Part shown: positions 1 through 64,000 of the stretch, piece by piece | Position numbering within the stretch: position 1 is the stretch's first letter | How the letters are laid out: each line of letters starts with the position of its first letter | From: Zygnema cylindricum | Lineage: Eukaryota; Streptophyta; Zygnematophyceae; Zygnematales; Zygnemataceae | Assembly (NCBI GenBank): GCA_037447655.1 | Contig: JBBHKE010001670.1 | Location: forward strand, 1-64,000 | Direction: 5' to 3' | Length of the DNA stretch: 64,000 nt | Position numbers and translations under genes: made by a program | Notes under the pieces: generated by a model | Told to the model about the DNA's origin: nothing | What the model saw: only the letters and a program-made list of their open reading frames with translations | Databases searched by the model: none

Positions 1-2
1 GT

Positions 3-34
<32 letters not shown>

Positions 35-35
35 T
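1..35. repeat. (GA)n microsatellite
   Basis: Uninterrupted GA dinucleotides at the window edge, followed by a G run. It lies inside the La intron after exon 3. Confidence 0.9.
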
Positions 36-82
36 GGGGGGGGGGAAGCAAGAGAGTGAGAAGAGAAGCGAGAGTGGCTTAC

Positions 83-3080
83 CATCTTCCGAAAACCGGA
101 GAGTTGAAGAAGTTGATAGAACATTCTTCACATCCTCGATCAATTCTTTGGAAACTGGTTCCTCATTGGTCAGACCCAAATGGGTTCGCATTCGAGGGAA
201 TGTACATATGAGTCCCAAAGATACGACTATTTTCGGTCGTAACATTAAATTATTCCCACCGAAAAGGATTTTTGGTCAAGGTTTACCTTTAAAACTCTAG
301 ACGGCACATTATTTACTCATTTATTTGTTTATTCATTTATTCGTTATCCATCCATTTATTCACTATTTTTCGTTGGAATTTATTGATTTAATCATTATTT
401 ATTCATTTATTCATTCAAAGCTTAAAATGTCCTTGCAATTAAATACTCCCAGAAACAATAAATGACCGCTGAGATTCTCAAGGTTTCCTAGGATTTTCTA
501 GGATTTTTTAGGATTTTTTAGGACTCCAGGGTTTCTCTAAGGTTTTAGCATTTGTTAAGATTTGGGGGGTTTTAGGATTTTGGGTTTTTAGGAATGAGGG
601 GTTTTTAAGAATGTCGGGCGAACAAGATTTAAAGGAGGATTAAAGAATTAAAGGAGGATTGGAGGATTGGATTGGATGATTTTTGGATTGGATTGGATTT
701 TTTGGATTGGTTATTTGGATTTGGAGGATTTTAAGGTTTTTTCAGGATTTCCAGGTTTTTTTTGAATTTTTAGATTTTTTTAGGATGTTAGAGATTTTTT
801 GGGTTTTTAAATTTAAAAGAGGATTAAAGAGTTGAATAGTTATCCACGATGGAGGCAACAAAGATATTTTAAAAGAAAATGATAGATGGATACAAACATT
901 TCCAACCAACACAGGTTATTTAACACTGGGAAAAAATAAAAAAAATAAAAAAAGACAAAAAAAAGGAAAAAAAAAAATGGATACAACCATTTCCTTCTTG
1001 GACTTTCTCCATCATAAATTTGTCTCGAGGCATATTACTGTCACTAAAATAAAACTCCACCTGCCCAAAATAAAAAACTACCTCTAACATTAGAATACAG
1101 AAAAAGAGAACAATAGAGAGAGAGAGAAAGAGAATGCATGCTTTAAAATACATACTTCAGAGAGAGAGAGAGAGAGAAATTGAATGCATATAGAATACAT
1201 ACTTTAGAATATAGTTGGAATACAGTACACTGTGTACTAACAATAATATAAATCCCACGCAAATAAATTCCTTATTCTATAAATCAGAGTTACTAACAAA
1301 AAGATATATCCAACACTAATAATTTATTTACTCTAATAACAATCCACGGTGTACCTCTAACTTTAGCGGTGTGGCTCTTAGTTCTGCGAAAGGAAAAGGT
1401 ACAAAAGTACAGAAGTACAAAAAAGTACAGAAGTAAAAAAAATACAAAGTTTGACGGTTACAAAGGTTCAAAAGTGCAAAGTTACAATCTAAAATCGAAG
1501 GGCGATTCGGTCCAAAGAAAACAGGTGAAAGAAAATATTCATTAAAGAAACTAGTAAATTTCTTTTTTATTATTATTAGTACATTGGCAACCCTCCTCAA
1601 ATAAAGTATTGTTAGATGATAATTAGGCATTATAACAACTGTATAATTCCATTGTACCAATTGTATGATTGCATTAATTATAGTACTATTAATTGTTCAA
1701 TAGTACTATTTTTATGAGTGTATTGATTGTATAATCGTATGAATTGTTTATATTTTACTCGTATTTATTGATTGTATATCGTATACTAAAGAAACCCTAA
1801 TAGTATAGTATGCATTACTATAGACAAAGAAATATGTTTCAAGTAACGACAATCCAGTCAGTTTTAAAACCCTAAAACCCAAATGCCGTACATGTGCAAA
1901 CTGGACAAAAAAGTACAAAAGTGGAAAAAGTACAGCAGCATTTGTACTTATTTAAAGTATAAAATCTCTGTACATGTACAGATGTACAGGACACATGAGC
2001 ACATGTACTTAGAAAAAAAAAGTGGGCTACCAAGATTAGATTAATAAAAAATAATAATAAAAAAAAAAAAACGGCTCCTCCAGTGCAACTTTTAAACCAC
2101 AATAAAACAGACGAAATTTATAATTTATGTTATTTTTAGAATACTATTTAGCACAAAGTTTTTGACAGATTTTGGCTCAAATTTGTGTGATAAGAAAAAA
2201 AAAAAAGGGACAATAAAATTGAGTTTAAACATTTAAAAACGTTCAAACTGGGGGTTAAAACGTTCAAACTGACATAAAACATTTTTGGTTTAAGGAGTAT
2301 CCGTTTAAACCCAATACTAGTAAAGGTGTACAAATGCAAAAAAGTATATTCAAATAAAAAATTCAAATTATACACCTCCTACTCTCTTGTCCCTTCACTT
2401 CACCCTAACCCTTAACCCTTGACCCTTAACCCTACCCTTAACCCTAACCTTAACCCTTAACCCTTAACCCTTAACCCTACTGCTTGTCTAAACCATTCAC
2501 CCTCACCCTTGCCCTCCATTCCATTCCTTCCTTCCAAGCCATCCCCTAACCCTCCTTCCATTCCTTGTCCCCTCCTTCCATTCCTCATTCCATTCCATTC
2601 CTTCCATTCCCTTCCCTCTCCACCCTTCCATTCCTCCTCCTCCTCCTTCCATTCCATTTCCTACTTCCTATTTCCTCCTAATTCCCCTTTCCTATTTCGT
2701 AATATTTCCTACTCCGTATTATGTCCTATTTCGTATTTTTCGTATTTTTTCGTATTATTCGAATTATTTCGTATTTCGTACTAATTCGTACTATTTCGTA
2801 CTAATTCGTATTATTTCGAACTAATTCGTACTCTCTCGTTCTATTTCGTATTTCGTAATATTTCGTACTATTTCGTACTATTTCGTATTATTTCGTACTA
2901 TTTCGTATTATTTCTCACCTGCCGCAAAACCTTGGCCTTGGCCTCCTCATTCAAAAGACTGCCTTTGGTTTCCCGCGCTACAGCCGCCGGCATCGTGACA
3001 TCTGTCACTGTAGCGACAGCTGTAGCGCCAGAATCGGACAGACCGCCGGGATTTCCGGATCCGGATTCGGATTCGGCCAT
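83..3080 (-). CDS. LA1: La RNA-binding protein, 5' part (three exons, runs off the left edge)
   Basis: Exons read on the minus strand: 3080-2919 (54 codons, starts MAESESGSG, ends NEEAKAKVLRQ), 1060-988, and 226-83. Donors are GTGAGA after exon 1, GTTGTA after exon 2 and GTAAGC after exon 3. Acceptors are GGGCAG and AAATAG. The joined reading frame stays open and gives the La motif: VLRQ, then VEFYFSDSNMPRDKF, then VVSLGLICTFPRMRTHLGL, ending in STLRFSEDG. Genuine La proteins (plant LA1 type) have the same order and a short N-terminus; LARP1 and LARP6 proteins differ in these segments. La binds the 3' UUU-OH of RNA polymerase III transcripts in the nucleus. The RRM domains would lie left of the window. 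Exon 2's donor is weak, so that junction is the least certain. Introns are about 1.86 kb and 0.76 kb and full of simple repeats. Confidence 0.87.
300..980. repeat. Degenerate simple repeats in La intron 2
   Basis: From 300 to 420 there are ATTTATTCATT-type repeats. From 480 to 830 the motif GGATTTTTTAGG recurs with many variants. A-rich runs follow. No coding signal was seen apart from the flanking La exons. Confidence 0.6.
1061..2396. other. La intron 1, distal part: AT-rich, no gene seen
   Basis: Contains GA repeats (1115-1180), a cluster of GTACAAAAGTACAGAAGTAC-type repeats (1397-1460) and a fragment of a MITE end (CACGGTGTA near 1346). I see no further exon here. Confidence 0.5.
2398..2482. 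repeat. Interstitial telomere-like repeat (CCCTTAA)n, degenerate
   Basis: About a dozen CCCTAA or CCCTTAA units in a row with small changes. They lie inside La intron 1, so this is an interstitial array and not a chromosome end. Confidence 0.8.
2500..2912. repeat. CCATTCCTT and TTTCGTACTA tandem arrays
   Basis: Two adjacent degenerate arrays. The first (2500-2690) has units based on CCATTCC. The second (2695-2912) has about 10-11 base units based on TATTTCGTAC. The second array stops only a few bases from the exon 1 donor of the La gene, so the start of intron 1 is entirely satellite-like. Confidence 0.75.
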
Positions 3081-3593
3081 CTGTTAATTACGAAGAGCTC
3101 CCGTGCGATTCCGTACGATACTGTACGGACGCTGCGGCAAAACGCAAGTGAGTCGCCGCTGCCACCTTGTGGCGCAGGACGTGGCGTCCGTACAAATCCG
3201 TACGAGCGGCGGAGAGAGCAAGAAATGCCGCCAAAGGCCGAAGAGAGAGAGAGGGACAGAGAGAAGAGAGAGAGAAATGGAGATGTAAAGGAATAAAATA
3301 GAGTCACGGACGTAGTACTGTATTGTACTTACCTGTACTTTACCCTAGGAGGGGTTTAAGATTTTCAGATTTTTATGTACGGAACCGCCAAGATACAGTA
3401 CAACCATAGTTGTTCATAGCGTTTAAGATGGACAAAAAAACAAAAAAAAACAAAGTGTTCTTACTTACAGCGTTCTCATATAGAGCATTCGCCACAAATA
3501 CAGTAGCGTCACGCGCGTCATATGAGAACATGTAAATCGCGTTTGCGACTCAAAATATCTACATAATATAACTAAGGTTCACAATTTAAGCAC
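3081..3593 (-). promoter_or_regulatory. 5' leader and presumed promoter side of the La gene
   Basis: This 0.5 kb lies upstream of the La start codon. The part at 3235-3290 is GA-rich, which reads as a CT-rich leader in the gene's direction; that is common in plant 5' leaders. I see no clear TATA box and no other gene. Confidence 0.3.
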
Positions 3594-3595
3594 TA

Positions 3596-3794
3596 CACCG
3601 CGAATCGTTATTAGCGTTGGGAAATTATTAGAGTAAAGAAAAAATTAGCGTCATTCATTCTAATTTAGTGCCAGGAGACGTGGCAGATTATGGTCCACGT
3701 CCTTAAATAGTGTAGTTTATTCTATTTAAGGTATCAATGTCAAAATTTGGGGGCGCCGATATAGAGTTCATAACGCTAATAACGATTCGCGGTG
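3596..3794. mobile_element. MITE family M, 199 bp, TA target
   Basis: Terminal inverted repeats begin CACCGCGAATCGTTATTAGC, and TA flanks each side (3594-3595 and 3795-3796). A second 199 bp copy at 56809-57007 differs at about six positions by eye. The TA target is what Tc1/mariner (Stowaway-like) elements use. There is no coding capacity, so mobility would need a transposase from elsewhere. Confidence 0.85.
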
Positions 3795-3806
3795 TACAGT
3801 ACAGTA

Positions 3807-4307
3807 CACCGCGAATCGTAATTAGAGTAATGAAAAAATTAGAGTACAAAAACTAAAAAAAAAAATTAGAGTAATTAACGTTAATTTATGTAATAGAGCT
3901 GTTTCAACTATGAAGTTTACTCTAATTTATTTAGGTACTCTAATTTGGCACGCTAATATCCCCTACTGTAAATAAGGTATTCGTACAGAATTTGGCAAAA
4001 CGTACAGTTTATCGTAACTATGAAGTTTGCACTACGAAGTTTGTTAAAACGCAGTTACATGATAACGGCCTGTATTAAATCATTATTTGTACTTTTTTAC
4101 TTAATAAAGTACAATTTTGCACGATCAGAGGTCGTCCGTATTCCACACTATTTAAAACGAACCTATATTAGAATTAAAAAAGCTAATTAAACTTTACCTT
4201 AAATAGAATAAAGAAAAAATTAGAATCATTTACTTTATTTCATGTGATAGAGTCGAAATTTCGAGCGACCAAATTAGAGTAATTTACTCTAATTACGATT
4301 CGCGGTG
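3807..4307. mobile_element. MITE-like element, 501 bp, same CACCG ends
   Basis: Starts 12 bases after the previous MITE. The ends are perfect inverted repeats of at least 24 bases beginning CACCGCGAATCGTAATTAGA, flanked by TA. The interior differs from the 199 bp family. It has no ORF of note. Confidence 0.7.
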
Positions 4308-4794
4308 TACTGTACCATTTAATCCATCGAACAACTGAGTCGCGCGTCACGTGAGAACACTTGACCTTTGTCATTAAAAACAAAAACAAGAAATTAGCCG
4401 CGCGTTACATGAGAACACTTCACCTATGACATTAAAAACGAAAAAAAATACAGTCATATTGTCGTCGTTTGGTGCCGCAGGCGATTTTTTTTTTTTAGTA
4501 CACTACGTGAAATGACGATCATACGCGGAGAGTATAAAAATATCCTACGGTCATCATTGAAGTAGTATTTTGAAAGGAGGAGAAGGTATTTTGAAAGCGG
4601 AGAAGTTATGTATATTTAAATTTTTAAAAGTACAAGACAAATCCGCGTGTACGATTTACTTACTCCAAAATGTGACATTATTTATCGATTTTCATACGGT
4701 CGAAAGTGAAATTCCGTACTTTTCAATGTATATTAACTCTCATCGCGGATGTCCGTACGTGGTAATATTGAATTCCGTACTCTCCAATGTACAC

Positions 4795-4918
4795 CGTGAA
4801 TCCTTATTAGCGTATAGAAATTATTGGTGTGAATAAAGAATTAGTGTCATTTATGCTAAATTGTGTATCGATCCCATTTTCAAAAAAATGTTTAATTGTA
4901 ATTTCTCCATAACGCTGA
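4795..4918. repeat. Fragment of a CACCG-ended repeat
   Basis: Begins with a CACCGTGAATCCTTATTAGC end and matches 14754-14900 through the motif TTTCTCCATAACGCTGATTTA. Only one terminus is present, and the next element follows at once. Confidence 0.55.
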
Positions 4919-4922
4919 TTTA

Positions 4923-5650
4923 GGGTCACGTTCCATCAGTCGTTTCTGTAATCGTACGACCAACTCTACGGGCCGGAATAATTGAGTCGATGTTCCATCA
5001 CGAAGAGTTTGTAATCCACATGTTTTACATTGAGTGGCACCACGTAGGTTTTGCCCGGATATTTAAAATCTTTTAAAAATATTCACACCGACAAATTTCA
5101 CTTCAAATCTTCAATTGCGTACCATGTACATGCGTACCAAATCATGATACGACAAAACTTTTGTACTTTCTGCAAACACCAGTTTTTTACGCCAGCTCAT
5201 TGTTTAGGGTTCGTGTTTTCGAACATGACGAAAATCCTTTGCCGAAAATAGTGTGACGAAAAAAATTGCGCGACGAAGGACCGTTTCAAGATTACTTTTT
5301 TAATTTTCAGTTGCATTTTGAAACGTGCATACTATGTGCAAATTTCGTCAATTTTCGTTGGTTTTCCACCGTGACACGTAGCTTATTTGTCCATCATGTC
5401 ACGATTTTTTTTTTCTGTATCTGCCAACCCATCTCTTACTGGTACGTTGGCAGATACAGAGAAAAATGAAGCGAACGCCTCACGGATGAACATCTGACGG
5501 TCAGTATTACCTCCAAGACCTTTGGAGATATTGACAAGATTCTTTGTAATGTTGTTTCGCGTATTAAAACAAAATAAGCGGTACGAATTGGTACGGATAG
5601 TTGCAAATTTCTGTAAACTACTTCACTTTTCGACTGATGGAACTTGACCC
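4923..5650. mobile_element. Harbinger-like MITE H1, 728 bp
   Basis: The ends are inverted repeats GGGTCACGTTCCATCAGTCG and, reversed, GGGTCAAGTTCCATCAGTCG (19 of 20 match). The left flank is TTA and the right flank AAA. GGGT ends beside TTA-like targets fit PIF/Harbinger (Tourist-like) elements. A diverged right half of the same family is at 53055-53410. Confidence 0.7.
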
Positions 5651-5851
5651 AAACTAGACTTTTGGACTTTTCGTCCGAACCTTTCGAATTTCCACAACAA
5701 AGAAAATTTATTGAGTAATTTAGAAAGATTCGATTCCGCAGATCATGGAGATAATTTCACCATAGAGGATTTACTCATTTACCCTCGTTTTCGGCGCAAA
5801 TTGTACAATTTGTACAGATGCCTATGTACGCTCAACAAATCATACGATTTA

Positions 5852-6395
5852 GGGTATGGTTACATCAGGAGGTCTCTGTAATAGTACGGACAGCAAAATT
5901 TCTGTATTACAGAGGCCTCGGTTACATCGCGTATCATCTGTAAACAAGTTTTTACATACGTGTTCTAATTTGAGTGATTCCACGTAGGTCGACGATCAAA
6001 TCTATAAAATCGTCAAAGATAAAAAAAAAAAAAATCCCACAGGTTTTCAAAGTCTCGTGACTTCAGACAAAGTGACTTTAAAATCTTTGCCGGAAAAGAA
6101 TATGGTTTTTTCCTGAAAGTCAGCAGAGTGAAGGAGATCTTTAAAGTACATTGACGAGGTACACTTGTGAAGTACATGTACGTCATACGCAGGTACGATT
6201 TTCCAGACTAAAAAGGCCGGTGTCCAGATATTCGATGATTTTTGAGATTTGGTAGTCAACTTTCGTGGAACCACTCATATAAGAACACATATGTAAAACT
6301 TTTTGAAAAAAGATACGCGATGTACGCGAGGCCTCTGTAATACATAAAATTTGTTGTCCGTGCTATTACAGAGACCTCCTCGTGTAACCATACCC
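5852..6395. mobile_element. Foldback MITE H2, 544 bp, long inverted repeats
   Basis: Inverted repeats of about 80 bases begin GGGTATGGTTACA and contain AGGAGGTCTCTGTAATAG. The left flank is TTA and the right flank CAA, so the target duplication is not confirmed. The interior (6025-6360) is repeated in diverged form at 29450-29800. Confidence 0.7.
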
Positions 6396-6589
6396 CAAAT
6401 AATTAATAATTACAATTTCAGAATTAGTATTTTTTTGTCGGTTACATTTTGCGGCGTCTACATTTAAGTTACGAAACGAAAATCACGGTGTACGTGGCGT
6501 ATTAGATAATTTGACATTTTCCCTAAAATAACATACTATATAAAAAAATAAAAAATAAAATTTTAAAAAATACTATATATTGCAATTTA

Positions 6590-6706
6590 TATCGCGATAG
6601 TTTATGTTGGTCTCGGTACGATATATTGAGGATCCTGCTCGATTGATATTCAATATATCAAATATCGAGATAATCGCGATATAAATTTACCCGATACCCA
6701 ACACTA
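6590..6706. mobile_element. Right end of a hAT-like MITE
   Basis: Ends in ACCCGATACCCAACACTA, the same terminal motif as the complete hAT element at 53771-54665. The related repeat near 14998 lacks this sequence before TTTTGGGTTTGCGG, which marks 6706 as an insertion edge. No left end is visible. Confidence 0.45.
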
Positions 6707-7177
6707 CTATTTTGGGTTTGCGGATTTACAATAATTACGCCGTTCATAATTATACACTAAAATAGGTACGAGTAAAAATGGTCGAAACGTACGGGTTTTT
6801 GTCATTTCACTCAAGGTTATTAATAACTGTAAAACGCGGTGAATATCATTACAGTAAAAGAGGTGCGAGGACAACATATGACAAACCATACATTGTCATA
6901 CAGTTGATTCCATGCTTCAGGTTGTAAAACATAGTTAACTTTTAACGCTACGTAACCGTATAACTTTAATACGCTCATTCAGTTCAGTTTCGTATTGTGT
7001 AATGAACAAAACTATAACGACATGTATTCCATGCTTACGTTTCGTTTCACGTAACTTACATTGAACTCAGTGATTGATTTTAAATTCCTTGTCGCTCGCG
7101 GGGACAACGAGCGTTGTATGACGTTAAATATGGACCTTTAACTTTAATAAAGTGCCCGTTGGGTTGCTTTATTAGAA
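6707..7177. repeat. Dispersed repeat Q, copy 1
   Basis: About 470 bases from TTTTGGGTTTGCGGATTTAC to GTTGCTTTATTA match 15002-15500 over their length. No ORF is shared between copies. Class unknown. Confidence 0.65.
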
Positions 7178-7655
7178 TTCGTACCACTTCGGTACATTTA
7201 TATGTGAGCCACCCAAAGATCAAATGCCCTCTCTACATGCAAATGAGGAGATGCAAGCCCTTGAGTAAGATGGCGGAGGATGAAGTGCTTTGCCGCCATA
7301 TTGTTGTAGTCCTACGTATCAGTATCATTCTCATCGTTCCTAGAAATAGGTGACGTGAATGCTAAACCGGTTGCTATTGGTGTGATCGTCTCTTTCTCCT
7401 TTCCTTTTTCCACTACCTCCCTTTCCTTTGTCTCCTCCGTTGGAGATGGTTGTGCATCTCTGGTGAATCTGCTTCCTCCAAACCCTGAGGGATGCCAAGA
7501 CTGGGTGGACGCCTCACCCGTCCACTCACTATTCCCCAAAACGTTTTCTCACATAAAGCTCCTGTCATTATACTATCCTAGTATATGAAAACAGTTCCAT
7601 TAAAGATGGCTACCCTAGAGGGTGGGCCCATAACCTGCAATTGTGAGACCTCCAT
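7178..7655 (-). pseudogene. Copia gag fragment D-left, N-terminal part
   Basis: The minus-strand reading matches the start of gag in elements A and B: VMGPPSRVP next to the LTR, then a GFGGSRFTR segment and a GLAFTSPIPR-like segment. The fragment breaks at 7177, where repeat Q begins. The first ATG lies inside the LTR and a second one lies in the primer-binding site. Confidence 0.75.
7621..7635 (-). other. Primer-binding site of copia fragment D (tRNA-iMet half type)
   Basis: Minus-strand GGTTATGGGCCCACC directly abuts the LTR that begins at 7636. It is identical to the sites of elements A and B. Confidence 0.75.
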
Positions 7656-8688
7656 TGACCCTCAGAGTAAGCAGCTCACACGAAGCCTCTAAGTTAACCC
7701 TGACCCCTTTGTGTTTCAGCAAAAGTAACTGTCACCCTAGCAGAAAAAACTCTAACCACTCCAACCCCTGTGAAGGGAAGACTCCCTTGAGTCGATAGCG
7801 AAAAAAATCTTTGAATTTGCTCCCCTGAGCAGTAAGTTATGGAGGGTCAAAGTTGACCTTTTGTACAGAGGCTCTTTGGGAGAGAGGGTCCTATTTACCA
7901 AATTTTCCTAAGTCCTATCTCTCTGTAAAACTCTATCTACTGAAGTACCGCACCAATCAAAATACTTCATCGTACAGAAAGGTACAGGTGTCGGTGTACT
8001 TTTTGTACGGCCATTGTACGACATGGCCAACCTGTCGACACATGACATATCTCTTTTCGTTCCTGTAATCCTCGGAGACGTCGTAATCTAATGTGGTCGT
8101 GTCACGTGTCAATCAATGTGTCGGTGACTGAAAACCACCAAAATCCTATTCAGCGATCTTGGCATCTTTCGCGGCCGTCCGATCAAAACCGGGTTTTAAT
8201 CGTAGCCAACATAAATCGTTGCGGGATATTTGTTTCGCTATCGAAACAAAATACACGGTATGCGTTTCGGAAACCATATCGTACTCCGTACTTTACAAAC
8301 CTGTATCCATGCGCGATGTCTATAGTTTCAGTTAAATGAATTAGTTCACATTTTACATTTTATATATCTGTCAAACCCTATATGTCATATCAGCGATCCT
8401 AGACTATAGAATAAAGCTACCGTCTATTTCATACGTGATGGACGGCAGGTTCCACGATCAAATCCTGGGTTCGTCAAGTTTATTTTGGTAAATCTACTAA
8501 AATCTACCACCTGTCTCTCTATCTCTTAAGCAGCATAGTCAGCCATGGCTCTAGCTTACTCTTCAACTTTCAGTGATTGCGACAAGTGTGGGAGCTGAAA
8601 GGAGGAGTTAGATGTAGACAGCCTTGGCTTCTTTTGTGCCTTTCATTTTAGACCTAGAAAATACTAAAAATAACCATTATTTTTTACA
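7636..8688 (-). repeat. Copia LTR of fragment D
   Basis: About 1053 bases, alignable with the LTRs of A, B and C. On the plus strand it begins TGCAATTGTGAGACC and ends TTTTTTACA, so it is in minus orientation. It holds the conserved stem-loop at 8436-8476. Both flanks carry gag-like sequence pointing away from the LTR. Confidence 0.75.
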
Positions 8689-9478
8689 GTTATGGGCCCA
8701 CCATCTAGGGTGCCTATGTTTGATGGAACAGACTTCACTTACTAGGAATTTACAATGGAGGGATTGCTTTTCGAAATGCACTTATGGGGAGTTGTTTCGG
8801 AACAATTAAGGTGTCCGCCATCGGGCTTCGGTGGAACTCACTATTGAGATTTAAGTGGGGCTTCCAAAAAAACCAAACGGAGTTTAGATGCAACAGAAGG
8901 TGAAAGGGAAATTATTGCAATGGAAGAGGGAAAAGGGGAGAAGGGTTAAGGAACACTTATGGTGAGGGGAGATAGGCTCTCGCCTACAGTTCCAATTCTA
9001 AGGGTTATAACTGAACCAAAAACTGAAGAAAATGACAATAAAATTTGGGAGTATAAAAACACTATAGCAAAACATCTCATACTTAGAAACACGTCTAAGT
9101 CCATAGCTATCACTCTTATAAACCTAACCAAGTCTTCAGAAATCTGGGATACACTAATTCATATTTATAAGAGTAAGACTATACAAAGGCACCAATTAGT
9201 AAAGCGGGAAATAGAGGCCTATGTTTATAAAGGCAGTAACATGATAGAGTTTTGCAATGATATTGCTAAGTTATATGTTGAGCTGGCTAGTGCGCGATAT
9301 GTAGAATCCGAGGAGAGAAAAATTGACACACTAATCATGAAACTTCGAGATGAGTACGAAAACATCATTAACCGTATGCATGAAATGAATTGCTCCTCAT
9401 AGACTACGAGCATTACCATAGGGATGATTTTTGTGAGGGAAAGCACTTTGGAGCTTTGTAGGGGAAGTGGTGTCAAGT
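8689..9478 (+). pseudogene. Copia gag pseudogene, plus strand (D-right)
   Basis: Begins with a 14-base primer-site match and MGPPSRVPMFDGT, then meets a stop after DFTY. The largest open piece (8959-9402) is the UBN2-type gag region: KHLILRN, IWDTLIHIYKSKTIQ, then EIEAYVYKGSNMIEFCND, then LIMKLRDEYENIINR. After a frame break near 9400 the frame MIFVRESTLELCRGSG continues the gag homology. No zinc knuckle or pol follows, so the copy is truncated. Confidence 0.75.
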
Positions 9479-10276
9479 TATACGAAAAAAAATAAATATT
9501 TTAAGGTAAGCTTTCATTGAATGGGCAGAGTTTCAGTTTAAGAGGATTTCCAGGTATTGAGGAAAAATTGGAAGAGAAAATGGGAATGAATATTGAGATA
9601 AATGGGAATGAAAAAGGAGAAAAATAGAGAATAAAAAATCAAAAGTAGGAATAAAAAATGGGAATGTTGTTCATAATTTTCCTCCCTTCCGTAAAATGCC
9701 ATTCCAATTTTATTTCTGGTTTTTTTTTTGTGTCACTTTACAAAAAAAAAACAAAGATCCAGTTTTTAAACTTTTTTCATTTTTATGACTTTATGGAGCA
9801 GTCCCATAGTGTGATTGCGGAGCAGTTAGGCCTCTGCTTACCTTCAACTGTGAGGAGTAAATATTTTTTTTTGAAGAGAGAGAGGGAGGGAGGGTGAGAG
9901 GGAGGAGAGACAAGAGAGGGGGAGAGAAGAGAAACGAGAGGGAAAAGAGGAGAAACGAGAGGGGGAGAGTTGAATATTTTTGTTTCTCAACTGTTTCGGG
10001 GTTTTTTTTTTTACTTAGAATCTTGGGTTTTCAGTGTATGGATAGGACAATTTTTTTTCGTATGCAAGTTTTTTTTTCCACACATTTTGGTGTAACTCTT
10101 TTTTTGGAGGTTAGAAAAGACAAAAACGTCTATAAAACAATTTTTTGAGGAAAGGCCAAAAATCAGGTGACATGTGTTTCTCAATTTTTTGTAGTATAGT
10201 TTTAAAAAGTTTTAGGTTTTTGAGAAAAATAAAGCATAAATAGAAATCGAGACAACTTTTTGCACACTTTTGTTTT
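9479..10276. other. AT- and GA-rich stretch, no gene seen
   Basis: Holds a GA-rich microsatellite-like tract (9870-9970) and T runs. The small open frames are low-complexity and I do not support them as genes. Confidence 0.5.
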
Positions 10277-11010
10277 GTGGATCAAAGGAATCAAACATGT
10301 TTTGTAAAAAAATATAAACATTTTGTAATATTCGTGACTTTCAATTTGTGTAAACAAGACAATCAACAAGACACCATTTTGAGCGATGGAGGCATGAGCG
10401 ACAACGAGTTTGAAATATCTAATATGATTACATATTGTGATTTTTTTTTTTTTAATCTTAGTTTGGGAACGAGATTTTAGTTATAGAGTAAGAATTGTAT
10501 TGATACTTGTGGCATCTTAAGGTAAACGGTTTATGAAGCGTAGTAGCACTTCAATTTTATAGGCCAAACCAAATTTTATATATGTGTATGATTTTAAATC
10601 GGATAATACGATTTCGGTTTTTCCCATACTTCCATGTTTTGAATCTTGTATAATGTGGAATATGATGCATTTATGAGTATTAATGTGTGTTTAACTTGAA
10701 ATGTAGTTAAGGTGGTCTATAGAAATGGAGTATGCGTGTGGTCTGAATTAGTCGAATTTGTTGCCTTGTACATGATAAAAAAGTCACCGACGAGTATGCT
10801 TCGTAGTTGGTTAGTCATACAGTGACGAATTTGCCTCGTTGTTCGTTTTTAAAGCAGCACTTCCACAATGTTCAATGGTTGCCAATTTAGTGGCGAGTTT
10901 GCCTCGTCGCTATCTCCCGACAAAGTAGAGAGACTGTATTACTTTTTGCGGTCATTGTAACAATTAGTCTGTATCATCGCGTGGCCTTACAGCGCCGAGG
11001 TTGGCTCGTC
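10277..11010 (+). repeat. Repeat P, copy 1: decayed ORF end and subterminal palindromes
   Basis: A frame encoding DNQQDTILSDGGMSDNEF matches DNQQDSIFNEGGMSGNEF at 16370-16430, and the following non-coding DNA is also shared (motif TTAGTTTGGGAA). From 10790 to 11010 short palindromes of the type GACGAG, six or so bases, CTCGTC recur at least four times. Arrays like this occur near the ends of plant CACTA transposons. No terminal CACTA repeat was identified. Confidence 0.45.
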
Positions 11011-11434
11011 GCTGGTCCCTAAAAAGTGAGTTTGCAGATTAGGTGAAAAACATTGAAAGCTCACGACAAACAAGAATGTAGATGTTTTGCAAAGAAATAG
11101 TATTTTGAGTGGAATGGTATAGGAAAAACCGGAGTGAATGAAAAAAAAAGATTCTTCCATATAGGAAGCACAAACCCTCCAATTACAACATATAAAATGT
11201 ACACAGCAGATGGGAATCAAGGCTTATGCCATGCCTAAATACCTTAAAAAATAACTTCGTGAAAAAATAATAAAACTCTTCGAACGATGAGTTACAAAGC
11301 AGACAGAAATACAACCACAAAAGATTGCCAATTGTCGAGGTCAAAAAGGGCCCACGACAAAAAAAAAGAGCACAACTATAAAACCTCAGACTTACACATG
11401 GAAAATCAAAGCCATCTTTGACTTCTAAACTCAC

Positions 11435-11683
11435 TCAATTACACAATATCGCTATTCCTATCTTCAATACGACTAGGATACGCGGTATGAGGAATGAAGT
11501 ATTATCGGCAGCAAACATGTCGAGCGTGTTTGATAAACGTGAGGGAAGGGCCGAAGCACGGAGTCGTCGGCATAAGAGTCCTACAAATAAACCCCGAATG
11601 CGAATGCTTCCCAAAATGATGATCACACCCAATACTACCCACATCCCTCCCATAGATATGTATGCAAAATAGGAGAGAGGCAT
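11435..11683 (-). CDS. Hypothetical small ORF with one membrane-like segment
   Basis: An 82-residue frame with a hydrophobic stretch near residues 10-30 (GGMWVVLGVIIILGS) followed by an arginine-rich part. I do not recognise it. The opposite strand is also open here, so it may be chance. No second copy in the window supports it. Confidence 0.12.
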   Translation of the reverse strand: MPLSYFAYISMGGMWVVLGVIIILGSIRIRGLFVGLLCRRLRASALPSRLSNTLDMFAADNTSFLIPRILVVLKIGIAILCN

Positions 11684-11984
11684 GAGCAGGGAATAGGGAT
11701 GAGGGCAGGGAGAAGGCGAAAGTTATCCCCTCCTCCTTCCTCCCCCCCCTGGCCGGGGGAAGGGATTAGGGTCTCGGTAATCGGGCTGATATCCCAATTT
11801 GTGCGTTGTCTACAGGAAGTCTATAACATTTGTTCCCTCAAAACACGCTGTCCTGATCCACGGGGTTTCAGTTTACTCCGGAACCGTAACTCCAAAGCAA
11901 AGAGAACTCTAGATGAAGACACAAATACACTATCACGTAGATATATATATAAATAAAAAGGATTGGCTTTCCAGATTTAACAAT

Positions 11985-12735
11985 ATCACCTTGCCCCAGA
12001 AAAGAGAATAAAAGATAGAAAATATGAAATGTAGCGAAACAAGCTTAACATACCCCAACAATCAACAATGACAATTAGAGAAAAGAGAACCCTCTCTCGA
12101 GGGTATCGTCAAAGGTATGGTACTCCTGCAACTTTCGGTGTCCACAACTCTGAACTGACTAGACTCTTCCCGGTTCCAAACACCAAAAAGTCCAAAATCA
12201 CCCAAAAAGGAAGATAGTGCCAACTACCCGCCCGGACTGTGATTTCCACACAAAACAGATCCCAGAACCAAGATGGCAATAAAGTCGAAAACAACACAAA
12301 GATTCTCCAAAAGAAGGTTTGTTGGAATTTCTAAGGGTTTTTGCAGGAGACAGTACTGAAAAGCAACCTGTCTCCTTCGACCTTAAGTGCCTTATACATC
12401 AAAGTTTGTCAAATTGCAAGTCCGAAAGTCAAAGCTACGCTATTAACCAATGAGCGGCAAGCATGTGTAATTGAACTGACACAAGACAAATCAATCCGTA
12501 CTACACTTGGGGCAAAAAGTTTTGCTCCGGACTGCGGCTAGATCCGCGGCCGAAAGTAATTATTCAGTCCACAATTATAAGACAAAATCCTGAAAATGAC
12601 ACTAACTTGCGAGACTATGACCTAACGTAATTAATGGACAAAAAGTCAGTTGAGGCTGAACTAAATTCCTACTGTTGGCTACCAGCATAATCTAAATGCA
12701 AATCTAGAAAGTTACGTGGCAATCCACAATGTACC
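11985..12735. repeat. Dispersed repeat S, copy 1
   Basis: About 750 bases from AATATCACCTTGCCCC to AGTTACGTGGC match 33345-34073, with shared blocks such as AAGATAGTGCCAAC and CAACCTGTCTCCTTCG. Nothing coding is shared. Copy 2 ends where the LTR of element C begins. Confidence 0.7.
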
Positions 12736-12984
12736 CCCCACGGGGGCTGGTGGCAAATGGTTCCCTGTAACGGAATTGCAATCTTTGAGACGGTAGAACT
12801 TTGTCGTCCGGCCTCCGGCGCCAAATAAAGTGCGTTCCGCTCAGTTTAGGAAATACAAGGATCTCGTCCGGCTTGGTGCAGTCACTCCTCCGTATTCTGA
12901 AGACCGTACAGAGTAAAGAGGGCCTGGAAATCCTTGGTGATATAAAGGTATGCTTGAAAAGCACCTGAGCTTGACAAAAATAAG

Positions 12985-13320
12985 GTGCGACAAAGACAAA
13001 TTGTACACAGTGACAGCCGTCACGGGTATTGTCGACGTATACAATCGTCACAAATTTAAGTAACAATTTTGAGTAAATACATAGAGACACCTGAAATCTG
13101 GGCCTGCAAATCCGCGATAAAATACAAAGTAAGTTCGCTAAGGGTATGGCCTCATGTACTTGTAACTTGGCGAACTTACTTTGTATTTTAGCGCGGATCT
13201 GCTGGACCCGGTTTTCAAATGCCCCTATGTCTGTAAGGACGAAATCGTAACTTACGCTTGTGACGATTGTATACGTCGACAATACCTATGACGGTTGTCA
13301 ACGTTTACAATATGTGGTCG
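12985..13320. repeat. Foldback element 1 (long inverted repeat)
   Basis: Two arms of about 150 bases in opposite orientation share GGTATTGTCGACGTATACAA and AAAATACAAAGTAAGTTCGC around a spacer of about 30 bases near 13145. It would fold into one long hairpin. No gene was seen. Confidence 0.75.
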
Positions 13321-13789
13321 CACGTTATTTTTTGGAATCGCTTGTGAAGTCGCATGTCTTACCGTGACATTGTAGACGTAGCGACATCCAGCCTGTGTCG
13401 TTTCACGGTTGAGGACGAGGCGCTTTGCCTTTGCGTCTCCTATCCAGTCGACGTGAAATGGCATCAGAATTTTAAGACCCCTGCAAAAAAGAAATGTATA
13501 TGGACAAAAACGGACAAAACCAAACAAATTGTGTACTTTTCTTCGTCGTATTCGAACGCAAACAGACAAAACATGGCGAATTCTGTACTTTTCTTTGTCC
13601 TTGGAAATCGTATGAAATTTTTCGAAAATTACGGCACGTGCGAATATATGCTCCTATTTGTTTATCGAAAATACTTAGTTTTAAAACACATCGCGCATGT
13701 GTTTTAAACGTAATGTTGAAGATGACGTTTTTTGTCGTGGAAGTGGGTCGAAAAACACAAGACGACAGATTTTCATACATCCTAAATTC

Positions 13790-14085
13790 AAGGATGACGC
13801 AAATTGTACTCTACAAACTTGCGATTCCTTCGTACGGTTGCAACTTAGGCAGTACGGCGCTAAGTTTTACAGGAAAACGACAGAAAAAAACCTTATGCAC
13901 ATGGGGACATACCCTAAGTTACACATACATGGGGCCGTACCCTAAGGGTGCGTCTCTGTGTGCTTAAGCAAGGGTTTTTTTCTGTCGTTTTCCTGTAAAA
14001 CTTAGAGCTGTACCGCGTAAGTTTCAACCGTACAATAAAATAGAAAAAAAGAGAAGTACATTTTGCGTCATCATCGAATTTAAAC
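13790..14085. repeat. Foldback element 2 (long inverted repeat)
   Basis: Arms share CTAAGTTTTACAGGAAAACG and the A-rich block after it, and extend outward through CGTACGGTTG and GGATGACGCAAA. The spacer is about 75 bases. It differs in sequence from foldback element 1. Confidence 0.75.
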
Positions 14086-14752
14086 ATCCTAAATTTTGTA
14101 ACTTTACTCTAAAATGTACACATTGTGACTCTAATTTGTTGACGTTTTGTGAAACATAACCTATTTTAGGGTCAAAGTTAACTCTAATAAGCGTCTCTGT
14201 CGTTTAAAGGTCTGGTATTACCATTATGTTTCATTTTGACCTTGTAATACACTAAATATGTACTCCATCAAGTTCGAAGGATCTCAAATAGAATTAAAAC
14301 GGCAACGTAATAGACTTAACATTCCGCGACTATACGACATGTGTAAGTCTGCGACAGTACGCTTACGCAACATATGTCGTTTATCGCATGTGCACATGTT
14401 ATCTGTTCATATTGCCACCCACAAAAACGAACGTCCGAATTTATGTGAATACGTTTTTCGCAAACCCGTCTCCACTATTTTTCTAAACGCAGATTTGTAT
14501 GTGACCGACCTAAGTTAACCACAATTTCCCTACGAATTCCGGTAACGAAATACACTGCTGTACGCACAAACAACTTTCGTAAACCACATTATTCACAAAA
14601 CAAGTACGGTAAAACCATTGACGCTAATTTATAAGAACCGTAATTAACGTCAAAGATAAATTAGATCCATTCACTGTATTTCGGGTATAAATGTCAAAAT
14701 TTTGGGGTGCCGATATAGCGTACATAAGACTAATAACGATTCACGGTGTAGA
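14086..14752. mobile_element. CACCG-ended repeat R, copy 1
   Basis: Ends ATAACGATTCACGGTG then TA, the same terminus as family M in diverged form. Its body matches 25542-26170 and the flank left of element A (19050-19088). So element A inserted into a second copy of this repeat. Confidence 0.6.
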
Positions 14753-14753
14753 T

Positions 14754-15001
14754 TATACCGTGAATTGTTATTAGCGTATAGAAATTATTATTGTGAATTA
14801 TTAGTGTGAATAAAAAATTAGTGTCATTGATTCTAAATTGTGTATCAATACCATTATGAAAAAAATGTTTAATTGTAATTTCTCCATAACGCTGATTTAG
14901 GTATACGTGATATGCCGTAATAACATATACGTTAAAATACGTGGAAGTACAAATTATGTCAATCCGTACGACTTCGATTCCTTACATTGTAAAAATCCAT
15001 A
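14754..15001. repeat. Fragment of a CACCG-ended repeat, then unassigned AT-rich DNA
   Basis: 14754-14900 matches 4795-4918. The rest, to 15001, shows nothing I can assign. Confidence 0.4.
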
Positions 15002-15500
15002 ATTATATTTTGGGTTTGCGGATATACAATAATTACGTCGTTCATAATTATACACTAAAATAGGTACGGATAAAAACCGTCAAAACGTACGGGTTTATGT
15101 ACTTTCATTTAAGTTCATTCATGATTCTAATAAGCGAATGATTCGCACGCAGTGAATTGATAATAGTGAAAAAGGTGCGAGGACAACATAGGGCGAAACG
15201 TACATTGTCACGTCATACAGTCGTTTCCATGCATCTGGTTGTTAAACGTAGTTACGTTATAATGCAACGTAACCGTACAATTTTAGTATGTTTATTCAGT
15301 TCAAATAAGTGTTGTACAATCAAGGAAACTATAACGGAAGATAATGTATGTTTACATTTCGTTTCACATAACGTACATTGAACTCTGTGATTGATTTTAA
15401 TTTCCTTGTCGTTCGCTGGGTGAACGAACGTTGTGTGACGTTAAATAAGGACTCATAACCTTAATAAGGTGCTTGGTGGGATGCTTTATTACAATTAATG
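15002..15500. repeat. Dispersed repeat Q, copy 2
   Basis: Counterpart of 6707-7177. Here TTTTGGGTTTGCGG is preceded by plain AT-rich sequence, which shows the state before the hAT-like insertion seen in copy 1. Confidence 0.65.
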
Positions 15501-15990
15501 CATTGTAATATTGGGACATAAGTCTAATAAGGATGCGTTTACTTAGATCAAACGTCAAACAAACCTCTTTTTAGAATTACTGCTAATTATAATAGAACGT
15601 AAAACGAAAAGAAACCTATTATTAGGATATATGTTAATTCTAATCGGCGTTAATTCAACGACAAAAGGTGATCAGGCGTCGTCGTAAGATTATCATTGGC
15701 TGTTGCCAAAAACACGTGGCATGTTTACCTTCCACGAATTCCTAAAGTTGGTCGCATTTCATAGATGACGTTAGGAGAAGCGATTGCCAGGGTTACGACG
15801 CCGCATTTTTCCCATCATTTTTTTGCCGTACAACATGTAAGCTGGAGGCGTTTCCATGGCGTTATCAACATTATATCGACGGCGTAAGTTTTGAAATAAT
15901 CTGACAATTTGAACCAACTTTTACATGATCCATTTTATATTCCCACGTTTTGAAATATTTTTAAATTCAAAGACATGCTAAAGTTCAAAA
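15501..15990. other. Unassigned stretch
   Basis: No coding signal, repeat match or RNA gene that I can support. Confidence 0.4.
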
Positions 15991-15991
15991 T

Positions 15992-16473
15992 TTGAATTTT
16001 GAAGGAAAAATTCAAAATGCCAAATCCCTCTTTTATTACAATGCAAAAGGAATTGAGAACGGTCAATGGGCTAAACCTTCGAGTCGTGGATGGTCCAAGA
16101 AATTGGTTGGACCCGGTAAAGCATTAATTCTAAAATTGGCAAGGGATTCTATCCGAGAGGTTAATGCGATGAGGGACAAAAACGGGATGACTTATGCGAG
16201 AAAAGAAATGATTCAACGTGGCTTGTCCTTACGAGACGAAAGTGGGAAGAAGACATGCTCACACAACATTTGCAAGGCATAATCAGCAAACATCACAACC
16301 AATTCGAAGGCGAGGTTGTGGAAACTCTTTGCCCGAGGGCAAGGGAATTCCTCCAAAATATTGAAGATGCCGACAATCAACAAGATAGCATTTTCAATGA
16401 GGGAGGGATGAGCGGCAACGAGTTCAAAAGAGAGTATATAATTGCCTATTGTTCTTTTCTTTTTATATATTAG
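15992..16473 (+). pseudogene. Unrecognised protein-coding remnant, repeat P copy 2
   Basis: A first frame of 96 codons, with blocks GWSKKLVGPGKALILKLARD and MTYARKEMIQRGLSLRDESG, is followed after a one-base frame break near 16250 by a second frame: MLTQHLQGIISKHHNQFEGE, ETLCPRAREFLQNIEDADNQ, ending in GGMSGNEF. The ending recurs at 10370-10420, so this is a repeated, probably transposon-borne gene. I do not recognise the family. The composition is rich in Lys, Glu and Gln and there is no obvious catalytic motif. Confidence 0.4.
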
Positions 16474-16545
16474 TTTGGGAATGGTAGTTTAATTATTTGT
16501 TCTTTTCTTTTTATATATTAGTTTGGGAATGGTTGTTTAATTATA
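16451..16545. repeat. Direct tandem duplication of about 50 bp
   Basis: Two copies of a unit running from TTCTTTTCTTTTTATATATT through AGTTTGGGAATGG to TTTAATTAT, right after the remnant ORF. Confidence 0.8.
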
Positions 16546-16799
16546 GAGTGGGAAACGCGGTTAAACTTATGCCAGATTAATGTAAACAGTTGATGGAGTC
16601 CAGTATTCATTGACTTCATAAGATAAAACATATTTTGTATGTGTATATGGTTTTTTTATGGGATAATACAATTTCAGTTTTTATGAAGTTCTCGTGTCTT
16701 GTATATCGTGGAATTTGATGTATTTTTATAAATTCTTATGTATTTAGCTTCAGATGTTGTTAATGTGGTGTTCAAAATTTCAGTGTGCTTCTACTATAA

Positions 16800-17240
16800 A
16801 ATTATATATTTTGTTGCAGTGTACATCATACTGTATTCAGCGATGACTATGCTTCATCATTTGTTCATCATCTTTCTCGAAAATTGATAAATTGTTAGTT
16901 TCCTAAACAGCATATACATCGCACAAAGTAATGGATGCCCTTTCAACGACGAGAACTTGTCATCGCAGGATGGAAATCCAATGGCGAAAAAAACTTTCTT
17001 ATCATATCCGACAAAGCAAATGTTGTGTCCTGGCTAAATGGAAATCCAGCGACCAAACTGCTTCATCATCATCTCCGAGAGTACAAAGGGTATTTTGTCA
17101 CTAGACGGAAATCCAGCGACAAAACAATTTTCTCATCGTCTCTGAAAAAACAGAGAGTTTAAATTCGCAGATTTCAAAACATAGAAACCTTTGCTACTAT
17201 GTTTTTATCTCTTTGAATAGCCTTTCAACGGAAGGTTGTT
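16800..17240. repeat. Repeat P copy 2, subterminal palindromes
   Basis: Variants of GCGATGA, spacer, TCATCATC and of ATGGAAATCCAGCGACAAAA recur several times. Together with 10790-11010 this suggests transposon subterminal repeats. Confidence 0.4.
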
Positions 17241-18360
17241 TCGTTGCTGGTTCATGAAGTTTCAGTTATGATATTACATGGGTATTATTATATTAAAGAC
17301 CAAATAAGAGGTTTTTTCATATATCAAAAAAATACATAAAAACTAGACAAGAACCATTAAAACAATAGTGAAAAATCAAACCAAAGTTTTCCGGATGGGA
17401 AAAGCAAAGATGAAGAAAGATACGCAGTGAGAAATAAAATAAAAAAATCATATTTGTAGCATATACTGATGATTCACAAACGAAAAAATGGCAAGAACAT
17501 ATAATATATTTAAATACGATAGTGTCATCGATACAACATGAAAGTAATTTAAAAAACACACGATGAAAAATTAATATTTATAAAAAGTTGACACATATAA
17601 AATCATTTATTAACAACAATGGGAGAAGAAGTACAAAATTTGTATGATAAACTCTTTTTTCAACGTTAAACTAAAAGAAAAATTATCTATGGCCTATTAA
17701 TCTACAATAGTCAGCAAAGCTCTAAATAGTAATGAATTCCTAACGTTTGTGTTTCTACTTCAGAAATCCTCTTTACAGAATATTAAAACCTAGATATTTT
17801 ACACACACTAACTAATTATCAACGATTTGTGATAACAAATATAGATCCATAAAAGGCTCCTCAAAGTATAATCCAAACACTTTCTTACACTCGAATACCT
17901 TCAATATGGTAATTTCTTCTTCCTTACGATCGTATGGGTGCTCTCCAATAAAACAGGCACTTGGATATAAGTTCATCGTCGATGACGATTTAAGATACAC
18001 AAAAGAGACAAAGATAACGGATTAGTAGGGGGTACATGGGCTTGACAAATATAACGCAAAAAAGAGGGACAAAGAGAGAGACTAAAGAAATGTGTCATAT
18101 TCGGAGATGGCAATGAAAAATATGGAGACATAGCGACAGAATAATGGTGGGTGGTTAATGACCAAAGAGATAAAAAAGGTGTAGGGGCGAAAAGGGCGAT
18201 AATATGGAAGAGGGACTGACAAAAATTAAGAGAGGGCGCGATAAACAAAAGTAGGGGGAAATGATAAATGATAGATTGAAAAGGATAGATAGCAGAATGG
18301 AGAGCAATGATGAGAGGGAAACAAGTGTCAAAGGATGAGCAAATATTCAAGAGGGAAGAA
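17241..18360. other. AT-rich stretch, no gene seen
   Basis: Open frames here are short and low in complexity. I can assign nothing. Confidence 0.45.
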
Positions 18361-18712
18361 GGGAAAAATTACCGATGAGGTAGTGAGGGACGAAATAAGC
18401 CAGACATAGAACAAAAAAGAGAGTAAAATAAGGAAAAAGCGAGTCAAAACTAAAAAGAGAGTAAAATGGGGAAAAAACGAGTCAGAACGAAAAACAAAGA
18501 AAGGATATGAGACAAAACGAGGGAGAGAGAGAGTGGGAAGAAGAGAGTGAGAGAGAAAAGTAAAGAAAGGGAATGGGAAAAAATGTGGGAGACGGACAAT
18601 TAGTAGAGGGAGAGGTTAAAAAATAAAGAGGAAGAGAGAATGAAGGAGGAAGAATAAGGTGGTAGAGAGCGCAAAAGAGATGAATAAACATGCTGAGCTG
18701 CGCACTTACCAA
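18361..18712. repeat. GA-rich tract with a local tandem duplication
   Basis: Purine-rich DNA. The unit AGAGAGTAAAAT, GGAAAAA, CGAGTCA occurs twice in tandem at about 18418-18490. Confidence 0.6.
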
Positions 18713-19088
18713 TGATTTTATAATAATCCCAGAAAAATGTAGCGACGATGTTGGCTCGGACTTCCTTGTTGTTCCCCTATATTACAGTCTACTCTACTAT
18801 TGCTGTAAACCCTAAAAAGAGGTATAAATTACTGGATGTTGCAAGACTAAGCAAGGCAACGGGGCGATGATCCACATCCTGCCCCAAAAGTGGCGACGCC
18901 GTGTAAAAATGGATCTCCGAGATTCAAAAGCCTTCCACCGGAAAATGAGGATGTGGTTGGGATTTCTCTGACCACAAAATCTTATTTTTGTGCTTTGTTC
19001 ACATATGCCGTTGGTTTGTTATCAGTTCTCGTTTTCAAGGAGCCGCGTTTTTTCAATTTTAAATTCAGTAACTTCACTCAAATATTTA
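18713..19088. other. Flank of element A
   Basis: Holds one more GCGACGATGTTGGCTCGG palindrome near 18742. Close to the element it holds the interrupted left part of repeat R. The target duplication ATTTA is at 19084-19088. A 69-codon frame at 18890 has a hydrophobic stretch but I do not support it as a gene. Confidence 0.4.
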
Positions 19089-20140
19089 TGAAACTCTGAG
19101 ACCTCCATAAGTCCTCAGAGTGGACAGCTTCCAAGAAGCCTCTAGGATAACCCTGACCCTTTTGTGTTTCAGCGTAAATAACTCCCACCCTAACAGACAA
19201 ATACTCTGACAAACTTCACCTTTGTGAAGACAAGACTCCCTTGAGTCGATAGCAAAAAGAATATCTGAATTTGCTCCCCTGAGCAATAAGTTATGGAGGG
19301 TCAAAGTTGACCTTTTGTACAGAAGCTCTCTGGGAGAGAGGGTCCTATCTTCTAATTTTTCTAAGTCTTATCTCTCTCACAGACTCTATATACTGATGTA
19401 CGGAACCAATCAGATTACTGTTCCGTACGCAAAAGTACAGCTGCCGGTGTACTTTATGTACGGACACTGTACGACATGGCCAAAATGTCGACACGTGGTA
19501 TGTCCGGATTCGCTCTTTTAATCCTCGGAGATGCTGCGCTCCAATGTAACATCGCCACGTGTCATCCGATGTGGCGATGCCCACAAACCGCCGAATTCTT
19601 CTTCCGCGATCTCGGCGCTAATTCCGGCCGTCCGATTAAACTCGTATTTGATCGTAGCCGTAATAAATACATGCGCGGTATTTGTTTCGCTTACGAAATC
19701 TATGCGCGGTATTGATTCTTTATCCGTACCACAATTCGTACTTTTACATACCAGATCTATGTATCCCGTTAACAATTATAGATAAATAATTTATCCTACG
19801 AATTAATGTTTAATTAATTATCGAACTATATAATACGTAAGACTACTTCTAGACTTAACGGTTAAGGTTACCGGCTATCTTCTATGTGTCGGCCGGCAGG
19901 TACTAGGATCAAATCCTGTCGCCGACACGTAACTTTTAGTAAATCATCTCCTCCCTAACTAGTATAAATTTCCCGTAAACCTCAGGATAGCCTAGGTAGC
20001 CATGGCTCTAGCTTCCTCTCCAATTTCTCAGTGACTGCGACAAGTTTGAGAGTTTGGAGAGAGAAGTTAGAGGTAGACTGCCTCGGCTTCTTTATTTCTA
20101 TTCAGACCTAGAAAATACTTTAAAACCATTAATTTCTACA
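19089..20140 (-). repeat. 3' LTR of element A
   Basis: 1052 bases. In element orientation it runs TGTAGAAATTAATGG to AGTTTCA. The conserved stem-loop is at 19887-19927. Confidence 0.9.
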
Positions 20141-20153
20141 CTCCCCTTATTTT
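20141..20153 (-). other. Polypurine tract of element A
   Basis: Minus-strand AAAATAAGGGGAG lies directly before the 3' LTR start. Elements B and C have the same feature at the same place. Confidence 0.85.
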
Positions 20154-20183
20154 CTAGTCAATCTTTAATTTTAGACCACACTT

Positions 20184-23100
20184 CTACCTGCAAAAAATTA
20201 GCTTAGGGAAAGGCACAGGTTTGGTCATCATATCTGCTACCATCTCACTATCCGGTCGGTACTCTAAACTGATTATTTTATTTTCTACTTTCTCTCTAAC
20301 AAAGCTGAGTCTGATGTTCATGTGTTTGGCTTTAAAATGATGTTTAGGATTGGCAGAAATAGCAATTGCTGCCTGATTATCACAAAATATTTTTTGCACA
20401 CCACTCTTAAGATGACCAAGCTCACCATGCAAAGACTTGACCCACATCAAATCTTTTACAGCAGAGCAAGAGGCCATATACTCAGCCTCCAGGGTGGACT
20501 GAGCAATAACCTTTTGCTGTTTGCTACTCCAACAGCAAGCCCCATCACCCACATATAATACATATCCAGAAGTTCATCTCCTCATCGGAGCATCACCATA
20601 ACTGGAATCACTCGAAGTAGTGATGTCAGTATTCTCCCCACCCAAATGCAACCATAGATCCCTAGTTCCTATCAAGTATCTAAGGACTCTCTTAGGTGCC
20701 TCCCAATCCCTCTTAGTGGGAGCATTTAGACTTCTACTCAGCACTCCTACAGCTGCAACTAAATCCGGCAGGGTACAATTCATAAAATAGATTAGACTTC
20801 CCACTACTTGCCTGTAAGGAATAGTCTGCATGAACTTCTGTTCATCAGGAGATAATTCCTCGTCTAAGACTATGACTCCTTCTTCCTCACTCCCCTCACT
20901 TCCCTTCTTCAATTCCATTGGAGTTGTACAACTATTAGCTTTATCCATTTGAAATTTTTCAAGCATGTTCCCTATTGCTTCCTTTTGAGTCAATCTTATA
21001 ATTTTTCTTTTTCGGTCTCTCTCTACTTCAATTCCCAAAATATATTTTGCTTCCCCCATATCCTTCATTTCAAATCTCCCCTTAAGATCGGTTTTCAGTT
21101 TATTAATTTTTTCCATAGATTTACTTAAAACAAGCAAATCATCAACATAAATTGCAATAAATATAAAACCTTCCTCATCTTCGAAAACATAGATTGAGTG
21201 ATCTGAGCTGATCCGGATATATCCCAGACCGGTAAGAAACTCATCAAGCTTCTTATTCCACTGTCGAGGCGCCTGTTTCAAACCATAAAGAGATTTAATC
21301 AGCCGGCATACCTTACTCTCCTCTCTTTCCTCCACAAACCCTTCGGGTTGTCGCATGAAGATCTCAACTTCCAATTCTCCATGCAAAAAGGCTGTTTTGA
21401 TGTCCATCTGGTGCACTTCCATGTCTTTCGCTGCTGCCAGGTTGGGAAGTATGCGGACGGAGGGAAATCTGACCACCGGGGCAAAGGTTTCCTCGTAGTC
21501 AATTCCCTCTTTTTGTGTAAATCCCTTTGCCACTAATCGGGCCTTGTAGCGCTCGATTGTGTTATCTGGGTTCAGTTTTAATTTGAAAACCCACTTACAA
21601 CCGATTGGTTTTCGGTTAGGTGGACAATCCACCAGCTGCGAAGTATCGGCTGCCATAATTGAGGTCATCTCCTCATTGATGGCTGTCTTCCACCGGTTTC
21701 TTTCTGGACAAGTCCTCGCCTCTCCATAAGTTTGAGGTTCATCTTGATGAGATAGTTTAGTTACCTTGTTATTAACGTGTTTTTCTTGCAGTCTTTTGCT
21801 ACTTCTCCTCCCCCCCTCAAAATTTGAGGCTGGAATAGATAGTTTTCGTGGATATTTCGAACAAACTCAGCTTCTCCCCTATCCCTTGATTCCGAATCAA
21901 TTTCCACCACGTCTTCCACTTTGGGTAGAGTTGTTACTGGAGTTTCCACAGCCGAGTCTTTTTCGGTCTGATTTGTACCTGCAAGAATGTCATCGTCTCT
22001 AAAACCCGGATAGTTAGGGAGCTCAAAGTCATCGGAATTTTCTGACTCAAGTCTGATTTTTACTGACTTTGTATATTTGAAGGGATCCACAGACTTTCCT
22101 TCATCCATAACTACTAGATGCTTTACTAGGATTATATCTTTTCTTTTTAGATCATAAACTCTATATCCTTTAACATCCTCATCATATCCTAATAAGTATC
22201 CCGGTTTTCCTTTGGGATCTAGTTCCAATTAGACCAATCAGTATCTAGATTGAATACTTGACTGCCGAAAACCTTTAAATGAGATAAGTCTGGTTTCCGG
22301 CCTGTCCATCTCTCATAAGGTGTTTGATCTTTTATAGCTGAAGTAAGAACTCTATTTTTGAGGTAATTAGCACAGTTCATTGCTTCTGCCCAAAACCTTT
22401 TTCCTATCTTCTTATCCGACAACATACTTCTAACACTATCACTTAGTGTTCTATTTAACCTTTCAGCTACCACATTTTGTTCCGGATTTTTCTGAAACTG
22501 TCTTTTGGTGTTGAACCCCATCTTCCCTCAGAAAATCCTCAAACTAGTTAGAAGTATACTCTCCACCATTGTCACTCCTTACTCTCTTGATTGGAGTTTC
22601 ATGGAGTTTTTCGCTCCATGCTTTATATTGTCTAAAACAATCTTGAGCTTCTGACTTGTTTTTCAAAAAATATACTCGGGAATACCGAGACCAATCATCA
22701 GTTATAGTCCTCATAAATCTCTTCCCCCCAGGTGAGGGCACTCTAGCCGGTCCCCAAATATCTGTGTGTACTAGATCTAGAATTTTTTCTCCCTTATAGG
22801 TGGTTGTTTTAGGAAAGGGTAATCTGTGTGCTTTACCTTGAGCGCATCCACTACAATCACTTATATCATCACTCTCACTGAACTGAATCCCTTCCACCAC
22901 TCCCATCTTTTTCATCTCTCTTAACTTATCTAGATTCACATGCCCAAGCCTCTTATGCCACATCATAATATCATGAACACCAGCATAATAAAGTTTCTTC
23001 GTTTCATTACTTAAGATTAGCCTAAACATCCCATGGCTACCTTTCTCAGCAATGAAATAGACATCCTCCTCAAAACTAGCAGTAAAGACTCCTTCCCTAG

Positions 23101-24510
23101 TGCTAGTGAAAAAACCCTTATCATCTAATATAGATGTAGAAATAAGGTTTTTGTTCAGCTCCGAAATAAACAATACATCAGAGAATGTTAATATGGATGT
23201 CTTTCCTTCTACTAACACTTTCAGATCTACCGATCCTACAAGAGTAGTGGTGACTATCCTCCCATCCCCGTACTCTATCTCTACGGTGGGAATCTTTCTT
23301 ATCTTAGTGAACAGGTGCCTATCCTTACACATGTGCATGGAGGCACCTGAATTTATAATCCAGCCTGCTTCACCTTTCAGTCCACTGTAAGCACATTTCT
23401 GCCTTCGTGGAATTTTAACCTCATTTTTCGCCTCCAACTCCTCATCCAAAAGGAGCTCATTGTCCTCGTCCTTAGATTCCGCCTCAAGTACCTGTGTGAC
23501 AAGGGCCTTTTTCTTTCCTCTCGGGGTACCACTGGTCTGCCCCTCCTTTAACGGAAGCTCGGTTAGCTTAGTGCACTCTGCCATATAGTGCCCCGGTTTC
23601 TTACAAAAATGACATAAACCTTTGGGAGCCCTTGGTTCGAACTCGTCAGCCTATTTTTTCTGCTCCCTACCCCCATAGTTTCCGACTGGTTTCCGGGAAT
23701 CCTTGTTCCTCCAGTCAGTCGCTGTTGCCAAGGCTTGGCCACTCTTTCCTCCCCTTCGGATCTCAATCGTATTCTCTCGAACGAGAATCATCCCTACCAC
23801 TGAGTTCCATATCCACCTTGAGTCTGGCAAATCCTACTTCGGTTGGCTATGTTCTCGAACTCATCGGGTAACTTCATCAGTAAACTGTTAACCTTTTCTT
23901 TTTCACTAAAAACTTTTATCGCACTCTCTAGCTCCATGAAGGGTGTAGCAAGCTCATTGCAAAAATCCAGCATATATCCCCCTTTGTATACATACTCTTT
24001 AACTTTCTGATCAGCCAACTGTTGTTGCTAAATCGTACCACTTCGGTACATCTCTATGAGAGCTATCCAAAGATCGGATGCCCTTTCTACATGCAAATGA
24101 GGACATGCAAGTCCTTGAGTGAGATGGCGTAGGATGAAGTGCTTTGCCGCCATATTGTTGAAATTCGAGGTTTGAGTATCATTCTCCTCGTTCCTCGGAA
24201 TAAGTGACATGAATGCTGAACCAGTTGCTATTGGTGTGGACGTCTCTTTCTTCGCTCCTTTGTCCAACACCTCTCCTTCCTTTGTCTCCTCCGTTGAAGA
24301 AGGACCTGCTTTCTTTGTTAATCTGCTTCCTCCAAACCCTGGAGGAATTCCAAGACTTGATGGGCGCCCCAACCGTCCACTCACTATCCCCCAAAACCTT
24401 TTTTCGCATAGAGCTCCTATCATCATACTTTCCCAGTATATGAAGCCAGTTCCATTAAAGATTGGTACCCTAGAGGGTGGGCCCATAACCTGAAACTGTG
24501 AGACCTCCAT
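20184..24510 (-). pseudogene. gag-pol of element A, disrupted
   Basis: Gag opens MEVSQFQVMGPPSRVP. The zinc knuckle reads CHFCKKPGHYMAEC. The protease motif reads INSGASMHMC, with Asn where the catalytic Asp should be. The integrase zinc-binding part has HKRLGHVN and CSGC, and the core has HTDIWGP, SDNGGEY and the PEQN-AERLNRTL block. RT has FLHGELE, GLKQAPRQW and YVDDLLVLSKS. RNase H has STLEAEYMA and CDNQAAI. Stops include TAG where B has CAG at the gag SGTI-QQQ site, near 23650 and in the integrase near 22540. A TGA precedes TSGYVLYV in RNase H, and there are several one-base frame breaks. Confidence 0.9.
24476..24490 (-). other. Primer-binding site of element A (tRNA-iMet half type)
   Basis: Minus-strand GGTTATGGGCCCACC directly abuts the LTR end TTTCA. 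It complements the anticodon-side half of eukaryotic initiator tRNA-Met. It is also coding: VMGPP of gag reads through it. Confidence 0.75.
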
Positions 24511-25541
24511 AAGTCCTCAGAGTGGACAGCTTCCAAGAAGCCTCTAGGATAACCCTCACCCCTTTGTGTTTCAGCAAAAATAACTGCCGCCTTGACAGAC
24601 AAAAACTCTGTCCAACTTCACCCCTGTGAAGACAAGACTCCCCTGAGTCGATAGCAAAAAGAATCTCTGAATTTGCTCCCCTGAGCAATAAGTTATGGAG
24701 GGTCAAAGTTGACCTTTTGTACAGAAGCTCTCTGGAAGAGAGGGTCCTATCTTCTAATTTTTCTAAGTCCTATCTCTCTCACAGACTCTATATACTGATG
24801 TTCGGAACCAATCAGATTACAGTTCCGTACGCAAAAGTACAGCTGCCGGTGTACTTTATGTACGGACACTGTACGACATGCCCTTAATGTCGACACATGG
24901 TATGTTCGGATTCGCTCTTTTAATCCTCGGAGATGTCGCGCTCCAATGTAACATCGCCACGTGTCATTAGATGTGGCGATGCCCACAAACCGCCGAATTC
25001 TTCTTCCGCGATCTTGGCGCTAATTTCGGCCGTTTGATTAAACTCGTATTTGATCGTAGCCGTAATAAATACATGCGCGGTATTTGTTTCGCTTACGAAA
25101 TCTATGCGCGGTATTGATTCTTTATCCGTACCACAATTCGTACTTTTACATACCAGATCTATGTATCCCGTTAACAATTATAGATAAATAATTTATCCTA
25201 CGAATTAATGTTTAATTAATTATCGAACTATATAATACGTAAGACTACTTCTAGACTTAACGGTTAAGGCTACCGGCTATCTTCTATCTATCGGCCGGTA
25301 GGTAATGGATCAAATCCTGTCGCCGGCATGTTACTTTTAGTAAATAATCTCCTCCCTAACTAGTATAAATTTCCCGTAAACCTCAGGATAGCCTAGGTAG
25401 CCATGGCTCTAGCTTCCTCTCCAATTTCTCAGTGACTGCGACAAGTTTGAGAGTTTGGAGAGAGAAGTTAGAGGTAGACTGCCTCGGCTTCTTTATTTCT
25501 ATTCAGACCTAGAAAATACTTTAAAACCATTAATTTCTACA
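24491..25541 (-). repeat. 5' LTR of element A
   Basis: 1051 bases, pairs with 19089-20140. The first gag ATG (24510) lies inside this LTR. Confidence 0.9.
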
Positions 25542-26172
25542 ATTTACACAATATGACACTAATTTGTTGTCGTTTTGTGAAACATAACCCATTTTAAAGT
25601 CAAACTTAACTCTAATAAGCGTCTATTTCGTTCAATGGTATGGTATTGCCGTTATGTCCACTTTTGACCTTTTAATAGTGTCAACATATACTCTATTAAT
25701 CTCACAAGTTCTCAAATAGAGTTTAAAAGGCACCGTATTACACTTAACATTCTGCGACCATCAACATGTCTAAGTATGAAACACTACGTTTACCTAATAT
25801 AGACAGTTCTTAGCATGTGCATATGTTATCCATTCATAACACGAAAACGAACGTTTGAAGGTATGCGAACGCATATTTTACAAACTCGACTCCGCTATTT
25901 TTGTAAACGCAGATTTGTATGCGACGGACATAAGTTAACCACAATTTCCGTACGGATTTCGACAATGAAGTACACTGTTGTACGACCAAACTAATTCTGT
26001 ACACCACACTATTCACGAAACAAATACAGTAAAACCATTGAAGCAAATTTACAAGAACCGTAATTAACGTCAAAGAGAAATTAGATTAATTCACTGTATT
26101 TCGGGTATTAATGTGAAAATTTTGGGGTGCCGATATAGCGTACATAAAGCTAATAACAATTCACGGTGTACC
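25542..26172. mobile_element. CACCG-ended repeat R, copy 2, interrupted by element A
   Basis: Matches 14110-14752 from ACACAATATGACACTAATTT to the end AATTCACGGTG then TA. The missing left part lies left of element A. Confidence 0.6.
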
Positions 26173-26790
26173 TCTCCACGCGAATTTCATACTCTTTGTA
26201 CTCTCCAGTGTACATTAACCCTCCGCGCAAACTTCGTACACCCAAATGTGAACCAACTTTTTAGTTTGTAGCGCAAATGATTACGTTTCAAAATGTATTA
26301 TTTTGAAACGTAAATAAATATGGACGTACGTTTATCAATTTATTACGAACGCTTTAACCCTAGGTTTTGATTTACGTTTTAACGTATCTAGTGTTAAAAC
26401 CTATAGCTAAATTTTATAACCTAACCCTAAATCCTACAGCCTAACCCTAAATCCTACAGTTTTGTTTTTTCATTTTTGTTTTTTTGTTTTATTTTTTTGT
26501 TTTATTTTTTTTTTCATCCTTTTTATTCTTTTACTTGTTATTCTTTCAACTCCTTTCTTTTTGATAAAATTTTTTAAAGGTTTTTCTTATTATTTTCTTT
26601 TTATTGTGTTTTTTTTTTTCTTTATATTTTTTTTTTTTTCAATGTTTTCTTGGCATAAGGGAATTTTCCAAATTTTACCTAGTTTGTCTTAGGGCTCACA
26701 TTTGGAAACTGTTAAAAAATTGTTCATTTAGAAGGTGACTATAGCAATGTAGGAATAAAAAACCCCCCACAATATAGTCAATGAGATAGA
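26173..26790. other. T-rich stretch, no gene seen
   Basis: Includes CCTAACCCTAAATCCTACAG repeats (26420-26460) and long T runs (26460-26640). This starts an AT-rich block that lasts to about 32400. Confidence 0.5.
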
Positions 26791-27497
26791 GCACGAATCA
26801 TCAGAGATACATTCAAACAACGTTACCCTAGCACAAAACAAGCATATCAAGTTCGTTCAAATTAGTATGAAAAAATTTGGAGTGCACAAAAGCACCCAAA
26901 TGTAGCTATTACACTTGATGGGGTTATTGGACTATTAGAGAATAAAAAAAATAAAAGCTATACCACACTCATACAATGGGTGAAAGAACTCCAAGACTGA
27001 TATAAAAGGCAATTAGCCATAAAAAGGGGGGGGGGGTGAAAATCTTAGAGACAACAATATCATCCAAAAACTGTTACAGGAGTCCAAAAAAAATACATCA
27101 AATTTAAAAAAAAATAACCATGAAGACCGTCAAGAAGGCATACGAGAAGCGTACTCTCTCGAAGATTACAAAGGGTTTTCAACATTTTGGTTGGAGTTGG
27201 CCGAAGGAAAGCACAAAGAAAAAAAGTTGGGGATGGAACCATACACTAGCATTCAAGTGAGGTATGTATCGATAAAAATACTAAATTTTGTATTTATTGT
27301 TTCGATTCATGTTGCTTTTTACTTAACACTTTATTTTATAGGGTGCATTCATTTTGAGTTTTTTATCGGATTTTCTTATTTTAGGGTTTAGATTTTAATT
27401 TTTGACTTTATATTACATTTTTTTTAACATGTTTTTTTGGGATTCAAAAAGTATTTAGAAGTTAACTCCAAAGTCTATTTAAAACAGAGACGAAATT

Positions 27498-27695
27498 TAT
27501 GTGCAATTTTTGTTTTTGGGAGAAAGTATACATTCTTTTAAAATAAAGCTCCAATTATTTTTGTAACATTGTCATTCTTTTTGTTTGTGTTGTTTTGTTA
27601 ATTTTTTTGTTGATGCAATTTTTGTTTTTTGGGAGAAAGTATACATTCTTTTAAAATAAAGCTCCAATTATGTTTGTAATATTGTCATTTTTTGT
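27498..27695 (+). repeat. Tandem duplication inside intron 1 of the Ndc10-like gene
   Basis: Two copies of a unit of about 85 bases contain GGGAGAAAGTATACATTC and AAAATAAAGCTCCAATTAT, starting near 27498 and 27612. Confidence 0.85.
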
Positions 27696-29286
27696 CTCTT
27701 TGGTGTTTTGTTTTTGTTTTTTGTAGGAGTCAATTTATCATGAACCATGCGTGTCTCAGTCGAGGCGATGATTCCAGAAATGCTCAGTTAGCGGATGTTT
27801 TTTCGTATGATCTTCCTTATCTTGGGCCGGACAAGGGTTATGTTTTGGCGATGGTTACAAGAAATGGGAAAACTATTGTGGTAAGTAATCTATAAAAGTG
27901 GAGCTTTAATGAAATGTGTATTTTTATAATGTTTTGTGCATAACCCAAAAACAAATTTTACTAATTCTTTTCAGTTTTTTTATGGTATTTTTTTACCGCA
28001 GAACGGTCGTGCGGAATTTATCGGATGCATGCGTCACTTAGACTTTCTTATTTGTCCAGTAGGTGCTGTGGCCCAACAGTTTTTTTGGAGGTGGGAATTA
28101 GCTACAAATAAAAATATAATTCCCAATTTTTCGACGAAAGAAACTTGGTATGGTGAGCCTTTCACGGAAGGGAGAGTTTTAGCGAAAGACCAAGAAGGAA
28201 AAGAAACACCGTTCATGCAACCTCTTTGCTACAATACACAGTTTCAGTATATAAAAAAAACATTCCAAACCAAAAATGTTTCCTTGTCTCATAAAACCCA
28301 TGCCGGACGTGGTCAAGGAGCAACGATGTTGGCGACAAGAGGGTGCGTTTTTGTAAACTTAACATTTGATTTTTATTCATGCATTTATTTGAAATAAAGA
28401 AGTTTTGTTATTTATGTTGTCGTTTTTGAAATTTTGATTTTTTTTATGGTAAATATTTCAGTGCTGATCGAGAAGCCATCAAAGTGATGGGACGTTGGAC
28501 ATCCGACCACTTCTCATACTCATATATCACGAATTTGCCAACGGACATTCTACTTCAATTTTATGGCCACAAAAACAACACCATAAAATATTTTCTACCT
28601 CGGTGGACCCCCCTACTACTCTTTGTGCTATATTTTGACCGTGGGTCGAAACAGCATATGTTCAGCTGCCATCGGTATGTTTAAAAAAACTCTCACCATT
28701 TATATCATTACTTTTTTGTGTTAAGTAATCTTCGGTGTTTTATGTTCGTCACATTTTCTTTATATTATTTTATTTTTTGTTGTATCATTTGTTTTGATTT
28801 TATTTTTTGTTTTTTGTCTATTTTCGTTTTTATTTGTCTTTTCAATTGTTTTTTTTTCAATTGTTTTTCTGTTTTTATGTTGTTTTTTATATGTTTTAGG
28901 ATAATTTGTTTTTTTCTTTAATTGTTTTTTTTTCTTTCTATTTTTTATCTTTTTTTTTTCCCTTCATTTTTTCTCTCTCTTTGTGACATTTTTTTTGGTT
29001 TATATTTAATAAATTATTCTTCTATTTAAACATACAAATGTTTTTTTGTGCAAAAAAATGCTCGACCTTCTAAATCAGAACGAGATATAAGCGCACAATA
29101 TTTCTCCCACACCATGTTATGGCTTAAAACTGTATTTTTACGGGACCATGTTTTTTTCCAAGATTTATTTCCTGATCTTCCTATCTTCAAGCACAAACTG
29201 TTCCAATCTCTTTTGTGGTCGTCGTTCAAAGACGAAGTCAAAAAAATGTGTCATGAAACATTATACATGTGGGCTTCAGCTGCAAG

Positions 29287-29989
29287 TGTTGGGTATCGAG
29301 GACCATTTGCCGATATTCGATATGCATCAAATTTCAGGTACCCGATAATCGTTATATCGCCTCTATGTATCGAAAAGGTAAATATCGCGATATATTGCCG
29401 ATATATCGGCAGTATATCCTATCGCCAATATATCGAGGCTTTATAAAAAAAATGAAAATTTTCACATGTCTTCAAAGTCACGTGCCTTCGGACAAGGTGA
29501 CTGTAAAATCTTTGCCGAAAAAAAATGGTTTTGGGTTTTTTCGTAAAAGTCAACTGATTGAAGGAGATCTCTAAGGTACATTGACGTGGTACATTTGCGA
29601 AGTACACTTACGCAATACGTAAGTACGGATTTCCATTCGAAAATGGTCGATTTCAAAAATCATTGACAATTTTAGAGATTTGATCGTTAACTTACGTGGA
29701 ACCATTCAGTTCAGAAACACGTATATAAAAATTTGTTTACATAAGCTACGGGATGTAACCGAGGTCTCTGTACTACAAAATTTTTGTTGTCCGTAGTATT
29801 TCGTACAAAAATATTACGTACTATTACGTATAAAAATATAAAAATATTAAATTTAAAAAAATACTATATCGCGATATATATATTACGATGATTTATATTG
29901 GTCCCGATACGATATATTGAGTTTTATGCTTGATCGAAATTCAATATATCAAATATCAAAATTATCGTGATATGAATTTACTCGATTGC
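29287..29989. mobile_element. hAT-like MITE remnant inside exon 5 of the Ndc10-like gene
   Basis: Starts with AAGTGTTGGGTATCG, the hAT-type end, and contains many GATATATCG-type motifs. It ends near TTTACTCGAT, matching the inner side of the right end at 6680-6706, so the outermost right end is lost. Coding resumes directly after it. Confidence 0.6.
29440..29800. mobile_element. H2-type MITE fragment nested in the hAT-like remnant
   Basis: Matches 6025-6360 (shared blocks AAAATCTTTGCCG, GTCAAC and TGAAGGAGATCT), including one end with GAGGTCTCTGTA and TTTTTGTTGTCCGTA. Confidence 0.6.
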
Positions 29990-30708
29990 TTATGGCGAAG
30001 CAAATGTGCCGATTACGATCTCACAAGTGGGAAAATCAAATGATTCGTTATTCATATGGAGTCAAACTTTTGGAAGAATGATTGATTATATGGTAGATGA
30101 AATGTTTAATGTAAAAGAGACACTTTCAAGTTTGAAAGAGAAAATGTGTAATATAGATAATAAGTTAACCCATATTATGCAGGTGATGGACGGTCAAGGA
30201 GAGACGTTGCATGTAAGACAACCTTCTCAAAATCAAAATAAACCATCAGAAGGTGAATCAGCAATAGGAATCGAGACTCCTGAATGTAATATTCCTCGAA
30301 GTGAAGACGAGCGACATGAAACCCAAGTGGAAACGGCAAGAGCAGCTGAGAATTTCCACCTCTTGTTGCTTCACAAAAAAAATCTTATCAAGCTCCTTTG
30401 ATAACTCGAATATGAGCCCGACTTCACACGGTTAAAGATGTGTGGAAAGCATACCGTGATGGTATAGGTGGGCTCCCTTTCATCTCCGATTTGGAATCAA
30501 GTGCACTAGTGGGAGGAAATGAGAATCTCGGAAGTTTTATAATTGGAATGTCATCTTGGAGGAAATTAAAAGAATACTAGAGGTGAATGATGTAACATTA
30601 AGTACGACATTGGGCAGGTTGCAAGATGGCCAATTCGTAAACAAATGGAGTCTGCGCGACATATCAAGGAGATTAGCGACTGAAAACAAAAAAAAAGTTA
30701 AATTGTAG

Positions 30709-32367
30709 TTTGCATGACTTTTTTGGCACTTGTTATTAATGTGTTTTTTTTAGCTTTTGAAACTTTGTAGAAACATATAATGTTTATTTAAGCTAGTTTT
30801 TTTTAGAAATTCAAACTCGAGTAATGCGTTTGCTTATAGTTTTATTATTTTCGGCCCATTATATGTTTATATTTTATTTAGTATAAACCCTAAAATTGCA
30901 TAACTTGTTTTTTTATTTGATAAAAACAGACCTGTAACCTTTAATGTTGTCGAAGTTAATGTTTTTTGTATATTATTTCACAAAATGTCAATTTTAATTA
31001 GTATTCACAAAATAAATTATTCAATATGTGCTGCCTAATGTATTTTCATCATTAAGTTAGATATCGTGTACACACACACTAATTCTATATGTATAATATT
31101 TTATTTTCATTATTTTTATCAACAATTACGTTAGGGGTAAAAGTTTTAGTTAATGTTTTTTGGTTTATATGACAAATACATTAACTGAAACGTTTTGATC
31201 AAACATAATGTTTGATAAATATAATAAAATATCCGACTAAATATTTGACAAAAGGCATGTATAAAAAAAAACCAAATAAGGTATGTGAATTGTTAGTTGT
31301 TGTTTTTGTTTTGTTTTGTAGTATCACAAAACGAAAAATATAAAAAATAATAACTCCCACGATGGATGTTATTGTTTTTCTATCTTACAATGTTTTAAGG
31401 ATATTAAGTTTGATAAACAGAACGACTACATTTTTAATCGACCATGATAGATCAACTATATTTGGTTTGTGTTAAGTTTTAGTTTGGTATATGTAACAAA
31501 CTATAACGTAACACAAACGAAATACAGTTTCTCAATTATGGTCAATAAAAAATGAAGTCGTTATATTTTGTCAAACTTAATAGGTTTGAAATATTGTAAG
31601 ATACAAAAATCATAACATCGGTCATGGGAGTAAAATTCCTACAAATTCTCCTTTTGTGGTACTATGAGAGAAAATAAAAGCAACGGCTAAATATTTTCAT
31701 CGTTTATTTGTTTTTTTTTATAAATGCTTTTTGTCGAATACTTAATCGGATACATCATTTTTTTTATCAGCAATTACATTAGATAAAAAATGTTTAGTTA
31801 ATGTTTTTGGTTTATGTATAACAAACTATAACTTCACATAAACCAAATAGAGTTTCTCTATTATGGTCGATTAAAGATGTAGTGTTATGTTTTTCAATCT
31901 TAATAGGCTTGAAACATTGTAAGACAGCAAAAACGATAGCATCAATCGTGGGAGAAAAATGTGTTCTATTTTTCGTTTTGTGATAGTGTAAAACAAAATA
32001 AAAGCTCGACTAACTATTCTCATCGTTTATTTGGTTTTTTTTTGTTATAAACGCCTTTTGTCCAAGATTTAATCGGATAGCCAATGAATATATTTTTATA
32101 TTTGTGTAATATTATATAAAAATGTTGTATTATATTACGATGAATACATAAGTATTCTGCAATTATAACAATATATTTAATTAAGCAACCCTAAAAATAT
32201 ATTGGCGATGGGGACAAAAAAAAAATTAAAACAACTTTATGGACGTTTACGGCCATTCGACCAGCCAACATCAAATTGAGTGATTAATTACTCTATTTTG
32301 AGTAGTAACGTATCGAGGAGATCGACGATAAAAGCGTAATGGTAACGTAGCGGCTATGAGGAGCACG
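30709..32367. repeat. AT-rich flank with three copies of a roughly 280 bp unit
   Basis: Units at about 31190-31490 (reverse), 31495-31760 (forward) and 31790-32090 (forward) share blocks such as CTTAATAGG-TTGAAA-ATTGTAAGA and CATCGTTTATTTG. No gene was seen. It follows the Ndc10-like gene directly and may belong to the same mobile unit. Confidence 0.5.
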
Positions 32368-32396
32368 TTTTTTTTTTTTTTTTTTTTTTTTTTTTC
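32368..32396. repeat. Poly-T tract
   Basis: About 28 T in a row. It could be the tail of a minus-strand retroposon, but no body was recognised. The AT-rich block ends here. Confidence 0.7.
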
Positions 32397-33344
32397 TGGG
32401 ACGCCTTAGTGCGTTAGTTTTAATATTTGTTTGTTTTAATCGCGCTTTGACATTGCCCGCCGCGAAAGCCCCTATTTATTTGTTTGCCTCCTCGCGTGAG
32501 ACGTCGTACGCCGCCAACTAAAACAAATACCTGATGTAACAGTAATAGAGGGTCAAACTTATTTGTAAATGGAAATTTAGGTGTTACGAATATAGAGTTA
32601 TAAATTTGGTAGACATCCGCGAAAGAATCGCACGATTTAGAGTTGTATTTTAAAAGATATAGCGATTGGTGTATTTAGGCAACAACCCGAGTTTAAAATA
32701 ATGAATGGGTGTTCATTGTAACGGGTTAAGGGTCAAACTAGCTGCGGAATTTCAGGCCCACATTTATAAAGTACCAAATGAATCAATATTATGTTTGGTA
32801 TGCACGATGGTTCGCTTCTTACAATTTTAAGTACAAAACGTCACTTTCACTTTATAGAATTTCATTGGTAGTTTCGCGTGTGAAATTTGTGACGCACTGT
32901 CGAGCGTGCCTAGAAAACATAGGAGAAGGGCCCACCGCCAGAAATAGAGTGCATTGGGGTCTTGGAAATTGGGAGGTTTAGGGGAGATGTCCGAGAAGGT
33001 GTGTATAGAAGACTTGCAATCCACCCCAAATGTTGATGCGGTTTTATGCCCTTCTCTGTCCCTCCCTTCCCCAGGGATATGCATGGGTAATAATGAGGGA
33101 GCGAGTGAAAAGAGGAAAAAGTACCCCGTACCCCCCGAAATTTTGTGCTGATCCGCCGAAAGCCCACTAATAGCTACACTCCTTAATAATATTCAAAGGA
33201 TGGAAAGGTAATGCGAGTCGTCCAATCCGGCCCACAAAAACTCCGGACAGAAACAAAGGACGACCACAAAAGTGAGCAAATAACTCCCACGCAGAAATAT
33301 AGAAACAATAAATATCGGCTCTTTCAATTTAAACAATATCACCT
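32397..33344. other. Unassigned stretch
   Basis: Mixed-composition DNA. Frames of 60-85 codons overlap on both strands near 32780-33170, so none is supported. Confidence 0.4.
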
Positions 33345-34073
33345 TGCCCCAAAAAATAGAAATAAAGATAGAAGTCAATGAAAATGGTAAAGCAAGCTCG
33401 CATACCCAGAGTACAACGGAGACAAAACTTAGAAGAAGAAACCTCTCCAAATTGCCCCGAAGACTAATATGATTCTCCCTCAACCCTTGGTTACGCCGTA
33501 CGGATCCGACCAGACTCTTCTAAGATTCAAATAGCGAAAGTCTAAACCGCCCAAAGAGAGGATAGTGCCAACCACCCACCCAAGCTACGATTTCCACAAA
33601 AAACAATCCAAAACAAAGATGGCAATAGAGACCATGACACAATGCAACAGTTCTCCAACAGAAAGATTGATTGAATTATCTGGGGGTTTTCTCATGAGAC
33701 AGTACTCAAAAAACAACCTGTCTCCTTCGGCCCCAAGTGCCTTATACCAGCAAAGTTTGTCCTACAGCAAGTGCCAAAGTCAAAGCAATACTAGAAGCCA
33801 ATCAGCAGCTAGAGATTGTTATCTTATGGACATAAGACAAAACAAGTTCTACTAAACTTAGGGAAAAAAGTTAGACGACTAGCTCTGGCAGGATTGGAAG
33901 CCAAATGTCCTCCTATGATACACTCATGAGCCACAAAGTCCTGAATTAACTTTAAATGCCTAACTTTTACCCAAAGTTATAAATGCTCTGTCCGTCTGGT
34001 AGACCTGAACTAACATCCTACTGACAGCCAACAGCAAAATCTACACATCTATCCAAAAAGTTACGTGGCGTTC
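33345..34073. repeat. Dispersed repeat S, copy 2
   Basis: Counterpart of 11985-12735. It ends at AGTTACGTGGCGTTC, next to the LTR of element C. Confidence 0.7.
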
Positions 34074-35109
34074 ATCAATTCTGTGTCCTCCATTGGACTA
34101 CAAAATACTGCAAGCCTCTAGATAGTTATTAGTTAACCCATTTTCAATGGCAACCACTGCTACCCCAGCGAACAAGCAGACAATCTGACTGCACTCTTAT
34201 AAAGCATAGACTCTTTTGAGTCCGTAGGAAAAAGAATCTCTGAAAACGCCCAGCGAGGCGATAAGTTATGAGGCAGTAAAAATGCCAATTTGTACAAACT
34301 CTCAAAGAGAGAGGTGACTGCATACCAAAATTTTCTAAATCGTGATTCCCTCAAATAACTCCTATCTACTGAAGTACGGACCTATCGAAATACTGTATCG
34401 TACCAAAAAGTACTACTGCCGGTGTACCTTTTGTACAGCCTATGAACGACAACGCTATTAAGCGGACGCGTGTCCACTTTTCATTCATCCGTACGTTCCT
34501 CGAAATTCCCGCGACCGAATGTTATCTCTCCACGTGGCGCCAGGTCATGCCACGTCACTAAAGGCCAAAGTGACCATTCTAGGATCCCGGCAATGATGTG
34601 TGCCGTCGGATATGAACCATAACGCAATCTCAGCCGTCATAAATACTTGTGTGATATTTGTTTTGTTGTCGAAAAAAAATGCGTGGTATTCGTTTCAAAA
34701 TAGTATCGTACTTCGTTCTTTTACAAAATTGTATCTATGCATGCCTTCGGAGTTCCAGTTAAATGAATTCGTTCACTCCTAAATAAATATATGTTTATCA
34801 TACCCTATAGCATTTAGCATTGGTCCTAGTGTAATAAGATAAAGGTGACAGTTACCGGCTAACCTGACGGACGGCAGGTACCGGGATCAAGTCCTGGGTC
34901 CGTCACGTATCTTTTTAGTAACCTACTAAAAATAACTGTTTGTTAAACTAAGGCAGCCATGGTTCAACCACCCTCTCTATCCTTCAGTGACTACAACAAG
35001 TATAGGGGTTATAGAGAGGAGGTGGGGCAGGTTGTCCGTACTTTTCTTTTCCTTTTATACCAACATATTTATACCTAGAAAATACTCTAGAAATCTATTC
35101 ATTTCAACA
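34074..35109 (-). repeat. 3' LTR of element C
   Basis: About 1036 bases, ending in element orientation next to polypurine tract 35110-35122. The conserved stem-loop is at 34865-34905. The left edge is degenerate, so it is approximate by a few bases. Confidence 0.8.
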
Positions 35110-35122
35110 CTCCTCTTATTTT
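35110..35122 (-). other. Polypurine tract of element C
   Basis: Minus-strand AAAATAAGAGGAG sits directly before the 3' LTR. It differs by one base from the tracts of A and B. Confidence 0.8.
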
Positions 35123-35164
35123 CTAGTCTAATTTAAACTTCATTTTTAGTCCACACTTTTCTCT

Positions 35165-38100
35165 TCAATATTTCAATTTAGGAGAAGGCACTAGTTTTGT
35201 CATCATGTCAGCCACCATTTCCTCATCAGATTTATATACAAGATTCACAATCTTATTCTCAACTTTTTCCCTCACAAAACTCAATCTTATGTTCATATGC
35301 TTAGCTTTGAAATGATGTTTTGGATTAGCTGCAATTGGAATGTCAACTTGGTTGTCACAAAACACTTCATGCACTCCCTCCTTCATATACCCCAATTCTT
35401 GCAACAAGGACTCGACCCACATCAATTCTTTTAAAGTAGAACAAGAGGCCATCTACTCAACCTCTATAGTAGACTGAGCCACCACCTTTTTTTGCTTTTG
35501 CTCCAACAGCAAGCACTTTCCCCCACGTACAACACATACCCAGAAGTTCATCTTCTGATAGGTGCGTCCCCATAACTAGCATCACTCCAAGTAGTGATGT
35601 CAGTGAGCTCCCCTCCCAAATGGAACCATAACTCTCTGGTTCCCACCAGATATCTCATGACTCTCTTGGTTGCTTCCCAGTCTCTCTTCCTAGGATCATT
35701 AAGACTCTTACTGAGTACTCCAACTGTTGCTGATATGTCCGGCGTAGTACAGTTCATAAAATAGATCAAGCTTCCTACGACTTGTCTAAAAGGGATAGAC
35801 TTCATAAACTCTCTCTCCTCTGAAATCATCTGATCGTCTAAGATCATCACTCCTCCTTCTACACTCCCATCACTTCCTTTTCAAGTCCATGGGAGTGGTA
35901 CCATTGTTAGCCTTTTCCATTTGGAATTTCTCAAGCATATTACCTATTTCTTCTTTCTGAGTAAGTCTGGTAATTTTTTTCCCCCTATTTCTCTCGATTT
36001 GGATCCCCAAAATGTATCTTGCCTCACCTAAATCTTTCATATCAAATCTGCTTTTAAGATCTTCCTTTAGCCTATTAATCTTTTCAAAAGATTTACTCAA
36101 CACAAGCAGATCATCCACATAAATTGCAATAAAAATGACACCATTCTCATCTTCAAACATATAGATAGAATCGTCAGAGCTGATCCGGATGTATCCCAGA
36201 CCAATGAGAAACTCATCTAATTTCTTTTTCCACTGTCGGGGAGCCTGCTTAAGTCCATACAAGGACTTAATGAGCCTGCAGACTTTGCTCTCTTCCCCAT
36301 TCTCCACGAATCCTTGTGGTTGCCACATGAAGATTTCTTCCTCTAATTCACCATTGAGAAATGCGGTCTTAATATCATCTGATGAATTTCCTTGACTTCT
36401 GCTGTGGCTAGACTGAGGAGAATCCTTACTAGTGGGAATCGAACACCTGGAGCAAAAGTCTCCTCATAGTCAATCCCCTCTTTTTGGGTGAACCCCTTTG
36501 CTACTAAACGAATCTTATATCTCACAATAGTATTATCTGGTTTCAGTTTTAGTTTAAACACCCATTTACAGCCGATGAGTTTTTTCTGTCAGGAGAAAAG
36601 TCCGCTAATTCCCAAGTATTTGCTTTCATGATAGAGGCCCTCTCATCATTTATGGCTCTAATCCATCTGTCTTTCTCTGGACTGTTTACTGCCTCCGAGT
36701 ATGACTGAGGTTCATCTGGGTGTGATACCATAGTTACCTTGTGAGCCGCCTGTTTTTCCTGAATCCTTTTGCTTCTCCTTCTCCCCCCCTCAAACTCCGA
36801 GGCTGGGATGAATGGAAGTCTTTGATTTCTCCTTACAGTCTCATCGGCTCCCTTATCCATGGAAGCCGGTTCCGGTCTCTCCTCATATGTCTCCTCGAAG
36901 TCCATAGGAATATGTGACGTTTCCGGAGGATTGCTTGTGTCTTGGATCTCCCCTGAATCAACAATCCATGTTTCACTCATGTCCCTTTCGGGAAGGATGG
37001 AGTCCTCCTCATTTTCAGACTCAAATCTGATTCTTATCATTTTGGTATATTTAAAAGGGTCAAATGATTTCCCTTCATCCATGACAACTAGGTGTTTCAC
37101 CAGAATGATATCTCTCTTTGCTAAGTCATAGACTCTATATCCCTTGACATCCTCATCATATCCTACAATGTATCCGAGTTTTCCCTTAGCATCTAGTTTC
37201 CAGTTTTTCCTATCCGTGTCAAGACTGTAAACTTGGCTACCAAATACTTTAAGGTGGGAGATATCTGATTTCCTTCCCAACCATCTCTCATAAGGTGTCA
37301 TTCCTTTTATTGCTGGGGTAAGGACTGTATTCTTAATGTAGTTAGCACAGTTCATGGCCTCTGCCCAAAATCTCTTTCCAATTTTCTAGTCGGCCAACAT
37401 ACTACATGCACTATCTCCTAGTGTTCCGTTCAACCTCTCTGCTACCGCATTTTGTTCCAGGTTATATGGTACGGTTTTCTTGTGTTGAACTCCCTCATCT
37501 CTCAAGTATTCCTCAAACTAGTTATAGGTATATTCCCCCCCATTTTCACTCCTTATCCTCTTAATGGGGGTTCCATGCAACTTCTCACTCTAAGCTTTGT
37601 ATTATTTGAAGTAAGTTGATGTTTCACACTTTGTTTTTAGGAAGTAGACTCTCGAGTATCTAGACCAGTCATCGGTTATTATCAACATAAACCTCTTTCC
37701 TCCAACAGAAGGCACTTTTGCAGGTCCCCAGATATCTGTGTGGACTAGATCTAGTACCTTCTCTCCTCTATATGTGGCGGCTTTGGGAAGAGGAAGTTTG
37801 TGAGCCTTACCTTGAGCACAACCACTACAATCATTCATCATTTCATTATCCCCAAACTAAATGCCTTCTACTACCCCAAGCTTTTTCATTTCCCTCAACC
37901 TATGAAAATGTACATGCCCCAATCGTTTATGCCAAATCATCAACTTAGGAACAACAATATAGTAAGCATTCTTCTTTAACATTCCTTGGCTACCCTTATC
38001 TGTCGTGAAATAAACTTTATCCCCATACTTAGCTGTAAAGACTCCCTTTCTAGTGAAGGTATCAAACTCTTTGTCATCTAACACAGACGTAGAGACAAGA

Positions 38101-38905
38101 TTTTTACTCAGCTGAGGAATGTAGAGTACATATGAAAATATGAGTATAGAAGTCTTACCCTCTACTTAGACTTTCTGATCTACTGATCCCACTAGATCTG
38201 TAGTAACTACTCTCCCATCCCCATACTCTATTTCTAAAGTAGGGATTTTTCTTAGCTTAGTGAAGAGGTCCTTCTCACGACACATATGCATGGATGCACC
38301 TGAGTCGATGATCCATCCTTCCTGTGGAGCTTCTTGAATTGCACCAAAAGCACACTTCTATCTCCAAAGGATCTCCTTCTCCTCCAGACTCTCGTCAAGA
38401 AGAAGCAGTACTCTCCCATCCTTATACTCTATTTCTAAAGTAGGGATTTTCCTTAGCTTAGTGAAGAGGTCTTTGTCACGACACATATGCATGGATGCAC
38501 CTGAGTCGATAATCCATCCTTTCTGTGGAGCTTCTCGAATTACACTAAAAGCACACTTGTATCTCCAAAGGATCTCCTTCTCCTCCAGACTCTCGTCAAG
38601 AAGAAGCTCCCCATCCTCCTCAGAGGACTCTTCCTCGGTCTCTCCTGTCACCTTTGTGACTAAAAGTTCCTTTTTCTTTCCTCTAGAAGAACCTCCTCCA
38701 TGGTTCTCTTGGAGCCTCAGCTCCGATAGCTTGACACAATCCGCTATTAAGTGTCCCGGCTTTTTTTAAAAATGACATAGGCCCTTTGGGGGCTTCGGTC
38801 CTCAAGGCTGAACTCTTTCTCCTTTGTGTGGTTTTTTTGGGTCCGGTTTCCACCTGTCCCCTCCGACGGCTAAAGCTTGAACGCTCTTTCCTCCTCTCCT
38901 GATTT
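35165..38905 (-). pseudogene. pol and gag C-terminal part of element C
   Basis: Reads zinc knuckle remnant (KPGHLIADC), protease, integrase, RT (YVDDLLVLSKS) and RNase H (CDNQVDIPI) with many stops and frame breaks. The protease segment with IIDSGASMHMC is present twice, in units at 38211-38411 and from 38412 (period 201 bases, in frame). A TAG lies between the copies. The integrase again has TAG where B reads Gln before FEDF, and RNase H has TGA before TSGYV as in element A. Confidence 0.85.
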
Positions 38906-38910
38906 CAATC

Positions 38911-39958
38911 TGAAACTCTGAGACCTCCATAAGTCCTCAGAGTGGACAGCTTCCAAGAAGCCTCTAGGATAATCCTGACCCCTTTGTGTTTAAGCAAAAA
39001 TAACTGCCACCCTGGCAGACAAAAACTCTGACCAACTTCACCCCTGTGAAGACAAGACTCCCCTGAGTCGATAGCAAAAAGAATCTCTGAATTTGCTCCC
39101 GTGAGCAGTAAGTTATGGAGGGTCAAAGTTGACCTTTTGTACAGAAGCTCTCTGGGAGAGGGGGTCCTATCTTCTAATTTTTCTAAGTCCTATCTCTCTC
39201 ACAGACTCTATCTACTGATGTACGGAACCAATCAAAATTGAGTTCCGTACGCAAAAGTACAGCTGCCGGTGTACTTTATGTACGGACATTGTACGACATG
39301 GCCAAAATGTCGACACATTTCAAATCCGGATTCGGTGCCATAATCTCCGGAGATTCCACAATCCAACGGAATTTCGCCACGCGTCATCTGATGTGGCGAT
39401 GGCCACAAACCGCCGAAATCTTCCTCCGCGATCTCGGCGCTAATCCCGGCCGTCCGATTAAATTCGGCTTTAATCGTAGCCGTAATAAATACATGCGCGG
39501 TATTTGTTTCATTTACGAAACAAATGCGCGGTACTGATTTGTGTCCGTACCGTAAGTCGTACATTTATATATTACTGGATCTATGTATCCCGTAATTTAT
39601 TGCAGTTAAATGGTTTATCGCACGTATACATATTTAAATAACTATCAAACTATATGCTATGTAACACTACCTCTAGACTTAACGGCTAAGGCTACCGGCT
39701 AATTATGCTGCCAGCCGGTAGGTACAAGGATCAAATCCTGCCGCCGGCACATACCTTTTAATTAAATAAATAAACCCTAATATAAAATTCCCGTAAACCT
39801 CAGGATAGCCAAGGTAGCCATGGCTCTAGCTTCCTCTCCAATTTCTCAGTGACTGCGACAAGTTTGAGAGTTGGAGAGAGAAGTTAGAGATAGACTGCCT
39901 CGACTTCTATATTTCTTTTCAGACCTAGAAAATACTAATAAAACCATTAGTTTCTACA
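38911..39958 (-). repeat. 3' LTR of element B
   Basis: 1048 bases. The conserved stem-loop is at 39707-39751. Confidence 0.92.
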
Positions 39959-39971
39959 CTCCCCTTATTTT
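39959..39971 (-). other. Polypurine tract of element B
   Basis: Minus-strand AAAATAAGGGGAG directly before the 3' LTR. Confidence 0.85.
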
Positions 39972-42900
39972 CTAGTCAATCTTTAATTTCAGACCACACT
40001 TCTCCCTGCAAAAAATTAGCTTAGGGGAAGGCACAGGTTTGGTCATCATATCTGCTACCATCTCACTATCTGGTCTGTACACTAAACTGATTATTTTGTT
40101 TTCTACTTTCTCTCTAACAAAGCTGAGTCTGATGTCCATGTGTTTGGCTTTAAAATGGTGTTTAGGATTGGCAGAAATAGCGATTGCTGCCTGATTATCA
40201 CAAAATATTTTCTGCACACCACTCTTAAGGTGACCAAGCTCACCAAGCAAAGACTTGACCCACATCAATTCTTTTACAGCAGAGCAAGAGGCCATATACT
40301 CAGCCTCCATGGTGGACTGAGCAATAACCTTTTGCTGTTTGCTACTCCAACAGCAAGCCCCATCACCCACATATAATACATATCCAGAAGTACATCTCCT
40401 CATCGGAGCATCACCATAACTGGCATCACTCCAAGTAGTGATCTCAGTATTCTCCCCACCCAAATGCAACCATAGATCTCTAGTTCCTACCAAGTATCTA
40501 AGGACTCTCTTAGCTGCCTCCCAATCCTTCTTAGTGGGAGCATTTAGACTTCTACTCAGCACTCCTACAGCTGCAGCTAAATGCGGCCGGGTACAATTCA
40601 TAAAATAGATTAGACTTCCCACTACTTGCCTGTAAGGAATAGTCTGCATGAACTTCTGTTCATCAGGAGATAATTCCTCGTCTAAGACTATGACTCCTTC
40701 TTCCTCACTCCCCTCACTTCCCTTCTTCAATTCCATTGGAGTTGTACAACTATTAGCTTTATCCATTTGAAATTTTTCAAGCATGTTCCCTATTGCTTCC
40801 TTTTGAGTCAATCTTATAATTTTTCTTTTTCGGTCTCTCTCTACTTGAATTCCCAAAATATATTTTGCTTCCCCCATATCCTTCATTTCAAATCTCCCCT
40901 TAAGATCGGTTTTCAGTTTATTAATTTTTTCCATTGATTTACTTAAAACAAGCAAATCATCAACATAAATTGCAATAAATATAAAACCTTCCTCATCTTC
41001 GAAAACATAGATTGAGTGATCTGAGCAGATCCGAATATATCCTAGACCGGTAAGAAACTCATCAAGCTTCTTATTCCACTGTCGAGGCGCCTGTTTCAAA
41101 CCATAAAGAGATTTAATCAGCCGGCATACCTTACTCTCCTCTCCTTCTTCCACAAACCCTTCGAGTTGTCGCATGAAGATCTCCTCTTCCAATTCTCCAT
41201 GCAAAAAGGTTGTTTTGATGTCCATCTGGTGCACTTCCATGTCTTCCGCCGCTGCTTAACTGAGAAGTATGCGGACGGAGGGAAATCTGACCACCGGGGC
41301 AAAGGTTTCCTCGTAGTCAATTCCTTCCTTTTGTGTAAATCCCTTTGCCACTAATCTGGCCTTGTAGCGCTCGATTGTGTTATCTGGGTTCAGTTTTAGT
41401 TTGAAAACCCACTTACAACCGATTGGTTTTCGGTTAGGTGGACAGTCCACCAGCTCCCAAGTATCGGCTGCCATGATTGAGGCCATCTCCTCATTGATGG
41501 CTGTCTTCCACCGGTTTCTTTCTGGACAAGTCATCGCCTCTCGATAAGTTTGAGGTTCATCTTGATGAGATAGTTTAGTTACCTTGTTATTAACCTGTTT
41601 TTCTTGCAGTCTTTTGCTACTTCTCCTCCCCCCCTCAAAATCTGAGGCCGGAATAGATGGTTCTCGTGGATTCTTTCGAACAAACTCGGCTTCTCCCCTA
41701 TCCCTTGATTCCGAATGAATTTCCACCACGTCTTCCGCTTCGAGTAGAGTTGTCACTGGAGTTTCCACAGCCGAGTCCTTTTCGGTCTGATTGTTCCTGC
41801 AAGAATGTCATCGTCTCTAAAACCTGGATAGTTAGGAAGCTCAAAGTCATCAGAATTTTCTGACTCAAATCTGATTTTTACTGACTTTGTATATTTGAAG
41901 GGATCCACAGACTTTCCTTCATCCATAACTACTAGATGCTTTGCTAAGATTATATCTTCTCTTTTTAGATCATAAACTCTATATCCTTTAACATCCTCAT
42001 CATATCCTAATAAGTATCCCGGTTTTCCTTTAGGATCTAGCTTCCAATTAGACCGATCTGTATCTAGACTGAATACTTGACTGCCGAAAACCTTTAAATG
42101 AGATAAGTCTGGTTTCCGGCCTGTCCATCTCTCATAAGGTGTTTGATCTTTTATAGCTGAAGTAAGAACTCTATTTTTGAGGTAGTTAGCACAGTTCATT
42201 GCTTCTGCCCAAAACCTTTTTCCTATCTTCTTATCCGACAACATACTTCTAGCACTATCACTTAGTGTTCTATTTAACCTTTCAGCTACCCCATTCTGTT
42301 CCGGATTTTCTGGAACTGTCTTTTGGTGTTGAACCCCATCTTCCCTCAAAAAATCCTCAAACTGGTTAGAAGTATACTCTCCACCATTGTCACTCCTTAC
42401 TCTCTTGATTGGAGTTTCATGGAGTTTTTCGCTCCATGCTTTATATTGTCTAAAACAGTCCTCAGCCTCTGACTTGTTTTTCAAAAAATATACTCGGGAA
42501 TACCGTGACCAATCATCAGTTATAGTCATCATAAATCTCTTCCCCCCCGGTGAGGGCACTCTAGCCGGTCCCCAAATGTCTGTGTGTACTAGATCTAGAA
42601 GTTTTTCTCCCTTGTAGGTGGCTGTTTTTGGAAAGGGTAATCTGTGTGCTTTACCTTGAGCACACCCACTACAATCACTTATATCATCACTCTCACTGAA
42701 CTGAATCCCTTCCACCACTCCCATCTTTTTCATCTCTCTTAACTTATCTAGATTCACATGCCCAAGCCTCTTATGCCACATCATAATATCATGAACACCA
42801 GCATAATAAAGTTTATTCGTTTCATTACTTAAGATCAGCCTAAACATCCCATGGCTACCTTTCTCAGCAATGAAATAGACATCCTCCTGAAAACTAGCAG

Positions 42901-44328
42901 TAAAGACTCCTTCCCTAGTGCTAGTGAAAAAACCCTTATCATCTAATACTGATGTAGAGATAAGGTTTTTGTTCAGCTCCGGAATAAACAATACATCGGA
43001 GAATGTTAATATGGATGTCTTTCCTTTTACTAACACTTTAAGGTCTACCGATCCTACAAGAGTAGTGGTGACTATCCTCCCATCCCCGTACTCTATCTCT
43101 ACGGTGGGAATCTTTCTTATCTTAGTGAACAGGTGTCTATCCTTACACATGTGCATTGAGGCACCTGAATCTATAATCCAGCCTGCTTCACCTTTCAATC
43201 CACCGTAAGCACATTTTTGCCTTCGTGGAATTTCAACCTCAGTTTTCGCCTCCAACTCCTCATCCAAAAGGAGCTCATCGTCCTCGTCCTCGGATTCCGC
43301 CTCAAGTACCTGTGTGACAAGGGCCTTTTTCTTTCCTCTCGGGGTACCACCGGTCTGCCCCTCCTTTAACCGAAGCTCGGTTAGCTTGGTGCACTCTGCC
43401 ATATAGTGCCCCGGTTTCTTACAAAATGACATAAACCTTTGGGAGCCCTTGGTTCGAACTCGCCAACCTGTTTTTTCTGCTCCCTACCCCCATAGTTTCC
43501 GACTGGTTTCCGGGAATCCTTGTTCCTCCAATCGGTCGCTGTTGCCAACGCTTGGCCACTCTTTCCTCCCCTTCGGATCTCAATCGTATTCTCTCGAACG
43601 AGAATCATCCCTACCACTGAGTTCCATATCCACCTTGAGTCCGGCAAGTCCTACACACGGTTGACTATGTTCTCGAACTCATCAGGTAACTTTATTAGTA
43701 AACAGTTAACTTTTTCTTTTTCACTAAAAACTTTACCCGCACTCTCTAGCTCCATGAAGAGTGTAGCAAGCTCATTGCAAAAATCCAACATATTTCCCCC
43801 TTTGTATACATACTCCTTAACTTTCTGATCAGCCAACTGTTGTTGCTGAATCGTACCAATTCGGTACATCTCTATCAGAGCCATCCAAAGATCGGATGCC
43901 CTCTCTACCTGCAAATGAGGACATGCAAGTCCTTGAGTGAGATGGCGTAGGATGAAGTGCTTTGCCGCCATATTGTTGAAGTCCCAGGTTTCAGTATCAT
44001 TCTCCTCGTTCCTCGGAATAGGTGACATGAATGCTAAACCAGTTGTTATTGGTGTGGTCGCCTCTTTCTCCTTTCTTTTGTCCACCACCTCTCCTTCGTT
44101 TGTTTCCTCTGTTGAAGGTGAATCCTCTTTCCTGGTGAATCTGCTTCCTTTAAACCCTGGAGGAATTCCAAGACTTGATGGACGCCCCAATCGTCCACTC
44201 ACTATCCCCCAAAACCTTTTTTCGCATAGAGCTCCTATCATCATACTTTCCCAGTATATGAAGCCAGTTCCATTAAAGATTGGTACCCTAGAGGGTGGGC
44301 CCATAACCTGAAACTCTGAGACCTCCAT
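39972..44328 (-). pseudogene. gag-pol of element B, nearly intact
   Basis: Gag 44328-43651 is open from MEVSEFQVMGPPSRVP to NIVNRV, then TAG. A one-base loss in the zinc knuckle (near 43425) shifts the frame before a 559-codon segment (43432-41753). That segment holds protease IIDSGASMHMC, integrase HTDIWGP, SDNGGEY and PEQNGVAERLNRT. Another one-base loss near 41793 and a TAA near 41253 separate the RT start ([29 protein letters not shown]) from a 422-codon RT and RNase H segment with YVDDLLVLSKS, STMEAEYMA and CDNQAAIAI. The catalytic motifs I could check are all present, unlike in A. No env-like third ORF. Confidence 0.92.
44294..44308 (-). other. Primer-binding site of element B (tRNA-iMet half type)
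   Basis: Minus-strand GGTTATGGGCCCACC directly abuts the LTR and includes a gag ATG. Confidence 0.75.
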
Positions 44329-45357
44329 AAGTCCTCAGAGTGGACAGCTTCCAAGAAGCCTCTAGGATAATCCTGACCCCTTTGTGTTTAAGCAAAAATA
44401 ACTGCCACCCTGGCAGACAAAAACTCTGACCAACTTCACCCCTGTGAAGACAAAACTCCCCTGAGTCGATAGCAAAAAGAATCTCTGAATTTGCTCCCCT
44501 GAGCAGTAAGTTATGGAGGGTCAAAGTTGACCTTTTGTACAGAAGCTCTCTGGGAGAGGGGGTCCTATCTTCTAATTTTTCTAAGTCCTATCTCTCTCAC
44601 AGACTCTATCTACTGATGTACGGAACCAATCAGAATTGAGTTCCGTACGCAAAAGTACAGCTGCCGGTGTACTTTATGTACGGACATTGTACGACATGGC
44701 CAAAATGTCGACACATGTCAAATCCGGATTCGGTGCCATAATCTCCGGAGATTCCACAATCCAACGGAATTTCGCCACGCGTCATCCGATGTGGCGATGG
44801 CCACAAACCGCCGAAATCTTCCTCCGCGATCTCGGCGCTAATCCCGGCCGTCCGATTAAATTCGGCTTTAATCGTAGCCGTAATAAATACATGCGCGGTA
44901 TTTGTTTCATTTACGAAACAAATGCGCGGTACTGATTTGTGTCCGTACCGTAAGTCGTACATTTATATATTACTGGATCTATGTATCCCGTAATTCATTT
45001 CAGTTAAATGGTTTATCGCACGTATACATATTTAAATAACTATCAAACTATATGCTATGTAACACTACCTCTAGACTTAACGGCTAAGGCTACCGGCTAA
45101 TTACTGCTGCCAGCCGGTAGGTTCAAGGATCAAATCCTGCCGCCGGCACATACCTTTTAATTAAATAAATAAACCCTAATATAAAATTCCCGTAAACCTC
45201 AGGATAGCCAAGGTAGCCATGGCTTTAGCTTCCTCTCCAATTTCTCAGTGACTGCGACAAGTTTGAGAGTTGGAGAGAGAAGTTAGAGATAGACTGCCTC
45301 GACTTCTATATTTCTTTTCAGACCTAGAAAATACTAATAAAACCATTAGTTTCTACA
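44309..45357 (-). repeat. 5' LTR of element B
   Basis: 1049 bases, pairs with 38911-39958. Confidence 0.92.
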
Positions 45358-45362
45358 CAATC

Positions 45363-46109
45363 GTGTTCTTCGCACAAGTATCATGCAGACCACTGTATTC
45401 CACTTCCATGAACTATCAATCATTTTTTGTACTCTATACACTATATTCTCATACTCGTCGGGTAACATCATGATAAGAGTGTTAACCTTCATCTTCATTG
45501 TACATGTTAATCCGGCACTCTCCATCTACATAGACAAACAAAAAAGATCAGTACAGTAGTCTAACATCTTTCCCCCTTTGTAAGTATAATTTCCCAACTT
45601 TTGCTCTACCTACTGGAGCTCTGTATTGTACCACCTCTATAGATCTCTATCAAACTCACCCACAACTCCTCGGCCTTCTAAACGTGAAGGTGAGGAGTTG
45701 CCAAAGCTTGTGTGAGGTGTCTCATAATGAAGTTGTTGGTAGCCATGTTTGTGTCTTCCCACATTTGAGTATCGGTCTCCACGGTCTTCACAATCGCCGC
45801 TCAGGGTGTTGTGGGAATAAGAGCAATAGGAGTAAGAGGTGTCTCCTTTTCTTTCCCCTTTTCGGACACATTGTTGTCCCCATAATCTGCCTCCTCGGCT
45901 GCAGCAAATGTTGCTACAGAAAACATTATTCCACCAAATCCTGATGGTGTTCCCTGAGGTGTGCGTTTCACTTGTCCACTAATAATACCCCAGTATCATT
46001 TTTCACACAAAGCTCCTGTCCTCATGGCTTCCCAACAGATAAACCTTGATCCATTCAAGATGGGCACCCTAGAGGGTGGGCCCATAACTTGCAATTTTGT
46101 GTCCTCCAT
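45363..46109 (-). pseudogene. gag N-terminal part of element C
   Basis: Minus-strand reading starts MEDTKLQVMGPPSRVP (first ATG at 46109, inside the LTR) and follows the gag of A and B with frequent stops and shifts. It breaks at 45362, the edge of element B. Confidence 0.75.
46075..46089 (-). other. Primer-binding site of element C
   Basis: Minus-strand AGTTATGGGCCCACC, one base different from A and B, directly beside the LTR that starts at 46090. Confidence 0.7.
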
Positions 46110-46683
46110 TGGACTACAGAATACTGGAAGCCTCTAGATAGTTATTAGCTAACCCACTTTCAATGTTAACCACTCCTACCGAAGCAAACAAGAAGAGAAT
46201 GTAGCTGCACCCCTATGCAGCGTGGACTCCGTTGAGTCCGTAGGAAAAAGAATCTATGAAAAAGCCTAACTAGGCGATAAATTTTGAGGCTGTAAAAATG
46301 TCAATTTGTACAAACTCTCAAAGAGAGAGGTCACGGCCTACCAAAATTTTCTAAATCGTGATTCCCTCAAATAACTCCTATTTACTAAAGTATGGACTAA
46401 TGATAATACTTTACCGTACCAAAAAGTATTACTGCCGGTGTACCTTTTGTACGGCCTATGTACGACAACGCTATTAAGCGGACGCGTGTCCACTTTTCAT
46501 TCATCCGTACGTTCCTCGAAATTCCCGCGACCGAATGTTATCTCTCCACGTGGCGCCAGGTCATGCCACGTCACTAAAGGCCAAAGTGACCATTCTAGGA
46601 TCCCGGCAATGATGTGTGCCGTCGGATATGAACCATAAGGCAATCTCAGCCTTCATAAATACTTGTGTGATATTCGTTTCGCT
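46090..46683 (-). repeat. 5' LTR of element C, truncated
   Basis: Matches 34074-34670 and then stops. The remaining 440 or so bases of LTR are missing, and unrelated AT-rich DNA and a MITE follow. Confidence 0.8.
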
Positions 46684-46714
46684 GAAATTATAATTTTTAA
46701 ATTATTTAACAGTA

Positions 46715-46931
46715 CACCGCGAATCGTTATTAGCGTTAATGTTTTTTTTTGTCACTTAATACATCCTTTCTCCATACACACTTTTCGGATTGTGGACCTG
46801 ACGGTGGCGATTGAAAGGTAAGGTTCTCAACTTCTGATTGGCGGTCTCAAAATGAAAATCGGACAAGTGTGATGCAGAAAAAATGTTTTAAGTGGCGAAA
46901 ATAGTATTCACACTAATAATGATACGCGGTG
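46715..46931. mobile_element. MITE family N, copy 1, 217 bp
   Basis: Ends CACCGCGAATCGTTATTAGC, flanked by TA. It has subterminal inverted blocks with GTGGCGAAAA. The ends match family M but the interior differs. Confidence 0.8.
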
Positions 46932-47492
46932 TAGTTCCTTTGAACATCGAAAACATTGTTTTAACAATTGAAAAAATGTGTTTTGATCCAAAGTTTTTGG
47001 TCCATGTCTTCCTGTTTGCTTCTTTTCCTCACTTGCCCAATTTTTTTTCTCCTCTTCCTTTTCTTTTCTCGACTTTGGTTCCGTGTTCCTGTCCCTTTTT
47101 ACCATTCGTATCTCCTTTCTTCATGGTGGAGACGCCCTTTCTTAGATTGTAAGTAAATTTTTAACTCGTTTTCTTTCTCTTTTTCTCTATTTGTTTCTCC
47201 TTTCTTTTTTCTCCCTCCTCCTTCTATTTATATTATTTTATTCAACAACAAAAATGTATATTGGAACGTGAAGAAGCATTATATTGAATGATTCCGTTTT
47301 GGACTTTTACATTTGAACTAACCATAATAAACAAATGTTAATTAGCTCGATATGCCCAAGCCGATGCAGCGGGGATAAATCATCCGATACATACCGAACT
47401 GCCATAATGAGCGAGAACCAATACCAACACCTTGGTTTGTCATCAGTACCGGAAACTGTCGATACCATTATGGTACACAACAATATCATTTA
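46932..47492. other. Unassigned stretch
   Basis: CT-rich around 47010-47220. No supported gene. Confidence 0.4.
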
Positions 47493-47495
47493 TAA

Positions 47496-47926
47496 TGTTG
47501 TGTTTAGGAGCCATTTGTCGATAATCGATATTTTTTTTTTGACCTAATGATAATCAATTTGTTGGTTTGATATATATATGAAGGATTTGCTTGGATGAAT
47601 TTCCGATATATCGCTATGAATTAACGATGTATCGCTATGAATTAACTATGCATCGCTATGAACTAACTATGTATCGCTATGAATTAACGATAACTCCGTA
47701 CTCTGGTATAGAATAGACTATCAATTTTTTTTCAAAAGCCCCCCGTTGTGATACCTTCATGCTCATTTCGTACTTTATTTCCGTACCAAAATTCCGTACC
47801 TTTGTACGGAAAGATCGGCGATAATTTTTGTTGGCTACGGAGCGATATGTAAGAACCCCTCCCCGTTTGATAACCGATAATATCGGTCATCGGATTTATC
47901 TTGATAAAAAAATAGGCTAAACACAA
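47496..47926. mobile_element. MITE-like element with TGTTGTGTTTAG ends
   Basis: Inverted ends TGTTGTGTTTAGG and GGCTAAACACAACA. The interior has GATAATCGATA-type motifs like the hAT MITEs. I could not confirm a target duplication. Confidence 0.5.
47605..47688. repeat. 21-bp tandem repeat, four copies
   Basis: Four consecutive units of GATGTATCGCTATGAATTAAC with one or two changes each. Confidence 0.9.
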
Positions 47927-48335
47927 CACCATTAATTTTTACATGTTTTGTTGTACCCCCGTACCTCTAATTTTCTTTTTCCGGATAAAATGCGATTATC
48001 TCCTGGGTACTGGTTTGACTTTTGGAAAATTCCTGCCATAGATTTTGGCGCGACAGTGTACTTGCAAGAAAACATTCTAAACATCTTAAGAGACTCTTTT
48101 GGCCAATCAAAGTGTACGCTTTAGGTTTTGGCGAGATATGTTTTTTGGCTGGTAATGACGTAGGTACGGATTTACCGTATATTTATCGGTCAATTATCGG
48201 CAGTAATTAAAATATCGAAGCTTATCTTAAAAATCGATAGTTATGAAATTTTCATGGTCCCGCTACTGTAGCGGTATATACCGATGCTGCGATTTATCGA
48301 GCTTGAATTTGTTCGATATACGAAATCACCAGTTA

Positions 48336-48551
48336 CACGTTGAATCGCTATTAGGGTTAACATTTTTTCGGCCACTAAAAACATCATTTCTCCGTACACA
48401 ATTGTCCGATTGTCAATTTGAGACCGCCAATCGGAAGCTGAGTATACTACTTTTCAATCCCAACCGTCAGATAGACAATCGCGCAATTGTGTACGAGGAA
48501 AATATGTTTTAAGTGGCGAAAAAACATTAACACTAATAGCGATACACGGTG
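48336..48551. mobile_element. MITE family N, copy 2, 216 bp
   Basis: TA on both sides. The right end is intact (ATAGCGATACACGGTG) and the left end is mutated (CACGTTGAATCG). Confidence 0.75.
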
Positions 48552-48960
48552 TAGACAATTGCACGTGGTTCAAAAATCCGATTGATTTTGGGGTGTGTAC
48601 ATTGCCAGTTTGAGATGTCCACGTATCTGTTCATTTATAATTTTTTATTGTTCTAGAACTGTACTATTTTCCAATATTTGTAGCTCGTATCTTTTACATT
48701 TTTTACGTGTATACTAAACGTATTTTAAGCTAGTTAAAACGTACGTACTTTTTTTTTTAAGTTCTTAACGTATACACTTGATGCTTTCATATTCTCTTCC
48801 CAGTTTTCCCTCTACAGAAGAAGGGCGTCCTTACTTAAAAAAAACAACCGCAGAATAAAAAATCGTTGCTCATTCAATTCTTTGAAATTTTTGTCGCTTG
48901 TGAGAAGGTTCCTCCTGCCTTCCGCCTTGTGAAAGTAGCATGGTGAAGGCAAGGGGAAAT
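48552..48960. other. Unassigned stretch
   Basis: Nothing supported. Confidence 0.4.
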
Positions 48961-49030
48961 CCCCTAGAAAACCCTAAATTTCCCCTGAAAACCCTAAAAA
49001 ACCCTAGGATACCATAAAAGAACCCTAAAA
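48960..49030 (+). promoter_or_regulatory. Cluster of telo-box-like AAACCCTAA motifs upstream of the DUF2358 gene
   Basis: At least four AACCCTAA motifs occur within 70 bases, about 200 bases before the proposed start codon. Such motifs are common in plant promoters of housekeeping genes. The role here is inferred. Confidence 0.35.
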
Positions 49031-49209
49031 ATCCCTGAAAAATCCTGAAAACAGCCTTAGAAATCCGGGCAGCAGTAGCAGCTATCATCAGCCGTACGCT
49101 CCAGGAGAAAAATAATTATTTCAGAAGTACCAAATCCGTACAGTACGTTTTTTTCTTTTTAGAAAAAAAAAAAAAAATATTCGCCGCAGAACTCCCTCAC
49201 ACACACCTC

Positions 49210-51447
<2,238 letters not shown>

Positions 51448-52290
51448 AGAGTGAGGAAGAGGGAGAGGAGAGAGAGATAGAGGGAGAGCAGAGAGAGGGA
51501 GATGGAGAGAGAGGGGCAGATGGTTCGAAAGGGAGAGGATACAGGAGGGAGGAGAGGGGAAGGGGGAGGAAGATTTTATTGGACGTTAAAGGGAACTTTG
51601 GCCCTCGCGAGACGTTGGCTCTATAGAGAGAGATGGGGAGGGAGAGAGAGGCAGAGAGAGAGAGGATGAGAGAGAGGGACGGCGAGGGAGACTGGGAGAG
51701 ATAGGGAGACGCCGAGGGAGAGAGAGAGTGAGAGGGAGAGAGAAAGGTAGAGAGATAGGGAGAAGGAGAGAGGGAGAGGGTTTGGGAGAGGATAAGGGAG
51801 GAGGCGGAGGAGGAGGGAGAGGGAACCGGGGATTTTTCTTGGCCTTAAAGTGGACTTTGGGTCTCAGGGAGACGTCAGCTATTTTTTCCCTATGGAGAAA
51901 GAGGGAGGGAGAGGGAGCAGGGGAGGGAGATGGAGCGAGATAGGTGGAGGGGGGAGGGAGATAGGGCAAGGTTGACGGGGGTTGGTGGGGTAGGGGGAGG
52001 CGGAACAAGGGGGGGGTTGGGGGGAAGGGGGAAAAGGAGTGGAGAGGGAGTGGGAGAGGGAGATGATGCAATGGGCAAGTTTACATCATCCATGTCAGGT
52101 GGCGGCATCTCCAGAGAGAGAGAGGGGGAGACATTCTTACCGTCGAGAAACGGTAGAGGTAGTGGAGAGGGAGAGGGAGAGGGAGATCGAGGCGGGAGGG
52201 AGGGACGATGGATAAAGGGAGAAAGAGGTAGGAGGGGAGATATGGAGAGAATGTGAGGAAGGGAGGGAGAGGAAATGACGAGACACGGCA
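51448..52290. repeat. GA-rich DNA holding two decayed copies of the DUF2358 gene end
   Basis: 51571-51626 and 51830-51893 are diverged repeats of the last coding bases (51390-51447): TTTTATTGGGCGTTGAAGGG, then GAGACGTTGGC. The middle copy still reads GNFGPRETLAL and a stop. The rest is purine-rich. Confidence 0.8.
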
Positions 52291-52654
52291 AGATTGTGTT
52301 GTTGTCAAGTTCCGGCTTTGCGAGTTTTCGTATTATTGGATTGGTTTTGCCCTGGAGTTACATTTTTTTTCCTTTTTCCTGTACTGTAGCTCAGAAAAAT
52401 TGTCCCTTTTTCTTATATATGTGGCGGAACTTTTTTCCGGGTATGTAAGCAAAATCAACGGCTGTCAAACTCCGGCAGCACTTGTATATATTTTCTGATT
52501 TTTTAGCCCTTTTTTTTCTGTTTTTTAGGGTTTGTTCAGAGTGTTTTTCTAAGGGTTATGCATATCTTATACCTTTGTTTGTTTTCTTGCCACCCACAAT
52601 GAATAATTATTGTGGAGGTTTTGACCAAAAATTGGAGTGGATTTGAGTGGATTG
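52291..52654. other. Unassigned stretch after the DUF2358 gene
   Basis: May contain 3' leader sequence, but I can assign nothing. Confidence 0.35.
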
Positions 52655-53054
52655 GTCAATACGGTGATGTTGTTTTAGACGATGATGAGATGATGTCTAG
52701 TAGATGACGATGATGTGTAATAAATGATGTGATTTTTCTAGACAATAGATGTAGATGATAATGATGTTTTGTAGATTATGTGATGTGTTTTTTACTAATG
52801 ATTTAGATATTGATGTGTTTTAGATGATGATATGTTTTAAACAGTGATGTAGATGATGATGGTGTGTTCAATATGATTTGATGTGGTTTTGGCGATGATG
52901 TAGATGTTGATGTTTGGATGTAAATGATGTGATGGCTTTCAGGTGATGATGTTGATGCTGATGACGTCTTGTGTTGTATGTGATGTGTTTTAGACAATGA
53001 TGTAGGTGATAATGATGTGTAGTAGGTGATTTGATGTGTTTAGACAATGATGTA
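52655..53054. repeat. Degenerate GATGATGT minisatellite
   Basis: Irregular repeats of GATGTAGATGATGATG, TGTTTTAGAC and similar units fill 400 bases. Confidence 0.75.
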
Positions 53055-53410
53055 CGTGGTGACATAACGAAAGAACTTTGCCAAAAATAGTGCGACGAAG
53101 GAGCGTGTCGAGAATAATTTTTTGATTTTAGGTTGCATTTTGAAAGGTACATATCATGTGCATTTTTTTATATTTTTTTTGGTAGGAAGGAGGTGGCGAC
53201 AGGTGGGTTGTCAGCTACAGAGATAAATGAAGCTAATGCCTCGCGAGTGAATATCCGACAGTCAAAAAACCTCCTAGACCTTCGGAGAGTATTGGCAAGA
53301 ATCTCTGTAATGTTGTTTCGCGTTTAAAAACAAAATAAACGGTACGGTTTGGTACGGATAAGCGCGGATTTTTGTAACCTACCCCACTTTTCGACTGTTG
53401 GAACGCCACC
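53055..53410. mobile_element. Harbinger-like MITE, right part (H1 family)
   Basis: Matches 5225-5650 (blocks TGTAATGTTGTTTCGCGT and CACTTTTCGACTG) and ends GGAACGCCACCC, followed by TAA. The left end is missing. Confidence 0.65.
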
Positions 53411-53489
53411 CTAACTCTATTTAAGAATTTGGGTCAAAATTTGGGGGCACCGAATTAGCGTTATTAACGTTGATAGTGATTCACGGTGT
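53411..53489. mobile_element. Right end of a CACCG-ended MITE (family M-like)
   Basis: Resembles the right third of 3596-3794 (CTCTATTTAAG, GTCAAAATTTGGGGGC) and ends GATTCACGGTG then TA. The Harbinger-like piece on its left probably inserted into it. Confidence 0.6.
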
Positions 53490-53620
53490 AGCGATGGGTA
53501 AATCCCCCACCCCCAAGAATAATTTTCTGGCGGTTTAGTGGAAATGAAGGGATATCCACTCAGTAACAAAAATAATTTTAAAAATATTTGCACACGTCAT
53601 CAACCGCGACGAGACGCGAC

Positions 53621-53652
53621 GACAAAAAAAAAAAAAAAAAAAAAAAAAAAAA
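53621..53652. repeat. Poly-A tract
   Basis: About 30 A in a row. No retroposon body was recognised. Confidence 0.8.
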
Positions 53653-53770
53653 CGGACGCGGTTTCTTCCGCGTCTTGGTGGAAGCTCGAAATGTGATTCT
53701 GCATTCTGACACGTGCCATTTGACTGTTGGAAAGATTTAGAAAAGGAAAATATGCAAAATATGAAAATAT

Positions 53771-54665
53771 TAGTGTTGTGTATCGGTAAGGATTTGCCGA
53801 TAACCGATATGGGCCTTTTTTCGGGTATCCGATAATCGATATATTGGTACGATATATCGACATCGGTCTTATCGCCGATAAGTAGCCGATAATATCGGGT
53901 ACTTATCGGCGATAATGCCGATAACGATAATTATCGGCGATAATTGTACGGACCGTACAGATAAATGTACGGTCTGTACACTCAACTGTACATCATATTC
54001 TCCGGACGTGTACAAGCATAGAAAGTACCGTAGCCGCCATGAAATCTGTACGATTTTGATACGGATCCAGTAAAAACGATGTACCTTTCACATCCGACGC
54101 CATGGCTTTGTCCCTTAATTCCTTGAGATCCACTGGGGACCTGCCACGTGTCAATCTGTCGGCTTTTTTGGCAAAAGCTGCCAAAAGAGCCATTCCGGGA
54201 TGCCGGCGCTCACGCTGGCCCGTCCGTTCGTGTTTTCTCATTCCAAGTCGTCCGTTCGATTCCGGCGGCGCGCAGAATGTTATTTTGCGTCCGTTGTACT
54301 TTTGTGTCCGCCGTCCTCTTCCAGTTCCATGTTTACCAGTTTTTTAGTAAATTTCTGTACGTCGCCGTGAAATTTTTGTTCAGTTAACCGGCCAACGTTT
54401 ATGTGCAGCGTTTACCGTAATAAATTCCAGTTAAACTGTAACGGAACATATTTTCATACGTGGCATGCCACGCTATATAAAATCAATAAAATAATACAGT
54501 ATGATATAAAGTACTATTGTATGCATACTATATATTTTTTAAGTTATCGCCGATATGGAATTTGTTGGTCCCAGACCGATATATCGGAACCTCTGACCGT
54601 TCGATAACCGATAACTATCGGTATCGGTGTTATCTCGATAAGTTTTCTACCGAAACGCAACACTA
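53771..54665. mobile_element. hAT-type MITE, complete, 895 bp
   Basis: Ends TAGTGTTGTGTATCGGTA and, reversed, TAGTGTTGCGTTTCGGTA (16 of 18 match). The 8 bp target duplication GAAAATAT is exact on both sides (53763-53770 and 54666-54673). Eight-base duplications and TAGNG-type ends define hAT elements. The interior is rich in CGATA-type motifs and carries no transposase. Confidence 0.92.
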
Positions 54666-54941
54666 GAAAATATGTTGTTTAATCATATTTCGAGTTTCGC
54701 ATAATGTGGCTGGTAAAGTACAGTACAGTACAGTAAAGAACAGTACAGTACAGTTCGTCGCGGAGTACGGCAAAGGGTCTTTACTTCTAAAAACCGGATA
54801 CGCTGGTTTTTAGTGCAGTACAGTAGAAGTACTGCAAATTTCCTACTTAGAGTGAACCGTACATATCGTACTATTCTAGTCAGCCGTACTTCGTATTTTT
54901 AGTCCATTACAGTACAATACACCGTGAATCGTTATTACTTA

Positions 54942-55621
54942 GGGTGGACTTCCATTAGCGAAAAAAGTGGGGTTTTTTACTGACGGCCGTACTGTTTCGT
55001 ACAGGTTCGTACATTTTTTTTTTCAACGTAAACAACATCACAGAAAATTGTCCAAGGTTGTAGGCGTAAATTATTACCCTCGGATTCAATTACACTTTTT
55101 ATCCGTGACGCCACGTCACCAACCCTACAGTTTGTTAATACCATGCATAGGGAGGACAGTTCTCTAATACAGAACGTGTAAAAATAAGCCGCGTGGAAAA
55201 GACAAAAAAATCCACGAGGAGCGCGCGCGTATGTGCGTACACCTCGCAAGGGCCATGTGCCTTCCGCCAAGGTGGCTGCGAATCCGCCAAAATTATCGTG
55301 TCACGCTCCCACCATCAAAGTTTGCCGCCGCCTTTTTGTCGTTGCGTTTTGAAAATTTGGGTACTACATTTAATGCCCTCTGTCCGAGTCATTAATTACC
55401 TCCGCTGGTACCGATATTACCTCCGCTAGTACTGAAATTGCGTTCTGACATTCCGTTCGAAGATTCTTTCAAGATTTTAAGCATCGAATATTAACCTACG
55501 TGTTACCAACCAGAATGAGCCACGCAAATAAAAAGTGGTTTACAGATGCGACCTAATGGAAGGCACGCCCTTCAGTAATATTTTCCGTACAATTACTGAG
55601 ACGCGTAATGGAAGTCTACCC
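54942..55621. mobile_element. Harbinger-like MITE H3, 680 bp
   Basis: Ends GGGTGGACTTCCATTA and, reversed, GGGTAGACTTCCATTA. TTA is present as a direct repeat on both sides, as PIF/Harbinger elements leave. Confidence 0.8.
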
Positions 55622-55652
55622 TTATCAGTGCTAATGATTTTTTTGCAACTTA

Positions 55653-56371
55653 GGGTAACATTCCATTAGGCGGTCCCAGTAAATGTACGGACAAGTCTAC
55701 TGACAGCGTTTACTGGAAGTCCGCTCCATTTTGTTGGGCCAGTAACGAACCTTCCACAATTATGATTGGCGCCACATAAGTTAGAGTCCATATTCTGAAA
55801 ATCTTAAAAGAATCTACAAACGGAAAGTCAGAACGAAATATCTGTACGACCGGAGGTAGTTAAGGATTCGTACGTCAAGTTTGCGGCTAGATTTTTATTT
55901 TCAAAATGAAAATCAAAATTTCGAAACGGAACGGCAGAAGGACGCGGCAAACTTTGAATGTCGGTGGATGTCAGACGGAGAGTGCGAGGATATTTTTGAC
56001 AGACCTGCATCCAGCGTGGCAGGCGGCACATGGCCTGTACGACGTGTACGCCTGTGATCGCTTGTTAAAAGTAGATTTTTTTTGCTTTTTCACGTGTACA
56101 AATGGTAATCATCGAGTGGGCCCCAACTCTCCTCGCGAGGAGAGTTGGGGGCCACTGGATGATGTGCGCGATTGCTTCGCGGATCTCAAAAAGTGAAACA
56201 TCCAACGGTCAATAATGACGCCTACATCATTGGAGCTTCTCGACAGATTTCCAGTAACGATGTTTCGTTGACAAAAAAAAAAAAAAAAATAGTACGAATC
56301 TGTACGATACTGTACGAAAATATACGGCGTCTAGTAACGAACCCCACTTTTCGTCTAATGGAATGTTACCC
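55653..56371. mobile_element. Harbinger-like MITE H4, 719 bp
   Basis: Ends GGGTAACATTCCATTAG, perfect inverted, with direct TTA on both sides (55650-55652 and 56372-56374). It contains a perfect hairpin of 16 bases per arm, CCAACTCTCCTCGCGAGG and its reverse, near 56122-56153. Confidence 0.83.
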
Positions 56372-56532
56372 TTAGAACATCTTTTCTTTGTACACACATG
56401 TCGGATATTAGATCCTACGGTTGCGATTTAAGGGTAGGATTCTAAGCTTCCGATTCGCGACCTCAAATTGAATATTGGACAAGTGTGTACGGAAAAAATA
56501 TGTTTAAAGTGGCGAAAAAATTATTAACACTA

Positions 56533-56808
56533 CACCGTGAATCGCTATTAGCGTAATGAAATAGATAGCGTATTGAAACAATTAGCAAAATTTACGCTAA
56601 TTGGGAATTTCAGTTTTTTCAAAAAAATATTTATTATAATTTATCATTAACACTAATTTTTAAACTGCTTTGTAATAATTGTCGGCACATAAATTTTCAC
56701 ACTAAAATATGTGCATGTACGAAATTGTTCAAATCGTACGCCGTCGCGTTTTTGTGACATCTGCGTCATTTTTTCCAAAACACATTTACATGCGAGCACG
56801 TTACTGTA
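56533..56808. mobile_element. Left end of another CACCG-ended element, rest unassigned
   Basis: CACCGTGAATCGCTATTAGC starts at a TA inside MITE N copy 5. No matching right end was found before the next MITE. Confidence 0.45.
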
Positions 56809-57007
56809 CACCGCGAATCGTTATTAGCGTTGAGAAATTATTAGAGTAAAGAAAAAATTAGCGTCGTTCATTCTAATTTAGTGCCGGGAGACGTGGCAGA
56901 TTATGGTCCACGTCCTTAAATAGTGTAGTTTATTCTATTTAGGGTATTAATGTCAAAATTTGAGGGCGCCGATATAGAGTTCATAACGCTAATAACGATT
57001 CGCGGTG
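56809..57007. mobile_element. MITE family M, copy 2, 199 bp
   Basis: Same length as 3596-3794, about 97 percent alike, with TA on both sides. Confidence 0.88.
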
Positions 57008-58218
57008 TAGTGTATAGGCTTGCGGTTTAACATCCAAATGACCAAAGCATTTTTTTTTAAATGCGACTTTCCTGACCGTTTCCAGCTAAGGGTGTTTTTC
57101 TGTTGAAACCGAGAGCCATCCGTTCCGTTGCCCCGACGTAGGAAGATAACGGACTCTCCAGCACTACCGTACAGTTTTCCCCCCAGACAAGAAATTGGAG
57201 TTCACTTTAAGGTTAGTCAATCGAAAAGTTTGCGACTTTGCGCCAATGAAAGTGATCGCGTAAAGGGTGTCCAGACAAAATGTCGGTCAGATATTCGACG
57301 TTATTACAACTCCGGGAAGGGAAAAAAACGTTGAGATTTCAAAAATAAACAAAAAAAGGACGGAAATAAGTCAAAAACCAAGATCCTGTTCTTCAAATCA
57401 TAGTTCAAAAGTAGGTGAAAGTAGGCCCATACAATATGCCTATTGTATGCAAAACATACAATATGACCTTAAGACCCATATTGTATTCGTACCTATTCGG
57501 ACCAATTGAAACATCCGCACCACAAATTGGACCAATTAAAACATTCGGACCAAATAAATTTTATTTACACCGTCAGATTCGAACGATCGGACGGTCTCTG
57601 ATCAAAGTAGCGATCTAAGTAGATCACCTGAAAAGCCCATAACACAACTTACGATAAAGGCGCCGACCAAAGGCCTACCATAAAAACGCCTACTTTTGAA
57701 CTATGCTTCAAATTTTACAATTGCCAATAGTACACTACTCCTAATACGCGCTTGTTTCTGATTTGCTGAAAACTTTCCATTGAAAAGTTTTTTTTTTATC
57801 TCTGTTATATTACGACACCGACATCGAAAGCTGTCGGTTCCAATGGAAAACCGGCCCTCAGTACATTCCAGTACAATATGTACTTTTCCAGAGTGCAATC
57901 TCTATATCGTACAGCTACTGTACAGTACCTTCCCGTCAACACCATTCTGTACGCGTCCAAGAAAATCAGGCGCCTACCAGTAAAAACGTCGTCCACACTA
58001 TATTACATTTTACATAGTACGGTAGTCCTCCAACGTACTGTACGGCTGGCGTTCAAAATGGTGCTACCGTCTGTCACAGTTCTAACTACAGAAGTACAAA
58101 TTGCCTGCAGCAGGATTATCTTTCTCAGCAATCACTTTTGATCAGCAATCCTCTGCAGCCCTTCCTCCTGCTTGCAGCATCACACCAAGCTTCTACTTTT
58201 CTCTTCTTGTAAGTAGCC
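57008..58218 (+). other. Upstream region of the His/Asp-rich gene
   Basis: The start codon at 58219 has a good context (GCCATGG). A CT-rich leader precedes it (58150-58210). Weak TATA-like TATATC and CTATATT occur at about 57902 and 57999. I see no other gene in this 1.2 kb. Confidence 0.35.
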
Positions 58219-60310
58219 ATGGGCCGAGGAGACGACGACGACGATCACCACAAGCATAGCAAGCACGGCCATGACCATGACGACGACGACAAAAAACGCC
58301 ATGGCCGCGATGACGACCATGGTAAACACCACGGCCATGACGACGACCGTGATGAAAAACGCCATGGCGGTCGCCATGACGACGACGATGATGGCCGACG
58401 GAAGGGAGATGGACGTCCAGGTGGTTCCATCTATGGCCAACCTGCTGAAGGAGGCTATGGAGGAAGCAGCCATGGAGGCGGCATAGATCCCGAAAGAGCT
58501 GCGCTGGCGGAGAAAGCGAAGAAGACGGCTCAGCAGGCCGAGGAAGCTCGGAAATGGGCCCTGGAGAAGGCTCGGAAGGAGGAGGGAGAGAATGAGAGGA
58601 ATGAGATTATCGCGGGGGTGGGAGCTCTGGCAGCTGCCGGAGTTGCTGCGGTGAGTTTTTTTCCCTTCAATAGCTGTTTTGAACTGGAACGTGTTTTTTT
58701 TTGTAGTTGTAGCCGACTTAATATCTATATCTTTATTGTACTTTGCATCTGTGTGTTGTATTTTGTATCGTTTTATACCTTTCATTTGAATCTGTATTGA
58801 ACTCTGAAGGATATATACATATTTTTAATTTTGTAATGTAGTTTGTTCTGTACTGTACTCTGCATTTTTTTGTTGTATTGCATTGTTATCTGAATATCTC
58901 ACTGAATCTAAGTCATCCACGTGGCAGAATCCGATAGCATCATGAGTTTTGGATTGCGTATGGATGAATAGGATTAGGTGCCAGAAGTATTGACTGCGTG
59001 AAACTGCCTGTTTCATGCTACGTGGACTAATGTGTTATGCACATTTGAAGAGTGCTGCATAGAAGTAAATAATTACGGTGATAGCTGACTGTTTTTTCAA
59101 ATATTGAGGCAATTCCAAATGATATAGTTGACTTCTGCAGCTATGTGACCCACCTTTTCTTTTCTAAAACTTTTGAGTTTTGTTGTTTTGAAACCGTTTG
59201 ATCTTTTGTACTACATTGTAGTTCTGTGCTACACCCGTCCTTTCCATATGCCGCTTAAACGGTAATTATAACTAGAACTTAGAAGCTGGTTATAAACTAG
59301 ATATGTTAACTTCTGAAATTGCTTCTCTGGGTTGAATTTAGAATGTTAAACGGTTTACAAACAATGTGGGCTTCATTGTTGGTCTTGACTTTGCGTGGGC
59401 CTTCAACTGCAGCTTGACAGGGGTTCTGTGTTGTTTTTTATTTGTTTAGTGTTTAGTGTGCAAATGTGGAGGATTTGAGCTTTTTTTTGTTCCATTTTTG
59501 TGAATTTCACGTTTTTAGTTTATGGTTGATTCAGCTGGTCTGACTAGGTCAATGTATCAATGTATCACCCTTAATTATTTTATCGCTCAAGCTTCTGTCG
59601 TTGTGAATGTGTTTTGCGTAACTTGTGTTTCCAAATGCTTCTCAAAGACTGCAATTCTGTCCAGTTCTGCAGTTATGTCAGCATATGTAAATAAATCAGC
59701 TCTTAATACTCTTGTGCAATACTAAGTTTTCACACATCTTCTCTCAAATTCAGATTTCAAGTAAAGTCTCTGCATTTCTGAAGGCTATCCTTGAAACATA
59801 GTGGGATGGCGAATATTTCAGATTGGTGAATATTTGTCTAAAAGAGCATAATGACTATGGTTTTTCTTGAAAATTGTCTTGAAAATCCATCTAATCCTCT
59901 CCTGACTGCTGATTGACTAATGCTAACCCTCTCCTTTGTCATCTGGTTCTTTTTCTTTGATCTGCAATGGTAGGTTAAAACTTTGTCTGATTCCGCAAGA
60001 TGTTTGTATTGTGTTTTCTTGTTTGTTTCGTTGATTTTCACTGGCAAACTCACGATGTGGCTCTGATTGCTGATTTGATGATTGCTGATCCTCTTTTGTC
60101 TTCTGATTCTTTTTTCTTGATCTGCAGTGGCAAGCCCATGAAGCTTTGGCTGATCCTGGAAATGCCAAGAAGCACGGAGCCGCTGCGGCTGTTGCCGGAG
60201 CCGTGGCAGCCGGAGCTGGAGCCTACGCCGTACACGAGCACCTGGACCAGAAGAAGCTCGAGAAGGTCGAGGACAGTCTGGGCAACACTGAGAAGCACGG
60301 CTGGTTCTAA
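58219..60310 (+). CDS. His/Asp-rich 204-residue protein, two exons, function unknown
   Basis: Exon 1 (58219-58650, 144 codons, phase 0 donor GTGAGT) and exon 2 (60128-60310, acceptor CTGCAG, 60 codons and TAA). Residues 1-70 are packed with His, Asp, Lys and Arg (for example DDDDDHHKHSKHGHDHDDDD) and could bind metal ions. Residues 75-95 are Gly-rich. Residues 98-130 are a charged Ala-rich helix (ERAALAEKAKKTAQQAEEAR). Two Ala/Gly-rich, fairly hydrophobic stretches follow (GVGALAAAGVAA and AAAAVAGAVAAGAGAYAVHE). The end is EKVEDSLGNTEKHGWF. There is no signal peptide. It may be a stress or metal-related hydrophilic protein, but that is a guess from composition. The good splice signals, clean frame and codon use make it a real gene. 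Confidence 0.78.
59917..60075 (+). repeat. Decayed tandem copies of the exon 2 start inside the intron
   Basis: TTTGATCTGCAATGG at 59957-59970 and TTGATTTTCACTGGCAAACT near 60031 align with the real acceptor and exon start at 60115-60140 (CTTGATCTGCAGTGGCAAGC). Neither upstream copy keeps the AG, so only the third works. Confidence 0.65.
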
Positions 60311-60365
60311 GCTTACATCCAGTACAGAAAAGCTGTACATTTCTTGGGGAAGTTGGATAATGGTT

Positions 60366-60446
60366 GGAAGACAGTCTGGGTAATGCTGAGGAACTTGGGT
60401 GGTTCCTAAGGTTTCATCAAGTACTGAAAATTGTACAACTTTCTAG
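60366..60446 (+). pseudogene. Tandem duplicate of the last codons and 3' leader of the His/Asp-rich gene
   Basis: Reads EDSLGNAEELGWF and then loses the stop. It is a diverged copy of EDSLGNTEKHGWF at 60271-60307. The following 3' leader is also repeated, with a period of about 98 bases. Confidence 0.8.
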
Positions 60447-62343
60447 AGGATTTTGTATTAGAAGTTTGAAAATGTTGGGGACTGTCGAGACAGTTGGAAC
60501 AGCAGTGAGAAACTTCCTTCGGAATGTATCTGTGGGACGAATTTATGTAACTTAAAGTTTGTGATAGCCTTTGTTTTTTTTTTTTGAGCTCGGTGGGACG
60601 AGAGAATTGGAGTAAGTGCAATAGAGATGCGTGCAAGGAAAGTGGCACAAATTCTTGTCCCGGAAGTTTTTTTTATGAATTGTTATATGGATGTTTGAGG
60701 CTGTGGTAGATGTTCCAATACATCTTGTAATACAACAGTGTATTGTGTCTGTTCACCTGTTCTCAACCTTTTATGAATTTGTGGAATTTTTCCTTGATGT
60801 CTTTTTTGGAATTTATGTGTTTGTTTAAATTCTACAGCAGAAGCTCTTGGATTTTATTTTGGTTATTTTTCATTGTTACTTTCATGGATCATGTCCAGAC
60901 AATGTATCATGATCAGTAAGTGCAGAAGTTTGCAGATTTAAAATAGAAGACTGACAGTTAGTAAATTGCAATGTTAAAAAAACTCTTTATGCGCATTTTT
61001 TTTCTTTTCAGTATATTTGATCAATTGAATTGATTTTTAATGATCTTTATTTTCTAGTCAATTTTGAATACTAAATTTGAGCCTCTTATGATTTCAAGGG
61101 ATGCACAATTCTCAATCTTAAAATAAAGTTCCTCATTTTGCAATCGCAAATAGCAATGTCGTCTATCAGAAGATTCTTGCCGATATGCGATATGTACCGA
61201 TGTTCGATATTGACTTGGTATATCGAGTACTTCAATATCGCGATGCATTACAATTTATGACGGTAAATTATCAAGTCGATAAGTATCGTGATATTTCCGT
61301 ATGCAAAGTTGCCTTCGTATGTGTACTCCTGTACAATCTCTCGTACATTATATCCGCAATATTTATGTACATTCAAACCAGTGTTGTTCAAATCGTGCGA
61401 TTTTTTCAAATTTTCCGATTGAAACGTATCATTCGTGACGACTTGGAAAATTGTAATAAAACGTCTACTGTAAACTGAAACTGATAATTTACGGGAAAAG
61501 TACGAAAATTTCCGTAGTACGTACGGTTTACGGAAATGAATGGAATTCGAGGAAAAGATACGTTGTGGTTATTGGTACTTTCTGGTCAGTGAACTGAACA
61601 GTAATATCACGGAATTTGTACATCTCTTCATCGAAAATGTACGCACATTTTTGAAAAGAGACGTTGAAACGTCACATTATTTTCGCGCGCGCATTTTTAA
61701 GTCGTGCAATGCTTAATGTGAAAAATGTCATTTTTACATGGTCTGTACTTCAATTTTTTGCACTCGTGTGCTGCCTGATAGATAGAGAAAGAAGGCAGAG
61801 AGAAGGCGGCCATGGCTACGTGTCAGATAAGCTCAGACACACGAAATTTGACAAAAGTGTGGCGTTCGAACCCGGGCATGCCAGAGTCATGGCATAGCTT
61901 CCTTTCACTTGCTCCACTGCCAGTTGATGGGGGAGTTTGGATGCAGACGTGGGGTGTCATATGTATTTAGACATTCATCATGCTTTAGGGCTCATTTAAC
62001 TGAAAACTTACAAACTGCGCTATATGTTAATTCTTTTTTGTTTTAATTGTACGAAATTGTACGGATGAAAATTAACTAACGATTTTTTACGATTTGTTTA
62101 AAAGGTTCAATGCGTTCGTTTCGTATAATTCGTCACTATTGAAACGTTCGCACTAATCGCTATGAACAACTATGATTCAAATCGGAATATCAGCGACCAT
62201 AATGCCACCAACCTCCGTACAGAAAGTCAAACATGGATAGTTCCATAGGATCAAACAGATGATAAAATTCCAATCATCTGCGTTGATTTCAAAAACGACC
62301 ACCAAAATTGGTCTTTTATATGTTTATGTAAATAAACCTCACA
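60447..62343. other. Intergenic DNA with hAT-like remnants
   Basis: 60447-61130 is T-rich and probably includes the 3' leader. 61139-61290 has CGATATGCGATATGTACCGA-type motifs like the hAT MITEs. The rest shows nothing I can assign. Confidence 0.4.
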
Positions 62344-62346
62344 GTA

Positions 62347-62564
62347 CACCGTGAATCGCTATTAGTGGTAATGTTTGTTTTTGCCACTTAAATCATCTTC
62401 TATTCGTGCACACATCTGGGCCTGTGGATCTGACGATTGGGATTGAAAGGTAAGATTCTCAGCTTCCGATGAGCAGTTTCAAATTGAAAATCGGACAATT
62501 GTGTACGGATAAAAGATGTTTTAAGTGGCGAAAAAGTTATTAACACTAATAGCGATACAGGGTG
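62347..62564. mobile_element. MITE family N, copy 3, 218 bp
   Basis: CACCGTGAATCGCTATTAGT left end, ATAGCGATACAGGGTG right end, TA on both sides. Confidence 0.8.
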
Positions 62565-63383
62565 TAATTCTCTCTAGTTTGCAGGATTCCTCAACTCTGG
62601 AGAGATTTACACTAGGGGAAAACCTGCCAGCTCATGTTTTCGAAGCATTTAGTTTATTGTTTCCCATTATACTTTGTTATACTCATGTGCTCTATAATAG
62701 TAGACTCGTTTGGACATCCTAGCAACTCCGTCTGCTTACTCTGGAAAAACGAATAACAACAATTGGTGTGGTAAAAATTCTGAAAAAAATCACCCTGGGT
62801 TCCCTCTGACTTGTCCTCTGACAGAGTCTGCAAATTTACTCAGGAACGATGGCTCAAACTGAATGTTAAAAACCCTAAGAAACCCTAATTTTTTTCCTAA
62901 TTTGGTGAGATGTATTTGTGATAGATAGAACGAGGCTGGCCTCCTAGCCAGCTGCTTCCTAACATTAACAAATAATGCATCGATCCTAAGGAAGCGCCAA
63001 CAAAAAATCACATGTTAAAAAGAATCGAGGAAATAAAAAACGTTTTTGCTTTTCCATCTTAATAGCCAATTCGTATTGCAAGGTTCTAAACCACGATGAA
63101 GACAACTTACTCTCTACCAAAATTTAGAGTGTGAAATCCTCTTCTTGAGCGGCTCCAATCCTAGAGCACCTCAAAATCCATTCCTTCACTTTCGATCCAA
63201 TTTGGAGCAAAAAAATACAAGGAGTCCCAAATCCACTCCAAATGTGTGTGAAAGAAATCGAGAAAAAGAAAGGTTGACAAGAGGGATGAAAAATCAATTT
63301 TGCTTTTTATATATTCCTGGTCTTTAGAGGAGACATAAATCCGGAGGAGTTATGACTAAAGCAGTATATGCATATGACCACTA
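62565..63383. other. Unassigned stretch
   Basis: Short frames only. No repeat match or gene that I can support. Confidence 0.4.
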
Positions 63384-63590
63384 CACCGTATATCGCTATT
63401 AGTGTTAAAAAAAAATCGCCACTTAAAACATCTTTAAACTTGTCCGATTATCAATTTGAGACCGCAAATCGGAAGCTGAGGATCTTCCCTTTCAATTGCA
63501 ACCGTTAGATCCACAATTCGACAAGTGTGTACGGAGAAAATATGTTTTAAGTGGCGAAAAAAGTTTTAACACTAATAGCGATTAACGGTG
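63384..63590. mobile_element. MITE family N, copy 4, 207 bp
   Basis: CACCGTATATCGCTATTAGT left end; GTGGCGAAAAAAG and CTAATAGCGATTAACGGTG at the right. Left flank TA, right flank TG. Confidence 0.75.
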
Positions 63591-64000
63591 TGCCTCTCTA
63601 TTTTAGTATATTCATATGTTTAGTGTATTTAATAATAGGAATTGATCATGACAGTGACTGTTTTGGTTGCGCACAGTCACTTATGTCACTTTGTCAAAAA
63701 TTGTACGTTTGAAGTACATATTGGTACAAATAAAGTACCGTTGAGTACTTATTTGACGGTCAATCGGTTGGACAACTTGTACTTTCAAAATACTGTTTCA
63801 ACCGCTTAAAAATTTGCCGCGCTTGCAGACGTCGACAGTCAAAATAAGATTAGAAATTCACACGGCCGGCGAACGTTTACGGTTACCAAAGTGCGGCAAC
63901 CACATGTAAATAAAAGTGTTGCAGACAGTCACTTTTTGTCTTTACGTGAGCTCCACGGTGAGAGCACTTAGCCGCAAAATTGAAATATAGTCGTCTAAGC
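63591..64000. other. Unassigned right edge
   Basis: GTAC-rich DNA. Nothing supported. Confidence 0.4.

Follow-up and report, generated by a model that had tools for sequence, protein, structure and literature searches.

The window analysed here, the whole stretch of 64,000 nucleotides from Zygnema cylindricum, contains what is very probably a dead copy of a Crypton, with one spliced tyrosine recombinase gene (NDC10_II domain), a C-terminal GCR1_C domain, and presumed recombination at TACCG. Cryptons, which move by means of a site-specific recombinase, have been recorded chiefly in fungi, water moulds, and animals. The initial annotation had read this place as an Ndc10-like gene, which was not borne out, as the block belongs to a transposon family whose copies are dispersed in the genome. 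Its reading of a Crypton-type recombinase with both domains, of a gene that was once spliced, and of a plant host was upheld. The element appears to show the hallmarks of a Crypton that combines a recombinase with GCR1_C, with the class taken from domains, ends, and target sites. On balance, we lean towards the wider reading that green plants host an old and recently mobile GCR1_C-type Crypton lineage of their own, which comprises families that share introns, one family that sits at TACCG, and a full recombinase in some.

The whole stretch that can be aligned to other copies by blastn (19 of the 20 fetched loci) runs from 26169 to 32533 on the forward strand (Table 1). The GC content of this block is 0.31, compared with 0.40 in the rest of the window, and GTAC occurs 2.67 times per kb in the block and 6.32 times per kb elsewhere; the AT-rich, GTAC-poor block described in the initial annotation is thus real. 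Because the AT-rich block is the part that aligns to the other copies, the unit first delimited at 26793-30708 is too short. Other copies run about 0.8 kb further to the left (5') and about 0.17 kb further to the right (3') and then all stop together; these outer parts of the full copies are lacking in the window copy. Inside the 3' part, direct and inverted repeats are found at about 31105-32079 of the window. Scans of the window with Rfam (at gathering scores) and for tRNAs found nothing. Ty1/copia elements are also present in the window.

Table 1. Features of the Crypton-like block and of an unoccupied target repeat in the window
Feature	Position	Strand	Evidence or remark
Very probable Crypton copy, broken and truncated	26169..32533	+	blastn against other copies; full ends seen elsewhere
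Exon 1 remnant, recombinase N-terminal part, in-frame stops	26642..27261	+	donor GT 27262
Intron 1, GT-AG, contains 113-bp tandem duplication	27262..27726	+	
Exon 2, LSRGDDSRNAQLAD, bears conserved recombinase arginines	27727..27880	+	
Intron 2, GT-AG; position same in divergent families L009, L039	27881..28001	+	
Exon 3, NDC10_II core with KTHAGRGQG (H-x-x-R)	28002..28342	+	NDC10_II E 4.5e-7 alone
Intron 3, GT-AG; same position and phase in L039	28343..28461	+	
Exon 4, MGRWTSDHFSYSY, putative catalytic tyrosine; frame broken near end (compared with L016)	28462..28673	+	
Exon 5 remnant, first part, NDC10_II end	29054..29278	+	acceptor of preceding intron not AG
Nested insert, dispersed repeat	29279..29981	.	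absent from 16 copies aligned across the point
Exon 5 remnant, second part: linker and GCR1_C region (30428-30708), two frames	29982..30708	+	
3' part without recognised coding sequence, common to other copies	30709..32533	+	alignment
Unoccupied target repeat X	63596..63995	+	TACCG 63736-63740 = L017 insertion point

The GT-AG borders claimed for the gene are in place, with GT donors at 27262, 27881, 28343, and 28674 and AG acceptors ending at 27726, 28001, and 28461, and they make up three complete introns and one further donor (28674). These junctions recur in most copies with placeable exons, and the sites are decayed in some copies. The start of exon 1 in the window was placed to correspond to the methionine selected in the copy L016; the exon is interrupted by stops in the window and open in L016 and in a second copy, L014. 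Besides the missing ends and the stops in exon 1, the window copy is damaged in that its frame breaks where exon 4 ends, its last acceptor lacks AG, the nested insert interrupts exon 5, and the frame changes within the GCR1_C stretch. With both ends lost, a nested insertion, and several broken frames, the window copy can hardly still make a protein. The nested insert corresponds to what had been called a MITE: the dispersed repeat is genuine, being absent from the spanning copies, with parts that recur at 5880-6690 and 53772-53898 of the window and in L027 and L016; no clean target duplication was seen.

A profile search of the spliced window exons 1-4 recovered the proposed NDC10_II domain with an E value of 7.3e-18 (65.1 bits, cut-off 26.3). 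The match lies in the spliced exons across 27023-28605, and the window piece 29030-29338 fits the final part of this profile (E 3.1e-7). When exons 1, 2, and 4 of the window were searched singly against the profiles, no family was found. The proposed GCR1_C tail can be upheld for the relatives rather than for the window itself: the window stretch, with its broken frame, remains below the cut-off (E 0.076, 13.7 bits, cut-off 23), yet 50 other places in the genome lie above it. Splicing of L016 and L014 delivered uninterrupted proteins of 758 and 773 residues, respectively, for which the start of exon 1 is a chosen methionine that may be wrong. These proteins match NDC10_II with E values of 1.2e-38 and 3.2e-41 and GCR1_C with 2.2e-9 and 1.1e-9; matches to Phage_integrase and its N-terminal domain stayed under the cut-off in both. 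Among the forward-strand open reading frames of at least 55 amino acids in the L016 element, the long ones are the recombinase exons; a DIRS-like retrotransposon would also encode a reverse transcriptase.

A search of 5.8 billion proteins, a set that may include few fungal genomes, with the L016 protein returned three relatives (P0001-P0003) that are 26-29% identical to it. An alignment-based search of the same proteins returned the identical three, and the window exons alone as protein query gave nothing at E 0.001. No solved structure was matched by sequence with an E value under 1, and neither tblastn of exon 3 against phages nor the searches of viral contigs and genome contigs found viral, phage, bacterial, or archaeal relatives. 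R219, R224, H358, R361, W384, and Y393 (L016 numbering) are invariant in L016 and the three metagenomic relatives. From the motif spacing and the R-H-R-Y tetrad described in the available part of PMC3212892, we take them to be the putative active site, with the catalytic arginine and tyrosine assigned by motif, and the R-H-R-Y residues of the recombinase thus appear to be kept in the family.

The family was searched for in the assembly of 352.8 Mb (2,689 contigs). NDC10_II gave at least 60 exon matches (E up to 0.001), 56 of them over the cut-off, on 44 contigs, with two matches within the window; GCR1_C gave at least 50 matches, all above the cut-off, on 49 contigs, and 25 contigs are common to both lists. 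Neither domain was matched in 14 control genomes. Among the 20 loci fetched, 19 are close relatives of the window exons and one (L009) is divergent. Several loci are incomplete: L012, which is cut by a contig end, and L015 hold exon 5 only, L025 and L026 hold exons 1-4 only, and the remaining incomplete loci have single exons missing or frames shifted. The search for copies in the same genome thus revealed a dispersed family, seven copies of which were found with both ends and measure 6,730-7,721 bases.

The left end of the element typically reads TACCGTAGTGG and the right end ATACCG; the two are not inverted repeats of each other, and no terminal inverted repeats were found. TACCG stands at the left end in seven of the ten copies that reach it (GACCG, TATCG, and TAACG in the other three) and at the right end in ten of 13 copies (TACCA in three), so that six of 23 ends are one letter off. 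L011 and L027 do not have the typical left end and stand outside these counts. The exact 31-base 5' end occurs 22 times on 21 contigs (two of these occurrences, on contig C719, may be a single copy), and the reversed control occurs 0 times. The two left ends on C719, which are 982 bases apart, were considered as a short non-autonomous pair. As a 100% identical repeat of 188 bases lies there next to a run of N, they were read as a matter of assembly or masking and were not counted as a derivative.

Two repeats allow occupied and unoccupied sites to be compared. In repeat X, the unoccupied copy in the window reads AAAGTACCGTTGAG, and the occupied copy in L017 reads ATAG, TACCG, element, TACCG, CTGAG. 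A single TACCG is present in three of four unoccupied X copies (window, L028, and L017), and the fourth, in L011, has TACCT. X also lies on the left side of L028 and L024. In L021, X is found only to the right of the element; the left end reads GACCG and, since the left flank does not match X, this copy is not a clean case (rearranged or no clean insertion). L019 sits in repeat Y, and its joined flanks with one TACCG align near-fully, at 93-98% identity, to 40 of the 42 places listed (1,921 candidates, 40 scored). All four unoccupied Y places that were read have GTTAG-TACCG-TGTCA. As judged from these sites, TACCG was evidently present before the insertion and flanks the element on both sides after it. 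One TACCG in the unoccupied and two in the occupied state fit the recombination of a circle with a matching core site. In such a scheme, the recombinase would recombine the two TACCG ends with each other and so release the element as a circle, for which the expected junction is ATACCGTAGTGG, and the circle with its one TACCG would recombine into another genomic TACCG. The GCR1_C domain and the GC-rich ends may serve to hold the protein on the element DNA. An excised circle has been proposed for Cryptons (available part of PMC3212892).

SBP genes are known from green plants and, among these, GRAS genes are known from land plants and zygnematophycean algae. In the assembly, SBP was matched seven times, at four loci, and GRAS 27 times, on 12 contigs; many of the GRAS matches are split into pieces as by introns. 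The host was therefore taken to be a streptophyte, and tentatively a zygnematophycean alga. Contig C1030 carries a GRAS gene together with an unoccupied Y repeat, which ties the target repeats of the element to the plant genome. A fungal or oomycete contig misjoined with or contaminating the assembly would agree with the record of this recombinase family in fungi and oomycetes (PMC3212892, part available), but almost certainly does not explain the block, because copies are spread over many contigs, an unoccupied X lies in the window itself, an unoccupied Y lies on the GRAS-bearing C1030, and SBP genes are present in the assembly. The initial annotation had likewise argued against simple contamination.

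The gene of this Crypton family shows signs of constraint. Among the seven copies compared, L016 and L014 differ by a dN of 0.017 and a dS of 0.332, which gives a dN/dS of 0.05 over 286 codons, and the window copy compared with L016 has a dN of 0.024, a dS of 0.116, and a ratio of 0.21. Some pairs with a decayed copy reach 1.02 (L016-L018), 1.61 (L014-L026), and 0.96 (L025-L026), high values that are partly due to shifted exon 1 frames in L018 and L026. This pattern suggests that selection kept the gene along active lineages while single copies decay. L016 and L015 are 98.5% identical over 3.2 kb, and L021 and L012 are 97.7% identical over 3.9 kb, which speaks for recent movement. From these comparisons, the gene probably stayed open until recently in at least some of the copies.

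More distant families were found as well. A second kind of GCR1_C open frame is present in L037-L039, and in a piecewise comparison of the recombinase exons, L039 is 33-39% and L009 is 38-52% identical to L016. The position of intron 2 is common to L016, L009, and L039; the positions of intron 3 and of the last intron are common to L016 and L039, with GT-AG borders, and L039 has one additional intron within the exon 3 region. Shared intron positions between families at 33-52% identity point to a long residence. L009 has phenylalanine where the histidine and the tyrosine stand and is thus unlikely to encode an active recombinase, so that not every copy codes for an active one.

These data also bear on the idea that a fungal Ndc10/Crypton gene was transferred horizontally in recent times and would sit in a plant as a single foreign gene. 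The AT-rich and GTAC-poor block and the occurrence of these families in fungi and oomycetes (as given in the available part of PMC3212892) would agree with such an event, which is nevertheless very unlikely: there are dozens of copies, divergent families share intron 2 (L016, L009, and L039) as well as intron 3 and the last intron (L016 and L039), two subfamilies are separated by a dS of 0.33 at a dN/dS of 0.05, and no close relative exists in the 5.8 billion proteins (29% at best, in a set that may hold few fungal genomes). From the alternative of transfer or a distinct mobile unit put forward in the initial annotation, the mobile unit is retained on account of the dispersed copies and fixed ends, and recent fungal transfer is left unsupported.

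In the open-access literature (titles and starts of abstracts), no report of CryptonF in plants was recognised, although an earlier record may exist. CryptonF is on record from fungi and oomycetes, and the available part of PMC3212892 names no plant CryptonF and has one Chlamydomonas sequence in a tree. A plant review calls Cryptons relatively rare in eukaryotes (PMC11630846, accessible text), and the word Crypton is absent from the available part of PMC8226300. If the plant lineage proposed here is real, CryptonF-type elements would gain a third eukaryotic group of hosts, and plants would offer a natural recombinase whose target core has five letters. A multicopy family in a streptophyte, with defined ends, unoccupied sites, and open copies, widens the host range, and its ends and unoccupied sites make the mode of integration directly testable. 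It is also useful for annotators to know that NDC10_II and GCR1_C matches in plant genomes are not necessarily contamination or centromere genes.

Compared with CryptonF of fungi and oomycetes, the family has the same domain order, with GCR1_C behind a tyrosine recombinase (with R-H-R-Y); its copies are likewise dispersed, and they are bounded by short direct repeats and lack terminal inverted repeats (PMC3212892, part available). It differs in its green-plant host, its four-intron gene, and its 5-bp TACCG; according to the same part of that source, direct repeats measure 4 or 6 bp in the first Cryptons described and 6 bp in most CryptonF. Its protein is 26-29% identical to the nearest proteins found. 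These come from short contigs and have NDC10_II and GCR1_C (P0001 and P0002) or NDC10_II (P0003), and KTHAGRGQGA is identical in all three; unlike in the family, their coding sequence is continuous where introns 2 and 3 lie. CryptonS from oomycetes and from a diatom, whose direct repeats measure 5 or 6 bp with mostly TATGG ends, do not have GCR1_C (available text of PMC3212892), and this identity was ruled out by the GCR1_C of the present family (50 matches in the genome; L016 and L014). Cbf2/Ndc10 and Gcr1 of budding yeasts share their Pfam domains with the family and descend from CryptonF (PMC3212892, in the part at hand). An Ndc10-like gene that the host had domesticated for a cellular role would follow that precedent and suit the two copies, L016 and L014, that keep an open gene under strong constraint. 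It is extremely unlikely here, since the family is multicopy with fixed ends and seemingly kept catalytic residues and the window copy is broken; the multicopy state, ends, and residues likewise ruled out an Ndc10/Cbf2 centromere protein. Cbf2/Ndc10 and Gcr1 are host genes that have lost the catalytic site (same part of PMC3212892), whereas the sequence in the window very probably belongs to a multicopy Crypton in which these residues appear to be kept.

The Crypton copy in the window lies among other repeats (Table). The repeat nested in its last exon has further pieces elsewhere in the window and also adjoining other copies of the element, and on its left side the window copy borders on a second dispersed repeat, at 26000-26171, by which the 5' end of this copy may have been replaced. 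Two left ends of the element are also found together on contig G000:C719 (L046/L047), where they are separated by 982 bases, are identical over 188 bases and adjoin a run of N; this double left end is probably a matter of assembly or masking.

Repeats and relatives of the Crypton element in the window and in loci of the same assembly (L-numbers; contigs as G000:C-numbers)
Feature	Location	Strand	Basis
Ty1/copia elements or pieces	window 20574-23650 and 35870-44334	minus	domain scan of ORFs
Dispersed repeat nested in the element, pieces	window 5880-6690, 29279-29981, 53772-53898; L027 1327-1671; L016 8682-9001		
Second dispersed repeat	window 26000-26171, 14580-14750, 56918-57009; L022 8085-8177		
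Divergent NDC10_II relative	L009 (G000:C623), about 2796-5672 of the locus	reverse	
Further family with GCR1_C	L037, L038, L039 (G000:C531, C673, C1544)		

When four ORFs were scanned, the Ty1/copia stretches of the window matched RVT_2, rve, gag_pre-integrs, and copia gag, all four of which are present in 39972-44334, spread over several frames. Outside of the Crypton copy (26169-32533), GTAC occurs 6.32 times per kb in the window, as compared with the 3.6 that base composition predicts. At about 49.95-50.95 kb, a long CT/GA simple repeat comes directly after a run of N.

Divergent relatives of the element are encoded in the same genome. In the three loci of the further GCR1_C family, the last exons are long, rich in proline and serine, and open across 366-623 codons. 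In the NDC10_II relative L009, phenylalanine takes the place of both the catalytic histidine and the catalytic tyrosine; this copy has decayed or has perhaps been domesticated.
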